Assembly (NCBI RefSeq): GCF_010725885.1
Contig: NZ_AP022600.1
Coordinates: 6,262,001 to 6,326,000, forward strand
From: Mycolicibacterium tokaiense
GTDB taxonomy: Bacteria > Actinomycetota > Actinomycetes > Mycobacteriales > Mycobacteriaceae
Direction: 5' to 3'
Length of the DNA: 64,000 bases
Below the pieces are notes generated by a model. The model was not told the DNA's origin. It searched no databases and saw only the letters and a program-made list of their open reading frames with translations. Positions within the stretch are counted from its first letter, which is position 1. Each line of letters opens with the position of its first letter. Shown piece by piece: positions 1 to 64,000 of the stretch. A program made the position numbers and the translations under genes.

Positions 1-1085
1 ACGGTGGCAACGGCGGCAACGCCGGGTACTTCGGCGGCAGTGGCGGCGACGGCGGTGCCGGTGTCGATGCGGTCTACGACCCGACGACGGGTGCGCTGAT
101 CTCGGCCGCCTCCAACGGCGGCAACGGAGGCAGCGCCGGCCTGTTCACCGGCGACGGCGGCAATGGCGGCGCCGGCGGCGCCGACACGAACGTCAACGCG
201 ACCGGCGATGTCGACGCTGTGGGCGGTGCCGGCGGGCGCGGCGGCAACGGCGCGACCTTCAGCCCGAGCAACGCGGGTGACGGCGGCGCCGGCGGCAGCG
301 CCAGCTCGCTGTTCGGCAATGCCACCGGCGGCAACGGCGGCATCGGTGGCGGCGCGACCATCGGCATCCCCTTCTCGCAAGACGACACCACCACCTACGG
401 CGCGGGCGCCGGCGGTGCCGGCGGTTCGGCCAGCGTGGGCGACGCCACCACCAACACCGGTGCCGCGACCCAGACCGCCACCGGCGGCAACGGCGGCATG
501 GCCGGCAAGGGCACCCTGTCAGGGGGCAGCACTCCGGAGGTCCTGGGACGCGGCGGCGGCAGTGGCGGTTCGGCGACCGCCGGAGGCGACGCCAAGGCTG
601 TCGGCGGTTCCGGTGGCGACGGCGGCGAGCGCCTCATCGGCCGTGGCACCAACGGCGGCAACGGCGGCAAGGCCACCTCGCAGTCCGGCTCGGCGACCGG
701 CGGCGCTGCGGGCAGCGGCGGCGACTCCATCGCCACCGGACTCGGCGGCCGCGGCGGTCGCGGCGGCGCTGCCGAGTCGACCGGCGGCAACACCATCGGT
801 GGCCGTGGCGGCAACGGCGGTAACGGCGGTGCCATCCAGGGCATCGGCGGCCAGGGCATGAGCGGCGGCGCGGCCACCGGCGGCACCTCGCGCGGCGGCA
901 ACGGTGGCACGGGCGGCAGCGGCGGCCTGAACGCCAACGGCGGCAATGGCGGCAGCGGCGGCAGCGCCAACCCGGACGCAGGCAAGGCCGGCACCGGTGG
1001 CAACGGCGGCGCCGGCGGCCAGGGCGGCCTCGGCGGCAGCACCGGCAGCCAGGGCAACGACGGCAGCGACAACGCCAGCCCGTAG
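1..1085 (+). CDS. PGRS-like glycine-rich repeat protein, C-terminal part (5' end outside window)
   Basis: The frame beginning at position 3 is open from the window edge to a TAG at 1083-1085, giving about 360 residues. Almost the whole product consists of GGxGG-type repeats (GGNGG, GGAGG, GGDGG) with short Ser/Thr/Ala-rich breaks, the composition of mycobacterial PGRS proteins. The last 15 residues leave the repeat and become polar (Asn, Asp, Ser), ending NASP. No PE domain can be seen because the N-terminus lies upstream, so it cannot be named PE_PGRS. Fast growers have few true PE_PGRS genes, and a PGRS-like protein without PE is the likelier case. It is probably exported to the cell surface, by analogy only. 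An apparent 232-residue ORF in another frame of the same DNA is a by-product of the repeat. Confidence 0.8.
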   Translation, partial: GGNGGNAGYFGGSGGDGGAGVDAVYDPTTGALISAASNGGNGGSAGLFTGDGGNGGAGGADTNVNATGDVDAVGGAGGRGGNGATFSPSNAGDGGAGGSASSLFGNATGGNGGIGGGATIGIPFSQDDTTTYGAGAGGAGGSASVGDATTNTGAATQTATGGNGGMAGKGTLSGGSTPEVLGRGGGSGGSATAGGDAKAVGGSGGDGGERLIGRGTNGGNGGKATSQSGSATGGAAGSGGDSIATGLGGRGGRGGAAESTGGNTIGGRGGNGGNGGAIQGIGGQGMSGGAATGGTSRGGNGGTGGSGGLNANGGNGGSGGSANPDAGKAGTGGNGGAGGQGGLGGSTGSQGNDGSDNASP

Positions 1086-1161
1086 TCAGTCAGCTCGAGC
1101 AGCAGCCCCGGTTTCCGCGTGGAGCCAGGGCTGCTGCCTCTGCGCTTCTGACGGGTGGCGG

Positions 1162-1605
1162 TCAGCTGACGCCGATGTCCTCGTTCCACAGCTGCGGCTG
1201 GGCGGCGATGAAGTCGGTCATCATGGACACGCAGCGCGGGTCGTCGAGCAGGGTCACCGACACTCCGTGTTCGGCCAACCAATCGTGACCACCGGTGAAG
1301 GTGCGGCTCTCCCCGATCACCACGGCACCGATGTTGAACTGCCGCACCAGGCCGCTGCAGTACCAGCACGGCGACAGCGTGGTCACCATGATTGTCGACC
1401 GGTAGTCGCGCTGGCGTCCGGCCGCGCGGAAGGCGTCGGTCTCGGCATGCACCGACGGGTCGTCCTGCTGCACACGGCGGTTGTGACCACTGCCCAGCAG
1501 CGTCCCGTCAGCGCTGAACAGCGCCGCCCCGATCGGGATCCCGCCCTCGTCCAGACCCTTCCGGGCTTCGGCATAGGCAACGTCGAGCATCTCCGCGGGC
1601 GTCAT
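1162..1605 (-). CDS. Cytosine/nucleoside deaminase-like zinc enzyme
   Basis: This 147-residue protein has the cytidine/deoxycytidylate deaminase zinc signature. It shows HAE at residues 53-55, with H53 as zinc ligand and E55 as proton shuttle, and CWYC at 80-83, with both Cys as ligands. Length and arrangement resemble fungal-type cytosine deaminase and other small tRNA-adenosine/guanine deaminase relatives, so hydrolytic deamination of a free base is the likely reaction; the exact substrate cannot be read. I start at the ATG at 1603-1605 because the 43 residues upstream in the longer ORF resemble no part of the family and would overlap the divergent flavoprotein. It is divergent from the flavodoxin-fold gene starting at 1682, with 76 bases between them. 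Confidence 0.85.
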   Translation of the reverse strand: MTPAEMLDVAYAEARKGLDEGGIPIGAALFSADGTLLGSGHNRRVQQDDPSVHAETDAFRAAGRQRDYRSTIMVTTLSPCWYCSGLVRQFNIGAVVIGESRTFTGGHDWLAEHGVSVTLLDDPRCVSMMTDFIAAQPQLWNEDIGVS

Positions 1606-1681
1606 GGCATACACCGTGGCCTGCCGGTCGCCGCGATGCAACACCAGGAACATTCCACGGTGGCCTGCAGTTGTCCGAAAC

Positions 1682-2323
1682 GTGCGAACCCTGGTGATCA
1701 GCGCAAGCCCGCGAGATGACGGCAACTCCCACACTCTCGCCGCGGCCGCGGTGGCCGGCGCACACGGGGCCGGCCACTCGGTGGATCTGGTTCACCTCGA
1801 CGACTACGTCCACAGCATGCTCGGCAACTGCCGCGAGTGCCGCCGCCCTGATGACGGCACCTGCAGCCTGGACGACCGTTACCAGGAACTCTTACTGGAC
1901 CACGTGCTGCCTGCCGACGGCATCATCTATGCGATGCCGCTGTACTTCTACGGCATGCCCGCCCGGCTCAAGACCGTCTTCGACCGGCTGTTCTGCTACA
2001 CCGCCAACAGCGCGCCGCAACGCGACGACGTGGTGGCCGGGATCATGGACAAACGGGTCGCGGTCCTGATCTCGTGCGAGGAGAACTATGTCGGCGCCAC
2101 CCAGGGCGTCGTCGCGCAGTTCCAAGAGTTGACCCGCTACCTGCGCCAGGACCTGGTGGGTGTGGTGGTGGGCAATGGCAATAGCCGCGGTGAAATCGTC
2201 TGCGATCCAACAGATCCCGTTGACAGGGCCCGCGCCACTGCCGCGCGGCTGTACGACACCAGGGTGACGGACTACCGGTTGGACACGGTGCGCTCCAACC
2301 GCGTGTGGGAGCTACCCGCATAG
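1682..2323 (+). CDS. NAD(P)H-dependent FMN reductase / flavodoxin-fold protein
   Basis: A 213-residue protein whose N-terminus (VRTLVISASPRDDGNSHTL) is the phosphate-binding loop of the flavodoxin-like FMN reductase family: a beta strand, then SxSPRxxGNS. A Cys-rich stretch follows (NCRECRRPDDGTCSLDD), as in iron-sulfur flavoproteins and WrbA-like reductases, then ADGIIYAMPLYFYGMPARLKTVFDR, a typical FMN-ring contact region. It probably reduces a quinone or other small electrophile with bound FMN. I chose GTG at 1682 because the family begins immediately before the first beta strand; an ATG at 1604 would add 26 unrelated residues and overlap the divergent deaminase. It converges on mrx2 with 19 bases between the stops. 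Confidence 0.85.
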   Translation: MRTLVISASPRDDGNSHTLAAAAVAGAHGAGHSVDLVHLDDYVHSMLGNCRECRRPDDGTCSLDDRYQELLLDHVLPADGIIYAMPLYFYGMPARLKTVFDRLFCYTANSAPQRDDVVAGIMDKRVAVLISCEENYVGATQGVVAQFQELTRYLRQDLVGVVVGNGNSRGEIVCDPTDPVDRARATAARLYDTRVTDYRLDTVRSNRVWELPA

Positions 2324-2342
2324 GGGCAGCTCCCGTCGCGCG

Positions 2343-2951
2343 TCAGTCGAATTCGGGGCGCTCGGTGCGGGTGCGCTTGAGTTCCCAGAAGTGCGGATAC
2401 GACGCGAACGTCACCGACGCGTCCCACAGCTTTCCGGCCTCTTCGCCGCGCGGGATACGCGAGATGACAGGACCGAAGAACGCCACGCCGTTGACGTGAA
2501 TTGTGGGGGTACCGACGTCCTCGCCGACGGCATCCATCCCGGCGTGGTGGCTCTTGCGCAGCGCCTCGTCGTACTTGTCGGTGGTGGCGGCCTCGGCCAA
2601 TTCGGCAGGCAGCCCGACCTGCGCCAGCGACTTGGCGATCACGTCGTCGAAATCTTTGTTGTCCTCGTTGTGGATCAGCGTGCCCATCGCGGTGTACAGC
2701 GGGGACAGCACCTCCGAGCCGTGCGCCTGCTCGGCGGCGATCGCCACCCGCACCGGGCCCCAGGCCTTCTTCATCATCTCCTGGTACTCCTCGGGCAGGT
2801 CACGCCCCTCGTTGAGCACCGCCAGGCTCATCACGTGGAATTCGACGTTGATATCGCGGACCTTCTCAACCTCGAGAATCCAACGTGAGGTGATCCAGCA
2901 CCACGGGCACAGCGGATCGAACCAGAATCCAGCAGTATCTTTCCCGGCCAT
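2343..2951 (-). CDS. mrx2: Mycothiol-dependent nitroreductase, DsbA-fold (Rv2466c family)
   Basis: This 202-residue protein has a thioredoxin/DsbA fold with the redox motif CPWC at residues 15-18 and matches the M. tuberculosis Rv2466c protein, as I remember it, over nearly its full length (for example [21 protein letters not shown] and [14 protein letters not shown]). Rv2466c is a mycothiol-dependent reductase (mycoredoxin-2) that protects against oxidative stress and activates the nitro-prodrug TP053. The cis-Pro loop is VGTPTI. In M. tuberculosis the gene belongs to the SigH regulon, and a sequence matching the SigH consensus lies upstream here (2992-3019). The neighbour pepN matches Rv2467, supporting orthology. 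Confidence 0.95.
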
Positions 2952-2991
2952 CTCGGCATTCCTCTCGGTGGTCAGACTTCAACTTTCAGCA

Positions 2992-3019
2992 CAACTTGCG
3001 ATGCCGCTGGTGTGTTCCC
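2992..3019 (-). promoter_or_regulatory. SigH/SigR-type promoter for mrx2
   Basis: On the minus strand GGGAACA (3019-3013) is followed after 17 bases by GTT (2995-2993), then TG. This matches the GGAAC/GTT consensus of the thiol-stress sigma factor SigH in mycobacteria and SigR in Streptomyces. The -10 lies about 40 bases upstream of the mrx2 ATG. The assignment rests on consensus and spacing plus the known SigH control of Rv2466c. Confidence 0.75.
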
Positions 3020-3063
3020 GTCCAACACGGACGCATCACATACCGCGCCCATGAAACGCATAG

Positions 3064-3084
3064 GGTTCGAATCTTGACCGAACC
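3064..3084. promoter_or_regulatory. Inverted repeat GGTTCG-N9-CGAACC upstream of the DUF732 gene
   Basis: Perfect 6-base arms at 3064-3069 and 3079-3084 flank a spacer carrying TTGAC, a possible -35 element. The site lies about 80 bases before the DUF732 start and 113 bases upstream of mrx2. It could be an operator for either gene; no cognate regulator is visible nearby. Confidence 0.3.
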
Positions 3085-3165
3085 GTGTTACGGACGTTAC
3101 CCGAGTAGACCACCGTTACCTGCGAGACCAGAGTGCTATCCGATCCACCTCGAGCAGGAGCTCCC

Positions 3166-3582
3166 ATGGCTTATCGCACACCCACCGTCGTCGCACTCTC
3201 CACAGCATTGGCCACCGCCGCCGTCGTGGCCGCCGGTCCTGCCGAAGCAGATCCCAACAACGACTTCTTGAACCTACTGACCAGCGCGGGAATCGCCTAT
3301 GGCAACGCAGGCGACACCACCGACCTGGGCCGCCAGGTGTGCAACATGCTGGTGCAGCCGGGCAAGGACTTCGCGTCGACGGTGGCCGAGGTGCAGAACC
3401 GGGGCGTGAACCCGGACATGGCCTCGTTCTTCGCCGGCATCGCCATCCAGGCGTACTGCCCGCAGTTCCTGGCGTCGGTGGCCGACGGCAGCGTGCTGAA
3501 CCAGCTCAACGGACTCGACGGCCTGACGGGACTCAACGGACTCGTCGGCTCCAGCCTGCTGTCCGGACTCGGCGCCTTCTAG
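3166..3582 (+). CDS. Secreted DUF732 family protein
   Basis: A 138-residue exported protein. The N-terminus is a Sec signal peptide with a hydrophobic Ala/Val-rich core and probable cleavage after AEA, near residue 28. The mature part is a DUF732 domain: LLTSAGIAYGNAGDTTDLGRQVC, a second Cys in the AYCPQFL segment, and the spacing expected for a disulfide. DUF732 proteins are small mycobacterial secreted proteins of unknown function. The tail is unusual, with repeated GLxGL units (LNGLDGLTGLNGLVGSSLLSGLGAF). ATG 3166 is preceded by a good ribosome site (GAGCAGGAG at 3152-3160), which rules out the ATG at 3133. Confidence 0.85.
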   Translation: MAYRTPTVVALSTALATAAVVAAGPAEADPNNDFLNLLTSAGIAYGNAGDTTDLGRQVCNMLVQPGKDFASTVAEVQNRGVNPDMASFFAGIAIQAYCPQFLASVADGSVLNQLNGLDGLTGLNGLVGSSLLSGLGAF

Positions 3583-3599
3583 CACGAGCCCGGCCCTGC

Positions 3600-3622
3600 T
3601 CCCCCTCGCTGCGCTGGGGGGA
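3600..3622 (+). terminator. Weak hairpin after the DUF732 gene
   Basis: Five C (3601-3605) and five G (3616-3620) flank a loop of ten GC-rich bases shortly after the DUF732 stop. There is no U-tract, so termination is only a guess. The motif resembles GC-rich intergenic hairpins common in mycobacteria. Confidence 0.25.
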
Positions 3623-3705
3623 CCGCCACCCCGGCTCCGCCGTCGCCGCATCGGCGACCGGCCTTCTAGCGCACCCTGCCGCCACGGCCATTAGTGTTGG
3701 CGGAC

Positions 3706-6288
3706 GTGGCACTTCCCAACCTGACTCAGGACCAGGCCGCCGAGCGCGCCGCCCTGGTGACCGTCGACAGCTACCGGATCTCGCTGGATCTCACCGACGG
3801 GAGCGCGGCTCCCGGTGAGCGCACCTTCCGGTCGGTGACGACCATCGAGTTCGACGCCCTCGCCGGCTCCGACACCTATGTCGATCTGGCCGCCGACCGC
3901 GTCCGCAGCGCCAGCCTCAACGGCCACGACATCGACGTCTCTGCCTACGACGAGTCCACCGGCATCGCGCTGAGTGGACTCGCCGAACACAACGTGGTGG
4001 TCATCGACGCCGACTGCAGCTACTCCAACACCGGGGAGGGCCTGCACCGCTTCGTCGATCCCGTCGACGGCGAGGTGTATCTCTACTCGCAGTTCGAGAC
4101 CGCCGACGCCAAGCGGATGTTCGCGTGTTTCGATCAGCCCGACCTCAAGGCCGCCTTCGACATCACCGTCACCGCTCCTGCCCACTGGCAGGTGATCTCC
4201 AATGGCGCCACCACGCTGGTCGAAGACTCCGGCGAAGCGAAGGTGCACACCTTCGCCACCACGCCGCGGATGAGCACCTATCTGGTGGCGTTGATCGCCG
4301 GTCCCTACGCACGCTGGGACGACACCTACAGCGACGAGCACGGCGAGATCCCGCTGGGCATCTTCTGCCGCGCCTCGCTGGCCGAGTTCATGGACTCCGA
4401 GCGGTTGTTCACCGAGACCAAGCAGGGATTCGCGTTCTATCACCAGAACTTCGGCACCCCTTACGCATTCGGCAAGTACGACCAGCTGTTCGTACCCGAG
4501 TTCAACGCCGGCGCCATGGAGAACGCGGGCGCGGTGACCTTCCTCGAGGACTACGTGTTCCGCTCCAAGGTCACCCGCGCCTCCTACGAACGCCGCGCCG
4601 AGACGGTGCTGCACGAGATGGCGCACATGTGGTTCGGCGACCTGGTCACCATGCAGTGGTGGGATGACCTATGGCTCAACGAGTCTTTCGCCACCTTCGC
4701 CTCCGTGCTCTGCCAGGCCGAGGCCACCGAGTACACCGAGGCGTGGACCACCTTCGCCAACGTGGAGAAGTCGTGGGCCTACCGCCAGGACCAGCTGCCC
4801 TCGACGCACCCCGTGGCCGCCGACATCCCTGACCTGCACGCCGTCGAGGTCAACTTCGACGGCATCACCTACGCCAAGGGCGCCAGTGTGCTCAAGCAGC
4901 TGGTGGCCTACGTGGGACTGGAGTCGTTCCTGGCGGGACTGCGGGACTACTTCCGCGACCACGCCTTCGCCAACGCCACCTTTGGGGATCTGCTGGGGGC
5001 ACTGGAGAAGTCGTCGGGCCGCGACCTGTCCGGCTGGGGTCGCCAGTGGCTCAAGACCACCGGCTTGAACACCCTGCGCGCGGACTTCGACGTCGACGCC
5101 GACGGCGCATTCACCCGCTTCGCCATCACCCAGGGCGGGGCGGCGCCGGGTGCCGGCGAGACCCGGGTGCACCGGCTGGCCGTCGGCATCTACGACGAGG
5201 ACGCCTCGGGCAAGCTGGTCCGGGTGCACCGCGAAGAGCTCGACATCGAAGGATCGAGCACAGATGTCCCTGCGCTGCAGGGCATTTCACGGGGCAAGCT
5301 GATCCTGGTCAACGATGACGACCTCACCTACTGCTCGCTGCGGCTGGACGCGGAATCGCTGCAGAACGCGCTGAGCCGGATTGCCGACATCGCCGAGCCA
5401 CTGCCCCGCACCCTGGTGTGGTCGGCCGCGTGGGAGATGACCCGCGAGGCCGAACTGAAGGCCCGGGACTTCGTGACGCTGGTGATGAGCGGGCTGCACG
5501 CCGAGACCGAGGTGGGGGTGGCCCAGCGGCTGGTGCTGCAGGCCCAGACCGCCCTGGGCTCGTACGCCGAGCCGGGCTGGGCACAGAGCACCGGCTGGCC
5601 GGCCTTCGCGGACAAGCTGCTTGACCTGGCCCGCGAATCCGAACCGGGCTCGGACCATCAGCTCGCGTTCGTCAACGCGCTGTGCACCTCGGTGCTCTCG
5701 CGCAACCACGTCGCGGTGCTGGCCACCCTGCTGGACAACGAGCCCGCCGCGGTGAATCTGTCCGGGCTGGTGATCGACACCGACCTGCGCTGGCGCATCG
5801 TCACTGCGCTGGCGGCCAGCGGCGACCTGGATGCCGACGGCACCGACAGTCCGTTCATCGACAACGAGGCCGCCACCGATCCCACCGCCGCGGGCCGGCG
5901 AAATGCCGCCGCCGCCAAGGCTGCCCGCCCGCAGACCGCGGTCAAGGAGGCCGCGTGGACCCAGGTGATCGAGGACGACACCTTGGCCAACATCACCGGG
6001 CGCGCCATCATCGGGGGCATCGTCCGTCCCGGTCAGGGCGAGCTGCTGCTGCCGTTCACCGAGCGGTACTTCGAGACCATCTCCGCGATCTGGGAGCGCC
6101 GTTCCAGTGAGGTGGCCCAGACCGTGGTGGTGGGCCTCTACCCGTCCTGGGACATCAGCCAGGCCGCCATCGACGCGGCCGACCGGTTCCTCGGCGGCGA
6201 CGTCCCGCCCGCCTTGCGGCGGCTGGTGCTCGAGGGCCGCGCCGGGGTGGAGCGCGCCCTGCGCGCCCGCACCTTCGACGCCGGGTAG
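3706..6288 (+). CDS. pepN: Aminopeptidase N, M1 zinc metallopeptidase
   Basis: An 860-residue cytosolic aminopeptidase that removes N-terminal residues from peptides. The substrate-anchoring GAMEN motif is at residues 269-273 and the zinc motif HEMAH at 303-307, with the third ligand Glu 326 in WLNESFA, giving the canonical HExxH-18-E spacing. The C-terminal half is the helical ERAP1-like domain of actinobacterial PepN, and the length fits Rv2467. GTG 3706 is preferred because orthologues begin ALPNLTxDQA; a GTG at 3694 is also in frame. It stands alone on the plus strand between the DUF732 gene and the convergent SDR gene. Confidence 0.96.
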   Translation: MALPNLTQDQAAERAALVTVDSYRISLDLTDGSAAPGERTFRSVTTIEFDALAGSDTYVDLAADRVRSASLNGHDIDVSAYDESTGIALSGLAEHNVVVIDADCSYSNTGEGLHRFVDPVDGEVYLYSQFETADAKRMFACFDQPDLKAAFDITVTAPAHWQVISNGATTLVEDSGEAKVHTFATTPRMSTYLVALIAGPYARWDDTYSDEHGEIPLGIFCRASLAEFMDSERLFTETKQGFAFYHQNFGTPYAFGKYDQLFVPEFNAGAMENAGAVTFLEDYVFRSKVTRASYERRAETVLHEMAHMWFGDLVTMQWWDDLWLNESFATFASVLCQAEATEYTEAWTTFANVEKSWAYRQDQLPSTHPVAADIPDLHAVEVNFDGITYAKGASVLKQLVAYVGLESFLAGLRDYFRDHAFANATFGDLLGALEKSSGRDLSGWGRQWLKTTGLNTLRADFDVDADGAFTRFAITQGGAAPGAGETRVHRLAVGIYDEDASGKLVRVHREELDIEGSSTDVPALQGISRGKLILVNDDDLTYCSLRLDAESLQNALSRIADIAEPLPRTLVWSAAWEMTREAELKARDFVTLVMSGLHAETEVGVAQRLVLQAQTALGSYAEPGWAQSTGWPAFADKLLDLARESEPGSDHQLAFVNALCTSVLSRNHVAVLATLLDNEPAAVNLSGLVIDTDLRWRIVTALAASGDLDADGTDSPFIDNEAATDPTAAGRRNAAAAKAARPQTAVKEAAWTQVIEDDTLANITGRAIIGGIVRPGQGELLLPFTERYFETISAIWERRSSEVAQTVVVGLYPSWDISQAAIDAADRFLGGDVPPALRRLVLEGRAGVERALRARTFDAG

Positions 6289-6292
6289 CGGC

Positions 6293-7219
6293 TCAGGCCG
6301 TGGCGAACTGCACGCCCACCAGTGTCTCGGAGATGTCCCACAGGCGCTTCGCCTCCGCGGCGTCGCGGGCCGGGCGGTACACCTCCTGCTCGGCGGGCGG
6401 GCCGGACAGGTGTTGGAACCTACTGGGACCGTAGAACTTCCCGCCGGAGGCGGCCGGGCTGGTGGCGGCGTACAGCGCAGGCAGCAGCCCGACGTCGACG
6501 GTGTTGAGTACGCCCAGTCGGGACATGGCCCTGATCACCCGGACACTGACGGTGTCACTGGAGCGGCCCATGCCCGGCTGGGCGGCCAGCAGGTTGGTGG
6601 GCGTGACGCCGGGATGGGAACCGTTGCTGGTGATGCCCCAGCCGGCGGCCGCGCTGCGGCGGTCCAGCTCCAGCGCGAACATGAGGTTGGCGATCTTGGA
6701 CTGGCTGTAGGCCTTGCCACTCGACCAGGACTTCTCGAAGTTCAGGTCATCCCAGTTGATCGCGCCGCTGCGGGCCGAGATGCTCGACTGCGTGGTGACC
6801 CGCGCCCGCCCCTGCGTCAGCAGCGGCAACAAGCGGGCGGTCAACGCGAAATGGCCCAGATGATTGGTGCCCCACTGCAATTCGAACCCGTCGGCGGTGC
6901 TCTGCCGCTTCGGTGGATTCATCACGCCGGCATTGTTGATCAGCAGATGGATCGGCCGGCCCTCGGCGGCCAGCTCACCGGCAAGATCGGCCACCGACTG
7001 CAGCGCAGACAGGTCCAGTCGCCGGGTGCTCACCACGGCGGCGGGCACCCGGCCCCGGATGGTCTCGACGGCGGCAGCGCCCTTGTCGGGATTGCGCACC
7101 GGCAGGATCACCTCGGCGCCCGCGGCTGCGAGGCGGCCCGCCAGGCCGAGGCCGATCCCGTCACTGCCTCCGGTCACCACCGCCAGCTTGCCGCTCAGAT
7201 CCGGCACGTCGAATGTCAT
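6293..7219 (-). CDS. Short-chain dehydrogenase (retinol dehydrogenase-like)
   Basis: A 308-residue classical SDR. It has the Rossmann motif TGGSDGIG at residues 16-23, the structural motif NNAG near 95, and the active-site pair YxxxK in AYSQSK near 170, with a Ser-rich strand (QSSIS) before it providing the catalytic Ser. The length and the [12 protein letters not shown] segment fit the retinol dehydrogenase-like group of actinobacterial SDRs; the physiological substrate is unknown. An AGGAG-type ribosome site lies just upstream of the ATG. The gene lies 69 bases downstream of an MmyB-type regulator on the same strand, suggesting a regulator/target pair. Neither gene belongs to the conserved Rv2467-Rv2468c order, so the pair looks inserted. 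Confidence 0.88.
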
Positions 7220-7288
7220 GCAAACTCTCCTCGGTCATCGGTCGTGAAACGCTCTACGACCACGGTCCCCGATGACCGGCACCCGGAT

Positions 7289-8173
7289 TCAGAGTCGAGC
7301 TGTCCACTGATCGGCGGTCCCTGCCTGCACCCGCTCGTCACGCAGATAGGCCTGCGGATCGGCACCCAGAGCGGCGAGTTTGGCGTAGCTGGGAGTGCCC
7401 GGCTCGGCGGTGAACACCAGCAGGGTGTGCAGCAGCGCCGGGTCGTGCAGGACCTGGCACTGCACGTCGAGCACCCCCAGGACGGGGTGGGCGATGCGCT
7501 TGTGGAGATCGTTGTGCGCAGAGACGTCGTGCAGCTTCCACAGCTCGGCGAACTCCGCGCTGCGCCGCAGCAGGTCGTCGACGATCTGCGCCGACCGCGA
7601 TCCGGGCCCGTCGCGCACGTAGGCCACCCGGGTCCCCGCCACCCAGGTGCGCGAGATGTGTGGATGGTCGGCCTCCGGGTAGACCTCGCGCGCGCCCGGG
7701 TGGGTGAACCAGCGGTAGACCACACTCCGGGCGAAGCCCTCGTAGCGCGTCTCATCGCCCAGCAGTGCCCGCGCGGCCGGCGTCTGCACCAGGGTCTCCC
7801 CCAGCGCCGACATCACCTGGGCCGGGGTGTCCTGCAACCTCTCCAGGATCCGCATGGTGGCCAGGCTGACCTGTTCGGACGCCGGACGACGGGCGGGGGC
7901 GTTGTGGCCGGCCAGCCGGAACAAGTGATCGCGCTCGTCGAGGTTGAGCCGCAGCGCCCGGGCCAGCGACGCCAACACCTCGGCCGACGGCTGCGGGCCG
8001 CGCTGCTGCTCCATGCGGGTGTAGTAGTCGGTCGAGATCACCGCCAGGGCAGCCACCTCTTCGCGCCGCAGTCCCGCGGTGCGCCGCCGCGGGCCGGTGG
8101 GCAACCCGACATCGGCCGGCGTCAGCGCCTCACGGCGGGTGCGCAGGAAGTCAGCCAGTTGACCTTGGTCCAT
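7289..8173 (-). CDS. XRE-family transcriptional regulator with MmyB-like ligand domain
   Basis: A 294-residue regulator. Residues of about 3-80 form a helix-turn-helix of the XRE type (FLRTRREALTPADVGLPTGPRRRTAGLRREEVAALAVIS), with the actinobacterial signature GLRREEVA..STDYYTRMEQQRG. The rest is the PAS-like MmyB ligand-binding domain (LLGDETRYEGFARSVVYRWFT, then HPVLGVLDVQCQVL), which binds fatty acids in characterised members. Members usually control one neighbouring oxidoreductase, and the SDR gene downstream fits. I use ATG 8173; a GTG at 8179 is the alternative. Confidence 0.88.
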   Translation of the reverse strand: MDQGQLADFLRTRREALTPADVGLPTGPRRRTAGLRREEVAALAVISTDYYTRMEQQRGPQPSAEVLASLARALRLNLDERDHLFRLAGHNAPARRPASEQVSLATMRILERLQDTPAQVMSALGETLVQTPAARALLGDETRYEGFARSVVYRWFTHPGAREVYPEADHPHISRTWVAGTRVAYVRDGPGSRSAQIVDDLLRRSAEFAELWKLHDVSAHNDLHKRIAHPVLGVLDVQCQVLHDPALLHTLLVFTAEPGTPSYAKLAALGADPQAYLRDERVQAGTADQWTARL

Positions 8174-8231
8174 GACCACAGTGTCCCAGGCTCACAGCGG
8201 CCTGCCAGGGATCAGCAGACCCCCGATAACG

Positions 8232-8723
8232 TCAGGGCCTGGCGATGCCTGCCGACATCACCCGCACGGCGCTGACCAGACCGTCGATCAGGTTGCCTTC
8301 CTTGAAGGCCGAGGTGGCTGCGGCCACTCCGAGGGGCGCGGCCGACTCGGCACCGCGGCCCTGCAGACCAGACCCGTAGACGATCTCGATGACCTTCTGG
8401 TTCGGCGACACCGCGATCAGCACGGCCTCGTCCGGCGTGGGCACCTTGGCCAGGAGCGCGCGTGCCGCGGCGGCGCTGGGGGCGCCCAGGTCGCCGATGT
8501 AGACCGCAAAGCGCGCCTTGGCAGCTCGTGAGCCCCACTTCAGCGCCTCGTCGAGTTCCACCCGCTCCTTGATGGAGAACGGGTAGGTCTCCGACAACTC
8601 GCCGGGCTCGGTGACCCCGGAGAGCCGACCGCTGTAGGTCATGGCCCAGCCGTAGGGCAGCTTCTCCGATTCCCGCTTCAGGACCTCGGTGGTGGGTTCA
8701 CTACCACTTGCCACTTGCGCCAC
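8232..8723 (-). CDS. DUF5130 (TPM-like) protein, Rv2468c family; possible respiratory supercomplex factor
   Basis: A 163-residue protein that fits the Rv2468c/DUF5130 family in size and position. It has a TPM-like fold with strands such as ARFAVYIGD and [21 protein letters not shown]. From memory, the M. smegmatis neighbour of CtaJ has been found associated with the III2IV2 respiratory supercomplex; I infer the same for this protein, and a soluble or peripheral location is likely. The GTG start at 8723 has a GGGAGGTG ribosome site and lies inside the 3' end of ctaJ (23-base overlap), so the two are translationally coupled. Confidence 0.8.
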
Positions 8724-8937
8724 CTCCCACGGTGAATTCGTGCGAGCCGTGTCCGTGTGCGTCGCCGATCACCTCGTCGGTGGCGGCCCACAGGATGGGC
8801 TCATGCGTCCATTGCTCGGACAGCTTGTAGGAGGCTGGGTGCGGCCCCGGCTTGCGCAGGAAGATCACGGCCAGCAGCAAGAACAGCAGCAGCGGCACCC
8901 CGCCCATGACGGAATGGGCAATCGCGGTCTCGGTCAC
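8701..8937 (-). CDS. ctaJ: Cytochrome aa3 oxidase small subunit CtaJ
   Basis: A 78-residue protein with one transmembrane helix near residues 12-28 ([16 protein letters not shown]), a soluble part with a [15 protein letters not shown] motif, and a His/Gly-rich tail ending GGGASGKW. This layout and tail match CtaJ, an accessory subunit seen in structures of the mycobacterial bcc-aa3 supercomplex. The GTG start at 8937 opens with MTETAIAHS. It lies directly upstream of the DUF5130 gene, the same pairing I recall in M. smegmatis. The call depends on remembered family features rather than alignment. Confidence 0.75.
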
Positions 8938-8989
8938 AGTCCCAAACCTATCCCACCAACTACGCAGCGTCGGAGTGAGCCGCCGTTTT

Positions 8990-9640
8990 TCAGGCTGCGC
9001 CCTCGCCGAGGTATCTCACCCAGGCCGGATCCAGCTCCTTGACCGTGGACAACAGCCGCCAGTGCTGCCCCTTGGGCGGCGTGGGCGTCACACGCAGCGT
9101 CCAGCCCAGCTCCGAGAGCAACTTGTCGGCCTTGCGGTGATTACAGCTGGCACAGCACGCCACGCAGTTCTCCCAGGTGTGCTCGCCGCCGAGGCAGCGG
9201 GGCACCACATGGTCCACGGTGTCGGCCTTGGCTCCGCAGTAGGCGCAGCGGAAACGGTCTCGGTGCATCAGGGCTGCCCGCGTCATCGGGACCCGCGCCC
9301 GGTATGGCACCCGGACGAACGTGCGCAGCCGGATCACCGACGGCACGGCAATGGTGCGGGTCGCGGAGTGGATCACCGGCCCCGCGGGGTCGTCGTGCAC
9401 CACGTCGGCCTTGCCGCACAGCAGCATGACGATGGCGCGCCGCATCGGCAGCGCCGTCAGCGGCTCGTAGGTGGAATTGAGCAGGAGCACCCGGCGGCGA
9501 CCCCACACCGACGTCGCCTCGTTCGGGGGCGACATCGCGGTGTCGACGGTGTGCAGCGGCGTGGCTACACCAGACCCGGATCGGCCCACCGCCGCGCGGT
9601 GTCCAACCCTATTCAGTTGGTTTCGCTTGCGCTGGGCCAT
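8990..9640 (-). CDS. HNH endonuclease domain protein (Rv2469c family)
   Basis: A 216-residue protein. After a basic N-terminus and a conserved segment (RRRVLLLNSTYEPLTALPMRRAIVMLL) it carries an HNH nuclease fold: CAYCG near residue 135, the catalytic DHVVPRCLGG with the HNH His, then WENCVACCASCNHRKAD supplying the second pair of zinc Cys and the final Asn/His. Such proteins are found across actinobacteria in conserved positions and are probably housekeeping rather than mobile. I start at ATG 9640, preceded by GGAGGG. It lies downstream of glbO in opposite orientation, as Rv2469c does to Rv2470. Confidence 0.88.
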   Translation of the reverse strand: MAQRKRNQLNRVGHRAAVGRSGSGVATPLHTVDTAMSPPNEATSVWGRRRVLLLNSTYEPLTALPMRRAIVMLLCGKADVVHDDPAGPVIHSATRTIAVPSVIRLRTFVRVPYRARVPMTRAALMHRDRFRCAYCGAKADTVDHVVPRCLGGEHTWENCVACCASCNHRKADKLLSELGWTLRVTPTPPKGQHWRLLSTVKELDPAWVRYLGEGAA

Positions 9641-9756
9641 TGGTCCCTCCGCGGACAGTCCACCACGGATCAGCGGCCACCGCACGACAATTTCGGCCGT
9701 GTTCGCAGGTCAATCCGGTGAACATCGTGTGACGTGTCGAAACGCATAATGGAGCC

Positions 9757-10152
9757 GTGCCCTCGGACCCGAATTCCTTCTACGACGCCGTCGGCGGCGC
9801 CGACACGTTCCATCGAATCGTCTCGCGGTTCTACGAGCAGGTGGCCGACGACGAGATCCTGCGACCGCTGTATCCCGACGACGACATGGAGGGCGCCGAG
9901 ACCCGGCTGCGGATGTTCCTCGAGCAGTACTGGGGCGGGCCGCGGACCTACTCCGATCAGCGTGGGCACCCCCGCCTGCGGATGCGGCACAACCCCTTCC
10001 GGATCGGGCCGCTGGAGCGCGACGCCTGGCTGCGGTGCATGCACACCGCGGTGGCCGAGATCGACGGTTCCACCCTCGACGACGAGCACCGCAAGGCGCT
10101 GCTGGACTACCTGGAGATGGCGGCGCAGTCGATGATGAACTCGCCGTTCTGA
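9757..10152 (+). CDS. glbO: Truncated haemoglobin O
   Basis: A 131-residue group II truncated globin. The proximal haem ligand is His in [11 protein letters not shown], Trp G8 is in [11 protein letters not shown], and the distal region shows FYEQV and LYPDDD, the Tyr at the CD1 position being typical of GlbO. It binds oxygen tightly and is proposed to aid respiration or redox protection at the membrane. The size fits Rv2470. GTG 9757 is chosen with GGAG at 9751-9754. It converges on the Rv2474c-like gene with four bases between the stops; the M. tuberculosis genes aglA, Rv2472 and Rv2473 are absent here. Confidence 0.95.
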
Positions 10153-10156
10153 GCGC

Positions 10157-10843
10157 TCAGCGCAGCACCAGCGCCGGATCGCCGCGGCGGCGGTACACCG
10201 AGCCGAAGCGGGCATCGATCCGCAGCCACGCCGGCAGCACCCGCACCCGCACGATCTCGTCGGCGGTCACCGACTCCGGCGCCAACTCCCCTTCACCGCT
10301 GCTGGACTGCGGCAGGAAGCGCATGGCCGTCAGCGCGAACACACAGCGCATCGGGATCCCGACGCTCACCCCGTCGGCGCTGACGCTGATGACCTCCTGA
10401 TCCAGCAGCGACACCGGCGGCCCCTGCGCGCTGCCGTGCTCGCGAGCCAGCGTGACCCCGCGCTGGGCCAGGTCCAGCATCACCCGGGCCGGCACATCGT
10501 CGAGATGGGCGAACCCGGCCTCCGGCGGCAGCACACCGCGCCACGACGAGTCCATCGCCCACCCCGGGTCCACGAAGCCGGCGGCGTCCACCGATTCCAG
10601 CCCCCGCAGCAGGGCGTCGGCACCCGCCGACACGTCGTCCGGGCGCACCGTGCCGCCGATGGCGCGGCCCGCCAGCACGTCGAAGTTGGTGGCCACCCAC
10701 GCCCCCAGCAGCCCGTCGGAGCGGGCCCGGATCCGGATCACGGCGGCGTCGTCGAGGGTCTGTGCGCGCTCGACGAACCTGGTCAGATCGGCCCGGTGCA
10801 CCGGGTCGGTCAGCCACAGGCCGCGCTCGCCTAGCGAACCCAT
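10157..10843 (-). CDS. Conserved mycobacterial hypothetical protein (Rv2474c family)
   Basis: A 228-residue protein of unknown function. No catalytic motif is recognisable. It is rich in beta-strand-like segments (AAVIRIRARSDGLLGAWVAT and ISVSADGVSVGIPMRCVFALTAMRFLP). Placement after the thioesterase and gdh equals that of Rv2474c, which has a similar length. I start at ATG 10841-10843, which overlaps the thioesterase stop by 13 bases. A longer ORF running to 11209 only reads an alternative frame of the thioesterase. It is the last gene of the gdh operon and probably co-translated with the thioesterase. Confidence 0.75.
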   Translation of the reverse strand: MGSLGERGLWLTDPVHRADLTRFVERAQTLDDAAVIRIRARSDGLLGAWVATNFDVLAGRAIGGTVRPDDVSAGADALLRGLESVDAAGFVDPGWAMDSSWRGVLPPEAGFAHLDDVPARVMLDLAQRGVTLAREHGSAQGPPVSLLDQEVISVSADGVSVGIPMRCVFALTAMRFLPQSSSGEGELAPESVTADEIVRVRVLPAWLRIDARFGSVYRRRGDPALVLR

Positions 10844-11256
10844 CGCTCCAGGTACTCCCGGTGCGTCGGCGACATCCGCACCAGCTTCTGTTCTTTGATG
10901 TCGAAGGCCGCCAACTGGGTTTCCCCGATCACGGCAGGCCGCGAATCCGGATCGGCGCCGACCGAGCGCACCTCGTAGGCGAGGGTGAAGTCGACGGCGC
11001 GCAACCGGCTCACCCAGATCGTCACCTGCAACGGCGAATCGACCAGTCGCAGTTGGCCTTTGTAGGACACCTTGACCTCGGCGATCAGCAGGCCCACCTC
11101 GGTGATGGTGGGACCGAACGCCGGCGCCAGGAACGGCACCCGCGCCTCTTCCAGAATGGTGACCATGGTGGCGTGGTTGACGTGCTGGTACATGTCGATG
11201 TCGGACCACCGCACCCCGACGGGTGTGACGAACCGTTCCGTACTTCCTGACGTCAA
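10831..11256 (-). CDS. Hotdog-fold acyl-CoA thioesterase (4HBT family)
   Basis: A 141-residue hotdog-fold protein. The signature [25 protein letters not shown] contains the 4-hydroxybenzoyl-CoA thioesterase motif with the catalytic Asp and the HVNH turn. It should hydrolyse an acyl-CoA, but the substrate is unknown. The start is an uncommon TTG at 11254-11256, whose bases overlap the gdh stop codon in a TTGA arrangement, which implies coupled translation. Position and size fit Rv2475c. Confidence 0.88.
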
Positions 11257-14200
11257 GCCGAGGACCCCGATCGTGTCATGTTCCTGATCTGACGCGCGGC
11301 CACCGACAGGGTGGCCAGATCGCGCTCGTCGTCGCGGTAGATCTCATCGAGGGTGCGCCGCGCCCGCGCCAACCGCGAACCGTTGGTGTGGTGCCACTCG
11401 GCGATCTTCTCCTCACCGCTCTCGTCGGGTTCGCCGACGGCCAGCAGATCGAGGGTCAGCGTCCGCAGCGAGCTGTAGATGTCGTCGCGAATCGCCAACC
11501 GCGCCAATGCATGCCAGCGGTCATCACGGGGCAGCCCGGACACCGAGGTGAGCAGACCGTCGGTGCCGAGGTGATCCATCAGCGCGAAGTAGGTGTCGGC
11601 CACCTCGGTCTCGTCGCGGTCGACGATGTCGGCGACGTCGATGATGTCGAGCAGGCTGTACTGGTACAGACCGCTGGACACCATGTAAGCCAGGTCCTCG
11701 GGCACCCCGTGTGAGGCGAACTCGGCGGCTTCCTTGGTGACGATCGCCTTGTCGTCACCACGCAGCCAGTCCCGCATCCGCGGGGTCAGTGCAGCGACCT
11801 TGGTGGCAAAGCGGTTGATCTCGGCACCGACCGCCAGCGGCTGCGGGCGGTTGTTGAGCAGCCAGCGGCCGGCGCGGTCCACCAGTCGTCGCAGATCCAG
11901 GGTCATCCGGTCCGAGATATGCACGGGGACATCGTTTTCCAGGCTGGCTTCGCGGATCCGCCGCCAGACGTCGCCGACGCGGAAGATCGCGTCGGTGGCG
12001 ACGTAGGTGCGCACCGCGTCCACCGGGGCGACGCCGACGTCCTCGGTGACGCGGTAGGCGTAGCTGATCCCGCCGGTGTCCACCAGATCGTTGACCAGCA
12101 TCGTGGTCACGATCTCGCGTCGCAACTGATGATTGCGGATCTCACCGGCGAAGTTCTCCCGCAGCGGCGCCGGGAAGTACGACGGCAACCGGGAGGCGAA
12201 CACGTCCTGGTCGGGCAGTTCACTGGCCAGCACATCGTCCTTGAGCGCCAGTTTGACGTGGGCCATCAGCGTTGCGAGTTCAGGCGAGGTGAGGCCCAGC
12301 CCCAGCTCGGTGCGCCGCCGGATCTCCTTGTCCGACGGCAGCGCTTCCAGTTCCCGGTTCAGCCCCCGGGTCTCCTCGAGCTCCTTGATCTGTCGGGCGT
12401 GCACGTTGAGCAGGCTGGCCGCGTTGGCCCGACTGGTGCCCATCAAGTCGTTCTGGGCGGCATTGTCGGCCAGCACCAGGGTGCCCACCTCGTCGGTCAT
12501 CGACTCCAGCAGACCCGTGCGCTCCCCCTCGGGGACCTCACCGAGGGTGACCAGGGAATCCACCAGGATCTTGATGTTGACCTCGTGATCGGAGCAGTCC
12601 ACCCCGGCCGAGTTGTCCAGGGCGTCGGTGTTGATCCGCCCGCCGGCCAGGTCGAACTCGATCCGTCCCAGGGAGGTGACACCGAGGTTGCCACCTTCGC
12701 CGATCACCTTGGCGCGCACCTGATTCCCGTTCACCCGCACCGGGTCGTTGGCGCGGTCGCCGACGTCGGCGTCGGACTGGCTCTCGGCCTTGATGTAGGT
12801 GCCGATGCCGCCGTTCCACAGCAGGTCCACCGGAGCCTGCAGGATCGCCTTCACCAGGGCCGGTGGGGTCAGGTCGGTCACGTCGGCGCCCAGACCCAGC
12901 ACGTCGCGCACCTGCGGGGTGATCGGGATCGACTTCTGCTCGCGGCTGTAGATGCCGCCGCCTGCTGAGATGAGCGAAGTGTCGTAGTCATCCCAGGTGG
13001 ACCGCGGCAGGTCGAACAACCGTCTGCGCTCGGTGAAACTGGTCGCCGCATCCGGGGTGGGGTCGAGGAAGATGTGCATGTGGTTGAAGGCCGCCACCAG
13101 CCGGATGTGTTCGGAGAGCAGCATTCCGTTGCCGAACACGTCACCGCTCATGTCGCCGATGCCGACGACAGTGAAGTCCTGGGTCTGGGTGTCGACGCCC
13201 ATCTCCCGGAAGTGCCGTTTGACACTCTCCCACGCGCCCTTGGCGGTGATGCCCATGGCCTTGTGGTCGTAGCCCACCGAACCGCCGGAGGCGAAGGCGT
13301 CGCCCAGCCAGAAGCCGTAGGACTTGGCGACGTCGTTGGCGATGTCGGAGAAGGTCGCGGTGCCCTTGTCGGCGGCCACCACCAGATAGGCGTCGTCGCC
13401 GTCGCGGCGCACCACCCGCTGCGGCGGGGTGACGGCCTTCGACGCGGGGTCGACGTTGTCGGTGACATCCAGCAGCCCGGAGATGAACAAGCGGTAGCAG
13501 GCCACGCCTTCGGCGCGCACCGCCTCCCGGTCGTTGCCCAGCGGCGGGTTCTTCACCACGAAGCCGCCTTTGGCGCCCACCGGCACGATCACCGCGTTCT
13601 TCACGGCCTGCGCCTTGACCAGCCCCAGCACCTCGGTGCGGAAATCCTCACGTCGGTCCGACCACCGCAGACCTCCGCGGGCGACGGAGCCGAACCGCAG
13701 GTGCACACCTTCCACCCGTGGTGAGTACACGAAGATCTCGAACTTGGGGCGCGGCAGCGGAAGCTCGTCGATCAGCCCGGGGTTCAGTTTCACCGCCAGC
13801 ACACCGTTGCTGCGCGCCGAGTTCTCGTCGGTCACGAAGTAGTTGGTACGCAGCGTGGCCTGCACCAGCGAGGCGAAGGCCCGCAGCACCCGGTCGGTGT
13901 CCAGGCTCACCAGCGCGTCGATGTCGGCCGCCACCGCAGCGGCCGCCAGCTGAGCCCGCTGCGAGCGGTCGGCTTCGGCCAGATCCGGGTCGAACACCGC
14001 CTCGAACAGCTGCACCAGGGCGCGGGTGGTCAGGGCGTTGCCGTTGACCACCGTCTCGATGTGCGACTGACTGTAGGGAAAACCGGCCTGCCGCAGGTAC
14101 TTCGCGTAGGCGCGGATGATCGTGACCTGCTGCCAGGTGAGGCCGGCGCGCAACACCAACTCGTTGAACCGGTCGATCTCCACCCGTCCGTGCCAGATGG

Positions 14201-16061
14201 CGGTGAGGGTGTCGGCAAACCGCTGCGCCACGTCGTCGACATCCTCGGGGGCGGCCGGGGCGATGGTGGGGTGCGACGAGATGCGGAAGTGGTACATCCA
14301 GACCGCAAGTCCATCCGGCCGGGTGACGGTGAACGGCCGCTCGTCGAGCACGATGACACCCATGCTCTGCAACATCGGCAGCAGCTCACTCAGGGACGCC
14401 GAGCGCCCGCCGAGGTACCACTTCAGCCGGGCGTTGCCGCCGTCGCCGGCATCCTCGAAGACCAGCTTGACGGTGTTCTCGGCCAGCGCCTCGATGATGG
14501 CGATGTCGTCGATGGCCTCCACCGGGGTGACGGCCTGTTTGTAGACCTCGGAGAACGCCGAGGAGTAGTGCTCGGCCAGCGGGGCGACCGGTGATCCGGG
14601 AGCCACCGCCCCCAAGAGCCGGTCACCCCAGGTGCGGGCGGCCTCGGTCAGCAGCTGCTGGATGCGGCGCTCGTTGGGCTCGGAGACGTCGATGGTCTGC
14701 GGATCGGTCTGCGGCGGCATCTTGACCGTGAAATGCACCAGCGCCCAGGGTGATTCGCTGACCCGGGCCGAGTAGTCGATGCTGGTGCCGCCGAACTCGC
14801 GCACCAGGATGTCCTGCATCTCCAGCCGCACCGCCGTGGTGTAGCGGTCTCGCGGCAGGTACACCAGGCAGGACACGAAGTGGCCCAGCTGATCTCCGCG
14901 CACGAACAGCAGGCTGCGTCGCCGCGACCCCAGATCGATGACCGCCTCGGCCATGTCGCGCAGTTGTTCGGCCGACAGCGCGAACAGCTCAGAGCGCGGG
15001 ACCGTCTGGATGACGTCGATCAGCAGCTGCCCGGGGTGGCCGGGATCCTGCTCGGCCAACGCGAGCGCCGCGTGAACCCGCTTGGACACCAGGGGGATCT
15101 CCAGCACGTTGGCGCTCATCGCGGCAACGGTGAACAGGCCCACGAAGCGGTGCTCGACGGCGTGTCCGGCGCCGGCATTCTCCCGCACCACGACGATGTA
15201 AGGATAGGTCCCGTAGCGCAGATAGCTCGGGATCGTGGCCTGCGCGAGCACCAGCAGATCGTCGTCACTGGTGAGCTGCGGCAGCACGTCCTCACGGAAC
15301 TTCAGCACCCCGAGTCGGCTCGAGGTGTCCACCGACGCGCGGCCGTCGCTGACCGGGCATCGCTGGTAGCCGAGCACCACGAAGTGGCTGTCGGCCAGCC
15401 AGCGCAGCAGGTCGGCGACGTCGCTGCGGTCGGGTCCGGAGAAGCGACCCGAGTCGTCGGCGTCCAGCAGGGCGGCCAGGCTCAGCAGCGCCGAGCCCAT
15501 CGCGACCGAGTCCAGGGACACCTGACGGGCGTCGGTGAGCACGCGGGGCAGGGCCTCGACAGCCTGGTCGAGCGCGGCGCGGTTCACCGACTCCGCCAAC
15601 TGGATGTGGATCCACGTCTCAGCCGGGGCGTCGCCGGTGCCGGGCACCACGTCCTCCAGCTCGCCGGTGGCGTCGCGGCGCACCCCGAACACGGGATTCA
15701 TGATCGCGGTATAGGCGACGCCGAGACGGTGCAACAACAGTGTCACCGAATCCATCTGCATGCCACCGTGATCGGCGACCACCTGCAGCGCCGGAGCGAA
15801 GTCCTCATCGCCGACGTGCACGGCAACGGCGACCTGCCCCGGCGCCCGCCGGCGCGCCAGGGCGACGTGCGCTGCCAGCAACGCGGCGGAGACCAGATGG
15901 TCCTCGGTGCCTGCCTGGCGCAGGGGACCGGTGTCAGCGGTATCGGCGCCGGGGGCGTCCCCGTGCGGCCCGCGATACGTGTCCTGGTAGGCCTGGCTGA
16001 GCTTGGCCATCAGTTCCGGGGAGAGCACCGACTTCTCTGTGGCACCCGGGTTCACCGTCAT
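11253..16061 (-). CDS. gdh: NAD-specific glutamate dehydrogenase, 180-kDa class
   Basis: A 1602-residue enzyme of the large (L-180) NAD-dependent glutamate dehydrogenase class, converting glutamate to 2-oxoglutarate and ammonium. The long N-terminal region contains ACT-like regulatory domains. The catalytic core includes [19 protein letters not shown] near residue 790, an AKGGF lysine motif shortly after, and the nucleotide-binding [15 protein letters not shown] near 970. Length is close to Rv2476c. In mycobacteria this enzyme is inhibited by the FHA protein GarA, which is not in this window. Upstream is the ABC-F gene (53 bases away, same strand); downstream the thioesterase overlaps its stop. 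Confidence 0.96.
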
Positions 16062-16114
16062 GCTGGATCACTCCTGACGTCGCTGCGTGGCCCCATTGGC
16101 ACGCAGCGGCAACA

Positions 16115-17788
16115 CTAGTCGCGTGTCAGCCGTCGGTGGGTAACCCGGTGTGGACGCGCTGCTTCGGCACCGAGTCTTTCGATCTTGTTCTCCTCGTAGC
16201 CGCCGAAGTTGCCCTCGAACCAGAACCACTTGGCCTCGTTGTCCTCGTCACCCTCCCAGGCCAGGATGTGGGTGCAGGTGCGGTCGAGGAACCAGCGATC
16301 GTGGGAGATCACCACAGCGCAGCCGGGGAAGTTCTCCAGCGCGTTCTCCAGCGAACTCAGCGTCTCGACGTCGAGGTCGTTGGTGGGCTCGTCCAGCAGG
16401 ATCAGGTTGCCGCCCTCTTTGAGGGTCAGTGCCAGGTTCAGCCGGTTGCGCTCACCACCGGAGAGCACCCCGGCGGGCTTCTGCTGATCCGGGCCCTTGA
16501 AGCCGAAGGCGGACACGTAGGCCCTCGACGGCACCTCGTTCTGGCCGACCTCGATGTAGTCCAGGCCGTCGGAGACGACCTCCCAGACGTTCTTGTTGGG
16601 ATCGATGCGCGAGCGACTCTGGTCGACATAGGACAGCTTGACCGTCTCGCCCACCTTGACGGTGCCGCTGTCCGGTTCCTCGAGGCCGACGATGGTCTTG
16701 AACAGCGTGGTCTTGCCGACACCGTTGGGGCCGATGACGCCGACGATGCCGTTGCGGGGCAGCGTGAACGACAGGTCCTTGATCAGGATGCGGCCGTCGA
16801 AGCCCTTGTCGAGATGGCTGACCTCGACCACCGTGTTGCCCAGCCGGGGGCCGGTGGGGATCTGGATCTCCTCGAAGTCGAGCTTCCTGGTCTTCTCGGC
16901 CTCCGTCACCATCTCTTCGTACCGGGTCAGGCGGGCCTTGTTCTTGGCCTGGCGGGCCTTGGCGCCGGAACGCACCCAGGCCAGCTCCTCCTTGAGGCGC
17001 TTCTGCAGCTTCTGGTCCTTCTTGCCCTGCACCGCGAGGCGTTCGGCCTTCTTCTCCAGGTAGGTGGAGTAGTTGCCCTCATAGGGGTAGGCCCGGCCGC
17101 GGTCGAGTTCGAGGATCCATTCGGCCACGTTGTCCAGGAAGTACCGGTCGTGGGTGACGGCCAGGATGGCGCCCGGGTAGGAGGCCAGGTGCTGCTCGAG
17201 CCACAGCACGCTCTCGGCGTCCAGGTGGTTGGTGGGCTCGTCGAGGAGCAGCAGATCCGGCTTGCTCAGCAGCAGCTTGCACAGCGCGACACGACGCTTC
17301 TCACCGCCGGAGAGGTGGGTGACGGGCTCGTCCGGCGGCGGGCAGCGCAGCGCGTCCATGGCCTGCTCCAGCTGGGAGTCGATGTCCCAGGCGTCGGCGG
17401 CGTCCAGCTCCTCCTGGAGCTGACCCATCTCTTCCATGAGCTCGTCGGTGTAGTCGGTGGCCATCAGTTCGGCCACCTCGTTGTACCGATTGAGCTTGCC
17501 CTTGATCGGCACGCCCTCTTCGACGTTCTCGCGCACCGTCTTGCTCTCGTCGAGCAGCGGTTCCTGCATCAGGATGCCGACCGTGGCGCCGGTGGCCAGG
17601 AAGGCGTCACCGTTGTTGGGCTTGTCGGTGCCCGCCATGATCTTCAGGACGCTGGACTTGCCGGCGCCGTTGGGGCCGACGACGCCGATCTTGGCGCCAG
17701 GAAGAAAGTTCAGGGTGACGTCATCGAGGATGACCTTGTCGCCGTGGGCCTTGCGGACCTTCTTCATCGTGTAGATGAACTCAGCCAT
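16115..17788 (-). CDS. ettA: ABC-F ATPase, EttA-type translation factor
   Basis: A 557-residue protein with two ABC cassettes and no membrane domain. The Walker A motifs are GPNGAGKSS near residue 40 and GPNGVGKTT near 350. The signatures LSGGEKRRVALCKLLLS and LSGGERNRLNLALTL are each followed by a Walker B of the form LLLDEPTNHLD or ILLDEPTNDLD. The charged linker between them fits the EttA subgroup, which binds the ribosomal E site and gates elongation according to ATP/ADP. It is orthologous in position to Rv2477c. The accessory block 17874-24265 begins immediately upstream, where ssbB would be expected. Confidence 0.93.
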   Translation of the reverse strand: MAEFIYTMKKVRKAHGDKVILDDVTLNFLPGAKIGVVGPNGAGKSSVLKIMAGTDKPNNGDAFLATGATVGILMQEPLLDESKTVRENVEEGVPIKGKLNRYNEVAELMATDYTDELMEEMGQLQEELDAADAWDIDSQLEQAMDALRCPPPDEPVTHLSGGEKRRVALCKLLLSKPDLLLLDEPTNHLDAESVLWLEQHLASYPGAILAVTHDRYFLDNVAEWILELDRGRAYPYEGNYSTYLEKKAERLAVQGKKDQKLQKRLKEELAWVRSGAKARQAKNKARLTRYEEMVTEAEKTRKLDFEEIQIPTGPRLGNTVVEVSHLDKGFDGRILIKDLSFTLPRNGIVGVIGPNGVGKTTLFKTIVGLEEPDSGTVKVGETVKLSYVDQSRSRIDPNKNVWEVVSDGLDYIEVGQNEVPSRAYVSAFGFKGPDQQKPAGVLSGGERNRLNLALTLKEGGNLILLDEPTNDLDVETLSSLENALENFPGCAVVISHDRWFLDRTCTHILAWEGDEDNEAKWFWFEGNFGGYEENKIERLGAEAARPHRVTHRRLTRD

Positions 17789-17873
17789 GCTGACGTGGTG
17801 CCTTTCTGGTCTGCAGGTGGTGCTCGCCGAACATCCTAGGCCGCTCGATCTGCAGAGATGGACGCCCCGGATG

Positions 17874-19001
17874 TCAGGTGCTCATGGTCACGACGGCGCG
17901 GCCCTGGATCTCCCCTCTGGCCAGCGCGTCGAAGGCATCGCCCGCGGTCTCGAGGGAGTAGGTCCGCGTGACGGTGTCCTGGACCGAGAATACGCCGGTG
18001 GCGGCGAGCTCGATGACAGCAGGCAGGTCGTGGCGGGTGCGGCCCCCGAACGAACCCAGGATCCGGTAGCCGCGACGCACCAGCGGAGTGATCTCGATGT
18101 TGGCACTCGACTGGCCCGCCGCGATGCCGACCGCCACCATTCGACCGCCGTCGGTCAGCATCCTGACCGCCTGCTCGAAGGTCTGCTGTCGCCCCAGCAC
18201 CTCGAAGGCGACGTCCACCCCGGCGCCGTCGGTGAGCTCGCGCACCGCGGCCACCGCGTCCCCCGTCGCCGAGTTGACCACGTGGTCAGCGCCCAGTTTC
18301 CGTGCCGCATCCAGCTTTTCGTCACTGACATCGACGGCGATGACGGTCTCGGCGCCGGCGGCGCGGGCCAGTTGCACGATGGCCGACCCCACTCCCCCGG
18401 TGGCGACCACGGCCACCGTCTCCCCGGCCTGCAACCCGGCGGTCTGGTGCACGGCACCGTAGGCGGTGAAGAAGGCGCAGCCCAGCACGGCGGCCTGGGC
18501 CTCCGGGACCTCGCCGCGCAGCGGTGCCAGCGCGTTCACCGGGACCACGCTGTATTCGGCCAGCCCGGCCATCGAGTACATCGCCAGCGGGGTCCCGTCG
18601 CTGCGCTGCAGGCGGGTGGTGCCGTCGTAGAGCGCACCCTTGAGCCGGTTCTCGGCGAAGAACGGCAGACACATGTCGTCGCGCCCGCGCAGGCACTGCC
18701 GGCATTCACCGCAGGGCATGATGAACGCCCCGACCACCGTCGCTCCGACCTCGACGCCGCGGGCCGGGTCGGTGCCGGGCCCCAGCGCCACCACGGTGCC
18801 GGAGATCTCGTGGCCGAGCACCGCCGGCGAGGGGAACGCCACCTCGCCTTTCATCACGTGCAGGTCGGTGTGGCAGACCCCGCACGCGGTCACCTTGACC
18901 AGGGCTTCGCCCTGCTTGGGCTGCGGTACCGGGATCTGTTCGGTCTGCAGAGTGGGGCCGTCACCGGTCCAGACCGCTGCGCGCATCGTGTCGGGCGTCA
19001 T
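17874..19001 (-). CDS. Zinc-dependent alcohol dehydrogenase
   Basis: A 375-residue medium-chain dehydrogenase. Catalytic zinc ligands are Cys 40 in CGVCHTD and His 64/Glu 65 in GHE; the structural zinc site is CGECRQCLRGRDDMC near residues 95-110. A Rossmann motif (VVATGGVGSAIVQLARAAG) is followed by IAVDVS, whose Asp at the strand end suggests NAD preference. I start at ATG 18999-19001 with GGACGG upstream; the longer ORF adds 26 His/Arg-rich residues unlike the family. It is the last gene of the PucR-linked operon, 29 bases after the MFS gene, and probably oxidises an alcohol made or taken up by the pathway. Confidence 0.9.
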   Translation of the reverse strand: MTPDTMRAAVWTGDGPTLQTEQIPVPQPKQGEALVKVTACGVCHTDLHVMKGEVAFPSPAVLGHEISGTVVALGPGTDPARGVEVGATVVGAFIMPCGECRQCLRGRDDMCLPFFAENRLKGALYDGTTRLQRSDGTPLAMYSMAGLAEYSVVPVNALAPLRGEVPEAQAAVLGCAFFTAYGAVHQTAGLQAGETVAVVATGGVGSAIVQLARAAGAETVIAVDVSDEKLDAARKLGADHVVNSATGDAVAAVRELTDGAGVDVAFEVLGRQQTFEQAVRMLTDGGRMVAVGIAAGQSSANIEITPLVRRGYRILGSFGGRTRHDLPAVIELAATGVFSVQDTVTRTYSLETAGDAFDALARGEIQGRAVVTMST

Positions 19002-19030
19002 GTCGTCCGTCCCTTCGTTGGGGTGTGGCA

Positions 19031-20317
19031 TCACTGTGCGGTGATGGTGCGGCCGGCGGTGTCGGGTACGAACAGACATCCAATCAAGCCCAGCGCCGCA
19101 CCGATACCACCCAGGGCCAGTGCGAAGCGCAGATCGCCGCCGGCGAGGGTGAGGGCGAACAGCGGGTACAGGCCCGAACCGAGCCCGCGGGCGACGTAAT
19201 AGGTGGCGTTGGAGCCCAGTGCACGGAAGCGGGTGGGGTAGAACTCCGAGATCCAGGTCCCCAGCACGCCGAAGCCGGCGTAGCCGATCGCGGTGCCGGC
19301 CAGTGCGATGACGCCGACGGTCACCGACCCGTTGCTGCCCAGGGCGAAGGCACCGAAGCCGGCCACGCCGACCAGGCAGGCGTACATGGTGGAGCGGCGC
19401 CGACCCACCCGGTCGGAGAGGGCGCCGAACACGATGTAGCTGCCGATCCCCAGCAGCGTGCCGATGGTCAGCACCACCGTCGACACGCCCAGCGAGAGCC
19501 CCAGGGTCTGACGCAGGAAGGTCGGCGCGAACGTGATGTAGGAGTAGCTGGCGGCGAACACGCCGGTGGTGCAGATGGTGAGGAACACCGCACCCCAGGC
19601 CAGCCGCTTGCCGCGGAGGTCATCGGTCTCCGCGGTGGGGCCCGGATCGACGCCGTGCCCGTGGGGCATCGTGCGGCTGGCCTGCCACAGCTTGGATTCC
19701 GGGAGCCAGAAGTACGCGGCGACGGCGATGGCCAGACAGCCCACGCCGATCACGGCGAACCCGATGCGCCAGCCCGCGTCGGAGCCCAGGGTGGAGATGG
19801 TGGTGAACAGGATGATCTGCGTGAGCAGCTGGCCCGCGATGAACATGGCCTGCAGCACCGAGCCCATGAAGCCACGCTTACGGGACTTCCAGCTCTCGGC
19901 GAACATGGCGAACAGCACCCCGAATGCTCCGCCCATGGCCACGCCCGCGATCACCCGGGTGACCACGAAGGTGTCGAAATCCGACAGCGTGCTGCCGATG
20001 ATCGCCGCGATCGAGTAACTCGCCGTGAACAGGATGTAGGACGGTTTGCGCCCGAATCTGTCAGCGATCCAGCCGAACAGGAAGCCGCCCACGATCGACG
20101 CGAGACTCTGGGCAGTGATCGCCGCCACCACCTGCTGGTTGGTGACACCGAACGACTGGGCCAGGTCCGACATGGGGAAGCTCAGCAGGTTGAGCTCCAT
20201 GCTCTCGATGAGCGCGCCCACCACCGCGAAGATCAGCACGAATCGGCGCTCGCGCGGGGTGTACGCCGTTGCCGCGGTCAGCTGTGACACTCGGCCGGCA
20301 TCAACGGAATTGGTCAT
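19031..20317 (-). CDS. MFS transporter, aromatic acid/metabolite:H+ symporter type
   Basis: A 428-residue major facilitator protein with about 12 predicted membrane helices. It shows the family loop 2-3 motif GWIADRFGRKPSYI and its repeat GALSDRVGRRRSTM after helix 8. The long cytoplasmic loop between helices 6 and 7 (PESKLWQASRTMPHGHGVDPG) resembles sugar/aromatic acid symporters. The gene begins inside the FAH gene stop (ATGA overlap at 20314-20317), so it is translated with the catabolic genes and probably imports their substrate. Confidence 0.88.
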   Translation of the reverse strand: MTNSVDAGRVSQLTAATAYTPRERRFVLIFAVVGALIESMELNLLSFPMSDLAQSFGVTNQQVVAAITAQSLASIVGGFLFGWIADRFGRKPSYILFTASYSIAAIIGSTLSDFDTFVVTRVIAGVAMGGAFGVLFAMFAESWKSRKRGFMGSVLQAMFIAGQLLTQIILFTTISTLGSDAGWRIGFAVIGVGCLAIAVAAYFWLPESKLWQASRTMPHGHGVDPGPTAETDDLRGKRLAWGAVFLTICTTGVFAASYSYITFAPTFLRQTLGLSLGVSTVVLTIGTLLGIGSYIVFGALSDRVGRRRSTMYACLVGVAGFGAFALGSNGSVTVGVIALAGTAIGYAGFGVLGTWISEFYPTRFRALGSNATYYVARGLGSGLYPLFALTLAGGDLRFALALGGIGAALGLIGCLFVPDTAGRTITAQ

Positions 20318-21195
20318 GAGGCACCTTTGCCAGAAAGCGAATGTGGTTGATTCAGGTGTTCCGGGACGTACATGTCGTGGCGCATCGACCCGATGCCTTC
20401 GATGGTGGTGACGATGGTGTCGCCGTCGACGAGATAGCTCGGGGGTGTGCGCCCCAGGCCCACGCCCTCCGGGGTGCCGGTGAAGATGAGGTCACCGGGC
20501 AGCAGCGTGACGATGCTCGAGAGGTAGGCGATGAGCTCCGGCACGCTGAACACCAGGTCGGAGGTGCGGGAGTCCTGGACCGTGACGCCGTTGAGGTCGG
20601 TGCTGACCCGCAGATCGTCGGGGTCGGCGAACTCCTCGATGGTGACCAGCGCGGGGCCGATGGGCGCGAACCCGGGGAAGGACTTGCCCATGCTGAATTG
20701 CGGCGGGCTGCCCGCGGTCTGCACGGTGCGGTCCGAAAGATCCTGTCCCACAGTCAGTCCCGCAACATGGTCCCATGCCTGGGTGACGTCGACCCGGTGG
20801 GCGGGGGTGCCGATGACGGCGACCAGTTCCACCTCCCAGTCCACCGTGTCACCGGTGAGGGCGATCCGCCCGGACGGACCGGTGACCGCGCTCTGGAATT
20901 TGGTGAAGACCATCGGCTGCTCGGGAATCGGCAGGTTGGATTCGTGTGCGTGGCGGACGTAGTTCAACCCGATGGCGAAGATCTGCCGAGGGCGGGGCAC
21001 CGGCGCGCCGAGGTCGGCGTCGTCGAAGGGCCGTGCCTGCCCCTGTGCGCCGCGGGCCCACTGCAGAAAGGCCGGCCAGTCGTCGAACGCCGACTGCGGA
21101 TCGGGGCCGAACCGGCCCCCGCTGGCGGTGTGGACATCGAGTGCGCCCCCGTCACACAACAGGACGAGACGGTCATCGAGATTGGCTATCCGCAT
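20314..21195 (-). CDS. Fumarylacetoacetate hydrolase (FAH) family protein
   Basis: A 293-residue FAH-fold enzyme. The metal site is visible as the acidic pair in DWEVELVAVIG near residue 125 and the Asp in GLTVGQDLSDR near 155; IFAIGLNYVRHAHE and LIFTGTPEGVGLGR are the conserved strands of the family. Members hydrolyse or decarboxylate ring-cleavage products and 2-oxo acids (fumarylpyruvate, 2-hydroxyhepta-2,4-dienedioate, oxaloacetate). The exact reaction cannot be read from sequence. It overlaps the preceding EthD-like gene by 10 bases and the MFS gene by four. Confidence 0.88.
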   Translation of the reverse strand: MRIANLDDRLVLLCDGGALDVHTASGGRFGPDPQSAFDDWPAFLQWARGAQGQARPFDDADLGAPVPRPRQIFAIGLNYVRHAHESNLPIPEQPMVFTKFQSAVTGPSGRIALTGDTVDWEVELVAVIGTPAHRVDVTQAWDHVAGLTVGQDLSDRTVQTAGSPPQFSMGKSFPGFAPIGPALVTIEEFADPDDLRVSTDLNGVTVQDSRTSDLVFSVPELIAYLSSIVTLLPGDLIFTGTPEGVGLGRTPPSYLVDGDTIVTTIEGIGSMRHDMYVPEHLNQPHSLSGKGAS

Positions 21196-21929
21196 GCGGG
21201 CTCCTGGTCGGGTGAGGTCGAACGCAGTTCGTAGATGAGGGTGAAGACGCGATGCGGCGCCACCGGCCGGATCACGACGCCGGCCTGGGCCGAGCGTGCC
21301 ACCAGCTCGTCGGCCACCAGGGCTGCGTCGGCACCAGTGTGCAACTCGGCGAGGATCACGCTGGCGGCGGCCCGCTGCTGGTCCGAAGATCGCCCCTCGG
21401 CGGTGGCGTTTTTCGCATCGCTGACCGCGAGGTCCGGCTCGTACAGTGATGCCGCCACCAGGTGGTGCTCGGTGATCAGCGATCCGAAGACGTCGCCGCC
21501 GAGCTTATCGCGCAGACGGTCGGGATCGACGTCGGACTCGATCTCCAGCGCGACCACCCGACCGGCGGAACCGTGCCCGCGGGCCACGGTGACCCGGCAG
21601 GCCGCCCGGCGGAATTCCGCGAACAGCGGCACCACCTCGAGCGTGAGGTCGGTCGGATTGTCCAGGCGCCGCAGATATTCCGGGGAGGCCAGGACACTGA
21701 CGTCGGTGGTTTCGTACAGGGTGAGGAAGTCGCAGCTCTTGTTGTCGGCCTGGTCGGTGGCACTGAAGCGGCGGGCGCGCAGGAACCCCGGGGTGGACAC
21801 CCGCTCCGGCAGGTGCTGGTAGTTGTACCAGTCCTCGTAGATCGGCAGGTTCTCCCGGGCCACCGTGATCCAGTTGATCATGGCGCCGGCACCGACCACC
21901 GATTCGAAGACCGGCCTGGTCAGTGTCAT
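21186..21929 (-). CDS. EthD-like / dimeric alpha-beta barrel protein
   Basis: A 247-residue protein. The N-terminal half has the dimeric alpha-beta barrel signature seen in EthD and related proteins (YEDWYNYQHLPERVSTPGFLRARRF, then LTLYETTDVSVLASPEYL). A second, more weakly similar half (VVALEIESDVDPDRLRDKLG to HRVFTLIYEL) suggests a duplicated barrel. EthD-type proteins accompany oxidative catabolic enzymes and may remove reactive intermediates; the role here is unproven. ATG 21929 shares its A with the upstream stop (TGATG), so translation is coupled. The 23 extra residues upstream are rejected as shadow sequence. Confidence 0.7.
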   Translation of the reverse strand: MTLTRPVFESVVGAGAMINWITVARENLPIYEDWYNYQHLPERVSTPGFLRARRFSATDQADNKSCDFLTLYETTDVSVLASPEYLRRLDNPTDLTLEVVPLFAEFRRAACRVTVARGHGSAGRVVALEIESDVDPDRLRDKLGGDVFGSLITEHHLVAASLYEPDLAVSDAKNATAEGRSSDQQRAAASVILAELHTGADAALVADELVARSAQAGVVIRPVAPHRVFTLIYELRSTSPDQEPACG

Positions 21930-22945
21930 CAGAACGCGCCCTGACGCTGCTGGAACTTGGTGGGTTTGCCGATCAGCGGCTTGGCCGCGTCCACCCATTC
22001 GGCCACGGTGTCGATCATCTGCGGGACTGTGGTTGTGGGGTAACCGAATTCGGACTGCAGCGCCGATCCGTCCATGACGTAGGCGGTTCCGCTCTCCTGG
22101 CCGTCGAAGATGGGGGCACGTCCGAACCGCTCGCCGAATCGTTCGGCCAGCCAGCGGATGGAGACGATCTCCGGGCCGGTGATGTTCAGCGCCCGCGGCG
22201 GGCTGGTCGCCAAAGTGACCGAGCGCAGGGCGTATTCGGCGACATCGCGCTGCCAGATGACGCTGGCGTGTCCCATCTCCAGGGGGATGGGGGTGCCGTC
22301 GTGGACCGCCTGCGCAATCTCCTGCAGCACGCCGTAGCGGGTCTCGATGGAGTATCCGAGCCGGAACAGCAGCACCGGCGTGCCGTGCTTGCGGGAGAAG
22401 TGCTCGAACATCCGCTCCCTGCCGACGCAGGAGGCGGCGTACTCGCCGACGGGGCCGGACGGGTCGGATTCGCGGGAGCCGCCGGTGGCGACGTCGGCCA
22501 GCGGATAGGTGACCAGGGTGGAGAACACCACGATGCGTGACGCGCGGAACCGCTGCGCCACCCGCCCCGGCAGGTAGGAGTTCATCATCCAGGTGAAGTG
22601 CTCGTTGCCGACGGTGCCGAACTTGTTGCCGGCCATGTAGATGACGTTCGCGGCGTCGGGGATGGCGTCGAGTTCGAGGTCGTCGGTCAGGTCGGCCGTG
22701 ACGGCGGTGACGCCCGCACGCTCCAGCGAGGCCTTGGCCGCCGGGTCGGAGAAGCGGGCCACGCCGTAGACCAACTTGTCGACGCCGGCGGCCTCGACGG
22801 CGCGCTGCGCCATGATCGCCACGCTCGGACCGACCTTGCCGCCGACCCCCAGCACCGTGATGTCACCATCCAGGGTCGCGATCTCCTCGATCAGCGCCTG
22901 CGACGGTGTGGTGAGTTCGCGTTCGATCTCGTCGATGACCGTCAT
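21929..22945 (-). CDS. NAD(P)-dependent epimerase/dehydratase (extended SDR)
   Basis: A 338-residue extended-SDR protein. The Rossmann strand and glycine loop are ITVLGVGGKVGPSVAIMAQ near residue 30; later segments IVVFSTLVTYP, REGxM-like VGRERMFEHFSRKHGTPVLLFRLGYS, and ALNITGPEIVSIRWLAERFG fit NAD-epimerase family proteins. The canonical YxxxK is replaced by a YAASCVGRE stretch, so the active site is uncertain. ATG 22945 has a strong ribosome site (GGAGGAACC at 22952-22960). It is the first gene of the operon and is divergent from the PucR-type regulator with 105-108 bases between. Confidence 0.82.
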   Translation of the reverse strand: MTVIDEIERELTTPSQALIEEIATLDGDITVLGVGGKVGPSVAIMAQRAVEAAGVDKLVYGVARFSDPAAKASLERAGVTAVTADLTDDLELDAIPDAANVIYMAGNKFGTVGNEHFTWMMNSYLPGRVAQRFRASRIVVFSTLVTYPLADVATGGSRESDPSGPVGEYAASCVGRERMFEHFSRKHGTPVLLFRLGYSIETRYGVLQEIAQAVHDGTPIPLEMGHASVIWQRDVAEYALRSVTLATSPPRALNITGPEIVSIRWLAERFGERFGRAPIFDGQESGTAYVMDGSALQSEFGYPTTTVPQMIDTVAEWVDAAKPLIGKPTKFQQRQGAF

Positions 22946-22986
22946 CGTCACGGTTCCTCCTGAAGTTCGCGTGGTCGTGTCCCCCA

Positions 22987-23002
22987 TCACAGTGCTCTGT
23001 GA
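22987..23002. promoter_or_regulatory. Perfect palindrome TCACAG-N4-CTGTGA, candidate PucR operator
   Basis: The 16-base site has perfect 6-base arms around TGCT and lies in the divergent region between the catabolic operon and the PucR-type gene. A second dyad with the same half-site core, TGTGA-N5-TCACA, is at 23050-23064 and covers the regulator start codon. The pairing of a regulator gene with two related dyads suggests autoregulation and operon control. Confidence 0.55.
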
Positions 23003-23053
23003 GAACTACTAAGTCGACCCGGATTTTCCCAACGTTTTTTGTAGTCTGTTGTG

Positions 23054-24265
23054 ATGGTTTCACAGCATCTCCCGGATTATGCGCCCGACTTGGTGGAGCT
23101 GACGCAGCGGGCGGCGGAGCTGATGTGGCACATCTACCCCGGGTACTCCGAGGACCGCTTCGGCCACGACGAATTGATGCCCTCGGTGCGAGCGAACCTC
23201 GACCTCGCGGTGGCAGTGGTGCGCCGCAACCGCGAGCCCACCGCCGCCGAATTGGCCCCGGCGCGGGCGCTGGGCACCCGGCGCGCCAGCCAGTCGGTGC
23301 CCCTGGAGTCGGTGATCCAGGCCTACCGTTCGACCGAACGGGTGATCCTGCTCGACCTGGTGGCCGACTCCCGGGCCTGGCCGCAGCAGCAGGCCAACCG
23401 CCGGGCCGACCTGGTGATCACCACCTTCGATCTGCTCACCGACGAGATGATCAACGCCTACCGCGATACGTCGTCGGCCATCGAGGCCACCCGCAGGCGA
23501 ACCGAGAACGAGCTGGTCAATGCACTGGCGAGCGGGCACCCGGTGACTTCGGCCGAGCTGCAGCAGTGGGCGCACACCCTGCAGATCGACGCAGCCGTGA
23601 ATTGGTTCGCCTTTGCCCTGTTGGGCGGCAGCCAGGCCGATCCGCTGGATCTGCAGCGTCTGCGACGCCGACTGGCCGCCCAACTGCAGCCGCACACCAC
23701 CCACATCGTCTTCGGCGACGTCGGCGAGGCGACCGTCGCTCTGGCCGCCCTGCGTTCAGCGGGCACCGAACCGCGCGCCATCCTCTCCCAGGCCTTGCCG
23801 AACCTCAGCAGCACCACTGTGATCTATTGCGGCATCGGACAATTCAGCGACAACCTGGCCGCTGCGGGGGAATCCTGCCGCCAGTCCTTGGAGGCGGTAC
23901 GCGCTGCAGCTGCCGGCACCGCCGCATCCGGCGCCACCATCGTCGACTACCGGGAGGCACTGCTGGAGATCCTGCTCAGCAGTCGCCCCGCGGTCGCCGA
24001 CACCCTGGTGACGACCCGTCTGCGGCCACTGTCGGACCACCCGCACCTGGCGCAGACGATGGAAGCGCTGTTGGCCAACGACCTGTCGCAGTCCCGGGTG
24101 GCACGTGAGCTGTTCGTGCACGTGAACACCGTCAATCACCGCGTCAAACGCATCCGTGAGATCACCGGCCTGGACCTGACCCGGTTCCCCGATGCGATGG
24201 AGGCGGCGTTGGCGCTGCGGTGGCACAGGCTCACCGAGCAGGGCCGCACGGCCACCGCCCGGTGA
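23054..24265 (+). CDS. PucR/CdaR-type transcriptional regulator
   Basis: A 403-residue regulator. The C-terminal 60 residues hold the PucR helix-turn-helix: LRPLSDHPHLAQTMEALLANDLSQSRVARELFVHVNTVNHRVKRIREITG. The middle is a GGDEF-like degenerate regulatory domain typical of the family, and the N-terminal region (SQSVPLESVIQAYRSTERVILLDLV) resembles the RsbR/DUF5593-type sensor segment of mycobacterial members. It lacks a purine-catabolism neighbour, so the name describes the fold and not its ligand. Start ATG 23054; a GTG at 23051 is equivalent. It probably controls the divergent operon at 17874-22945. Confidence 0.88.
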   Translation: MVSQHLPDYAPDLVELTQRAAELMWHIYPGYSEDRFGHDELMPSVRANLDLAVAVVRRNREPTAAELAPARALGTRRASQSVPLESVIQAYRSTERVILLDLVADSRAWPQQQANRRADLVITTFDLLTDEMINAYRDTSSAIEATRRRTENELVNALASGHPVTSAELQQWAHTLQIDAAVNWFAFALLGGSQADPLDLQRLRRRLAAQLQPHTTHIVFGDVGEATVALAALRSAGTEPRAILSQALPNLSSTTVIYCGIGQFSDNLAAAGESCRQSLEAVRAAAAGTAASGATIVDYREALLEILLSSRPAVADTLVTTRLRPLSDHPHLAQTMEALLANDLSQSRVARELFVHVNTVNHRVKRIREITGLDLTRFPDAMEAALALRWHRLTEQGRTATAR

Positions 24266-24272
24266 GCATCCG

Positions 24273-24713
24273 TCAGGCCGACAGCGGCAGCGGCGCTTCC
24301 TCGCCGTCGTCGTCCGCTTCCTCCGCCGCAACCTCCTGGGCCGGCGTTCCCTGCGGCTGATTGATGCGCTCGAGCTTCACCAGATACCAGGCCAGGTCCG
24401 GCCCCACTGCGGTGGCGCGCAGCTCGGCCGAGGAGCGCTTGTTGCCGTCGCGGTCCTCGTACTCACTGGTGTAGACGTACCCGGAGGCGATCACCGCGTC
24501 GCCCTTGGCCAGGCTGCCGCTGACACCGGCAGCCAACCTGCCCCAGCAGTTGACGGTGAGATAGAGCGAGTTGCCCGGCTCCCACACACCGTCAGCGGTG
24601 CGACGGCGCGAGTTGCTTGCCAGCCGAAATTTGACCAACTCCTGATCGCCCACGCGGCGGCGAACCGGGTCGGTGACGATCCTGCCGGTCACGGTCAGAG
24701 GTGTCTCGAACAT
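24273..24713 (-). CDS. ssbB: Single-stranded DNA-binding protein paralogue
   Basis: A 146-residue OB-fold protein: TVTGRIVTDP at the N-terminus, VKFRLASNSRRR, LYLTVNCWGRLAAGVSGSLAKGDAVIASGYVYTSEYEDRDGNKRSSAELRATAVGPDL. It is shorter than the essential Ssb and lacks the C-terminal DDDxPF tip, ending instead in APLPLSA after an acidic stretch. This is the second mycobacterial SSB (Rv2478c family), linked in the literature to recombination and stress. In M. tuberculosis it follows the ABC-F gene directly; here the accessory block separates the two. It converges on the PucR-type gene. Confidence 0.9.
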   Translation of the reverse strand: MFETPLTVTGRIVTDPVRRRVGDQELVKFRLASNSRRRTADGVWEPGNSLYLTVNCWGRLAAGVSGSLAKGDAVIASGYVYTSEYEDRDGNKRSSAELRATAVGPDLAWYLVKLERINQPQGTPAQEVAAEEADDDGEEAPLPLSA

Positions 24714-24886
24714 CGTGGTGTCCCTTCATTCGGTGCATCGATGCGCCCCGAGCGGTGGCGCTGACCTCACCGTCGACCCCCATACCGACACCGCAACGAC
24801 GCCACGGGCGGTTGCCCGTGTTACCTGTGGATGAAGTCCTGACTGTGGAGTCGCACAAATACCTGTCGAGCGCTAGGTTTACCGGC

Positions 24887-26527
24887 ATGTCATCCCACAG
24901 CGCTGTATGGATCACGCGTCGGGACCCCGCCGAGGTCGAATCCGCCCTGCTCACCAGCCGTGCCGAGGGCGGCGCGCTGGCCGGACTCCGGGTGGCGGTC
25001 AAGGACAACGTCGACGTCGCCGGGCTGCCCACCACCGCGGGATGTCCCGAATTCGCCTACCAGCCGTGCGCTGACGCCCCGGTGGTGGCAGGCCTGCGCT
25101 CCGCCGGCGCGGTGGTGGTCGGCAAGACCAACCTGGATCAGTTCGCCACCGGCCTGGTCGGCACCCGCTCCCCCTACGGCGCCGTGCCCGACAGCCGCAG
25201 GCCCGAGTACGTCAGTGGCGGTTCGAGTTCGGGCTCTGCGGTGGCGGTGGCCCTCGGCGAGGCCGACATTGCCATCGGCACCGATACCGCGGGGTCCGGG
25301 CGCATCCCGGCGGCATTCCAGGGGCTGGTGGGCATCAAGCCCACCTACGGCGTGCTCAGCACCCAGGGCATCGTGCCGGCTTGCGAGTCCTACGACTGCC
25401 CGACGATCTTCGCCCGCGACCTCGACACCGCCAACCGGGCGATGGCCGCCATGGCCGGCGGAGCTCCCCATCGCAGCTGGCCCGCCGATGTGCGGCTGGC
25501 CGCGCCCGAACATCCGGTGGTTGCCGTCCCCGATGAGCTGCCCGAGCTGGACGCCTCCTGGCGCAGCGCCTTCCAGGACGCAGTGCAGCATCTGGAGGCC
25601 GCGGGCGCACAGATCGTCACCGTCCAGATCGCTCCGTTCCTGGCTGCGGCCAAGCTGCTCTACGATGGCGCGCTGGTCAGCGAAAGATACGCCGCGGTGG
25701 GCGAGTTCATCGATGCGCATCCGGATGCCGCGGTGGATCCGACTGTCGGTGGCATCATCACCGCTGCGCGCGACATCCCGGCGCACCGCCTGATCCGCGA
25801 CCGGGGCGAGCTCGAACGGTTGCGCGCGGTGGCCATGGCGCAACTCGACGGTGCGGACGCCCTGCTGGTGCCCACCGCGCCCAACCATCCCCGCATCGAC
25901 GAGGTGGCCGCCGACCCGGTGGGCGTCAACTCCCGGCTGGGCACCTACACCAACTTCTGCAACCTCTTCGACATGTGCGCTGTGGCAGTGCCTTTCGGCA
26001 TGGCCGGCGACGCGCAGTTCGGGGTGTCGGTGCTGGCGCGCACCTTCGAGGACGCCGTGGCCTTCGACATCGCCGCCATGATCACCGGAGACGATGTGCC
26101 GCAGGACATCTGGCCCACCGGCCCGGCCGGCAGCCTGGAGCTGGTGGTGTTCGGGGCGCACCTGCGCGGCGGGGTCCTGGTGCATCAGCTGACCGATCTC
26201 GGCGCCCGGTGGGCCGGTGAGCTGACCACCGCGCCGCGCTACCGGATGACCGCCATGCAGACCACGCCGCCCAAGCCGGCCATCGTGCGGGTTCCCGACG
26301 ACGTCGCCGGGACGGCGATCCTGGGACACCGGTGGTTGCTCTCCCCCGCGGCGCTGGGCACCTTCCTGACCGCCCTGCCCGCGCCGATGCAGCTGGGCAA
26401 GGTCGAGTTCGACGACGGCACGTGGCGGACCGCGTTCGGGTGCGACGGATACGCTGCCGCCGCAGGCAAGGACATCAGCTCGTTCGGGAGTTGGCCCGCC
26501 GCCATCGCCGCGGGCGCATTGAGTTAA
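24887..26527 (+). CDS. Allophanate hydrolase
   Basis: A 546-residue enzyme that hydrolyses allophanate to ammonia and CO2. The amidase-signature domain covers about residues 20-430, with the catalytic Lys in VAVKDNVDVAG, the Ser-rich GGSSSGSAVAVALGEADIAIGTDTAGSGRIPAAFQGLVG, and so the Ser-cisSer-Lys triad. The C-terminal domain of about 120 residues (LVVFGAHLRGGVLVHQLTD to SFGSWPAAIAAG) is the allophanate-hydrolase-specific decarboxylating domain. I start at ATG 24887; the 62 residues upstream overlap ssbB sequence and are unrelated. No urea carboxylase, cyanuric acid hydrolase or urea transporter is present in the window, so the source of allophanate is unclear. Confidence 0.9.
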   Translation: MSSHSAVWITRRDPAEVESALLTSRAEGGALAGLRVAVKDNVDVAGLPTTAGCPEFAYQPCADAPVVAGLRSAGAVVVGKTNLDQFATGLVGTRSPYGAVPDSRRPEYVSGGSSSGSAVAVALGEADIAIGTDTAGSGRIPAAFQGLVGIKPTYGVLSTQGIVPACESYDCPTIFARDLDTANRAMAAMAGGAPHRSWPADVRLAAPEHPVVAVPDELPELDASWRSAFQDAVQHLEAAGAQIVTVQIAPFLAAAKLLYDGALVSERYAAVGEFIDAHPDAAVDPTVGGIITAARDIPAHRLIRDRGELERLRAVAMAQLDGADALLVPTAPNHPRIDEVAADPVGVNSRLGTYTNFCNLFDMCAVAVPFGMAGDAQFGVSVLARTFEDAVAFDIAAMITGDDVPQDIWPTGPAGSLELVVFGAHLRGGVLVHQLTDLGARWAGELTTAPRYRMTAMQTTPPKPAIVRVPDDVAGTAILGHRWLLSPAALGTFLTALPAPMQLGKVEFDDGTWRTAFGCDGYAAAAGKDISSFGSWPAAIAAGALS

Positions 26528-26763
26528 AAGCCGGGCGGTCGGTTGCGTTCGGCGACCCGGGCGTCGCCCCGCGCGCGCTCTGCTGCGATGCGGTAGGCGC
26601 GGTCCGACGCCAAGAAGGTGACGGCGAACTCCGCGATCGCCGACAGACGTTGCGCCTCCGCGGCCGCGCACACGCGACCCCAGCCCACGGCGGCGTCGAC
26701 GCAGGCGGCCGCGTCACCGCTACCGCGTAACCGTGTGATCTGCGTCGGCAGGACATCGAACAT
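26524..26763 (-). pseudogene. Truncated DUF222 / 13E12-repeat family N-terminus
   Basis: A 79-residue product that begins MFDVLPTQITRLRGSGDAAACVDAAVGWGRVCAAAEAQRLSAIAEFAV, which resembles the N-terminal part of the 13E12/DUF222 proteins of mycobacteria (about 400-500 residues, usually with an HNH domain). It stops after about 80 residues with no HNH or remaining DUF222 part. The stop codon overlaps the allophanate hydrolase stop. It could be a remnant or a genuine short paralogue. Confidence 0.5.
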
Positions 26764-26981
26764 GCCACCGACACTACAAGCGGCCACCGACAAAAAACAT
26801 TGCCCGACAACCACTTCGATTGTCGCTCGAATGTCGCTCCAAGGCGGGCACTTCCGCATATGGGTACGAACCTGGATGTACTCGGCCGTGACGTTGGTAG
26901 CGGGCGTGTTGGCGTGATCTTCAGGAGAACCTCCGGGTGGCGGGTGGCGTGCCCACGGGCGTAGCGAGGACGTCCGTGAAC

Positions 26982-28055
26982 CTAGATCTTGAACCGCCCC
27001 GCGAACCCCCGCAACGGCAGGTCGGCGCTGGTGAGCAGGCCCGGCGGCGCCGCCACCACGGAGCTGATGGCGTGCAGCGCGGGCATGCCGGTGACCGTCA
27101 TGCCGATGGAGGCAAAGTTGGCCGGCTCGGAGAGATCGACGCCCGGCTTCGGGAAGATCATGTGCTTGTTGTAAATGCAGGGGTCACCCTTGATCTGGGT
27201 GATGTAGCAGCCCTTGATGTCCCAGCTGGGATCGGTGTGCGGTGTCATCTGCCACTCCAGGTGCGTCTCCACCCGCGCCACCCCGTCGACCATGCCCTGG
27301 TATTTGATGTAGTTGCCGCCCAGTGAGCCCTTGGGCAGGACGTACCAGCCCAAGTCGACGTCCTTGGTGCACGCGCCCAGTTCGTAGGAGAACGTCACCT
27401 CGTCGAGCTCCAGCCCGAAACAATCGGCCATCATCAGCACGCTGTCGGCGAATACCCGGGTGTACTTCTCCAGCTTGTCCGGAATCGACGGATCATCAAC
27501 GGGAAGACCGTATCCCACCTCGATCCAGGTCTCCTTGGAATGGTGGCACGACACGTCCACAGACTCGATGGTGGTGACGTTCTCGATCTCGGCGACGTCA
27601 GCCGAGCACACCACGCCCAGGATCTGGTTCACCCCGGGGTTCATCCCGGTGCCGTAGAACGTCGACCCGCCCTTCGCACACGCCTCCGCGAGCAACTCCG
27701 ACACCAGCTTGCCCGAGGGGTGGGGGTGGTTGTGATCACGATGCCAGCCGGTGATCCAGTCGGCGGTGGTGACGATGTTGATACCGGCTTCGAGAACCTT
27801 CACGTAGAGGTCCTCGTCCGGGAACACGCCGTGGAAGGTCAGGACGTCCGGCCGCGCGGCGATGATGTCCTCGACGGTGCCGGTGGCGATCACGCCGTTA
27901 GGAGCGATACCCGCCAGCTCACCGGCGTCGCGTCCGATCTTCTCTGGTGAATAACAGTGCACGCCAACCAGTTCCAGGTCGGGCTCGAGGGCGATCCGCT
28001 TGATCATCTCCGAGCCGACGTTGCCGGTCGCCACCTGGAACACTCGTATTGTCAT
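26982..28055 (-). CDS. Dihydrodipicolinate reductase-like NAD(P)-binding protein
   Basis: A 357-residue protein with a DapB-like N-terminal Rossmann fold (IRVFQVATGNVGSEMIKRIALEPDLELVGVHCYSPEKIGRDAGELAGI). A middle catalytic-like domain contains TGMNPGVNQIL and GYGLPVDDPSIP. Mycobacteria carry many paralogues, often annotated as dihydrodipicolinate reductase or amine dehydrogenase-like, commonly beside Rieske oxygenases or steroid genes; the substrate is unknown. Its ATG (28053-28055) overlaps the stop of the Rieske gene in an ATGA, so the two are translationally coupled. Confidence 0.85.
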   Translation of the reverse strand: MTIRVFQVATGNVGSEMIKRIALEPDLELVGVHCYSPEKIGRDAGELAGIAPNGVIATGTVEDIIAARPDVLTFHGVFPDEDLYVKVLEAGINIVTTADWITGWHRDHNHPHPSGKLVSELLAEACAKGGSTFYGTGMNPGVNQILGVVCSADVAEIENVTTIESVDVSCHHSKETWIEVGYGLPVDDPSIPDKLEKYTRVFADSVLMMADCFGLELDEVTFSYELGACTKDVDLGWYVLPKGSLGGNYIKYQGMVDGVARVETHLEWQMTPHTDPSWDIKGCYITQIKGDPCIYNKHMIFPKPGVDLSEPANFASIGMTVTGMPALHAISSVVAAPPGLLTSADLPLRGFAGRFKI

Positions 28056-29083
28056 CGCAACGCCTCCCTGGTCTTCGCGTGTAGGTCGGCAGCGGAACCA
28101 CCGAGTCCGTCGGGGTAGAACTGCATCGCCCAGGTGCGGATGGCGGTGAAGCCCCGTAACTCCGAGCTCGACAGCGCGGGCGGATCGGAGTACCGCTGGT
28201 GCGACCAGATGTGAACGTCCTGGGCGAACTGCCGGATCACCTCGTCGCCGAATTCCCGCGCCTTCGCCTCGTGCCGCGGCTGGTCCTTGCCGGGGGTGCG
28301 GCCGATGTAGACGGTAAAGCGTACGTCGGAGGTGGTGTCGTCAACGGGTGTCACCGCCGATATGGTGCGGTTGTCCACCATCCCCCAGCTCTTGGTGACC
28401 GCCACCCCCAGCCCGCCGTTGATGGCCTCGACCCCGCTGCGGACGTCGTCGATGGACTGAAACTCATCACCTTCGAAGGTGATTGTGAAATCCACGTAGG
28501 ACACCGGTCCGGCGAAATCGTGCCGGGTGAACACAGGCACGATGGGCGTCTGGTGCACGTACTTGAAGTGGGCGAAGTCCACACCGTTCTCCAGGACGTA
28601 CTGCGGATGCAGCTCCAGCGCTTGGCGATACAGCCGCTGCTGCGGGTAGTAGTCGGCCGCGGTGGCACCGTCACCGAAGTCGGCGAAGATGTCCGGCGCA
28701 TCGAAGAACGGGACACGCCCCTCGGTGTCATGCCACATGTAGATCGAGCCGTTGCGTTCGGCCACCGGGTACGTGGCCATCCGCCGGCCGCGATTGGGCC
28801 TGTCCTCGTAGGGAATACAGACGTTGCGGCCCTCGGCGTTCCATTGCCACCCGTGGAACGGGCACTGGATGACCTCGCCCTCGACGTGCCCGCCGAAACC
28901 CAGGTGCGCGCCAAGGTGTTCACAGTAGGCGGCCATGACGGTCACGCGTCCGGACTGTGCGCGCCAGGCGATGAGTTCCTCACCGAAGTACTTCATGGGC
29001 AGGACGTCACCGACGGCCAGCTCGTCGGACCAGGCGACCTGGAACCACCCGGTGGGCTTCATCGACAGCGGCGGTTTCGCCAT
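28052..29083 (-). CDS. Rieske non-haem iron oxygenase, KshA-like
   Basis: A 343-residue oxygenase component. The Rieske [2Fe-2S] ligands are Cys 54/His 56 (CEH) and Cys 74/His 77 (CPFH). The mononuclear iron site is the VDFAHFKYVH segment near residues 170-180, with an Asp and two His. The opening sequence (PTGWFQVAWSDELAVGDVLPMKYFGEELIAWRAQSG) is that of the 3-ketosteroid 9-alpha-hydroxylase (KshA) subfamily, so a steroid or related hydrophobic ring compound is a reasonable guess. A reductase (KshB) would be needed and is not encoded here. ATG 29083 is chosen because the longer ORF adds 150 residues unlike any oxygenase. A TetR gene is divergent 46 bases away. Confidence 0.9.
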   Translation of the reverse strand: MAKPPLSMKPTGWFQVAWSDELAVGDVLPMKYFGEELIAWRAQSGRVTVMAAYCEHLGAHLGFGGHVEGEVIQCPFHGWQWNAEGRNVCIPYEDRPNRGRRMATYPVAERNGSIYMWHDTEGRVPFFDAPDIFADFGDGATAADYYPQQRLYRQALELHPQYVLENGVDFAHFKYVHQTPIVPVFTRHDFAGPVSYVDFTITFEGDEFQSIDDVRSGVEAINGGLGVAVTKSWGMVDNRTISAVTPVDDTTSDVRFTVYIGRTPGKDQPRHEAKAREFGDEVIRQFAQDVHIWSHQRYSDPPALSSSELRGFTAIRTWAMQFYPDGLGGSAADLHAKTREALR

Positions 29084-29129
29084 GCTCCGGAATAGTAGTG
29101 TCCACTGCCATAGATTGATAGAGGGCACT

Positions 29130-29783
29130 GTGAAAAGTTCGGTGTCCAGTACCATCAACCGGGTGGCGGCAGCGGGCACGCAGGGCAGACGGAGCAACCG
29201 GCGTGGCCAGGCGACCCGAGAGAACATGCTGGACGCCGCAATTCGCTCACTGGCCTCCGGCGACCCGGGGTCGGTGTCGGCCGCCCGGATCGCCAAGGAA
29301 ATCGGCGCCACCTGGGGTGCGGTGAAGTACCAGTTCGGCGATGTCGACGGTTTCTGGGCCGCGGTACTGCACCACACGGCGCAACGGCGCGGCGAGCTGC
29401 CCGCGCCCTCGGATGACGTCACTGCACTGCACCAGCGGGTGGCCGCGATCATCGACCTGCTCTTCGACGGGCTGCTGTCAGCACATTCGCGGGCCATCGA
29501 GAACCTGCGGGCCGCGTTGCCCAGCGACCCCACGGAACTCGAGCGGCTCTACCCACAGACCGCCGCGGAGTTCGTCTCCTGGGGGCACGCGTGGAATGCC
29601 GCCTGCCAGAAGGCTTTCGCCGACCTGGGGGTTGACCCGCAGCGGATCCGCGAGGTGGCCGCGTTCATTCCCGGCGCCATGAGGGGGCTGGCCTCGGAAC
29701 GTCAGCTCGGCAGCTTCAACGACCACGACCTGGCGCGGCGCGGTCTGACCAACGCCATCGTGGCCTACCTGGATCCGTCCTGA
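29130..29783 (+). CDS. TetR family regulator next to the Rieske operon
   Basis: A 217-residue TetR-type protein. The N-terminal helix-turn-helix is TRENMLDAAIRSLASGDPGSVSAARIAKEIGATWGAVKYQFGDVDGFWAAVL. The preceding 30 residues are basic and Ser/Arg-rich. The C-terminal ligand domain has no recognisable pocket. I choose GTG 29130 with GAGGG at 29121-29125; upstream codons lie in Rieske sequence. The 46-base divergent space makes it a likely local repressor of the Rieske/DapB-like pair. Its 3' end overlaps the convergent CopD-CtaG gene by 19 bases. Confidence 0.85.
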   Translation: MKSSVSSTINRVAAAGTQGRRSNRRGQATRENMLDAAIRSLASGDPGSVSAARIAKEIGATWGAVKYQFGDVDGFWAAVLHHTAQRRGELPAPSDDVTALHQRVAAIIDLLFDGLLSAHSRAIENLRAALPSDPTELERLYPQTAAEFVSWGHAWNAACQKAFADLGVDPQRIREVAAFIPGAMRGLASERQLGSFNDHDLARRGLTNAIVAYLDPS

Positions 29784-31792
29784 CGCTGCGCGTTCTGTTC
29801 CTGGCGGGCGAGCACCGCGAGCATGTTGTTGTAGGCCGCCAGGTCGGCGTCGTCGTCGCGATCGGCCGCGCGGTCCACCCGTTTGGCGGTGCGACGGTCG
29901 CTGCGGGTCCACTGGATGAGCAGCGCCAGCATCACCACCACCAGCGGCACTTCACCCGCCGACCAGGCGATGCCGCCGCCCAGCTTCTGATCGGCCAGCA
30001 GATCGGCATTCCAGGGCAACCCCAGGGACCGGTAGAACGGCTCGGCGATCACAGAGTTCATCCCCATCAGCACCACACCGAAGAAGGCATGCAGGGGCAA
30101 TGAGCCGAACACCATGGCCAGCTTGCCCAGGTGCGGCATGGGCCGCGGTGTCGGGTCGATCCCGATGACCACCCAGTAGAAGACGTAGCCGGACAACAGG
30201 AAATGCACGTTCATCGCGACGTGCCCGGCGTGGCTGCCCGCTGCGGCGTCAAAGATCCCACCGAAATACAGTCCGTAGAAGCCGCCGACGAACAGTGCGG
30301 TGGCCACGAACGGGTTGGTGATCAATCGGGAGAACCGGCTGTGCAGGGCGGCCAGCAGCCACTCGCGCGGCCCCGGCGGCTGCCCCTTGCCCGCCGTCGG
30401 CAACGCCCGCAGCGCCAGGGTCACCGGCGCGCCGAGCACCAGGAGGATCGGCACCAGCATCGACAGCAGCATGTGTGCGGACATGTGCACGCTGAACATC
30501 GCCGGCATGTAGCGACCCACGCCCGAGGAGGTGGCGATCAGCAGCGTCAGACAGCCCAGCAGGAACCCGACTGTGCGGCCCACCGGCCAGGCGTCGCCGC
30601 GGCGGCGCAGCCGGCGCACCCCGGCCAGATACACCAGGGCCAACACGATCGCGGCCGTACCGAGCAGCAGATCGAAGCGCCAGTCGAACAGCAACCGCGC
30701 CACCGTCGGCGGGCCGGCGAGGTTGTAGCCCAGCTCCACCTCGGTGGTCGTCGGGTTCAGCACGCGCGGTGGCGGAGGCGGGGTGCGCCCCAGCGCCACG
30801 GCCACCCCGAAGGTGAGCCCGAAGATGGCCGCCTCGGTCAGGGCCAGGCGGATCAACGGTTGCCGCGCCGTCGGGTCGGCTGCCAGGGCAGCCACCCCGG
30901 TCCGGCGCTGCCGCCAGCCCAGCACCCCCAGGGCCACCAGCGCCGCCAGCTTGACCAGGATCAGCAGCCCGTACCGGGTGTCGAAGAGGTCACCGGGGAA
31001 CATCCGCACCAGTGCGTTGATGACACCCGAGATGCCCATGGCCACGAAGCACCACAGCGCCACCGCCGAGAACCGCCGGGCCGCCACATCGGCGTGGCCG
31101 CCGCCGCGCAGCGCGTGCGCCAACAGCGCCAGCAGGCCCCCGGCCCACAGCGACGCGGCCACCAGGTGGATCAACAAGCTGTTGGTGGCCACGTCGTGGG
31201 AGCCACCGGAGGAAGAGTGCCCGGTCAGCCCGAGCGGAATCAGGGTGGCCAGCGCGGCCGCAGTCAACACCGGCGTCCAGGACCAGCGCAGCACCGGGAT
31301 GCTGGCCAACGTCACCGCCGCCGCCAGGATGGCCGTCCAGCGCCAGGCCCCGGCCGTCTCCACCAGGTCGGCCAGCCCCCACATGGTGACCGGGTTGAGG
31401 TGGTCACGCAGCGGCTGCCCCGACACGTCGGAGATGGTCAGTGGGACCAGCAGCGCCGCGCACACCGTCCACACCCCGGCGGCCACGCTGCCGGTCCGCA
31501 GCGCGCGATAGCCGGAGGCGTCGAGCACCCCGGACGTCTGGGGCGGCACGAAGAACGCGGCGAACAGGAAGGAGCCGATGGCGATGACGGCGGCGACCTC
31601 ACCGACCGCCCGCACGAACGGCAGCCCCAGCGTGGTGACGGGCCCGGGGTCGGGCAGGCCGGTGGCGGTCAGGGCTTCGGTCAGCGACAGCGCTGCCAGT
31701 CCGGCCGCTGTAGCGCCCGCGAGCAGCGCCACCCCGACCAGGATCGGCCACACCGACGACCGGGTGGCTGTGCTGGAAACAGGTGCGCTCAC
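29765..31792 (-). CDS. CopD/CtaG fusion membrane protein (copper resistance / cytochrome oxidase assembly)
   Basis: A 675-residue polytopic membrane protein with about 14-16 predicted helices. The N-terminal half is CopD-like (for example SLLIHLVAASLWAGGLLALLAHALRGG, with the conserved His and Trp). The C-terminal half, from about residue 370, is the CtaG/caa3-assembly domain with conserved MFSVHMSAHMLLSMLVPILLVLGAP and His/Met copper-type ligands. The same fusion is found in M. tuberculosis Rv0102. It is expected to deliver copper for oxidase assembly, by homology only. A basic cytoplasmic tail follows the last helix. The gene shares 19 bases with the end of the convergent TetR gene. Confidence 0.88.
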   Translation of the reverse strand: MSAPVSSTATRSSVWPILVGVALLAGATAAGLAALSLTEALTATGLPDPGPVTTLGLPFVRAVGEVAAVIAIGSFLFAAFFVPPQTSGVLDASGYRALRTGSVAAGVWTVCAALLVPLTISDVSGQPLRDHLNPVTMWGLADLVETAGAWRWTAILAAAVTLASIPVLRWSWTPVLTAAALATLIPLGLTGHSSSGGSHDVATNSLLIHLVAASLWAGGLLALLAHALRGGGHADVAARRFSAVALWCFVAMGISGVINALVRMFPGDLFDTRYGLLILVKLAALVALGVLGWRQRRTGVAALAADPTARQPLIRLALTEAAIFGLTFGVAVALGRTPPPPPRVLNPTTTEVELGYNLAGPPTVARLLFDWRFDLLLGTAAIVLALVYLAGVRRLRRRGDAWPVGRTVGFLLGCLTLLIATSSGVGRYMPAMFSVHMSAHMLLSMLVPILLVLGAPVTLALRALPTAGKGQPPGPREWLLAALHSRFSRLITNPFVATALFVGGFYGLYFGGIFDAAAGSHAGHVAMNVHFLLSGYVFYWVVIGIDPTPRPMPHLGKLAMVFGSLPLHAFFGVVLMGMNSVIAEPFYRSLGLPWNADLLADQKLGGGIAWSAGEVPLVVVMLALLIQWTRSDRRTAKRVDRAADRDDDADLAAYNNMLAVLARQEQNAQRQDGSR

Positions 31793-31812
31793 CTGTCCAG
31801 GGTAGCGACCTA

Positions 31813-34164
31813 CTACAGCGGGTCGGACTTCGTCCGTGATCGCCGTTCCCGCTCGACGAACTGCTCGCGGGAGATGGCGTCGATGCTGTCCATGTCGGTC
31901 AGCACCCCGCGCAGCTCCGTGAGGAATGCCGACCGTCGCTCGGCCAGGTCGGGCGCGGCGGCCAGCAGCCCCTGGTCGGCGGCCACCTGCCGCGCGGTGG
32001 CGAACAGCAGCGCCGACACCGACTCGGTGGTGCGCACCCGGTGTTGGGCGGCGTGCTGAGCACCTACCCCCAGCGCCAGATCCGTGAGTTCCTTGGCATC
32101 GATGTCCGGGGAGGCGCCGCGCAGCACATCGGCGACGATCTCGTAGGCCTCGAAGTAGGGCCGCAGCATCGCGTGTGCCATCAGTGGCCGCTTGTCGTAC
32201 AGCAGGGTGGTGATCTCGTCACCACCGACGGCCACATGACCCTCCCAATCCTGATGCCAGGCCATCTCCTCGGCGATGTTGGCCCGGAAGGCCGCGGTGT
32301 CGGCGAAATAGAAGTCGAACTTCAGCAGATCCCGCAGCCGCATCGCCTGGGTCCAGAACGCCGCCAGCCGGTCACCGTCGGCGCGGGCGGCGTAGGCCAG
32401 CGCCAGTTCGACGATCGAGGTCTCCAGGAACGCGTGGATCAGGGTGTTGCGGTAGAACGCCCCCTCGTGCTGGTGCTCGGGGGCGATGCGCCAGACCGGT
32501 TCGCGCCCGCCGTCCACGCGGGTGATCGGATGACCCCCGGAGAGCGCGTCCAGCGCGGCGCGCACCCCCTCCGGTGTCCGGAGCCGACGCGCACTGTCGG
32601 TGACGGGGGTCTGCTTACGCTCCAGGTAGTCCAGCGAGTCCTGCATGGTGTGGTGGACCTGGTTGAGCGTCAGGGCAATACCGTTGGTGGTCAACAACAG
32701 TGCGGCCACCAAGCCGCTGGCATTGATGGGTGTCACCCGCAGAATCCGCCAGGCGACTTCGAAGGCCATCTTCTGCATCGCCAGCCGCGTTGCCTGCGAA
32801 TCGATCTCGGCGCCGTCCTCGCCCGGGATGCCGAGGTACTGACGCATGGACACCGCTTCCGGGAAGCGGACGTAGATCTTGCCGTAGTTGCGTTCCTTCT
32901 GTGCCTTGATGAAGTTGTAGAGCCAGCCCACCCCTTCGGGCGCCTTCTCGCCGCCGCGAGCGTACGCGGCGTACTCGGCAATCTCGTGCAACTGGTCGAA
33001 GCTGATCGAGACCGGCTGCAGCAGGATGTCCTCGCTGCGCCCCTCCAGGTAGGCGTCGGCGACGTAGGCCAGCAGGCCGAGCTTGGGCGGCAACATCTTT
33101 CCGGTGCGCGAGCGCGTCCCCTCGATGGACCAGCTGAGATTGAACCGCTTCTCGACGATGTAGCCGACGAACTCGCGCAGCACGTACTTGTAGAGGGGAT
33201 CGTCGAGGCGGCGCCGGATGAAGATCACCCCGGAGCGGCGCAGCAACGGACCCATGGGCCAGAACGACATGTTGATGCCCGCGAACAGATTGACCCGGGG
33301 CAGGCGGTTCTCCTGCAGGGCCACGGTCAGAACGGCGCTGTCGAGGTTGGAACGGTGCGACCACAACATCACCGCGGGATGGGTCTCCAGGGCGTGCCGC
33401 ATGGCCTCGACCTGCTCGGCGTCGTAGTCGATGTGAGGGTCGAAACCGCGGCTGTAGAGGAACTTCGAGAAGTTGGGAATGAGGTCCACCGAGAACCGGC
33501 TCCACCCGGTGGCGAGTTCGTCGAGGATCTCGCCGGCCGAGTCGACGTCGGCGCCGGGGATCTTGTCCAGGCCGGACCGGAAGCGGGCCGAGGCCAGCAT
33601 CTCGGGCTTGACCAGCCGCGGGGACTTGTATTCCGGTCCCAGCAGCCGGTATTCGATGCGTTCGATGGCCAGGCTGGCCCGGCGGAGCACGAAGCGGGCG
33701 AAGTCACGGGGACTGTCGCCGACGGTGGTGTCCTGGAACTGCTGACGCAGCTCGGAGACCTTTGCCGGTTCACCGGCCACCACCGTTGCCCGCGACTGGT
33801 CACGACGAAGGATGCGGCGCTGCAACAACTCCGGTGGCCGGTAGGTGTCCCGGCCCGACAGCAGACCGACCACCTTCACCCGGGTGGGCAGTCCGCCGGG
33901 AGCCCAGAAGACTCGGACCGGCACAACCGAGCGGTCCTCCCCCTCGGAGAGTTCGTTCACCAGCTCGGCGATCACTCCCGCCGGGGGTTCCTCGTCTTCA
34001 CCCGGCAGTTGCAGCACCGCCAGTTTGAGGTCGGGGTGGCGGGTGCGCTGGCGGTGGATCCAGCCGTCGAGCAGATCGTGTTCGGCCGGGGACGAGACCG
34101 ACGCCAGGATCAATGAATCATCGGTGATCTCGACGACCGGCACGTCGTAAGGTTCCGGGCTCAT
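31813..34164 (-). CDS. plsB2: Glycerol-3-phosphate acyltransferase PlsB2
   Basis: A 783-residue membrane-associated enzyme acylating glycerol-3-phosphate at the first step of phospholipid and triacylglycerol synthesis. The acyltransferase motifs are visible: HRSNLD (HX4D) near residue 268, with motif II ([19 protein letters not shown]) and the motif [19 protein letters not shown]. Length fits Rv2482c. The ATG overlaps the plsC stop in an ATGA (34161-34164), so the genes are translationally coupled. Confidence 0.93.
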
Positions 34165-35720
34165 GGCCGGGCCTTCTTCGGCGCTGCCTTCTTGGCGGCC
34201 TTCTTGGCGGCTTTCCTCGCCGGCTTCTTGGTGGGCGCATCATGGAGATACGGTGCGGCTTCCGGTAATTCATCCTCGGGCCAGTTGACCAGGGTGTCGA
34301 GGTAGAGCTGGCGGACTTCGGCGATGCGCTCGTCGATGTTGTCCACCGTCCAGTCCGCCATCGAGATCGGCGGGAAGACCGCGACGTCGACGGTGCCCGG
34401 GTTCATCACCGATGAGTCCCGGGCAGCGATCACCTCGGCGTTGCGGATCACCACCGGGATCACCGGGACACCAGCTGCCATGGCGATGCGGAACGGGCCC
34501 TTCTTGAAAGGGCCCACTTCATGGGTGTCCAACCGGGTGCCCTCCGGTGCGATCACGATGGACAGCCCGTTGCGAGCAGCATCCTCCACCTTGCGCAGCG
34601 ACTCGACCGCTGACTTGGGGTCGTCGCGGTCGATGAACACCGCGTCGATGAGCCGGCCCAGATTACCCACCAGCGGGTCGTTCTCGAGTTCCTTCTTCGC
34701 CACGCTCGTGAAGTTGTCGCGTACCAGGGAACAGGTGATCACCGGGTCGAAGTTGTTGCGGTGGTTGAAGATGAACACCGCAGGCCGCTGCGCGGTGAGG
34801 TTTTCCCGGCCCAGGACGTTGAGCTGCACCCCGCTGGCCGCCAGCAGGGTCTGCGGCCAGTTGGCGGTGAAGAAGTTGACCCCTCGGCGCCGGCTGCGGG
34901 TGAGCAGACCCCAGCCGAGCGCCCCGTAGCCCACCGGCACCATCGATCCCACCCCGGCCAAGGTGCGTACCACACCGCTCAGGCTGCTGCCACCGCGGCT
35001 GGAGAAGCGCAGGATGGGCCAACCACGTTGGCGCGCAACAGCAGCCATCTTGCCCTCGGGGTTGGTGGGCCGCGGATTGCCCACCAGGTACATCAGCGCC
35101 ACATCCTCGTCACCGTCGGCGTAGAAGTAGCTGTCCTGCAGGTCGATGTCGTGCTCGGCGGCGAACTTCTGCACGGCATTGGCCTTGCCCGGCCCCCACA
35201 GGATCGGTTCGACGATGGTGCCGGCGACCACGCCGTCGTCATCGACGACGAACTTGTTGGTCAGGGTGTTGGGGATCCCGAGGAAGCGCGCCACCGGCTC
35301 GACCTGGATGGTCAGCGCCGAGGAACTCAGGCAGACGGTGTGGCCACGTTCGAGGTGGGCGCGCACCAGCTCCCGCATCTCGGGGTAGATCCGCGACTCG
35401 ATCTTCTGCCGGAACAGCCGCTCCCCCAGCTGGTCCAGATCTGACAGCGGACGCCCCCGCATGACCTTCGAGGCCGCCGTGATGAGGTTCTCGAACTCGC
35501 GCCGCCCCAGTTTGTGATTCAACCCGGCCTGGATCATGCCGAAGAAGTCGGCGACGCCGAGCTGACGGGACAGGAACTGCTCCTGGGTCAGGATGACGCC
35601 GGTGAAGCCGGCCACCAGCGTGCCGTCCAGGTCGAAGAAGGCGCCGATGTGCGGTCCGCGCGGACTGGCTCTGACCTCGGCCACCGAACCGGGAAGGCGC
35701 ATGTCTCTGGGACCCGTCAT
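34161..35720 (-). CDS. plsC: Bifunctional HAD phosphatase / 1-acylglycerol-3-phosphate acyltransferase
   Basis: A 519-residue two-domain protein. Residues of about 20-250 form a HAD-IB phosphatase-like domain with [12 protein letters not shown] near residue 28, [11 protein letters not shown] and [11 protein letters not shown]. From about 300 the LPLAT domain carries [10 protein letters not shown] (HX4D) and [20 protein letters not shown], ending in a Lys/Ala-rich tail. It should convert lysophosphatidate to phosphatidate, and the HAD domain might act on a phospho-intermediate, as proposed for Rv2483c. Its start overlaps the stop of the WS/DGAT gene in an ATGA at 35717-35720. Confidence 0.92.
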
Positions 35721-37150
35721 GACTGCTCCTGCAGCTCGAACGACGCCGGAACGGCCTCCGGCGCGGGATCACCCGCCAGTGCCAGCACTTCGTCGAAGCC
35801 CTCTTTCAGGCACCGGGCGAACAGTGCCTCGTCGGTGATGGACGCGCGGTCGTACCGGGCCGCCACCGTGCACCAACCGCTGCGCGAGACCAGCACCACC
35901 ATCATCGCCACCCCCGGCAGCGGCCCAAGACCGTACTGGCGCAACACCTGCGCGCCGGCGATGAAGGTGTCGCCCTGGTAGACGGGCACATTGCTGGCCT
36001 GCACATCGGCGCCGATCACGGTGCCGGTGATCGACTCCAGCACCGCGTCGGGCAGCAGCGAGAGCACCGGTGCCAGTGAACCGATCACGTCGATGGCCGC
36101 TTCCTCCTTGCGGTGGGCCATCTGGCTGCGGATCTTGCGGATGCGTTCACCCGGATCGGTGGTGCCCACCGGTGCCGCCAGGTTGACGCCGGTGAAGCGG
36201 TTGCCGCCGGCCGGGTCGGACTCGGCACGCAGATTCACCGGGATGGCCATCGGGAGGGAGACGACCGGGACACCCAGTGCCTGGTGATAGCGCCGCAGCG
36301 CCGCGCACAACCCCGCCAGGTAGGCGTCGTTGATGGAACCCTCGGCGGCTTTGGCGGCTCGGTGCAGGTCGCTGAGCTTGATGTCGATGGCCTCGGTGCG
36401 GCTGGCCAGACTGCGCCGGCGCAGCAGCGGGGACGGCGCGGCGGCCTGCCGGGTGGCGCGCCGGCTCGCCGAGGCGAACTCCATCACGCCGGTGACCGCC
36501 GAGCCCGGATCGTTGATCACCTTCCCGACCGCGCCCACTGCTCCGGCCACGGCGCCGCGCACTCCACCGACGAGGGTGAACGGCAACGCGTTGAGGCCCT
36601 GACGCATCAGGTCGTTGGACGACAGATCCTGCGGAATCGGCAGCGGCGGGGCCGGCTGGGGCTCGGGATCACGTTCCAGGTCGTAGATCTGTGCGAACAT
36701 CTCCACCCCACCCACACCGTCGGTGACCGCATGGCTCAGGTGCAGCAGCTGGGCGGCGCGACCGTCGGGCAGACCTTCGATCAGCGTGGCACTCCACAGC
36801 GGGCGGGAGATGTCCAGCGGCGACTGCTGGATGATCTCGGCCAGGTCGAACACCTGGCGCAGCGTCCCCGGCTCGGGGATGCGCACCCGGCGTACGTGGA
36901 AGTCCAGGTTGAAGTCGGGGTCCACCACCCAGCGCGGCGCGGCCGTTGGCAACGTCGGCATCACCACCTTCTGACGCAGCCGCAGGATGGTGCGCGAGGC
37001 GTACTCGAAGTTGCGGCGGTAGCGCTCCCACTCCGGTGTGGTGTCCAGCAGCTCCAGGGCCATGATCCCCGAGCGGGTCCGCGGGTTGGCCTCACCGCGA
37101 TGCAGTAACTGGTCCACCGCCCCGAGTTCATCGGACAATCCGCTCGTCAC
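35717..37150 (-). CDS. WS/DGAT family acyltransferase (Rv2484c family)
   Basis: A 477-residue member of the wax ester synthase/diacylglycerol acyltransferase family, which joins acyl-CoA to diacylglycerol or an alcohol for storage lipid. The active-site motif is present as SHAVTDG at residues 139-145, with Ser in place of the first His of HHxxxDG; the second His (140) and Asp 144 remain. The conserved PLW and NLR/PV-type motifs (SRPLWSATLIEG, AIPVNLRAE) are seen. GTG 37150 has a strong AGGAGGA ribosome site. It sits between plsC and lipQ, so four lipid genes form one minus-strand operon. Confidence 0.88.
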   Translation of the reverse strand: MTSGLSDELGAVDQLLHRGEANPRTRSGIMALELLDTTPEWERYRRNFEYASRTILRLRQKVVMPTLPTAAPRWVVDPDFNLDFHVRRVRIPEPGTLRQVFDLAEIIQQSPLDISRPLWSATLIEGLPDGRAAQLLHLSHAVTDGVGGVEMFAQIYDLERDPEPQPAPPLPIPQDLSSNDLMRQGLNALPFTLVGGVRGAVAGAVGAVGKVINDPGSAVTGVMEFASASRRATRQAAAPSPLLRRRSLASRTEAIDIKLSDLHRAAKAAEGSINDAYLAGLCAALRRYHQALGVPVVSLPMAIPVNLRAESDPAGGNRFTGVNLAAPVGTTDPGERIRKIRSQMAHRKEEAAIDVIGSLAPVLSLLPDAVLESITGTVIGADVQASNVPVYQGDTFIAGAQVLRQYGLGPLPGVAMMVVLVSRSGWCTVAARYDRASITDEALFARCLKEGFDEVLALAGDPAPEAVPASFELQEQS

Positions 37151-37240
37151 ACAGTCCTCCTGTCGCACCGCCTGTTGTTGCCGGCATTACGCTAGTCGGC
37201 CCGCCGTCTACCGCGACGATGAATTGGCGACTCGTACAGC

Positions 37241-38473
37241 TCAGCTGGTGGCCCGCATCGGCGCGGCACTCTCGACGCGCTGCAGGTGCCTCCCGTAGGC
37301 GATGCCCAGGAACTGCGCGACGGCATCAGCGGCGAGCTGTGAACGCACGGTGGCCAGGTGATCAAAAGCGTGGTGGGCGTTGGGCAACTCCGCATAGGTC
37401 ACCACCTCGGCCCCGGCCCCACGTAGCGCGGCCACGAAATCACGCGCCTGGGCCTGCGGGATCACCGCGTCGTCCCGCCCGTGCAGGACGAAGAACGGCG
37501 GTGCGTCGGCGCGCACGTGGTGGGTCGGCGACGCCGCCTCGTAGCGGCGCCGATCTTCGGCCAGGCTGGCCCGCATCACGAAGTGTTCGAGAAACGGCAC
37601 CATCAACGGCGTCATGGTGGCGACGTTGGTCAGGTCATAGGCCCCGTAGAAAGGCACCGCGGCCTGCACGCTGGTGTCGGCACGCTCGAATCCGGGTTGC
37701 AGGGCGGGATCGCCAGGGGTCAAGGCCGCCAGCGCGGCGAGGTGGCCGCCGGCCGATCCGCCGGTGACGGCGATGTAGTCGGGGTCGCCGCCGTAGTCGG
37801 CGATGTGTTCGCGCACCCAGGCGATGGCACGTTTGACGTCGATGATGTGTGACGGGAAGGCCCGGCCCGGGCTGCGGCTGTAGTTGATCGACACGCAGAC
37901 CCACCCCAGCGACACCAGGCGGCTCATCAATGGGTACGCCTGGCCGCGCTTCTCGCTCAGTGCCCATGCCCCGCCGGGGATCTGGAGCAGGACCGGGGCG
38001 GGCCGGCCGGCGGGCAGTTCCGGCAGCCGCCAGACGTCGAGCAGATGGTCACGCCCGTTGGGTCCGTAGGAGATGTTGGTGGTGGCCCGGGCGTAGCGGC
38101 GCCGATGCTGGGTGGCGTGCCAGAACGCCGACAACCCAGGCCGGTGGGCCTGGAACTGCAAGGGATGCACCACCTGGTCGTGGCGCTCGCCGAAGGACTC
38201 GGTCAGGGCCGCTTCCAGCACGGAGTCGGCGCGCTGCGCAGCCAGACTGCAGCTCACCCGGTCCCACGGTGTGCCCCGCACCGCGGACAGGGCGTGCCCG
38301 GCGACGGCGCCGGCGGTGAACTCGGCACTGAACCAACCGGCCAACCACGACGCCAGCGACGGACAGCCGCGCGCCACCAGCAGGCCGGCGCGATAGGCCC
38401 GCGGGTCGATTGCAAGCCGGAGCGCCTGGGCCCCGGCCGCCGAGGCGCGGTTCAAGTCCATCGTCATGCTCAT
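37241..38473 (-). CDS. lipQ: Alpha/beta hydrolase, esterase/lipase LipQ
   Basis: A 410-residue hormone-sensitive-lipase-like esterase. The oxyanion region is QIPGGAWALSEKRG (HGG-like but with a leading Ile-Pro), followed by the nucleophile in GGSAGG. The Asp is in HGRDDAVIP and the His in NAHHAFD near the C-terminus. The N-terminal 130 residues form a lid-like helical region shared with Rv2485c. I start at ATG 38471-38473. It is the first gene of the lipQ-WS/DGAT-plsC-plsB2 run, with 90 bases before the WS/DGAT gene. The substrate is likely an acyl ester but has not been shown. Confidence 0.88.
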   Translation of the reverse strand: MSMTMDLNRASAAGAQALRLAIDPRAYRAGLLVARGCPSLASWLAGWFSAEFTAGAVAGHALSAVRGTPWDRVSCSLAAQRADSVLEAALTESFGERHDQVVHPLQFQAHRPGLSAFWHATQHRRRYARATTNISYGPNGRDHLLDVWRLPELPAGRPAPVLLQIPGGAWALSEKRGQAYPLMSRLVSLGWVCVSINYSRSPGRAFPSHIIDVKRAIAWVREHIADYGGDPDYIAVTGGSAGGHLAALAALTPGDPALQPGFERADTSVQAAVPFYGAYDLTNVATMTPLMVPFLEHFVMRASLAEDRRRYEAASPTHHVRADAPPFFVLHGRDDAVIPQAQARDFVAALRGAGAEVVTYAELPNAHHAFDHLATVRSQLAADAVAQFLGIAYGRHLQRVESAAPMRATS

Positions 38474-38905
38474 CGCGCGTGCACCTTCGCAGTCTCGTGC
38501 GGACACGGTGGCCCGCCGCGACCTGGGACCTGCGAGCCCCGACTGTGCCGCGGGTCACAACGGTAACCAATTTTGACGGCGCGGACGGGCGTTTCCTGGG
38601 CGAGTTGTTAGCCGATCTGCATAGTCGCAGGTCGAGGGCCCGCATCCGTGCCGGTAAACCAACCTGTGAATTCATCAGTTCACGTCGGGGGTGCCGAGGT
38701 CACACCGCGACACACCAGGACGCCGGCGACGCGACACGCCGGTCGACGGCATTGGCCGCACCCAGCCGCACCGTCTGCCCACCTCGGCGTTCCCGCCCCG
38801 GCGGCCAACGTCCGCTGGAGTTTGCTGCGCTGGCGCAACCGCGCAGTGCATCCCGGGCTCCACCGATCGATTCGCGGCCCGCAGTTGGGCTAGGGTATGT
38901 GCGCT
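38474..38905. other. Intergenic region between lipQ and tRNA-Arg
   Basis: I see no supported gene in these 432 bases. Open frames here have no recognisable product; one (about 38675-39028, minus strand) is the antisense shadow of the tRNA. A dyad GTGAA-N8-TTCAC is at 38666-38683, and the lipQ promoter is expected close to 38474. Confidence 0.5.
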
Positions 38906-38981
38906 GCCTCCGTAGCTCAGCGGATAGAGCAGCCGCCTTCTAAGCGGTTGGTCGCAGGTTCGATCCCTGCCGGGGGCGCCA
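38906..38981 (+). tRNA. tRNA-Arg (anticodon TCT)
   Basis: The acceptor strands GCCTCCG (38906-38912) and CGGGGGC (38971-38977) pair with one G-U. The D-arm GCTC/GAGC, the anticodon stem GCCGC/GCGGT with loop CTTCTAA and anticodon TCT, and the T-arm GCAGG/CCTGC around TTCGATC are all intact. The 3' CCA is encoded (38979-38981). It reads AGA codons, which are rare in this genome. Confidence 0.95.
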
Positions 38982-39073
38982 CAGCCACACCCCGGCGCCG
39001 CCGCAAGGATCCACCAAGGATCCCCCAAGACCTGCCGGCGAATCTCCTCTCACCAGCTACCGAGAGGGATGAG

Positions 39074-39703
39074 ATGACCGCCTCCATGTTCCGCACCGTT
39101 CTTGCCGCCGGCCTGATCGGCTTGGCCACACTCGGCACCTCCGGAGTGGCGCACGCCGAACTGTTCGGCGATCCCGACGGGATGGCCGGTTGGACGGTCG
39201 AGCAGGCCTACAACGACTGCGCACTGATGGCCGCCTCCGACGTGATCGGGCAGATGACGGGGGTGGCCCCCGACGAGGAGGCCATCGTCGAGTTCGCCAA
39301 GCACACCCCCAGCGTCGCCGAGCCCGGTGACATGATCTACGACCAGACCGACGACGACGATGACCCCAACGGCGGAACCATCTTCGACGATCTCCCGATT
39401 GTGTTGTCCCACTTTGGGGTTGAGGCCCGGCACGTCGAAGGCGCCTCCGTGCATTCGATCGAACAGGTGCTGGGCCGCGGCGGGGCGGTGATCGTCGACC
39501 TGAACTCGGAGAGCATCTGGGACGTCGACGGCGACCGCACCATCGCCGACCACGCCGTCGTGGTCACCGGCATCGACACCACCGCCGGCGTCGTGCACCT
39601 CAACGACAGCGGGACTGCCGACGGCGCCGACGAACAGGTGACCATGGAGGTCTTCGAAGCCGCATGGAGCACCAGCGGCAACCAGATGGTGGCCACTCGC
39701 TGA
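39074..39703 (+). CDS. Secreted C39-like cysteine peptidase family protein
   Basis: A 209-residue exported protein with a signal peptide whose predicted cleavage follows AHA at residues 26-28. The mature part fits a papain-like C39 fold: the probable nucleophile Cys 49 in NDCALMAASDVIGQ, His in ADHAVVVTGID near 165, and an Asn/Asp in HLNDSG shortly after. An acidic DDDDD stretch lies near residue 95. Such proteins occur in mycobacteria as secreted hypothetical peptidases; no target is known. ATG 39074 has GAGAGGGA upstream. It is followed at once by the ArsR palindrome, which overlaps the last codons. Confidence 0.75.
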   Translation: MTASMFRTVLAAGLIGLATLGTSGVAHAELFGDPDGMAGWTVEQAYNDCALMAASDVIGQMTGVAPDEEAIVEFAKHTPSVAEPGDMIYDQTDDDDDPNGGTIFDDLPIVLSHFGVEARHVEGASVHSIEQVLGRGGAVIVDLNSESIWDVDGDRTIADHAVVVTGIDTTAGVVHLNDSGTADGADEQVTMEVFEAAWSTSGNQMVATR

Positions 39704-39727
39704 CATATTCCTTGACAGGAATATGTC
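39702..39727 (+). promoter_or_regulatory. Perfect 10-base inverted repeat around a -35 box, ArsR operator/promoter
   Basis: The arms GACATATTCC (39702-39711) and GGAATATGTC (39718-39727) are perfect complements, and the six-base spacer is exactly TTGACA, the consensus -35 hexamer. A -10-like TACCGT lies at 39737-39742. An ArsR dimer bound here would cover the -35 element, the classic arrangement for autorepression. The operator begins inside the stop codon of the upstream gene. Confidence 0.8.
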
Positions 39728-39747
39728 GTGGGTTCTACCGTGTGACC

Positions 39748-40071
39748 ATGCAGCCCACGGTCTTCGCGGCGCTGAGCGAGCCGAGTCGCCTCAGGATCGT
39801 CGAGCTGCTGAAAACAGGGCCGAAGTCGGTCAACGAGATCGCCGAGCACCTCGGAATCCGCCAACCACAGGTGAGCAAACACCTTCGGACACTGGGCGAT
39901 TCGGGGATCGTCACCGCCGAAGCCCTGGCTCGGCAACGGATCTATCACCTGGAACCGGAGCCGTTCGAGGAGATCGGGCACTGGCTCGGCTCCTTCGAGC
40001 AGCTCTGGGAGACCCGACTGGACTCCCTGGGCCGGCTGCTCGGCTCGATCACCGACCGCGACAAGGACTGA
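39748..40071 (+). CDS. ArsR-family transcriptional repressor
   Basis: A 107-residue winged-helix regulator of the ArsR/SmtB fold (FAALSEPSRLRIVELLKTGPKSVNEIAEHLGIRQPQVSKHLRTLGDSGIVTAEALARQRIYHL). No Cys-rich metal site is present, which fits the SRPBCC-linked ArsR group more than metal sensors. ATG 39748 is used; GTG 39742 is in frame and plausible. The downstream SRPBCC gene starts three bases after its stop, so both form one transcript. The operator-like palindrome precedes it. Confidence 0.9.
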   Translation: MQPTVFAALSEPSRLRIVELLKTGPKSVNEIAEHLGIRQPQVSKHLRTLGDSGIVTAEALARQRIYHLEPEPFEEIGHWLGSFEQLWETRLDSLGRLLGSITDRDKD

Positions 40072-40073
40072 CC

Positions 40074-40562
40074 ATGCTGCTGCAACTGCTCAAGCCGAAG
40101 AACCTGAACTTCGAACGCTCGTACCCCGCGCCCATCGACGCGGTGTGGCGGGCCTGGACGGACGCCGAGATGCTGCGCCTGTGGTGGGGACCGGAAAAGA
40201 CGACCGTGCCGGACTGCCGGGTGCAGGCGCAGGTCGGCGGTGAGATCCACATCGTCATGGAAGCCGGCCCCGAGATGGGTAAGTACCAGGGCACCCGCTG
40301 GCCGATGGCCGGTACTTTCACCCGCGTCGACCCGACCACGGACCTGGCCTACGAGGCGCGCTCGTGGACCGAGGGCGAAGAGGAGGCCACCACCATCCAC
40401 CACACCAACGTCGTCACCCTGAGCGAAGAGGCGGGGACGACGACGGTGCGCCTGCAGGTCACGATCACCAAGATCGGGCCCAAGGCCAAGCTGGCGGCGT
40501 TCGGCATGAAATGGGGCTACAAGGCACAGCTCGACAAGCTGGATACGTTGCTGCGCAAGTGA
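40074..40562 (+). CDS. SRPBCC / AHSA1-domain protein
   Basis: A 162-residue START/Bet v1-like protein of the AHSA1 group: FERSYPAPIDAVWRAWTDAEMLRLWWGPEKTTVPDCRVQAQVGGEIHIVMEAGPEMGKYQGT, ending with the long C-terminal helix KAKLAAFGMKWGYKAQLDKLDTLLRK. Such proteins bind hydrophobic ligands in a helix-grip cavity. It begins two bases after the ArsR stop codon. ArsR-SRPBCC pairs are common in actinobacteria, where the SRPBCC protein may sense or buffer a ligand; the ligand here is unknown. Confidence 0.88.
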   Translation: MLLQLLKPKNLNFERSYPAPIDAVWRAWTDAEMLRLWWGPEKTTVPDCRVQAQVGGEIHIVMEAGPEMGKYQGTRWPMAGTFTRVDPTTDLAYEARSWTEGEEEATTIHHTNVVTLSEEAGTTTVRLQVTITKIGPKAKLAAFGMKWGYKAQLDKLDTLLRK

Positions 40563-40563
40563 T

Positions 40564-41115
40564 CTAGCGCGACGCCACCAAGCCGTCGATCAGCAGATCC
40601 ACCAGGCGGGCGGACTGCTCGGCGTCACCGCTGGCCAGGAAGATGCCCAACAGGCTCGACACCACGTCGTCCGGGCGGACGTCGGCACGCAGGCTGCCCT
40701 CGGCGACACCGGCTTCCAGCAGGATCCCGACCGCATCCACGATGGCCGCCCTGGTGTCACTGCGCTCGACGATCCCGGCGTCGAAGATGGCCAGCAGCGA
40801 CTCCGCCATCCCCTGTTTGGCCGCGACGAAGTCGGCGTACCGGCGCATCCACAGCCGCAGCGCCTCGACCGGCGGGTGACTGGCCACCAAGGCGGGTGCG
40901 CACGCCGACACCTCGGCCAGCTCGGCCCGGTACACCGCTTCGACCAGGGCATCCCGCGTCGGGAAATGGCGGTAGAGCGTGCCGATCCCGACGCCGGCGG
41001 CGCGGGCGATGCCCTCCAGGGACACCGGCCCGTCGTGGGCCGCGAACGCCGCGGCGGCCGCTGCCACCAACCGCTCGCGATTGCGCCGCGCGTCAGCCCG
41101 TTCCCGCTCGGCCAT
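40564..41115 (-). CDS. TetR-family regulator
   Basis: A 183-residue TetR protein. The DNA-binding domain is RRNRERLVAAAAAAFAAHDGPVSLEGIARAAGVGIGTLYRHFPTRDALVEAVYRAEL; the C-terminal domain resembles the SACE_7040/AKR-linked group. The start is ATG 41113-41115. It is divergent from an aldo/keto reductase gene, and two 14-base palindromes lie in between, so it is probably an autoregulated repressor of that enzyme. Confidence 0.9.
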   Translation of the reverse strand: MAERERADARRNRERLVAAAAAAFAAHDGPVSLEGIARAAGVGIGTLYRHFPTRDALVEAVYRAELAEVSACAPALVASHPPVEALRLWMRRYADFVAAKQGMAESLLAIFDAGIVERSDTRAAIVDAVGILLEAGVAEGSLRADVRPDDVVSSLLGIFLASGDAEQSARLVDLLIDGLVASR

Positions 41116-41117
41116 AG

Positions 41118-41162
41118 CGGAGGCTCCTCCGTTTCTGTAGGGTGAAAACGGAGGTACCTCCG
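41118..41162. promoter_or_regulatory. Twin palindromes CGGAGG-N2-CCTCCG, TetR operators
   Basis: Two perfect copies of the same 14-base palindrome lie at 41118-41131 and 41149-41162, with centres 31 bases apart (about three helical turns). Only the two central bases differ (CT and TA). They fill the divergent promoter space between the TetR and aldo/keto reductase genes, the expected place for cooperative binding by two TetR dimers. Confidence 0.85.
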
Positions 41163-41193
41163 AATCAGCACGAGTATGCCAGCGAGAGAAGAC

Positions 41194-42093
41194 ATGGCGG
41201 CACAGATCGGCACCCACTCCGTTCACCGCGTCGGGTACGGCGCGATGCAGCTCGACCAACAGGTCGGCGACGACGACGCCGCCACAGTCCTGCGGCGTGC
41301 GGTCGAACTGGGCGTCAACCACATCGACACCGCATCGTTCTACGGCGCCGGAGAGGTGAACCGCCGGATCAGGCGGGCGTTGGCGCCCTACCCCGACGAC
41401 CTGCTGATCGTCAGCAAGGTCGGAGCCACCCCGGCAGCCGGTCCGAGGCCGCTCCAGCCCGCACAGAAGCCGGAACAACTGCGAGCCGAGGTCGAGGCCA
41501 ATCTGACCGAACTGGGTCTCGAGTGCATTCCCGTGATGAACTTGCGCCGCCTCGACCTGGGTCCGGGCCTCGCCGCCGAGGGCGACCAGGTGGTCAGCCT
41601 CGACGATCAACTCGCGGAGATGATCGCCTTACGCGACGAAGGCAAGATCGGCGGCATCGGGCTCAGCGCGGTGGACACCGACGGCGTGCGCGCCGCTCTG
41701 GGTGCGGGCATCGTCTGCGTGCAGAACGCCTACAGCGTGCTCGATCGCGCCCAGGAAGCCACCCTCGACCTGTGCGCTGCCCAGGACATCGCCTGGGTGC
41801 CGTTCTTCCCCCTCGGCTCGGCCTTCGCCGGCTTTCCCAGTGTCACCGACAATCCGGACGTGCAGGCCGTGGCCGCCGAGCTCGATGCCACCCCGGCTCA
41901 GGTGGGCTTGGCCTGGCTGCTGGCGCACTCATCGCACACCCTGCTCATACCGGGCACGCGCTCGGTGCGCCACCTCGAAGAGAACGTCGCCGCAGCCCAG
42001 GTCACTCTGCCGCCCGGCGCGCTGGAGCGGCTGGACGCCGTGGGCAGCACCGATGCCCAACCTCTGGACGCCGGGCGTTTCACCGCGCGCTGA
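41194..42093 (+). CDS. Aldo/keto reductase family oxidoreductase
   Basis: A 299-residue (beta/alpha)8 protein. Catalytic-tetrad residues Asp 45 and Tyr 50 (IDTASFYG) and Lys 75 (VSKVG) are present. The fourth, His, would lie in an LHRxD motif, but the sequence here is NLRRLD, so Arg 118 replaces it. NADPH contacts such as LLIPGTRSVRHLEENV are kept. Loss of the His is shared by an actinobacterial subgroup and may change substrate preference. ATG 41194 is chosen for the GAGAGAA ribosome site at 41184-41190; ATG 41176 is the alternative. It is paired with the divergent TetR regulator. Confidence 0.88.
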   Translation: MAAQIGTHSVHRVGYGAMQLDQQVGDDDAATVLRRAVELGVNHIDTASFYGAGEVNRRIRRALAPYPDDLLIVSKVGATPAAGPRPLQPAQKPEQLRAEVEANLTELGLECIPVMNLRRLDLGPGLAAEGDQVVSLDDQLAEMIALRDEGKIGGIGLSAVDTDGVRAALGAGIVCVQNAYSVLDRAQEATLDLCAAQDIAWVPFFPLGSAFAGFPSVTDNPDVQAVAAELDATPAQVGLAWLLAHSSHTLLIPGTRSVRHLEENVAAAQVTLPPGALERLDAVGSTDAQPLDAGRFTAR

Positions 42094-42176
42094 GCCGGTA
42101 TTGACACAAACGTCAAGCCTTACCGCACATTTCGCGGCGTCACGCGTGGCGCTTCGATGGCCTACGATTTCCACCC

Positions 42177-42527
42177 ATGGCGCGCAGGAGTTCATGGGCA
42201 GGGGCACTACTCACCGGTCTCGCGGCCGCGGGCATCGCGCTGGCCCCCGGCGCAGCCGCCGAGCAACCCAATGTCTACGGGGTGATCACACCCGACGAGT
42301 CTCGCGAGATCGCGTCCGGCGCCGCCAGCACGTGCGCCGCGCTGGCTCGTTCGGCATCCACCGCGGCGTTGACCCCCGATGACGTCGGCCTGCTCATCGA
42401 CGGCTACCTCGCGGACGGCTGGGATGTCGAATCCACCGCCGACATCCTCACCGCATCGGTGGACCGCGGCTGCGGGCAGTACCTGCCGCAGGTGTCGCAG
42501 GCGCTCACCGCCTACCAGCCGGGCTGA
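42177..42527 (+). CDS. Secreted DUF732-like protein
   Basis: A 116-residue exported protein with a signal peptide (ARRSSWAGALLTGLAAAGIALAPGAAA) cleaved after AAA near residue 28. The mature part, with two Cys (TCAAL and GCGQYL) flanking helices and the DVESTADILTASVDRGCGQYLP pattern, fits the DUF732-like mycobacterial fold with one disulfide. Function is unknown. It stands alone on the plus strand, 83 bases after the aldo/keto reductase gene. Confidence 0.75.
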   Translation: MARRSSWAGALLTGLAAAGIALAPGAAAEQPNVYGVITPDESREIASGAASTCAALARSASTAALTPDDVGLLIDGYLADGWDVESTADILTASVDRGCGQYLPQVSQALTAYQPG

Positions 42528-42583
42528 CCGGCCGCCGAGAACTCGACAAGGATCCGCCAAGGCACCTCGGCGATGCTGCGGAC

Positions 42584-42790
42584 ATGTTCGCAGCCAGCCG
42601 CCTCGTCATCCCTGCCCTGGTCGTCGGAGCCATCCTGCTACCAGCGCCCACCGCCGTGGCCGCCGGGTGCAGCCCCGAGCCGCCGCGGGTCGACCCACTG
42701 GTGGTGACGGTGGCCTCTTGCGGCGCACTCGGCGCCGCATCAGCTGTCGTCTACGTGGTGGCGACCCTGCGTGAGGAGGACCAGGAATGA
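42584..42790 (+). CDS. Small secreted or membrane protein
   Basis: A 68-residue product with a hydrophobic N-terminal signal-like helix (LVIPALVVGAILLPAPTAVAA), a Cys-containing short loop, a second hydrophobic segment (VTVASCGALGAASAVVYVVATL) and an acidic end. It is probably a two-helix membrane peptide or a signal peptide plus anchor. No family is recognised. It ends one base before the convergent anti-sigma gene stop. Confidence 0.5.
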   Translation: MFAASRLVIPALVVGAILLPAPTAVAAGCSPEPPRVDPLVVTVASCGALGAASAVVYVVATLREEDQE

Positions 42791-43030
42791 TCACCGCAGG
42801 CCATGGAACACATCCATGAGGCGCGCCCGGAATGCCGGATCCATGGCGTCGGCGGGGATGCGGCCCACGGTGCACACGGTCACGCGGAACTGTTGCAGAT
42901 AGTTCACGCAACCGTCGCACTCGCGCAGATGAGCATCGAAGCGGGCACGGTCATCGGAGCCCAGCGAACCGTCGAGGTAGGCAGTCACCAGCTCGACAAG
43001 TTCGTTGCAGTCCAATGGTTCTGGGTTCAC
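42791..43030 (-). CDS. Zinc-finger anti-sigma factor (zf-HC2/ZAS type)
   Basis: A 79-residue protein with Cys 8 and the His 34-x3-Cys 38-x2-Cys 41 motif of zinc-containing anti-sigma factors (RsrA/ChrR type): ARFDAHLRECDGCVNYLQQF. It has no transmembrane segment and is short, like cytosolic ZAS proteins that release sigma on thiol oxidation or another signal. GTG 43030 has an AGGAGG ribosome site and overlaps the sigma factor stop in a GTGA, the usual coupled sigma/anti-sigma pair. Confidence 0.88.
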   Translation of the reverse strand: MNPEPLDCNELVELVTAYLDGSLGSDDRARFDAHLRECDGCVNYLQQFRVTVCTVGRIPADAMDPAFRARLMDVFHGLR

Positions 43031-43662
43031 GGCGCCTCCTCCAGATAGTTCTCGAGAGCCTGCCGTACCGCGGCGCGCCCCCGGTGCAGCAGCACCCGTT
43101 GATTGGCGACGGAGATGTCCAACAGCTCGCACACCTCTGCCGAATCCATCCCCAACATGTCGCGCAGCGTCACCACTGTCCGCTGCCGCTCCGGCAGCAG
43201 GTCCAGCTCACGTCGGGCAACCGCAACCATCTCGTCGCCGAGCACCGAACCCTCCGGGGTGTCCGGGAACGCGGCGGGCACCTCGGTCGGCAGCCAGTGC
43301 CCGGGATAGGGGTCACCGGAGTCACGAAACCGAGCGGGATCGACGGTGCCACCGGTGAACGCCAGCACCTCGAGATCGCTGTTACGCCGGTCGCGCACCC
43401 CCCGACTTTTCGCCGTGTTGATCAGGATGGTGAAAAGCCAGGTCCGCAGTGACGATCGACCCTCGAACGAACCGATGCCCCGCAGCAGTGCCACCCACGT
43501 TTCCTGCACCACCTCTTCGGCGATCTCCGTGCTGGCCACATACCCGCGGGCGACGCGGAGCATCGCACCGGTGTGCTGTTCCACGAGTCGGGCGAACGCC
43601 GATTCATCACCTGCCCTCAGGGCAGCGATGAGCCCACGCTCGCCGCCGTCCGTCTGCGTCAT
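43027..43662 (-). CDS. ECF RNA polymerase sigma factor
   Basis: A 211-residue ECF sigma factor. Region 2 is ARLVEQHTGAMLRVARGYVASTEIAEEVVQETWVALLRGIGSFEGRSSLRTWLFTILINTAKSRGVRD; region 4 is ELDLLPERQRTVVTLRDMLGMDSAEVCELLDISVANQRVLLHRGRAAVRQALENYL. Between them is an extended linker of about 50 residues with a Gly/Pro-rich tract. Several starts are possible (TTG 43701, ATG 43695, GTG 43671, ATG 43662); I use the last, since upstream residues look unconserved, but AAAGGA at 43685-43690 leaves this open. A zinc anti-sigma gene overlaps the end. Confidence 0.92.
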   Translation of the reverse strand: MTQTDGGERGLIAALRAGDESAFARLVEQHTGAMLRVARGYVASTEIAEEVVQETWVALLRGIGSFEGRSSLRTWLFTILINTAKSRGVRDRRNSDLEVLAFTGGTVDPARFRDSGDPYPGHWLPTEVPAAFPDTPEGSVLGDEMVAVARRELDLLPERQRTVVTLRDMLGMDSAEVCELLDISVANQRVLLHRGRAAVRQALENYLEEAP

Positions 43663-43732
43663 GGCAGTCACGATGTCATCGCCGTCCTTTCCCATTGCCA
43701 ATATGGACGTGAGTGTCGGGCGGGGCCGCAGG

Positions 43733-43759
43733 CGTTACACGCCCGATCGGCCGGTAACG
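43733..43759. promoter_or_regulatory. Inverted repeat CGTTAC-N15-GTAACG between the sigma factor and echA14
   Basis: Perfect 6-base arms (43733-43738 and 43754-43759) lie in the divergent space. On either strand CGTTA resembles an ECF -10 core (CGTT), so the dyad could mark face-to-face promoters read by the same sigma factor, but no GGAAC -35 is seen. The echA14 start is eight bases after the right arm. Confidence 0.4.
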
Positions 43760-43766
43760 TGCCTGC

Positions 43767-44525
43767 ATGGCCAGCGCAGACCCCGTGCTCTACCAGGTCG
43801 ACGATCGTGTCGCCCTGATCACCGTCAACGATCCGGACCGTCGCAATGCCGTCACCGACGCGATGTCGGCGCAACTGCGCCAGGCCATCGAGACCGCCGA
43901 GGCAGACACGGGGGTCCACGCGGTGGTGATCACCGGTGCCGGAAGAGCGTTCTGCGCCGGCGCTGACCTCAGCGCCCTCGGAGTCGCCGCCGAGGAGGGC
44001 CTGCTGCGGATCTACGACGGGTTCATGGCGCTGGCCAGTTGCACGTTGCCCACAGTCGCCGCCGTCAACGGTCCTGCCGTCGGCGCCGGCCTGAACCTGG
44101 CCCTGGCCGCCGACGTGCGGATCGCCGGGCCGACAGCGGTGTTCGATCCGCGCTTCCAGAAATTGGGCATCCACCCCGGTGGCGGAGCCACCTGGATGCT
44201 GCAACGCGCGGTCGGCCCACAGGTGGCCCGGGCCGCTCTGCTCTTCGGAATGCGATTCGACGCCGAAACCGCGGTCACGCACGGGTTGGCGCTGCACGTC
44301 GCCGATGACCCGGTGGCAGCGGCCCTCGATCTGGCCCGCGGACCCGCGTCCGCTCCGCGCGAGGTGGTGCTGGCCACCAAAGCGACCATGCGGGCTACCG
44401 CGTCGCCCGGCACCGTCGACACCGACACCCACCACAGCGCGATGCGCACCGAGCTCGGCCCGCAGGCGTCCTCCATCCAATCCCCGGAATTTGCAGCACG
44501 ATTGGCCGCGGCTCAGCGCCGGTGA
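43767..44525 (+). CDS. echA14: Enoyl-CoA hydratase/isomerase
   Basis: A 252-residue crotonase. It has the oxyanion-hole segment [16 protein letters not shown] and the second strand [48 protein letters not shown]. The Glu pair of true hydratases is not obvious: one position near residue 110 is Ala/Leu and the 134-region reads HPGGG, so the reaction could be hydration, isomerisation or hydrolysis of an enoyl-CoA. Position between lipQ and the leucine cluster fits echA14 (Rv2486). It starts ATG 43767, close to the sigma operator dyad. Confidence 0.85.
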
Positions 44526-44754
44526 CCTGAACACGCTGGCGGACAGCAACTTTCACAATCCTCAATCGCCGCGACAATCGGGCAGACTCTGCCATTCGAG
44601 TCGCAGTATCAAGTGCGCCGGCACCGTGTAGTCCGCGTCACCTCATCTCTGGCAAATCGGTTCAAGGCCAGCGGAATGCGATACAGTGAGATTCGACTGC
44701 GCCGTTGCCTGCGCACGCGGCTCGGTTCACGCCGGTCAGCAAGAAAGTGCCCTC

Positions 44755-46050
44755 ATGCAGCGACTTGTCGAGGCGCTCACCGCCTCCATCGATCCGGTCC
44801 TGCTGACCCGCCGGATCGCCGAGCAGACCTGCCTGTTCATCCCCAAAGCCAGTGGCGCGGGCGTCTGCTTCTGCACCCCCGATGACCACCTGGCCACCGT
44901 CTCGGCACACGGTGCCCTCGCGCCGCACCTCGGCCGGGTGGAGCCCCTGTCAGAATCGTTCCAAGCCAGCGCGCTGCAGTCCCGCCGACCCGAGGTCGTC
45001 GACGACGCGTGGGTCGACCCCCGGCTGGTGCCCAGCGTTCAGGCCCGCGCTGCGGAACTCGATTTCCGGTCCTGGGTGGTCATCCCGCTCTACCACGACG
45101 ACACCGCCCTGGGCGTGCTCTCCGTGGTCGCTCCGGAGGCCTTCGCCTTCGACGAGGTGGACGTGGATGCCATCACCTCGCTGAGTCGTCTGGTCTCGGC
45201 TCTGATCGGCTCCCACTCGCAGCTCTCCCGGCTGCTGCACGATCTGTATGACGACTTCGAGTCCACGTCCGACCGGCAGGCCACCACCCGCTTCCTCGCC
45301 GCGCTGCTGATCCCGGAGCGCGCCGACCAGGACGATCTGCACGACGGGCTGGACACCATGCTCGCCGCCGGCAGCCTGCGACCGGTGTTCCAGCCGATCG
45401 TGGATCTGCGTTCTACCGAACTGGTCGCCGTCGAGGGGCTGTGCCGCTTCCCCGGCGCCGGCGAGCAGGATGCCGGCCAGTGGTTCTCCCGCGCTCGACG
45501 GCTCGGTCGCGGTGTGGACCTCGAATTGCGGGCACTGCAGGCTGTTCTCGAAGCCAGTGTGGCTTTCCCCGCCAACACGCCGATCGCGGTGAACCTCAGC
45601 CCCGCGGCGGCGCTCGATGCCGAGATCCAACAGATTCTGTTGACTTGTGAACGCCACCTCGTGGTCGAGATCACCGAACACGAACCCTTTCCCCACGATC
45701 TGCGCCACGGCCTGAAACCGTTGCGTGACAATGGAATACAGGTTGCAGTGGACGATGCAGGGGCCGGCTACTCGAACCTCAACCAGATCCTGCGGCTACA
45801 ACCGGACATCGTGAAGATCGACGGTGAACTCACCAGGGGCATCGAGGACGATCCGGTGCGGCGGGCGCTCACCTTCTCGATCGTCCAACTGGCCCAGGAA
45901 TTGGGTGCCCGCACCGTCGCCGAGTCCATCGAGGGGGACGCTCAGCAGTACGTACTCCGTGGCCTGGGCATCCACTACGGACAGGGCTTCCACCTGGGCC
46001 GCCCGGCACCGGCGCAGCAGATCGTCTCGCGGCTGGGGCTTTCGGCCTGA
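44755..46050 (+). CDS. GAF-EAL domain protein (cyclic-di-GMP phosphodiesterase-like)
   Basis: A 431-residue protein: an N-terminal GAF sensor domain (residues about 15-165) and a C-terminal EAL domain (about 200-431); no GGDEF domain. In the EAL part the name motif is EGLCR at 227-231, then NLSP, EITEH, DDAGAGYSN (Asp 333/334), KIDGE, AESIEGD and GQGFHLGRP, so nearly all metal and catalytic residues are kept, with EGL for EAL and SIE for GVE. It may hydrolyse c-di-GMP or serve as an effector. ATG 44755 follows AAGAAAG; ATG 44686 would add 23 residues. Confidence 0.85.
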   Translation: MQRLVEALTASIDPVLLTRRIAEQTCLFIPKASGAGVCFCTPDDHLATVSAHGALAPHLGRVEPLSESFQASALQSRRPEVVDDAWVDPRLVPSVQARAAELDFRSWVVIPLYHDDTALGVLSVVAPEAFAFDEVDVDAITSLSRLVSALIGSHSQLSRLLHDLYDDFESTSDRQATTRFLAALLIPERADQDDLHDGLDTMLAAGSLRPVFQPIVDLRSTELVAVEGLCRFPGAGEQDAGQWFSRARRLGRGVDLELRALQAVLEASVAFPANTPIAVNLSPAAALDAEIQQILLTCERHLVVEITEHEPFPHDLRHGLKPLRDNGIQVAVDDAGAGYSNLNQILRLQPDIVKIDGELTRGIEDDPVRRALTFSIVQLAQELGARTVAESIEGDAQQYVLRGLGIHYGQGFHLGRPAPAQQIVSRLGLSA

Positions 46051-46054
46051 CCCG

Positions 46055-46876
46055 TCAGGAGGTGCCGGGACGGGGCGCCAGGGCGACGATGCGCTCCGCT
46101 CGTCGCAGTACCGGGGCATCCACCATGACACCCTCGAACTGGAAGACGCCCCTCTGATCGGCCACTTCGGCCAGCACCCTTCGAGCCCAGTGCACCTGGT
46201 CTTCGGTCGGGGTGTACGCCTCACGGATCACCGGCACCTGGCTGGGATGGATGGCGACCTTGGCGTCGAACCCCACCGCCACGGCGTCGTCGCACTCTGC
46301 GCGCAACCCCTCGATGTCCTTGATGTCGATGTAGACGGAGTCCAGCGCGAGCCGGCCGTAGGCCTTGGCAGCCAGCAGCGACGACGAACGGACGTGCCGC
46401 GCCACATCGCGGTAGGTGCCGTCGGGCCACCGGTTGGCCGTGCCGCCGGTGACCGCGAACAGATCTTCGGCCCCCCACATCACGGCGTAGGCGTTGTCGG
46501 CTCCCGCGGAGTCCGCGACAGTCAACGCCCCCAGCGGAGTCTCCACCAGCACGATGACATCCAGCGGGGCGAGCGCGCCGACCTGTTGTGCCGATTCGGT
46601 TTTGGCGAGCATGACGGTGGTGTACGGCGTCTGACGCAGCGCCTGTAGATCGAGGGCGTGTTCGGGGCTGCCGCCGGGGTTCAGGCGTACCACGGTGCGG
46701 CCGGGGTCCAGGGGGGCGTCGATCAACGCCTGGCGGGCAGCGGGCCGGTGCTCGGCGGACACCCCGTCCTCGAGGTCGAGGATGACGACATCGGCTGCCG
46801 CGGCTGCCTTCTGGAACCGCTCCGGGCGGTCGGCCGGGCAGAACAGCCAGGCCGGGCCCGGGTTATCCAACGCCAT
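46055..46876 (-). CDS. citE: CitE-type beta-hydroxyacyl-CoA lyase
   Basis: A 273-residue HpcH/HpaI-type (beta/alpha)8 lyase. FCPADRPERFQKAAAAADVVILDLEDGVS carries the Mg-binding region, IVLVETPLGAL the catalytic Glu, MWGAEDLFAVTGG the Asp site. Rv2498c, the probable orthologue, cleaves (R)-3-hydroxyacyl-CoAs including HMG-CoA, consistent with a final step of leucine degradation to acetoacetate plus acetyl-CoA. The ATG lies inside the MaoC 3' end (14-base overlap). It is the last gene of the accD1 operon and converges on the EAL gene with four bases between. Confidence 0.9.
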   Translation of the reverse strand: MALDNPGPAWLFCPADRPERFQKAAAAADVVILDLEDGVSAEHRPAARQALIDAPLDPGRTVVRLNPGGSPEHALDLQALRQTPYTTVMLAKTESAQQVGALAPLDVIVLVETPLGALTVADSAGADNAYAVMWGAEDLFAVTGGTANRWPDGTYRDVARHVRSSSLLAAKAYGRLALDSVYIDIKDIEGLRAECDDAVAVGFDAKVAIHPSQVPVIREAYTPTEDQVHWARRVLAEVADQRGVFQFEGVMVDAPVLRRAERIVALAPRPGTS

Positions 46877-47360
46877 CTGCGTCGTCCTCCGGAGTTCTGC
46901 GCACGAGGGTCTGCCGCGTTGCGGTGGCCACGATGTCGCCGTGCTGGTTACGGCCGGTGTGGGCGAAGGTGACGATGCCTTCCCCCGGGCGGCTCTTGGA
47001 TTCGCGTTTCTCGGCGATCACGGTCTCGGCGTACAGGGTGTCGCCGTGGAACAGCGGCTTGGGGAACGCGATGTCGGAGAAGCCGAGGTTACCGACGATG
47101 GTGCCCTGGGTCAGCTGCGCCACCGAGAGCCCCACCAACGTGGACAGGGTGAACATCGAGTTCACCAGGCGCTGGTTGAACGGCGGCAGCGCATCGGAGA
47201 ACGCCGCATCGAGGTGCAGCGCCTGGGTGTTCATGGTCAGTGTGGTGAACAGGACGTTGTCGGCCTCGGTGATGGTGCGTCCCGGCCGGTGCAGGTAGGT
47301 GACGCCGAGCTCCATCTCCTCGAACCAGAGCCCACGCTGGACAATGACTTTTGACTCCAC
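46863..47360 (-). CDS. MaoC-like (R)-specific enoyl-CoA hydratase
   Basis: A 165-residue hotdog-fold hydratase. The MaoC motif appears as ADNVLFTTLTMNTQALHLDAAFSDA, with the catalytic Asp/Asn and His of the hydratase-2 type, and a second conserved part YAETVIAEKRESKSRPGEG. It fits Rv2499c and would hydrate 3-methylglutaconyl-CoA (or a related enoyl-CoA) to the (R)-3-hydroxyacyl-CoA used by the CitE enzyme next to it. It starts three bases after the fadE19 stop. Confidence 0.9.
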   Translation of the reverse strand: MESKVIVQRGLWFEEMELGVTYLHRPGRTITEADNVLFTTLTMNTQALHLDAAFSDALPPFNQRLVNSMFTLSTLVGLSVAQLTQGTIVGNLGFSDIAFPKPLFHGDTLYAETVIAEKRESKSRPGEGIVTFAHTGRNQHGDIVATATRQTLVRRTPEDDADGVG

Positions 47361-47363
47361 GTG

Positions 47364-48512
47364 CTACAGCCCCATCGTGCGGGCGATCACCATGTACTGC
47401 ACCTCGGTGGTGCCCTCGCCGATCTCGAGGATCTTGGAGTCGCGGTAGTGCCGGGCGACCGGGTACTCGTTCATGAAGCCATAGCCGCCGTGGATCTGGG
47501 TGGCGTCGCGGGCATTGTCCATCGCGGCCTCGCTGGACACCAGCTTGGCGATGGCGGCCTCCTTCTTGAACGGCTTGCCGGCCAGCATGAGCGCGGCGGC
47601 GTCGTAGTAGGCAGCGCGTGCGGCCTGGGCGCGGGCCTCCATCCGGGCGATCTTGAACTCGATGGCCTGGTACTTGCCGATCGGCTGCCCGAACGCCGAG
47701 CGTTCCTTGGCGTACTTCACACTCTCGTCCACGCACCCCTGTGCGGCACCCACCGACAGGGCGGCAATGGCGATGCGGCCCTCGTCGAGGATGCGCAGGA
47801 AGTTGGCGTAGCCGCGGCCGCGGGTACCGAGCAGATTCTCCTCGGGCACCCGGACATCCTGGAAGGTCAACGGGTGGGTGTCGGAGGCATTCCAGCCGAC
47901 CTTGTTGTACGCAGGCTCGGCGGTGAACCCCTCGGTGGGCACGGGCACCAGAATGGACGAGATCTCCCCCTCGCCCGTCAACGCGGTGACGGTCACGAGT
48001 CTGGTGATGTCGGTGCCGGAGTTGGTGATGAACTGCTTGGTGCCGTTGATGATCCAGTGGCCGTCATCGAGCGTGGCGGTGGTCTTGGTGGCCCCGGCAT
48101 CACTGCCGCCACCGGCTTCGGTGAGACCGAACGCCCCCAGCGCCGCTCCGCTGGCCAGCAGCGGCAGCCACTGCTGCTTCTGCTCCTCGTTGCCGAACCG
48201 GTACACCGGCATCGCCCCCAGCGACACCCCGGCTTCCAGCGTGATGGCCACACTCTGGTCGATCTTGCCGAGTTCCTCGAGCGCCAGGCACAGCGCGAAG
48301 TAGTCGCCGCCCATGCCGCCGTACTCTTCGGGGAACGGCAGCCCGAACAGTCCCATGTCGGCCATCCCGGCGACCACTTCGTAGGGAAACGAGTGTTCCT
48401 CATCGTGTTTGGCGGCCACGGGTGCGACGACGCTGCGGGCGAAATCCCGGACCGTCTTGGCCAGCTGGGCGTAGTCGTCGGGCAGGTTGCCGGTGGACAG
48501 ATAATCGGTCAT
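47364..48512 (-). CDS. fadE19: Acyl-CoA dehydrogenase FadE19
   Basis: A 382-residue flavoprotein of the short/branched-chain acyl-CoA dehydrogenase type. The FAD-binding [19 protein letters not shown] and [16 protein letters not shown] motifs are at residues of about 125-165, with the catalytic Glu in [17 protein letters not shown] (GFMNE near 350). It is predicted to act on isovaleryl- or 2-methyl-branched acyl-CoA, as proposed for Rv2500c. Its ATG overlaps the accA1 stop in an ATGA (48509-48512), and the MaoC gene follows. Confidence 0.93.
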
Positions 48513-50494
48513 GTTGTTTCACCTTCTGTTGCGATGACTGTGGCCAGCGGCTGACCGACTTTGACCTGGTCGCCGACGGCGACCAGCAAGTGCACGGTGC
48601 CGTCGACGGGGGCGGTCAGGGAATGCTCCATCTTCATGGCCTCGACAGCGACGACGACAGTGCCGGCAGTCACCGTCGCACCGTTCTCGACGTTGACCGC
48701 GACGACTGCGCCGGGCATCGGGCTGGTCAGCTCCGCGTCGCCGGCATGGGCGTCGTCGGCACGTACCGGCGCTTCACGCATCTCGGTCAGTGTGGTGACG
48801 GCACCGCCGCCCGCCAGCCAGATCTGGTGGTCGGTTTCGGCGACGAGGTATTCGGCGCGCAGCCCGTCGACCGTCACGGTGAGAACCTCCCCCTGCAGGC
48901 TCGTCGCGAGCGAAACCGGTTGTCCGCCCTCCACTGTCGCCGTCGCGGCATCGGGGTGTCCGATGATGCCGACGTGCACGGTCTTCTCGCCGGCGGCCAG
49001 CCGGATGAGTGTGGGTGCGGGTGCTCCCATCCGCCAGCCCGTCGGCGCCGACCACAGGTCGTCACTCGCGGCGGCCCAGCGCTGCAGCCACCGGTAGGCA
49101 GCGGCAGCAATGAACTCGGTGTCGCCCGCTTCCGCCGGCGCGAAGTCCGGCATGCGGCGATCCAGCAGCCCGGTGTCCAGCCGGCCGGCTTGCACGTCGT
49201 CATCGGCCAGCAGGAAGCGCAGGAAGTCGATGTTGGTGACCACGCCGAGCACGGCGGTGCCCGTCAGCGCCCGGTCCAGCCCACGCAACGCCGCGGACCG
49301 GTCCGCGCCGTGCGCGATGACTTTCGCGAGCATCGGGTCGTAGTCACTGCCGACAGTGGTTCCGGCGCGCAACCCGGAGTCGACGCGCACCCCTGGCCCG
49401 TTCGGTTCGACCACCTGTAGGACATCACCACCGGTGGGAAGGAACCCGCGGCCGGCGTCCTCGGCGTACACCCGGGCTTCGACGGCATGGCCGCGCATCT
49501 CGATGTCGTCCTGCGCCGCGGTCAGCTTCTCCCCTGCCGCGATGCGCACCTGCCATTCGACGAGATCCCAACCGGTGACCATCTCGGTGACCGGGTGTTC
49601 GACCTGCAGCCGGGTGTTCATTTCCATGAAGAAGAACTCGTCGGGCCGGTCGGCGGACACGATGAACTCCACCGTGCCCGCACCTGAGTAGTCCACGCTG
49701 CGGGCGGTGGCGCAGGCCGCGGCGCCGATACGGGCGCGGGTGGCAGCATCCAGCAGCGGCGAGGGCGCTTCCTCGATCACCTTCTGGTGGCGACGCTGCA
49801 GGCTGCACTCCCGCTCCCCCAGGTGGATGATGTTGCCGTGGTTGTCGGCGAGCACCTGCACCTCGATGTGGCGGGGCCGCAACACGAATCGTTCGATGAA
49901 CAAGGTGTCGTCACCAAAGGCCGAGGCCGACTCGCGACGTGCGCCGGCCAGCGCGGCCGGCAGGTCCTGTGCGCGTTCCACCATGCGCATGCCCTTGCCG
50001 CCGCCGCCGGCCGACGGCTTGACCAACACCGGGTAGCCTATGCCCTCGGCGGCCGCGATCAATTGTTCATCGGTCAGTCCGGGTTCGGCGATGCCGGGCA
50101 CCACCGGCACGTCGAACTGCGCCACCGTCTGCTTGGCGGTGATCTTGTCGCCCATCGTGGCGATCGCCGACGCCGGCGGGCCGATGAACACGATCCCTGC
50201 CGCATCCAGTGCGGCAGCGAATTCCGCGTTCTCCGAGAGGAATCCATACCCAGGATGCACCGCCTGCGCCCCCGTGCGCCGCGCGGCGTCGACGATGGCA
50301 GGGATGTTCAGATAGCTCTGCCGCGCCGGCGCGGGGCCGATGAGCACCGCGGTATCAGCCTCGGCGACGTGCCGCGCCCCGGCGTCGGCGTCGCTGTACA
50401 CCGCCACCGAGCGGATACCCAGCTGCCGCAGCGTGCGGATGACGCGCACCGCGATCTCGCCGCGGTTGGCCACCAGAATCGTATGAAATGTCAT
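48509..50494 (-). CDS. accA1: Biotin carboxylase/BCCP alpha subunit AccA1
   Basis: A 661-residue acyl-CoA carboxylase alpha chain. Biotin carboxylase domain: N-terminal [21 protein letters not shown], the ATP-grasp Gly loop [14 protein letters not shown] near residue 165, and [18 protein letters not shown] near 290. The C-terminal biotinyl domain has EAMKMEHS near 625. With AccD1 it forms methylcrotonyl-CoA carboxylase, turning 3-methylcrotonyl-CoA to 3-methylglutaconyl-CoA in leucine degradation. ATG 50494 is five bases after the accD1 stop. Confidence 0.95.
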
Positions 50495-50499
50495 TTCAC

Positions 50500-52068
50500 T
50501 CACATCCGGAAGACGCCGTAGGACACCGGCTCCAGCGGCGCATTGCCTGCCACCGAGAGAGCCAGACCCAGAACGGTTCTGGTGTCGGCAGGGTCGATCA
50601 CCCCGTCGTCCCACAGCCGGGCCGTCGAGTAGTAGGGGTTGCCCTGGCTCTCGTACTGCTCGCGGATGGGGGCCTTGAAGGCCGCCTCCTGCTCCGGGGT
50701 CATGTCACCGCGCACCGTCGCCAGCACCGAGGCCGCCTGCTCGCCACCCATCACCGAGATCCGGGCGTTGGGCCACATCCACAGGAACCGTGGCGAGTAC
50801 GCGCGCCCGCACATCGAGTAGTTCCCCGCGCCGTAGGAGCCCCCGATCACCACCGTGAACTTGGGCACCCGCGCGCACGCCACCGCGGTCACCATCTTGG
50901 CCCCGTGTTTGGCGATGCCGCCGGCCTCGTAGTCGCGGCCCACCATGAACCCGGAGATGTTCTGCAGGAACACCAGCGGGATGGTGCGCTTGTCACACAG
51001 TTCGATGAAATGCGCTCCCTTCATCGCGGATTCACCGAACAGCACACCGTTGTTGGCGATGAGGCCGACCGGGTGGCCGTGAATGTGCGCGAAGCCCGTC
51101 ACCAGCGTCGAGCCGTACTCGGCCTTGAACTCCGAGAATTCCCCGCCGTCGACGATGCGGGTGATCACCTCGTGCACGTCGTACGGCACCCGCGCGTCCG
51201 TGGGTACGACGTCGTAGAGTTCGGTCTGGTCGGCGATGGCGGCCATCGCCGGGCGGGTCTGCCACGGCTGCGGTTGGCGCGGGCCCAGGGTCGCCACGAT
51301 GGCGCGCACCCTCTGTAGAGCGTCGCGATCGTCGTGGGCCAAGTGGTCGGTGACACCGGAAGTCTTCGAATGCAGATCGCCACCACCGAGTTCCTCGGCG
51401 GTGACCACCTCCCCGGTGGCGGCCTTCACCAACGGCGGGCCGCCCAGGAAGATGGTGCCCTGATTGCGCACGATCACGGCCTCGTCGCTCATCGCCGGCA
51501 CGTACGCACCACCTGCGGTACACGACCCGAGCACCGCAGCAATTTGCGGAATTCCCTTCGCGCTCAACGTCGCCTGGTTGTAGAAGATCCGGCCGAAGTG
51601 GTCGCGGTCCGGGAACACCTCATCCTGGCGCGGCAGGAATGCGCCCCCGGAATCCACCAGGTAGATACACGGGAGGCCGTTCTGCGCGGCGATCTCCTGC
51701 GCCCGCAGGTGCTTCTTCACCGTCATCGGGTAATAAGTGCCGCCTTTGACCGTCGCGTCGTTGGCGACGATCATGCACTCACGCCCCGAGACCCGGCCGA
51801 TCCCCGCGATCATGCCCGCCCCGGGACATTCGTTGTCGTACATTCCGTCGGCGGCCAGCGGCGCAATCTCGAGCAACGGGCTACCGGGATCCAGCAGACC
51901 GTCCACCCGGTCGCGTGGCAGCAGTTTCCCGCGCGCGACGTGCCGTTCGCGGGACTTCTCCGGACCGCCCCGCGCAGCGGCGACCAGCTTCCCCCGCAGC
52001 TGAGCCACCAGCTCCAGATGCTGTTCGCGGTCGGACTGCTGTTGGCGATCGGACAGCACCGGGGTCAT
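50500..52068 (-). CDS. accD1: Carboxyltransferase beta subunit AccD1
   Basis: A 522-residue carboxyltransferase. It contains [27 protein letters not shown], the acyl-CoA binding [42 protein letters not shown] and the biotin-binding [31 protein letters not shown]. It pairs with AccA1 for 3-methylcrotonyl-CoA. ATG 52068 is preferred over GTG 52074. It is the first gene of the operon and is divergent from bkaR; the M. tuberculosis scoAB/fadD35 genes that would lie between are absent. Confidence 0.95.
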
Positions 52069-52086
52069 ACCCACCTCATCACCATT

Positions 52087-52130
52087 TCAGTTAATGACGA
52101 ATAACTGATGGTATGTTAATCGGAACTAAC
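52087..52130. promoter_or_regulatory. BkaR operator: two GTTA-N8-TAAC dyads
   Basis: Two inverted repeats of the same form occupy the divergent space: TCAGTTA (52087-52093) with TAACTGA (52102-52108), and GTTA (52115-52118) with TAAC (52127-52130). Both have an eight-base spacer and their centres are 25 bases apart. The left dyad is 19 bases upstream of the accD1 start and the right one 34 bases before bkaR, a fitting position for a repressor controlling both. Confidence 0.75.
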
Positions 52131-52163
52131 TGAATCTGTCCAGCGACGACCCAGGAGGATGCG

Positions 52164-52784
52164 GTGGCGACCCCGAACACCACCCGCCGAAGCCAGGCGA
52201 AGTCCGACCGGCGCTCATTGCTGCTGAAGGCGGCGGAGCGGCAGTTCGCCGAACGCGGCTTCCTCAGCGTGCGACTGGAGGACATCGGCGCCGCGGCGGA
52301 CGTCAGCGGACCCGCAATCTATCGGCACTTCCCCAACAAGGAGGCCATGCTGGTCGAATTGCTGGTGGGCATCAGCGCGCGACTGCACGAGGGGGGTCGA
52401 GCGGTGGTGGCGGCCGCGCCCGATCCTGACGCGGCATTGGCGGGACTGATCGACTTCCATCTGGATTTTGCCTTGGCCGAACCGGACCTGATCCGGATCC
52501 AGGACCGCGACCTGAGTCAACTGCCGCAGGCCGCCTTACGCCAGGTGCGCCGCAGCCAGCGCGAATATGTCGAGGTGTGGGTCGGGGCCTTGCGCCGGGT
52601 GCACGCCGGCCTGCCCGAAGCGGATGCGCGGCTGATGGCTCACGCGACCTTCGGACTGATCAACTCGACCCCATACAGCACGAAGCCGGCCGGGTCAGAC
52701 CCGGCCGGCTCCAAACCGCACGCACGTGCGGTGCTTCGCGCTATGAGCGTCGCCGCACTCCGATGGGCGGACGACTCCCGCTAG
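52164..52784 (+). CDS. bkaR: TetR-type repressor BkaR of branched-chain keto acid genes
   Basis: A 206-residue TetR protein with HTH segment LLLKAAERQFAERGFLSVRLEDIGAAADVSGPAIYRHFPNKEAMLVELL and the C-terminal domain of the Rv2506 group (IRIQDRDLSQLPQAALRQVRRSQREYVEVWV). Rv2506 (BkaR) represses the adjacent branched-chain keto acid operon in mycobacteria. GTG 52164 has a strong AGGAGG at 52153-52158. It lies divergent from accD1, with the paired GTTA-N8-TAAC dyads between. Confidence 0.88.
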   Translation: MATPNTTRRSQAKSDRRSLLLKAAERQFAERGFLSVRLEDIGAAADVSGPAIYRHFPNKEAMLVELLVGISARLHEGGRAVVAAAPDPDAALAGLIDFHLDFALAEPDLIRIQDRDLSQLPQAALRQVRRSQREYVEVWVGALRRVHAGLPEADARLMAHATFGLINSTPYSTKPAGSDPAGSKPHARAVLRAMSVAALRWADDSR

Positions 52785-52793
52785 ACGCGGTGG

Positions 52794-52949
52794 TTAATAC
52801 CAGGCTTTCCGCCCGGCGACGGGACGGCCCACGGCTCCCAGGATCCAGAAGACGGCGCCGATCACCAGCAGAATGATGCCGATGGTCCACAGGATGCTGA
52901 TGTTGAGCACGAAGCCCAGAATGAGCAGGATTGCTCCGAGGACGATCAT
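52794..52949 (-). CDS. Small DUF6131-type membrane protein
   Basis: A 51-residue protein, starting MIVLGAILLILGF and ending AGRKAWY, with two hydrophobic helices and a final basic tail. The short sequence resembles the DUF6131 family of mycobacterial small integral proteins of unknown role. ATG 52947-52949 is preceded by GGTAGG. It is downstream of the next small gene on the same strand, 40 bases away. Confidence 0.85.
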   Translation of the reverse strand: MIVLGAILLILGFVLNISILWTIGIILLVIGAVFWILGAVGRPVAGRKAWY

Positions 52950-52989
52950 GTTTCCTACCTTTCAATGAACTGATTCTCCGAGCAGGGGT

Positions 52990-53199
52990 CTAAGCGCTGG
53001 GTTGCGGCAAATTGCAGCTCTCCACCGCCGGGTTGACACCTGCGTAATTCAGCGGACCCACGACAACCGTGAGCGCAATGGAACCCGCTGTCGCGCAGTT
53101 GGTTTCAGTGCTTTCGAAGTACCCCCGCTGGAACGCGGCGAACACTCCGATCAGGAGCCAAACCAGAACAATCACGCCGAGCAGACCGCCGCGTCGCAT
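52990..53199 (-). CDS. Small membrane-anchored mycobacterial protein
   Basis: A 69-residue product with one N-terminal hydrophobic helix (GLLGVIVLVWLLIGVFAAF) and a short outer part with two Cys (TNCATAG and VESCNLPQPSA) that could form a disulfide. The sequence resembles small uncharacterised proteins widespread in mycobacteria. It is a likely single-pass membrane protein of unknown function, perhaps co-transcribed with the DUF6131-type gene. Confidence 0.75.
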   Translation of the reverse strand: MRRGGLLGVIVLVWLLIGVFAAFQRGYFESTETNCATAGSIALTVVVGPLNYAGVNPAVESCNLPQPSA

Positions 53200-53317
53200 C
53201 CGAGCCTCCGTTCGACATCCTCACTACCTGGCGGAGGAAGGTTTACCCATGCGCAAAATCCCCAAACATGACGTTTTGGTGGCGTTTTGGCAGAGGGCTG
53301 TGATCTCTGCGCGTGGG

Positions 53318-55189
53318 CTAGTAAGAACCGGTGAAGGCGCTGTGCAGCCACTCGCACACGGCATTGGCCAGGGCGGCCCGGTTCTCCCGTTTGGCGATCT
53401 CATGTCCGTCGTCCTCGAACACCAGGTAGCGCACCGTGCGGCCCCGCTCCCGCAACGCCTGGGCCATCTGATCCGACTCCCCCACCGGCACATTGGTGTC
53501 GTTGCCGCCGTGCACCAGCAGCAGCGGGGCGGTCAGCGCATCCACCCGCAGCAGCGGTGACAGCCGGTCCAGCAGGTCCCGGTCACTGATCGGATGGCCG
53601 TACTTCGGGTAGGCCGCAGCGGCGATCCAGGCCTCGGTATTACGGTAAAACGTGCTCAGGTCACTCATCCCGCAGATACTGACACCGGCGGCGAACAGCT
53701 CCGGGTGGAAGGTCAGTGCCGCCAGGGTCAGGTAACCCCCGTAGGACCATCCGCCCACCGCGATGCAGGAGGGCTCGGCGTGCCCGCCGGACACCAGATG
53801 GTGTGCACAGTCGGCCACATCATCGATGGCAGCGAACCGTCGTTCCCGGTCGTCGGCGTGCATGAACGACCGGCCGAAGCCGCCGGAGCCCCGAACGTTG
53901 GGCGTCAGCACCGTGATACCGGCGTTGAGCAGCTGCGGGAAGACCTCGCTGTACCCGGGGCGGGACTGGCCTTCCGGCCCGCCGTGCAGGTAGATCAGCG
54001 CACCGACACTGTCGACCCCCGGCGGCGGTGTGTAACGCCACGCGGTGAAGGTCATCCCGTCCCGAGCGGTGATGGTGTCCAGGGTCGGCGCTGAGGCCAC
54101 CGGCCCGGACATGGGCACCCGGTCCACCGGCTCCCACTCCAGCGTCCTGGTGTCCACGAGCTCGACAGTGCTTGGTTGCCAGGGACTCTCGACCGTCATG
54201 GCGACCATGGAACCGCCCGCACTGATCGACAGCTCACTGGCCACCAGGCCGGGCAGCGGGATGGGCGGCGAGAGCGTGTAGTCGCTGTAACGCAGGATCT
54301 GCAACTCGCTGCAGCCGTTGATGTTCCACAGGATCGCCACGGTGGAGAGGTCATCGCTGACCACGAACTCGTCGAGCTCGAAACCGGGTTTCTCGGCGAC
54401 CACGTGGTAGGTCACGCCACCCTCGGTGACGGTGACCTCGAGCAGGCGAGCGTGGTCGGTGCCGTTGTCGGACCGGATGAGTGCGCGGACGAACCCTTCG
54501 GTGCTGTTGAGCCCGTAGGCCGAGGCCGGTTGGTACAGCTCGGAGAGCTCACCTTCGGCGCCCGCACGCAGCCGGCGGGGGCTGTGGTCGTCGAGAATCA
54601 CGCCCATGTCCGTCACCGAGCCGGGATCGTATGGCAGCAGGGAGATCTCGGTGAGACCGCGCAACATCAGCAGCTCGCGGTACCCGCGCGGGCCCACCCG
54701 CACCAGGGCGGCGCCGGCCCACGAGTCGACCAGGCGGCCCGCCGACCGCCGGTCCAAGACGATGCGGTTGCCGGTGGCCGGGTCGATCAGACAGGATTCA
54801 CCCACGCCGTCCTGGCCGGTGAGGATGGCGGCCACCTGGGTGCCGTCCCAGCCGATCAGCTCCGCGGTGGCGTCGTCGGTGTCCGAACCGAGGCCGTCGA
54901 TGCGCCGCGCGTCGCGGTCGTCGGGGTCGGTGGTGACCACCCAGATCTGGGTGCGCGACGCTCCTTCGGGAGCCACCTCGCAGGCCAACCAGTGACCATC
55001 TGCAGAGTGCATGACCCGGGTGACGGGTCCGTCGACGGGCAGCTCCACGTCGCGGGAGGAACTGGCACGCCAGCCGCGCAGAAACCTCTGGACCGCCCGC
55101 GGGTAACCGCCGTCGTCGACGATGTGCGCGAACGCCGTGCCATCAGGCGACAGTGACGCCCCGTAGATCGCGCGCACCCGCGGTCCCAC
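53318..55189 (-). CDS. S9 family (prolyl oligopeptidase-type) peptidase
   Basis: A 623-residue serine peptidase. The N-terminal half is a beta-propeller (repeated Asp-rich strands such as LSPDGTAFAHIVDDGG and SADGHWLACEVAPEG). The C-terminal alpha/beta hydrolase domain has the nucleophile in VGGWSYGGYLTLAAL near residue 490, Asp in HGGNDTNVPVGES and His in DDGHEI. No signal peptide is seen, so it is likely cytosolic. The GTG start has GGAGG upstream. It is divergent from the MmpS-like gene. Confidence 0.9.
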   Translation of the reverse strand: MGPRVRAIYGASLSPDGTAFAHIVDDGGYPRAVQRFLRGWRASSSRDVELPVDGPVTRVMHSADGHWLACEVAPEGASRTQIWVVTTDPDDRDARRIDGLGSDTDDATAELIGWDGTQVAAILTGQDGVGESCLIDPATGNRIVLDRRSAGRLVDSWAGAALVRVGPRGYRELLMLRGLTEISLLPYDPGSVTDMGVILDDHSPRRLRAGAEGELSELYQPASAYGLNSTEGFVRALIRSDNGTDHARLLEVTVTEGGVTYHVVAEKPGFELDEFVVSDDLSTVAILWNINGCSELQILRYSDYTLSPPIPLPGLVASELSISAGGSMVAMTVESPWQPSTVELVDTRTLEWEPVDRVPMSGPVASAPTLDTITARDGMTFTAWRYTPPPGVDSVGALIYLHGGPEGQSRPGYSEVFPQLLNAGITVLTPNVRGSGGFGRSFMHADDRERRFAAIDDVADCAHHLVSGGHAEPSCIAVGGWSYGGYLTLAALTFHPELFAAGVSICGMSDLSTFYRNTEAWIAAAAYPKYGHPISDRDLLDRLSPLLRVDALTAPLLLVHGGNDTNVPVGESDQMAQALRERGRTVRYLVFEDDGHEIAKRENRAALANAVCEWLHSAFTGSY

Positions 55190-55295
55190 CGAACGCCTCC
55201 CTTATTCGTAGCCCGTCGACACCGTATCGGGTTGGACCCGCCCACGTTGCCCGGGATGGGTACCTGCGCGGGTAGCCTGCAGGCATGAGGTGGGC

Positions 55296-56063
55296 ATGAG
55301 CGATCCACGCCGACCCGACGGGTCTGATCCTTATCGCCGTGGCTGGTCCCAGCCGACGGAACCGATGGGCGATCACAATGCCCGCTACCCCGACGCCCCC
55401 TATCCGGACCCCGCGTACGCCGGGCCGTACAGCTATCCGAGCTACACCCCGACCCAGCACACCGAGCAGCTGCCGCCCTACTGGACACAAACCCAGCAGC
55501 CGATGCAGCCGCCGCCCGAACCGCCGGAGCCACGCTCGGCGCGCTGGCTGTGGCTGGCTGCAGGCACAGCCGTGCTGGTCGTGGTCGGCTTGGTGATCGC
55601 CCTGGTGATCAACGAGACCAGCTCCAAGGAAGACACCTTCGTGGCTCCGCTGCCGCCGGTTGCCCAGGAACCGACCACACCCACCACGGTGCCTCCCACC
55701 ACCACCCGCGCGCCCAGCACCACTGCCCCCTCGCCGACGCTGCCCACGCCGTCCACCTCGGTGCCGCTGCTGCCGCCGACCACCGCCGTGCCCGGAGTCA
55801 GCGAGCCGGTGGAGTACACCGTCAGCGGGGAGGGGCGGGCCATCAGCATCACCTACGTCGACGCCGGCGGGGTCCTGCAGATGGAGTTCAATGTGGTGCT
55901 GCCGTGGTCGAAGCAGGTGAACCTGTCCTCGCCCGCGCTGAGCGCCGCGTCGGTGACCGTGCTCAACGTCGGTCGCGAGGTGACGTGCACGGTGGAAGTG
56001 GACGGTGAGCAGGTGCGGGAGCGGACCGGGACGGGCCTGACCATCTGTGCGTCCGTGGGGTGA
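55296..56063 (+). CDS. MmpS-like proline-rich membrane protein (Rv2507 family)
   Basis: A 255-residue membrane protein. The first 80 residues are cytosolic and Pro/Tyr-rich, one transmembrane helix follows (WLWLAAGTAVLVVVGLVIALVI), then a Pro/Thr/Ser-rich spacer and a C-terminal domain with the MmpS pattern (ISITYVDAGGVLQMEFNVVLPWSKQVNLS to VTCTVEVDGEQVRERTGTGLTIC). No MmpL is nearby. The position fits Rv2507. ATG 55296 has GAGGTGG at 55287-55293; the last codons overlap the first unit of the 67-bp repeat. Confidence 0.85.
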   Translation: MSDPRRPDGSDPYRRGWSQPTEPMGDHNARYPDAPYPDPAYAGPYSYPSYTPTQHTEQLPPYWTQTQQPMQPPPEPPEPRSARWLWLAAGTAVLVVVGLVIALVINETSSKEDTFVAPLPPVAQEPTTPTTVPPTTTRAPSTTAPSPTLPTPSTSVPLLPPTTAVPGVSEPVEYTVSGEGRAISITYVDAGGVLQMEFNVVLPWSKQVNLSSPALSAASVTVLNVGREVTCTVEVDGEQVRERTGTGLTICASVG

Positions 56064-56199
56064 CCGATGCGGGACGGCCGGCGAAGCCGCGTCCCGAGGA
56101 GGAACCCCACCATCAGACACCGTGGGGTGACCGATGCGGGACGCCCGGCGAAGCCGCGTCCCGAGGAGGAACCCCACCATCAGACACCGTGGGGTGACG
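56053..56199. repeat. 67-bp tandem repeat containing nested inverted repeats
   Basis: Two complete 67-bp units (56053-56119 and 56120-56186) differ at one base (G at 56077, C at 56144), followed by 13 bases of a third copy. Each unit holds a nested dyad: GTGGGGT/ACCCCAC outside, CGGGAC/GTCCCG in the middle, CGGC/GCCG inside (in unit one 55-61/104-110, 70-75/91-96, 79-82/86-89 of 56000). The stop codon of the MmpS-like gene lies in the left outer arm. The convergent UMF1-type gene ends just beyond. It may act as a bidirectional terminator or be a mobile palindromic element. Confidence 0.8.
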
Positions 56200-56206
56200 T
56201 ACCGCG

Positions 56207-57493
56207 TCAGCGCACGTGTGCGGGCACCTTGACGAACACCATCCCCAGCAGCCCGACGCCCAGCACCACACACAGCCCCGCGGTCCCCGCACGATCGGTG
56301 CCAAAGGCGTCGATGAACATGAAGAACATCCACGGCGCCAGGAACGACACCGCCCGACCCGTCATCGTGTAGAGCCCGAACGCCACCCCCTCGCGGCCCT
56401 CCGTCGTCATCCGCAGCAGCTGGGTGCGCGCCGAGGACTGGGTGGGTCCGATGAACAGGCACAGCAACAACCCGCACACCCAGAAGACCAGAGTCCCGGA
56501 CAGGCTCAACAGCGTCAGCCCGGTGAGAATCAGGCAGACCAGTGATGTGACGATCACCGGTTTGGAACCCACCCGGTCGTCGACGAGGCCGCCGACGACC
56601 GCGCCGATGGCCGCCACCACACATGCTGCAATTCCGAAGATGAGGACGTCGCCCTCGCTGAGCCCGTATACCGACACCCCGAGCACAGCGCCGAAGGCGA
56701 ACACGCCGGCCAGTCCGTCGCGGAAGACGGCGCTGGACACCAGGTAGTAGACCAGGTTGTGGTCTCGCTGCCATTCGGCCCTGACATCGGTCCACACCTT
56801 GCGGTAGGCCCCGATCAGGCCGATCCGATCCTGCCGCGGTTCCACCGGGCGGGGCCAGCGGTGCACGGTGAGCAGCAGCGGCAGCGCGAACACCGCGAAC
56901 CAGGCCGCCGCCAGCAACATCGCCATCCGGATGTTCTCGCCGCCGCCAGTCGACAGCGACAGGAACCCCCGCTCGGGTCCGTCGCCTGCGATGAACCCGA
57001 AGTAGACCAGCACCAGCAGCAAGACACTGCCGAAATAGCCTGCAGCCCAGCCCATCCCCGATATCCGGCCGGAGGTCTGCGAGGTGGAGAGCTGTCGCAA
57101 CAAGGCGTTGTAGGGCACGCTGGCCAGATCACCGCAGGCCGCGGCCACCGCCAACAGGGCCAGGCCGGCGAACAGATAGGCCGGGTCGTCGCGGATCAGG
57201 CTCATCGAGGCGGTGACTGCCACCGCGAGGCCGGTGAGCACCGCGAGCACTTCGCGCCGCAGCCGCGACGCCTGCACCCACACCCCGGTGACCGGTGCCA
57301 GCAGCGCGACTGTCAGACCCGCGATGGCCTCGGCCCGGCCCAACCAGCTCACCGGCGACGCACCACCGGGAGTGCCCTCACCGACAGCCCCGGTCAGGTA
57401 CACCGAGAACACGAATGTGACGACGATCGCGTTCATCCCGGTAGAGCCGCAGTCCCACAATGCCCACGCGGCGATCCGGGAACGGGCTCTCAT
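56207..57493 (-). CDS. UMF1/Atg22-type MFS transporter (Rv2508c family)
   Basis: A 428-residue membrane protein with about 12 helices of the UMF1 subgroup. The N-terminal ARSRIAAWALWDCGSTGMNAIVVTFVFSVYLT is characteristic, and GGLVDDRVGSKPVIVTSLVCLILTGL holds the MFS loop motif variant. The substrate is unknown. I use ATG 57493; GTG 57502 is possible. The stop converges on the 67-bp repeat, and the divergent neighbour is the mycolate reductase. Confidence 0.88.
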   Translation of the reverse strand: MRARSRIAAWALWDCGSTGMNAIVVTFVFSVYLTGAVGEGTPGGASPVSWLGRAEAIAGLTVALLAPVTGVWVQASRLRREVLAVLTGLAVAVTASMSLIRDDPAYLFAGLALLAVAAACGDLASVPYNALLRQLSTSQTSGRISGMGWAAGYFGSVLLLVLVYFGFIAGDGPERGFLSLSTGGGENIRMAMLLAAAWFAVFALPLLLTVHRWPRPVEPRQDRIGLIGAYRKVWTDVRAEWQRDHNLVYYLVSSAVFRDGLAGVFAFGAVLGVSVYGLSEGDVLIFGIAACVVAAIGAVVGGLVDDRVGSKPVIVTSLVCLILTGLTLLSLSGTLVFWVCGLLLCLFIGPTQSSARTQLLRMTTEGREGVAFGLYTMTGRAVSFLAPWMFFMFIDAFGTDRAGTAGLCVVLGVGLLGMVFVKVPAHVR

Positions 57494-57564
57494 GGCGGTC
57501 ACCCTAGCGACCCGGGACAGCTCTGCAGGCCACGCGCTGCGCGGCGATGTCTAGGATGACCCTC

Positions 57565-58371
57565 GTGCCAGTACCCCAGCCACACCCCGATGCGCGCGCC
57601 GTCGTCACCGGCGCCTCCCAGAACATCGGCGAAGCCCTGGCCCTCGAACTCGCCGCGCGCGGGCATCACCTGATCATCACCGCCCGCCGGGCCGAGGTGC
57701 TGACCGCGCTGGCTGACCGGATCACCGCGCAATACGGGGTGACCGTCGAGGTCCGCCCGGTCGACCTCGCCGATCCGGCGGCGCGCGGGGTGCTGTGCGA
57801 CGAGCTGGCCGAGCGCAACATCTCGATCCTGTGCCTCAACGCGGGCACCGCGACATTCGGCCCGATCGCGAAACTCGATCCCGCCGGGGAGAAGCAGCAG
57901 GTGCAGCTGAATGTCCTTGGGGTGCACGATCTTGCCCTCGCGGTGGTGCCGGGCATGGTGGCCCGCGGCAGTGGCGGCATCCTGATTTCCGGTTCGGCGG
58001 CGGGCAATTCGCCGATCCCGAACAATGCCACCTATGCGGCCAGCAAGGCCTTCGCCAACACCTTCAGCGAGTCTCTGCGCGGTGAGCTCAAGTCAGCCGG
58101 CGTGCATGTGACGCTGCTGGCACCCGGCCCGGTGCGCGAGACGCTGCCCGCCGAGACAGAGCAGTCGCTGGTGGAACGGTTGATCCCGGACTTCCTGTGG
58201 ATCTCCACCGAGTACACCGCGAAGCTGTCGCTGGATGGCTTGGAGCACAACAAGATGCGCGTGGTACCCGGGGTGACGTCCAAGGCGATGTCAGTGGCCA
58301 GCGGCTACACCCCGCGCGCCATCGTCACACCGATCGTCGGCGCGGTGTACAAGAAGCTCGGCGGCGGCTAG
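57565..58371 (+). CDS. cmrA: Mycolate reductase CmrA, short-chain dehydrogenase
   Basis: A 268-residue SDR, the same length as I recall for Rv2509, with GTG 57565 preceded by AGGATGA. The sequence includes AVVTGASQNIGEALALELAARGHHLIITARR (Rossmann), NAGTATFGPI, SGSAAGNSPIPNNATYAASKAF (catalytic Ser/Tyr/Lys). CmrA reduces the 3-oxo group of newly condensed mycolate, the last step in mycolic acid maturation. It is absent from non-mycolate bacteria, supporting the mycobacterial origin of the window. Confidence 0.93.
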   Translation: MPVPQPHPDARAVVTGASQNIGEALALELAARGHHLIITARRAEVLTALADRITAQYGVTVEVRPVDLADPAARGVLCDELAERNISILCLNAGTATFGPIAKLDPAGEKQQVQLNVLGVHDLALAVVPGMVARGSGGILISGSAAGNSPIPNNATYAASKAFANTFSESLRGELKSAGVHVTLLAPGPVRETLPAETEQSLVERLIPDFLWISTEYTAKLSLDGLEHNKMRVVPGVTSKAMSVASGYTPRAIVTPIVGAVYKKLGGG

Positions 58372-58376
58372 AGCCG

Positions 58377-59867
58377 CTAGTCGGCCTCGTACAGAATCCC
58401 GCGCCCGATCGCCTCCCGGATCACCGGTAGGGCAGCCTCGGCCAGCGCGTCACCGTCGACGCCGTGGTGTGCGGCCAGCAGATCGAGCAACATCCCCAGC
58501 GGCACTTCGCCGCGGCAGCCGGCGAGCAACGCCCGCGACACCTCGTCGACGCCCAGAACGGCACCGGGCCCACCGGGTCGCCGGACCGCCGCGCCCACCG
58601 TCTGCCAGCCGTCGGGACCGGGCAGGGACTGCTCCTCGAGGAACACCGGTGCCGTGGACAACCGGGCACCGAGCAGTTGGGCATCGGTGGTGTCGTGCAG
58701 ATACTCGCGGCGCGCGAAGAACGCCGCGACCTCCGGTCCGGTCAACTGCTCATCGGCGCCGGTGATCTCCTCGAGAACCAGGTCCGGTGGCCGTCGCTCA
58801 CCCGAGCGCGGCGCCTGCACGGTGACCATGCCCATACCGACACCGGCGATGCCCTCGGCGTCGAACCAATCCAGCCACAGCCCACCGCGCCGGGCGGCCT
58901 CCTCGGGCAACTCCCCGGCATCGGAGGTCCACAGCGATACGTAGCTCACCGGGTCGGCGAACTCGCGCTGCACCACCCACGCATGTAAACCCGTGCCGGA
59001 CAACCAAGCCGACACGCGGTCGCGCCAGTCGTCACCGTCGCGGATGATCCAGTTGGCCATGATCTGCGCGGTACCACCGGGCTCCAGATGGTCACCCAGC
59101 TGGCTGATCAGGCCGGCGCACAGGGCATCTCCGGCCATCCCCGAATCGCGGTATTCGAAGTCGAGTGCGCCGGTGCCCACCACGAACGGCGGGTTGGACA
59201 CGATGAGGTCGAAGCGTTCACCGGCGACAGGCTCGAACAGGCTGCCGCGCCGCAGATCCCAGGTCATGTCGTTGAGGCCGGCTGTCGCCGCCGCCAGCGT
59301 GAGGGCACGCTGATTGGTGTCGGTGGCCACGATCTGCTCACAGTGCGCGGCCAGATGCAGCGCCTGGATGCCGCAGCCGGTCCCGAGATCGAGGGCACGT
59401 CGCACCGGGTTGCGGACCACGGCGTGCGCCAGCGACACCGACGCCCCGCCGATGCCGAGCACGTGGTCGGGCCGTACCGGGCCCGGCCGCAGCGCCGCGT
59501 CCTGATCGGAGACCACCAGAAAGTCGCGGACACCGTCCCCGTGGGGGCGGATGTCGAGGGTGGCCCTGATGTTTCCGGCCACCACCTCGACGACGGCGTT
59601 GTCCACCAGCGCATCCAGGCCGGCGGTGGGCATGGCCTGCTGCACGCGTTCTGCGGTCTCGTCGGCGCCGAGCAGGAACAGCCGCACCAGGACCGCGAGG
59701 CGCCGCTGATCGGTACCGGCGCGGTCGGTGGCACGCAACGCCGACCACCACAGGCCCCTGCTGAAGGCGGCACCGGCGTCTGCACCCAGGAGCTCTGCCA
59801 CCCCGTCGGTGGTGTAGCCCGCCGACCGCAGATCAGCCCCGAGGGCGGCGATGAGTTCGGAGTTCAT
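58377..59867 (-). CDS. SAM-dependent methyltransferase with extended N-terminal domain
   Basis: A 496-residue protein. Residues 1-150 are a helical domain without a known function ([28 protein letters not shown]). A class I methyltransferase domain follows: RRALDLGTGCGIQALHLAA near residue 160 and DLIVSNPPFVVGTGALDF near 225. The NPPF motif indicates N-methylation of a Gln/Asn, base or amino group, as in PrmC or RsmC relatives. The C-terminal 150 residues contain an unassigned segment. Its ATG shares a base with the HerA-like stop (TGATG at 59865-59869), so the two are translationally coupled. Confidence 0.85.
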   Translation of the reverse strand: MNSELIAALGADLRSAGYTTDGVAELLGADAGAAFSRGLWWSALRATDRAGTDQRRLAVLVRLFLLGADETAERVQQAMPTAGLDALVDNAVVEVVAGNIRATLDIRPHGDGVRDFLVVSDQDAALRPGPVRPDHVLGIGGASVSLAHAVVRNPVRRALDLGTGCGIQALHLAAHCEQIVATDTNQRALTLAAATAGLNDMTWDLRRGSLFEPVAGERFDLIVSNPPFVVGTGALDFEYRDSGMAGDALCAGLISQLGDHLEPGGTAQIMANWIIRDGDDWRDRVSAWLSGTGLHAWVVQREFADPVSYVSLWTSDAGELPEEAARRGGLWLDWFDAEGIAGVGMGMVTVQAPRSGERRPPDLVLEEITGADEQLTGPEVAAFFARREYLHDTTDAQLLGARLSTAPVFLEEQSLPGPDGWQTVGAAVRRPGGPGAVLGVDEVSRALLAGCRGEVPLGMLLDLLAAHHGVDGDALAEAALPVIREAIGRGILYEAD

Positions 59868-61405
59868 CAGCGTCTCCGTCGGCGCCCGGTGCCGAAGATG
59901 CTGCGGGTGATCTCGCGGCCGATCACCGTGCCTGCCGATCGCATCGCACTCTTGAAGGCCGGACTGTCCATCACCTGTTCCAGCAGACCCGGCTCAGCGG
60001 GGGCGGGCATCGGCGGGACACCGGTGTCGGTCGGCACCGGTGGCAGATCGGGCGGCGGCGCCAGCGTGGCCGCCAGCCGCTCATAGGCCGAGTCCCGGTC
60101 GATGGTGATCCCGTACTCCCGTTGCAGCGGGCTGGCTTTCGCGGCGGCAGTGAGGGCGTCCGGGCCGATGCTGTTCATCAGTGACCGCGGCGCCCGGATC
60201 CGGGTCCAGGCCACCGGGGTGGGTGCCCCGCGCTCGGAGAGCACGGTCACCACCGCCTCGCCGGTGCCCAGGGACGTCAGCGCCGACTGCAGATCGTAGA
60301 CGCTGGATTTCGGAAAGGTGCGCACAGTTTTCTTCAGTGCCTTGTCGTCGTCGGGAGTGAAGGCACGCAGCGAGTGCTGGATGCGGGCACCCAGTTGGGA
60401 GAGCACGCCACCAGGGATGTCGGTGGGCAACTGGGTGCAGAAGAACACGCCGACGCCCTTGGAGCGGATGAGTTTGACGGTCTGCTCCACCTGGGCCAGG
60501 AAGGCCTTGGACGCACCGTCGAACAACAGGTGCGCCTCGTCGAACACGAACACGAGTTTGGGCTTGTCGAGGTCACCGACTTCCGGCAACTCGGTGAACA
60601 GGTCGGCGAGCACCCACATCAGGAACGTGGAGAACAGCACCGGGCGGGCGGCGTCCTTGCCGAGTTCCAGCAGCGTGATCACGCCACGGCTCTGGGCGTC
60701 GAGGCGCATGAGGTCCGCCGGGTGCAGCTCGGGCTCACCGAAGAACGTCTCGGCGCCTTCGGCCTCCAGGTTGACCAGTGCGCGCAGGATCACCCCGGCT
60801 GTTGTCTTCGACACCGCACCAAGGCTTTTCAGCTCGGCCTTGCCCCCGTCGCCGGTGAGGAACGTGATGACCGATCGCAGATCCTTGAGGTCCAACAGCG
60901 GCAGGCCGCGCTGATCGGCCCAGTGGAAGATGAGACCCAGGGTGGACTCCTGAGTCTGGTTGAGTCCGAGCACCTTCGACAACAGAATCGGCCCGAAGCT
61001 GCTGATCGTCGCACGCACAGGGACGCCGAGACCCTCGGTGCCCAGGGACAGGAATTCGACCGGAAACCCTGCCGGCGTCCAGTCGTCACCGGTATCGGCG
61101 GTGCGGCTGCCGATCGCATCGCCGGACTCCCCCGGTACGGACAGCCCGGACAGGTCGCCTTTGACGTCGGCCATCACCACCGGCACGCCGGCCGCGCTGA
61201 GTTGCTCGGCGATCAGCTGCAGCGTTTTCGTCTTACCGGTGCCGGTGGCCCCGGCGACCAACCCGTGGCGGTTCATGGTGGCCAGCGGGATCCGCACCTG
61301 TGCTGCCGGGTGGGCGGTGCCGTCGACCACCACCGAGCCCAGGGTCAGGGCGGCTCCGTCGGCCGGGTACCCGGACGCGATGTCGCCGGCGGCGTCGGTG
61401 CTCAC
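59867..61405 (-). CDS. HerA/DUF853-type ATPase (Rv2510c family)
   Basis: A 512-residue ATPase. Walker A is GATGTGKT at residues 52-59 and Walker B is [15 protein letters not shown] near 290; the arrangement fits the HerA-like DUF853 group. A Gly/Pro/Ala-rich segment with basic end (GRRRRR) closes the protein. Function is unknown; members may translocate along DNA. Position and size fit Rv2510c. It precedes the methyltransferase gene in the same transcript and is divergent from orn. Confidence 0.88.
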
Positions 61406-61489
61406 GATCTGCAGAGCCTACTGGGCGACGGCGGCGCAGAACGGGGTGTGGACGCGCCGCTGTCGGCCCGTGGAATTACTGTGAGGCAT

Positions 61490-62125
61490 GTGCGTGAAGA
61501 ATTGGTGTGGATCGACTGTGAGATGACCGGGTTGGATCTGGGCTCGGACAAGCTGATCGAGATTGCGGCGCTGGTGACCGATGCCGACCTCAACGTGCTG
61601 GGCGACGGAGTCGACGTGGTGATCCACGCCGAGGACGCCGCGCTGGCCGGCATGGTCGACGTGGTGAAACAGATGCACGCCCGCTCGGGCCTCACCGAAG
61701 AGGTCAAGCGCTCGACCGTCGACCTGGCCACCGCCGAAGGCATTGTTCTGGACTACATTCGCACCCACGTCACAGCCGCCAACACTGCGCCGCTGTGCGG
61801 CAATTCGATCGCCACCGATCGCGGATTCCTGTCGCGCGACATGCCGGCTCTGGACAGCTATCTGCACTACCGCATGATCGACGTGAGTTCCATCAAGGAG
61901 CTGTGTCGTCGCTGGTACCCGAGGATCTACTTCGGCCAGCCGGAGAAGGGGCTGGCACACCGCGCCCTGGCCGACATCCATGAGTCGATCCGCGAGCTGA
62001 AGTACTACCGCCAGACCGCGTTCGTGCCCCCACCCGGACCTTCTACCAGTGACATTGCCGCCGTCGCGGTGACCCTGGGGCCGCCGGGACAAACCGATTC
62101 GGTATCCGGCGGGTCTACCGGCTAA
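61490..62125 (+). CDS. orn: Oligoribonuclease
   Basis: A 211-residue DEDDh 3'-5' exoribonuclease that clears 2-5-nucleotide RNA and pGpG from c-di-GMP turnover. The DEDD residues lie in [10 protein letters not shown] near residue 7, [15 protein letters not shown] near 105, and [11 protein letters not shown] near 160, with His in the last. GTG 61490 gives [10 protein letters not shown], fitting orthologues; GTG 61481 is in frame but lies in the GTGAGG ribosome site. tRNA-His follows 43 bases later. The long upstream ORF is a shadow of the HerA-like gene. Confidence 0.95.
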
Positions 62126-62168
62126 GATCAACCACGCTGCGCAACCGGGTGACCGGGGAGCAGCAATG

Positions 62169-62241
62169 GTGGCTGTAGTTCAGTTGGTAGAGCACCAGGT
62201 TGTGATCCTGGCTGTCGCGGGTTCGAGTCCCGTCAGCCACC
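62169..62241 (+). tRNA. tRNA-His (anticodon GTG)
   Basis: Acceptor GTGGCTG (62169-62175) pairs with CAGCCAC (62234-62240). The base before it is G (62168) and the discriminator is C (62241), giving the extra G-1:C73 pair unique to tRNA-His. The anticodon stem CCAGG/CCTGG holds loop TTGTGAT with GTG. CCA is not encoded. Confidence 0.95.
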
Positions 62242-62246
62242 CCGCA

Positions 62247-62278
62247 GGTGGGAGAGGGTTTTACCTCTCCCACCTTTT
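62247..62278 (+). terminator. Intrinsic terminator after tRNA-His
   Basis: A perfect 11-base stem (GGTGGGAGAGG at 62247-62257 and CCTCTCCCACC at 62264-62274), loop of six bases, then TTTT. Clear intrinsic terminators are uncommon in mycobacterial genomes, so this one is a strong candidate to end the orn/tRNA-His transcript. Confidence 0.9.
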
Positions 62279-62378
62279 GCATTCTTGGAGGATGTGCGGG
62301 ACCTGGCTGGATGTGACCCGAGTACGAACTGGCGGAAAGTAACGGCGCACCAGCCGTCGGCCGTGCTTCAATTCCGCC

Positions 62379-62765
62379 ATGGGGGAATCAGCGCAATACG
62401 CGCCTGGCCAGCACGAACCTGCCTTGGTCACAATTGGGGACATCACCATCTCAGAGCATTGGGTGATTACGCCCAGCGGGCCGCACCCGATTCGCGGGAC
62501 GGTCTGGACTGTGACCGATATGTCTCAGTGGCACGAGGGAATTTCAACTGTCGGCGTCATCCTCTGCATCATCTTCTTCGTGTTCTGTTTGCTCGGCTTG
62601 CTGTTCCTACTGCTGAAGGATCAGAAGCTCTCCGGCTTCGTTCAGGTGACCGTCCAGGGCAGCGGTTTTTACCACCAGACTCTCGTGCCCGTCAGGGGCA
62701 CACATACCTTCATGCTCGTGAATCAGTCGGTAAACCTCGCCCGTTCGCTAGCCGCGCGGGCATAG
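62379..62765 (+). CDS. Conserved actinobacterial small membrane protein
   Basis: A 128-residue protein. The N-terminal half (ITISEHWVITPSGPHPIRGTVWTVTDMSQW) is conserved in actinobacteria, then one or two close hydrophobic helices (VGVILCIIFFVFCLLGLLFLLLKD) and a beta-rich C-terminal part (GFVQVTVQGSGFYHQTLVPVRG) ending LARSLAARA. No function is known. The A+T content of its coding region is higher than its neighbours, which may hint at transfer. ATG 62379 is used; convergent with ldtB. Confidence 0.75.
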   Translation: MGESAQYAPGQHEPALVTIGDITISEHWVITPSGPHPIRGTVWTVTDMSQWHEGISTVGVILCIIFFVFCLLGLLFLLLKDQKLSGFVQVTVQGSGFYHQTLVPVRGTHTFMLVNQSVNLARSLAARA

Positions 62766-62840
62766 CCCCGAGGCGAACATCCGCCGCCCCGTCCGATTGA
62801 CCCGATGCCGTTCCGTTCACGACATTTGAGAACGACCCGC

Positions 62841-64000
62841 TCAGATGTTGGCGTTGCCGGCTTTCCATTCGGTCCAGGGGACGTTCCAATCCCCCAGACC
62901 GTCTGTGCCCGGCAGCGGCGAACCGACCGTGTTGATGACCTCCACGATGTCGCCACGCTTGGTGTTGTTGTAGAACCACTGCGCGTTGCTGGTGCTGACG
63001 TTGAGGCAGCCGTGGCTGACGTTGGAATAGCCCTGGCTGCCCACCGACCACGGGGCGGCATGCACATAGATGCCGCTGTAGGACATCTGCGTGGCGTACT
63101 CCACCTCGGTGCGATAGCCGTTGGGAGAGTTGACCGGGACGCCGTAGGTGGACGAGTCCATCACCAGGTCGGCGTAGCGGTCACCGATGATGTACACCCC
63201 GTTGTTGGTGGGGGTGCTGTTCTTGCCCATCGAGGTGGGCATGGTCTTGACCACCTCGCCGTTGACACGAACCGTGATGGTCTTGGTGGCGTCGTCCGCG
63301 GTGGCGATGACGGCATCACCGATGGTGAAGCTGGTGCTGGCGTTGTCCTGTCCGAACAGCCCGTCACCGAGGTCGACCCCGTAGGTGTTCACCTTCACGT
63401 CGACGGTGGTGCCCGGCTTCCAGTATTGCTCTGGGCGCCAGCGCACTTCGCGATTGTTCAGCCAGTAGAACGCACCCTCGACGGGCGGGTTGGTGGTGAT
63501 GGTGATGGCCCGTTCGGCCGCCGCCCGATTGGGGATGTTCTCGTCGAAGCGGATGGCGACCGGCTGCCCGATGCCCACCGTCTCGCCGTTGCCCGGCATC
63601 AGGTACGGCATGGTCAGGTTCTCCGGCGAATGGGTCTCGAACGCCATCCGTTGGCTGGCCTGGCCGCCGAGCCCGAGCGAGCTGGCCTCCAGGACGTAAC
63701 TCTCGTTGTAGTCGAGCTGATCGGTGGACGACCAGGTGAGTCCGTCCTTGCTCAGCTCACCGGCGACGGGCGTGCCGTCGGCGTTCATCAGCGTCACGGG
63801 CCCGAGCACGCCGTTCTCGGCGGTCACGGTGATGGGCTGGTCCATGGCGACCCCCACGGCACCGTCGACCACCGAGGCGGTGAGCTTGGGCACCAGCAGG
63901 TCACCGAAGGGCGTGCCCTTGTCGTCGATGGTCTGCGGCGCCGCCTGCTCAGCGGTGCCCGTGGAGCAGGCACTGAGGGTCAACACCACGGTGGGCACCA
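62841..64000 (-). CDS. ldtB: L,D-transpeptidase LdtB, lipoprotein (5' end outside window)
   Basis: At least 386 residues of an LdtMt2-type peptidoglycan 3-3 cross-linking enzyme. The lipobox LSAC is near the left end of the visible protein (Cys about residue 11 from the window edge), so the signal-peptide start is off the window. Two Ig-like domains precede the YkuD catalytic domain with SHGCLNVS (catalytic Cys and His) near residue 340 of the visible part. The order fits Rv2518c. The frame runs to the window edge, and the apparent GTG at 63998 is only internal. Confidence 0.95.

Follow-up and report, generated by a model that had tools for sequence, protein, structure and literature searches.

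The gene block and its insertion site

Six genes lie between an ABC-F ATPase gene and ssbB in the window, the whole 64,000-nucleotide stretch of DNA that was analysed. All six were found at the coordinates and on the strands given by an earlier sequence-only reading, and the ADH, MFS, FAH and PucR family calls of that reading are upheld by Pfam. The features are:

16115..17788, minus strand: ABC-F ATPase gene (flank)
17874..19001, minus strand: zinc-dependent medium-chain alcohol dehydrogenase (ADH), 375 aa; ADH_N 84 bits, ADH_zinc_N 131 bits
19031..20317, minus strand: MFS carrier, 428 aa; MFS_1 146 bits
20314..21195, minus strand: FAH-superfamily hydrolase, 293 aa; PF01557, His82-Glu85 dyad, metal ligands E121, E123 and D152
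21186..21929, minus strand: EthD-like tandem ferredoxin-fold protein, 247 aa; isomerase/mutarotase type proposed from the structure model and its fold matches
21929..22945, minus strand: atypical extended SDR, 338 aa, with YxxSC replacing YxxxK
22987..23002, no strand: perfect dyad TCACAG-TGCT-CTGTGA, just upstream of the SDR gene, read from the sequence
23023..23036, minus strand: AACGTTGGGAAAAT, an identical stretch of which also lies upstream of the Sinomonas SDR gene
23050..23064, no strand: TGTG-N7-CACA dyad, candidate PucR operator, overlapping the regulator start
23054..24265, plus strand: PucR-type regulator, divergent from the operon; HTH_30 67.8 bits, GGDEF_2 36.2 bits
24273..24713, minus strand: ssbB (flank)

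Re-reading the junctions gave the same close linkage of five genes facing a PucR-type regulator as had been described: the SDR stop and the EthD-like start share TGATG at 21929, the EthD-like and FAH genes overlap by 10 bases (21186-21195), the FAH/MFS junction is ATGA (20314-20317), and 29 bases separate the MFS stop (19031) from the ADH ATG at 19001. The latter start is putative, the ADH frame having further starts upstream at 19031 and 19079.

The claim that the block is inserted between the ABC-F gene and ssbB is borne out by the relatives. A search of 31 genomes, including the genome under study, gave 16 ssbB matches at E<=1e-40, of which 15 belong to relatives, and in 14 of these 15 the two genes are neighbours, the ABC-F match starting about 0.3 kb or less from the ssbB match; in the fifteenth (L086) the ABC-F match was not found within the fetched flank. 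An alignment of the junctions in 10 of the 15 relatives places the block between the ssbB stop and a stretch, CCTAGGATG, that is kept upstream of ABC-F. No informative direct repeat was found at the two block junctions, there is no step in composition (GC is 0.65-0.72 over the block, like the flanks), and a scan for promoters and terminators gave nothing exceeding chance.

Recurrence of the operon and a candidate operator

The sequence-only reading had proposed a search for the same gene order elsewhere, and the order of a PucR gene facing SDR, EthD-like, FAH and MFS genes is found again in four other genomes, with the ADH gene next in order in two of them. This order is kept at 34-79% protein identity, a PucR-related regulator (35-57% identity) occupies the same place in all four, and neither ABC-F nor ssbB is present in their operon stretches. 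The six-gene block occurs at differing chromosomal places in several soil actinobacteria, among them Sinomonas atrocyanea DS1018 and Saccharopolyspora sp. NFXS83, and has the look of a catabolic unit spread by lateral transfer. As the order recurs in four other genomes, the arrangement is more than chance. The ADH cannot be a step that every such operon needs, as two of the four others lack it and a search of the Sinomonas genome gave no ADH match at E<=1e-60 elsewhere.

The block is rare. A strong match to the EthD-like protein is present in one of 297 genomes of the same genus, a class-wide search with this protein found matches in four of 394 genomes at E<=1e-15 (one on a 3.1 kb contig without readable neighbours), and a phylum-wide search with the SDR found two of 396 at E<=1e-50. 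The FAH protein alone is common across the family (74 of 301 genomes at E<=1e-70) and is therefore not diagnostic for the operon. No SDR relative of at least 60% identity was found among 72,556 plasmid records, and no described operon with this gene combination, or with an EthD/PucR pairing, in the open-access full text searched.

The regulator combines HTH_30 with GGDEF_2, as PucR regulators do. The TGTG-N7-CACA dyad at its start has no second exact copy in the 64 kb window, where 1.32 are expected by chance, so that its placement, and not its number, is telling. At the corresponding place the dyad is exact in three of the other loci (L002, L044 and L046) and has one mismatch in the fourth, from Saccharopolyspora (L007); AACGTTGGGAAAAT is exact in the window and L002 and absent from L007, L044 and L046.

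Conserved and missing residues in the enzymes

The FAH protein is a clear member of its superfamily (PF01557, 218.3 bits against 23.9). Alignments to 6v77 and 8gsr show the dyad of H82 and E85 and the acidic metal ligands E121, E123 and D152 intact, which supports the earlier suggestion that the enzyme may act on a 2-oxo acid. The closest solved structure is 6v77, a 'putative HpcE protein' (306.6 bits over residues 1-272, with the dyad segment aligned), which, having no named function, gives no substrate for the FAH protein of the operon. Second is the L-2,4-diketo-3-deoxyrhamnonate hydrolase 8gsr (172.6 bits), with the HAxESNLPIP segment in common. The protein nevertheless falls short of the equivalog model for 2,4-didehydro-3-deoxy-L-rhamnonate hydrolase (199.2 bits, cut-off 500); a Neorhizobium FAH protein whose gene adjoins EthD-like and SDR genes comes nearer, with 406.6 bits.

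The ADH has both zinc-dependent medium-chain (MDR) domains, ADH_N and ADH_zinc_N, and its catalytic and structural zinc ligands (Cys/His motifs). The best-listed NCBIfam model, the NDMA-dependent (mycofactocin-type) ADH TIGR03989, was rejected at 240.2 bits against 440. In Saccharopolyspora the ADH gene is followed by that of an MMSDH-type aldehyde dehydrogenase, which scores 692 bits in the MMSDH model, above its cut-off of 448.5. The MFS carrier scores below the NCBIfam cut-offs for the metabolite/H+, sialate and aromatic-acid symporter subfamilies.

The EthD-like protein passes no Pfam family (DUF4286, 17.4 bits against 25.8), and its earlier naming therefore stands for the fold and not for the family: its confident model (pLDDT 89.9) shows tandem ferredoxin-like domains in a dimeric alpha/beta-barrel fold. 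W34, H39, E42 and R43 are invariant in the 31 aligned rows, the alignment taking 30 of 56 homologues. Other tandem dimeric alpha/beta-barrel enzymes (sulfur oxygenase reductase, PenE, the anthrone oxidase-like 5f9p and bacterial chalcone isomerase) are 5-13% identical to it, a likeness of fold.

The SDR passes Pfam Epimerase narrowly (25.5 bits against 20.9) and has the extended SDR fold with a GxxGxxG nucleotide motif. The most unusual feature of the block concerns the lysine of YxxxK, a residue on which the SDR superfamily normally relies: here Tyr169 is kept and the lysine is absent, so that the reaction of this SDR is uncertain. Among 8000 scored candidates 6635 are homologues at E<=1e-20, and in the 120 of these that were listed and checked for the motif the lysine position holds Cys in 119, Val in one and Lys in none; the alignment included 29 of the 120 and six loci, the L059 SDR being left out of the motif count. 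Ten plasmid-borne relatives have Cys in eight cases and Val in two. TerB (6d2v, 6nd7), an NADP-dependent oxidoreductase of terfestatin biosynthesis, in contrast has Lys at this position, and the open-access literature searched gave no SDR in which a cysteine takes the place of this lysine.

Ten of 25 plasmid neighbourhoods of distant SDR relatives were fetched; a DHDPS-family gene is present in eight and an FAH gene in one, and several also carry sugar ABC, Gfo/Idh or mandelate-racemase genes. The choice between an aldolase and a dehydrogenase plus hydrolase is known as that between Route I and Route III (excerpts of PMC11199699). I regard as rather unlikely, but conceivable, a reading that places the SDR in a large branch of extended SDRs, for the most part unstudied, with a near-invariant Cys for Lys within Y-x-x-S-C-x-G-R-E-R. 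Such a branch may run other chemistry (e.g. cysteine-assisted aldehyde/lactone oxidation or non-redox isomerisation), and with either a DHDPS-family or an FAH enzyme as its exchangeable partner for C-C cleavage it would form a widespread, uncharacterised acid-breakdown module. The reaction of the branch, once found, would allow the annotation of many sequences that now go by 'NAD-dependent epimerase'.

Proposed function and comparison with known pathways

The carrier, the FAH-type hydrolase and the dehydrogenases support the earlier view of a regulated catabolic operon. Tentatively, and with somewhat less than even confidence, I propose that this laterally spread operon serves the uptake and splitting of a small hydroxylated carboxylic acid; the substrate class, the order of steps and every reaction I infer, whereas the set of genes, the order in which they recur, the place of insertion, the folds and the intact residues of FAH and ADH are observed. 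The PucR protein would sense the substrate or an intermediate and act at the divergent promoter, and the MFS protein would import the hydroxylated acid. A first redox step and isomerisation could be the work of the SDR and the EthD-like protein, yielding a 4-hydroxy-2-oxo acid or, without that intermediate, a 2,4-dioxo acid. The FAH protein (His82-Glu85 with a divalent metal) is predicted to split the 2,4-dioxo (acylpyruvate) acid by hydrolysis of its C-C bond, releasing pyruvate and another acid. The zinc ADH may be the 4-dehydrogenase that makes the dioxo acid, or may oxidise the released hydroxy acid or an upstream alcohol; the MMSDH-type gene after the Saccharopolyspora ADH gene fits oxidation of the released hydroxy acid, with a malonate- or methylmalonate-semialdehyde-like product.

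In favour of a hydroxy acid are the recurring gene order, the likeness of the FAH protein to 8gsr with its dyad and metal ligands intact, the score of the Neorhizobium FAH protein, the DHDPS-family, FAH and sugar-type genes beside distant SDR relatives, and the MMSDH-type gene of Saccharopolyspora. Against it stand the failure of the nearest named sugar-acid models, the lack of a sugar-acid dehydratase or lactonase gene in the operon, the missing SDR lysine, the lack of an ADH gene in two of the other operons, and the frequent location of genes for EthD-like relatives beside hydroaromatic genes. The substrate could instead be a hydroaromatic or cyclitol-type (quinate-like) ring acid, with the SDR and EthD-like protein oxidising and isomerising the ring and the FAH protein cleaving a ring-derived beta-diketone. 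Six of 60 plasmid neighbourhoods of distant EthD-like relatives were fetched, of which five carry a shikimate dehydrogenase or type II dehydroquinase gene, two an FAH gene, one inositol-type genes and one an intradiol dioxygenase gene. The shikimate/dehydroquinase and intradiol dioxygenase neighbourhoods keep a hydroaromatic acid among the possible substrates, but the relatives concerned share no more than about 33-41% identity, and that over a part of the length, and shikimate, dehydroquinase or inositol-type genes occur in none of the five conserved operons, which makes this a rather unlikely reading. The intradiol dioxygenase, the resemblance of the FAH protein to HpaG/HpcE and the likeness of the carrier to aromatic-acid symporters (106.9 bits, where the cut-off is 418.55) would also suit a small aromatic compound, as first proposed; in that case an enzyme encoded elsewhere would cleave the ring before the FAH protein acts. 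That proposal finds little support and is quite improbable, as no ring-cleaving dioxygenase was found among the subset of genes beside the four other operons that was scanned with Pfam, and the SDR relatives adjoin sugar-type genes.

An FAH protein acting as a 2-keto-3-deoxy acid dehydratase (Weimberg/Route II type), with an aldehyde dehydrogenase last, would account for the aldehyde dehydrogenase gene adjoining the ADH gene in Saccharopolyspora, and the DHDPS family, found instead of FAH near distant SDR relatives, likewise includes dehydratases. Such activity is known in the FAH superfamily (excerpts of PMC6336799); however, the FAH protein here carries the His-Glu dyad described for hydrolases, and the Saccharopolyspora enzyme, which passes the MMSDH model, reaches 346.8 bits against 750 for 2,5-dioxovalerate dehydrogenase, so that I regard a dehydratase as distinctly unlikely. 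A set of genes that came together by chance or is decaying, and that serves no single pathway, would fit the rarity of the block in the genus, as a passing acquisition, but it is extremely improbable given an order kept at such distances in four genomes and the kept active-site residues of FAH and ADH.

By itself the operon is an ordinary find, as uncharacterised catabolic sets are plentiful in soil actinobacteria. Added to the earlier reading are its recurrence elsewhere, the SDR family without the catalytic lysine and the candidate operator; an anonymous operon now gives testable claims on a recurring inserted gene set, an intact FAH hydrolase dyad, a candidate operator and a lysine-less SDR branch.

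Among known systems, the pen operon for pentose in Rhodococcus jostii RHA1 is likewise actinobacterial and has SDR and FAH-family genes, but according to the excerpted text it differs in its ABC transporter, FadR/GntR regulator, aldehyde dehydrogenases and larger FAH gene (1188 bp; PMC11998424). The Route III systems for L-rhamnose, L-fucose and pentoses (LRA5-LRA6, FucF-FucG, C785_RS13675/RS20555-RS20550) resemble the operon in a His-Glu hydrolase of the FAH superfamily that releases pyruvate after a dehydrogenase step, as predicted here. The pentose hydrolase uses this dyad with water and, going by the title of reference 27 in the same paper, a medium-chain dehydrogenase can fill the dehydrogenase step in one organism (PMC6336799); the fucose version begins with a mutarotase (PMC11199699). 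Route III, however, uses a classical SDR 4-dehydrogenase, whereas the only SDR of the operon is extended, with YxxSC, and its dehydratase and lactonase are not among the six genes; eight enolase-superfamily matches lie elsewhere in the genome, none linked to the operon. Unlike those systems, the operon has a PucR regulator and an MFS carrier. With neither dehydratase nor lactonase, an FAH protein below the equivalog cut-off and the wrong type of SDR, the operon is not a member of the Route III sugar-acid pathways, but by analogy it would work like their end.

Anatomy and insertion site of the block

In the window (bases 6262001-6326000 of a closed genome of 6.33 Mb), six genes lie between the ABC-F gene and ssbB, together with a candidate operator:

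16115-17788, ABC-F gene (flank)
19001-17874 (approximate), minus strand, zinc alcohol dehydrogenase (ADH)
20317-19031, minus strand, MFS carrier
21195-20314, minus strand, FAH-family hydrolase
21929-21186, minus strand, EthD-like protein
22945-21929, minus strand, SDR, facing PucR
23050-23064, TGTG-N7-CACA dyad, candidate operator overlapping the PucR start
23054-24265, plus strand, PucR regulator
24273-24713, ssbB (flank)

The overlapping or near-adjacent junctions described in the sequence-only reading agree with these coordinates. Profile models place ADH, MFS, FAH and PucR firmly in their families, while the SDR clears the cut-off for Epimerase by a narrow margin and no family cut-off is reached by the EthD-like protein. 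The block is an insertion between ABC-F and ssbB, as had been proposed. When 31 genomes, including the source genome, were searched for ssbB at E<=1e-40, 16 matched (the own genome and 15 relatives), and in 14 of these 15 relatives ABC-F starts within about 0.3 kb of ssbB; in the 15th it was not found within the short flank of ssbB. In an alignment of 10 junctions, the block starts after the stop codon of ssbB and reaches to a conserved stretch upstream of ABC-F, CCTAGGATG, which the window retains. As traces of arrival, neither a flanking repeat, an integrase nor a composition step was found at the block.

Elsewhere in the window, an allophanate-hydrolase-like gene with Amidase and AH_C domains directly follows ssbB (24827-26527, plus strand), a DapB_N/2,4-diaminopentanoate-dehydrogenase-like oxidoreductase adjoins a Rieske oxygenase whose C-terminal domain is of KshA type (26982-29083, minus strand), and three acyltransferase genes in a row (31813-37117, minus strand; GPAT type, HAD-acyltransferase fusion and WS/DGAT) would make a lipid-storage-like set.

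Recurrence and a candidate operator

Of the genes in the block, the one for the EthD-like protein marks it best. Among 297 same-genus genomes, 11 have any match (E<=1e-6), and the only strong one is the window's own, the runner-up reaching 2e-21; across the order, 20 of 397 genomes have any match and four a strong one (E<=1e-40), namely the own genome, G344, G647 and G442. Six loci came out of one scan across species genomes. PucR is divergent from SDR-EthD-FAH-MFS in Sinomonas, Saccharopolyspora, G344 and G442, with identities to the window of 74-79% (SDR), 34-57% (EthD), 54-71% (FAH), 59-72% (MFS), 66-68% (ADH) and 35-57% (PucR). ADH comes next after MFS in Saccharopolyspora and G344, and is absent there in Sinomonas and G442; the Saccharopolyspora operon has an extra aldehyde dehydrogenase. 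Neither ABC-F nor ssbB is present in any of these four stretches, and thus the same gene set occupies different places. More distant loci hold SDR with EthD and FAH (Neorhizobium), SDR with EthD (a Burkholderiales MAG) or EthD with FAH (G647 and Caballeronia), with transporters and regulators that differ from those of the window, and SDR, EthD and FAH look like a core with an exchangeable carrier and regulator.

The dyad pattern was picked after inspecting the sequences, and as its single exact match in the window compares with 1.32 expected by chance, the count is meaningless and its placement is what counts. It recurs exactly at the corresponding place in Sinomonas, G344 and G442 (where a second match lies far off), and with one mismatch in Saccharopolyspora. 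Its 15 bases, partly coding, are identical in the window and Sinomonas, so that coding conservation can explain this pair; in G344 and G442 the letters differ and the dyad is kept. A second stretch, AACGTTGGGAAAAT, is common to the window and Sinomonas only, among the five operons compared.

Neighbourhoods of relatives

Plasmid neighbourhoods of SDR relatives point to possible sugar-type acids, whereas those of EthD relatives point to possible hydroaromatic acids. An SDR relative occurs in 25 plasmid records, and the neighbourhoods of 10 of them were fetched; eight of these loci (among L050-L053 and L088-L093; Bacillota, Pseudomonadota and Actinomycetota) pair a YxxSC SDR with a divergent DHDPS-family gene, four genes off in Prescottella, and the single DHDPS protein scanned gave weak NCBIfam matches (22.7 bits). 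The remaining two, both haloarchaeal, have an FAH gene adjoining the SDR in one case and neither FAH nor DHDPS in the other. Several loci carry sugar ABC transporters, Gfo/Idh oxidoreductases or sugar isomerases. Among the six fetched of 60 plasmid records with an EthD relative, five have a shikimate dehydrogenase or type II dehydroquinase, two an FAH gene and one an intradiol dioxygenase. I lean tentatively to the sugar-type indication over the hydroaromatic one because the SDR relatives resemble their counterpart in the window more closely (43-51% identity over nearly the full length in all 10).

At locus L045 (8696-13188), an EthD-FAH pair lies between two FAD_binding_2 proteins, with short SDRs, an MFS carrier and beta-oxidation genes, which is a different pathway context. 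Two Pseudonocardia loci (L003 and L004) each have two EthD-like genes within a conserved set; those of L003 are accompanied by genes for Gfo/Idh, an amidohydrolase, an alpha/beta hydrolase, an SDR and an E1 dehydrogenase.

Enzymes and a possible pathway

The solved protein nearest to the FAH enzyme is 6v77, named merely putative HpcE, followed by 8gsr, an L-2,4-diketo-3-deoxyrhamnonate hydrolase. His82 and Glu85 align with the NYxxHxxE position, and Glu121, Glu123 and Asp152, predicted metal ligands as in the family, with the metal site. The score, 199 bits, is far below the rhamnonate hydrolase cut-off of 500, so that the comparison supports the predicted reaction type, that of a hydrolase, and not the substrate. 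A Herbaspirillum hydrolase of the same superfamily, with a His-Glu dyad, converts 5-hydroxy-2,4-dioxopentanoate to pyruvate and glycolate (PMC6336799).

What the analysis shows directly is the anatomy of the operon, its recurrence, its insertion site and the residues of its enzymes. In the model of the operon, all reactions of which I infer, MFS would take up the substrate, the SDR and EthD-like protein would act between uptake and cleavage, FAH would release pyruvate and an acid, and ADH would act on an alcohol before or after cleavage. The dehydrogenase following ADH in Saccharopolyspora is of MMSDH type (692 bits, cut-off 448.5), and would fit, in this one genome, the conversion of a released 3-hydroxy acid via a semialdehyde to an acyl-CoA. 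The Sinomonas genome has no close ADH (no match at E<=1e-60).

The AlphaFold model of the SDR (pLDDT 88.1) has a complete extended-SDR fold, closest to TerB, and the protein retains GxxGxxG and the active-site Tyr169; it lacks the lysine four residues further on. Among the best 120 of 6635 homologues this position is Cys in 119 and Val in one, and among the 10 plasmid relatives Cys in eight and Val in two, while the adjacent Arg176, Glu177 and Arg178 are invariant in the alignment. In contrast, TerB aligns a Lys where the window's SDR family has Cys. My verdict is that the operon is real, recurring, laterally spread and catabolic, and of a familiar general kind, with one odd enzyme branch.
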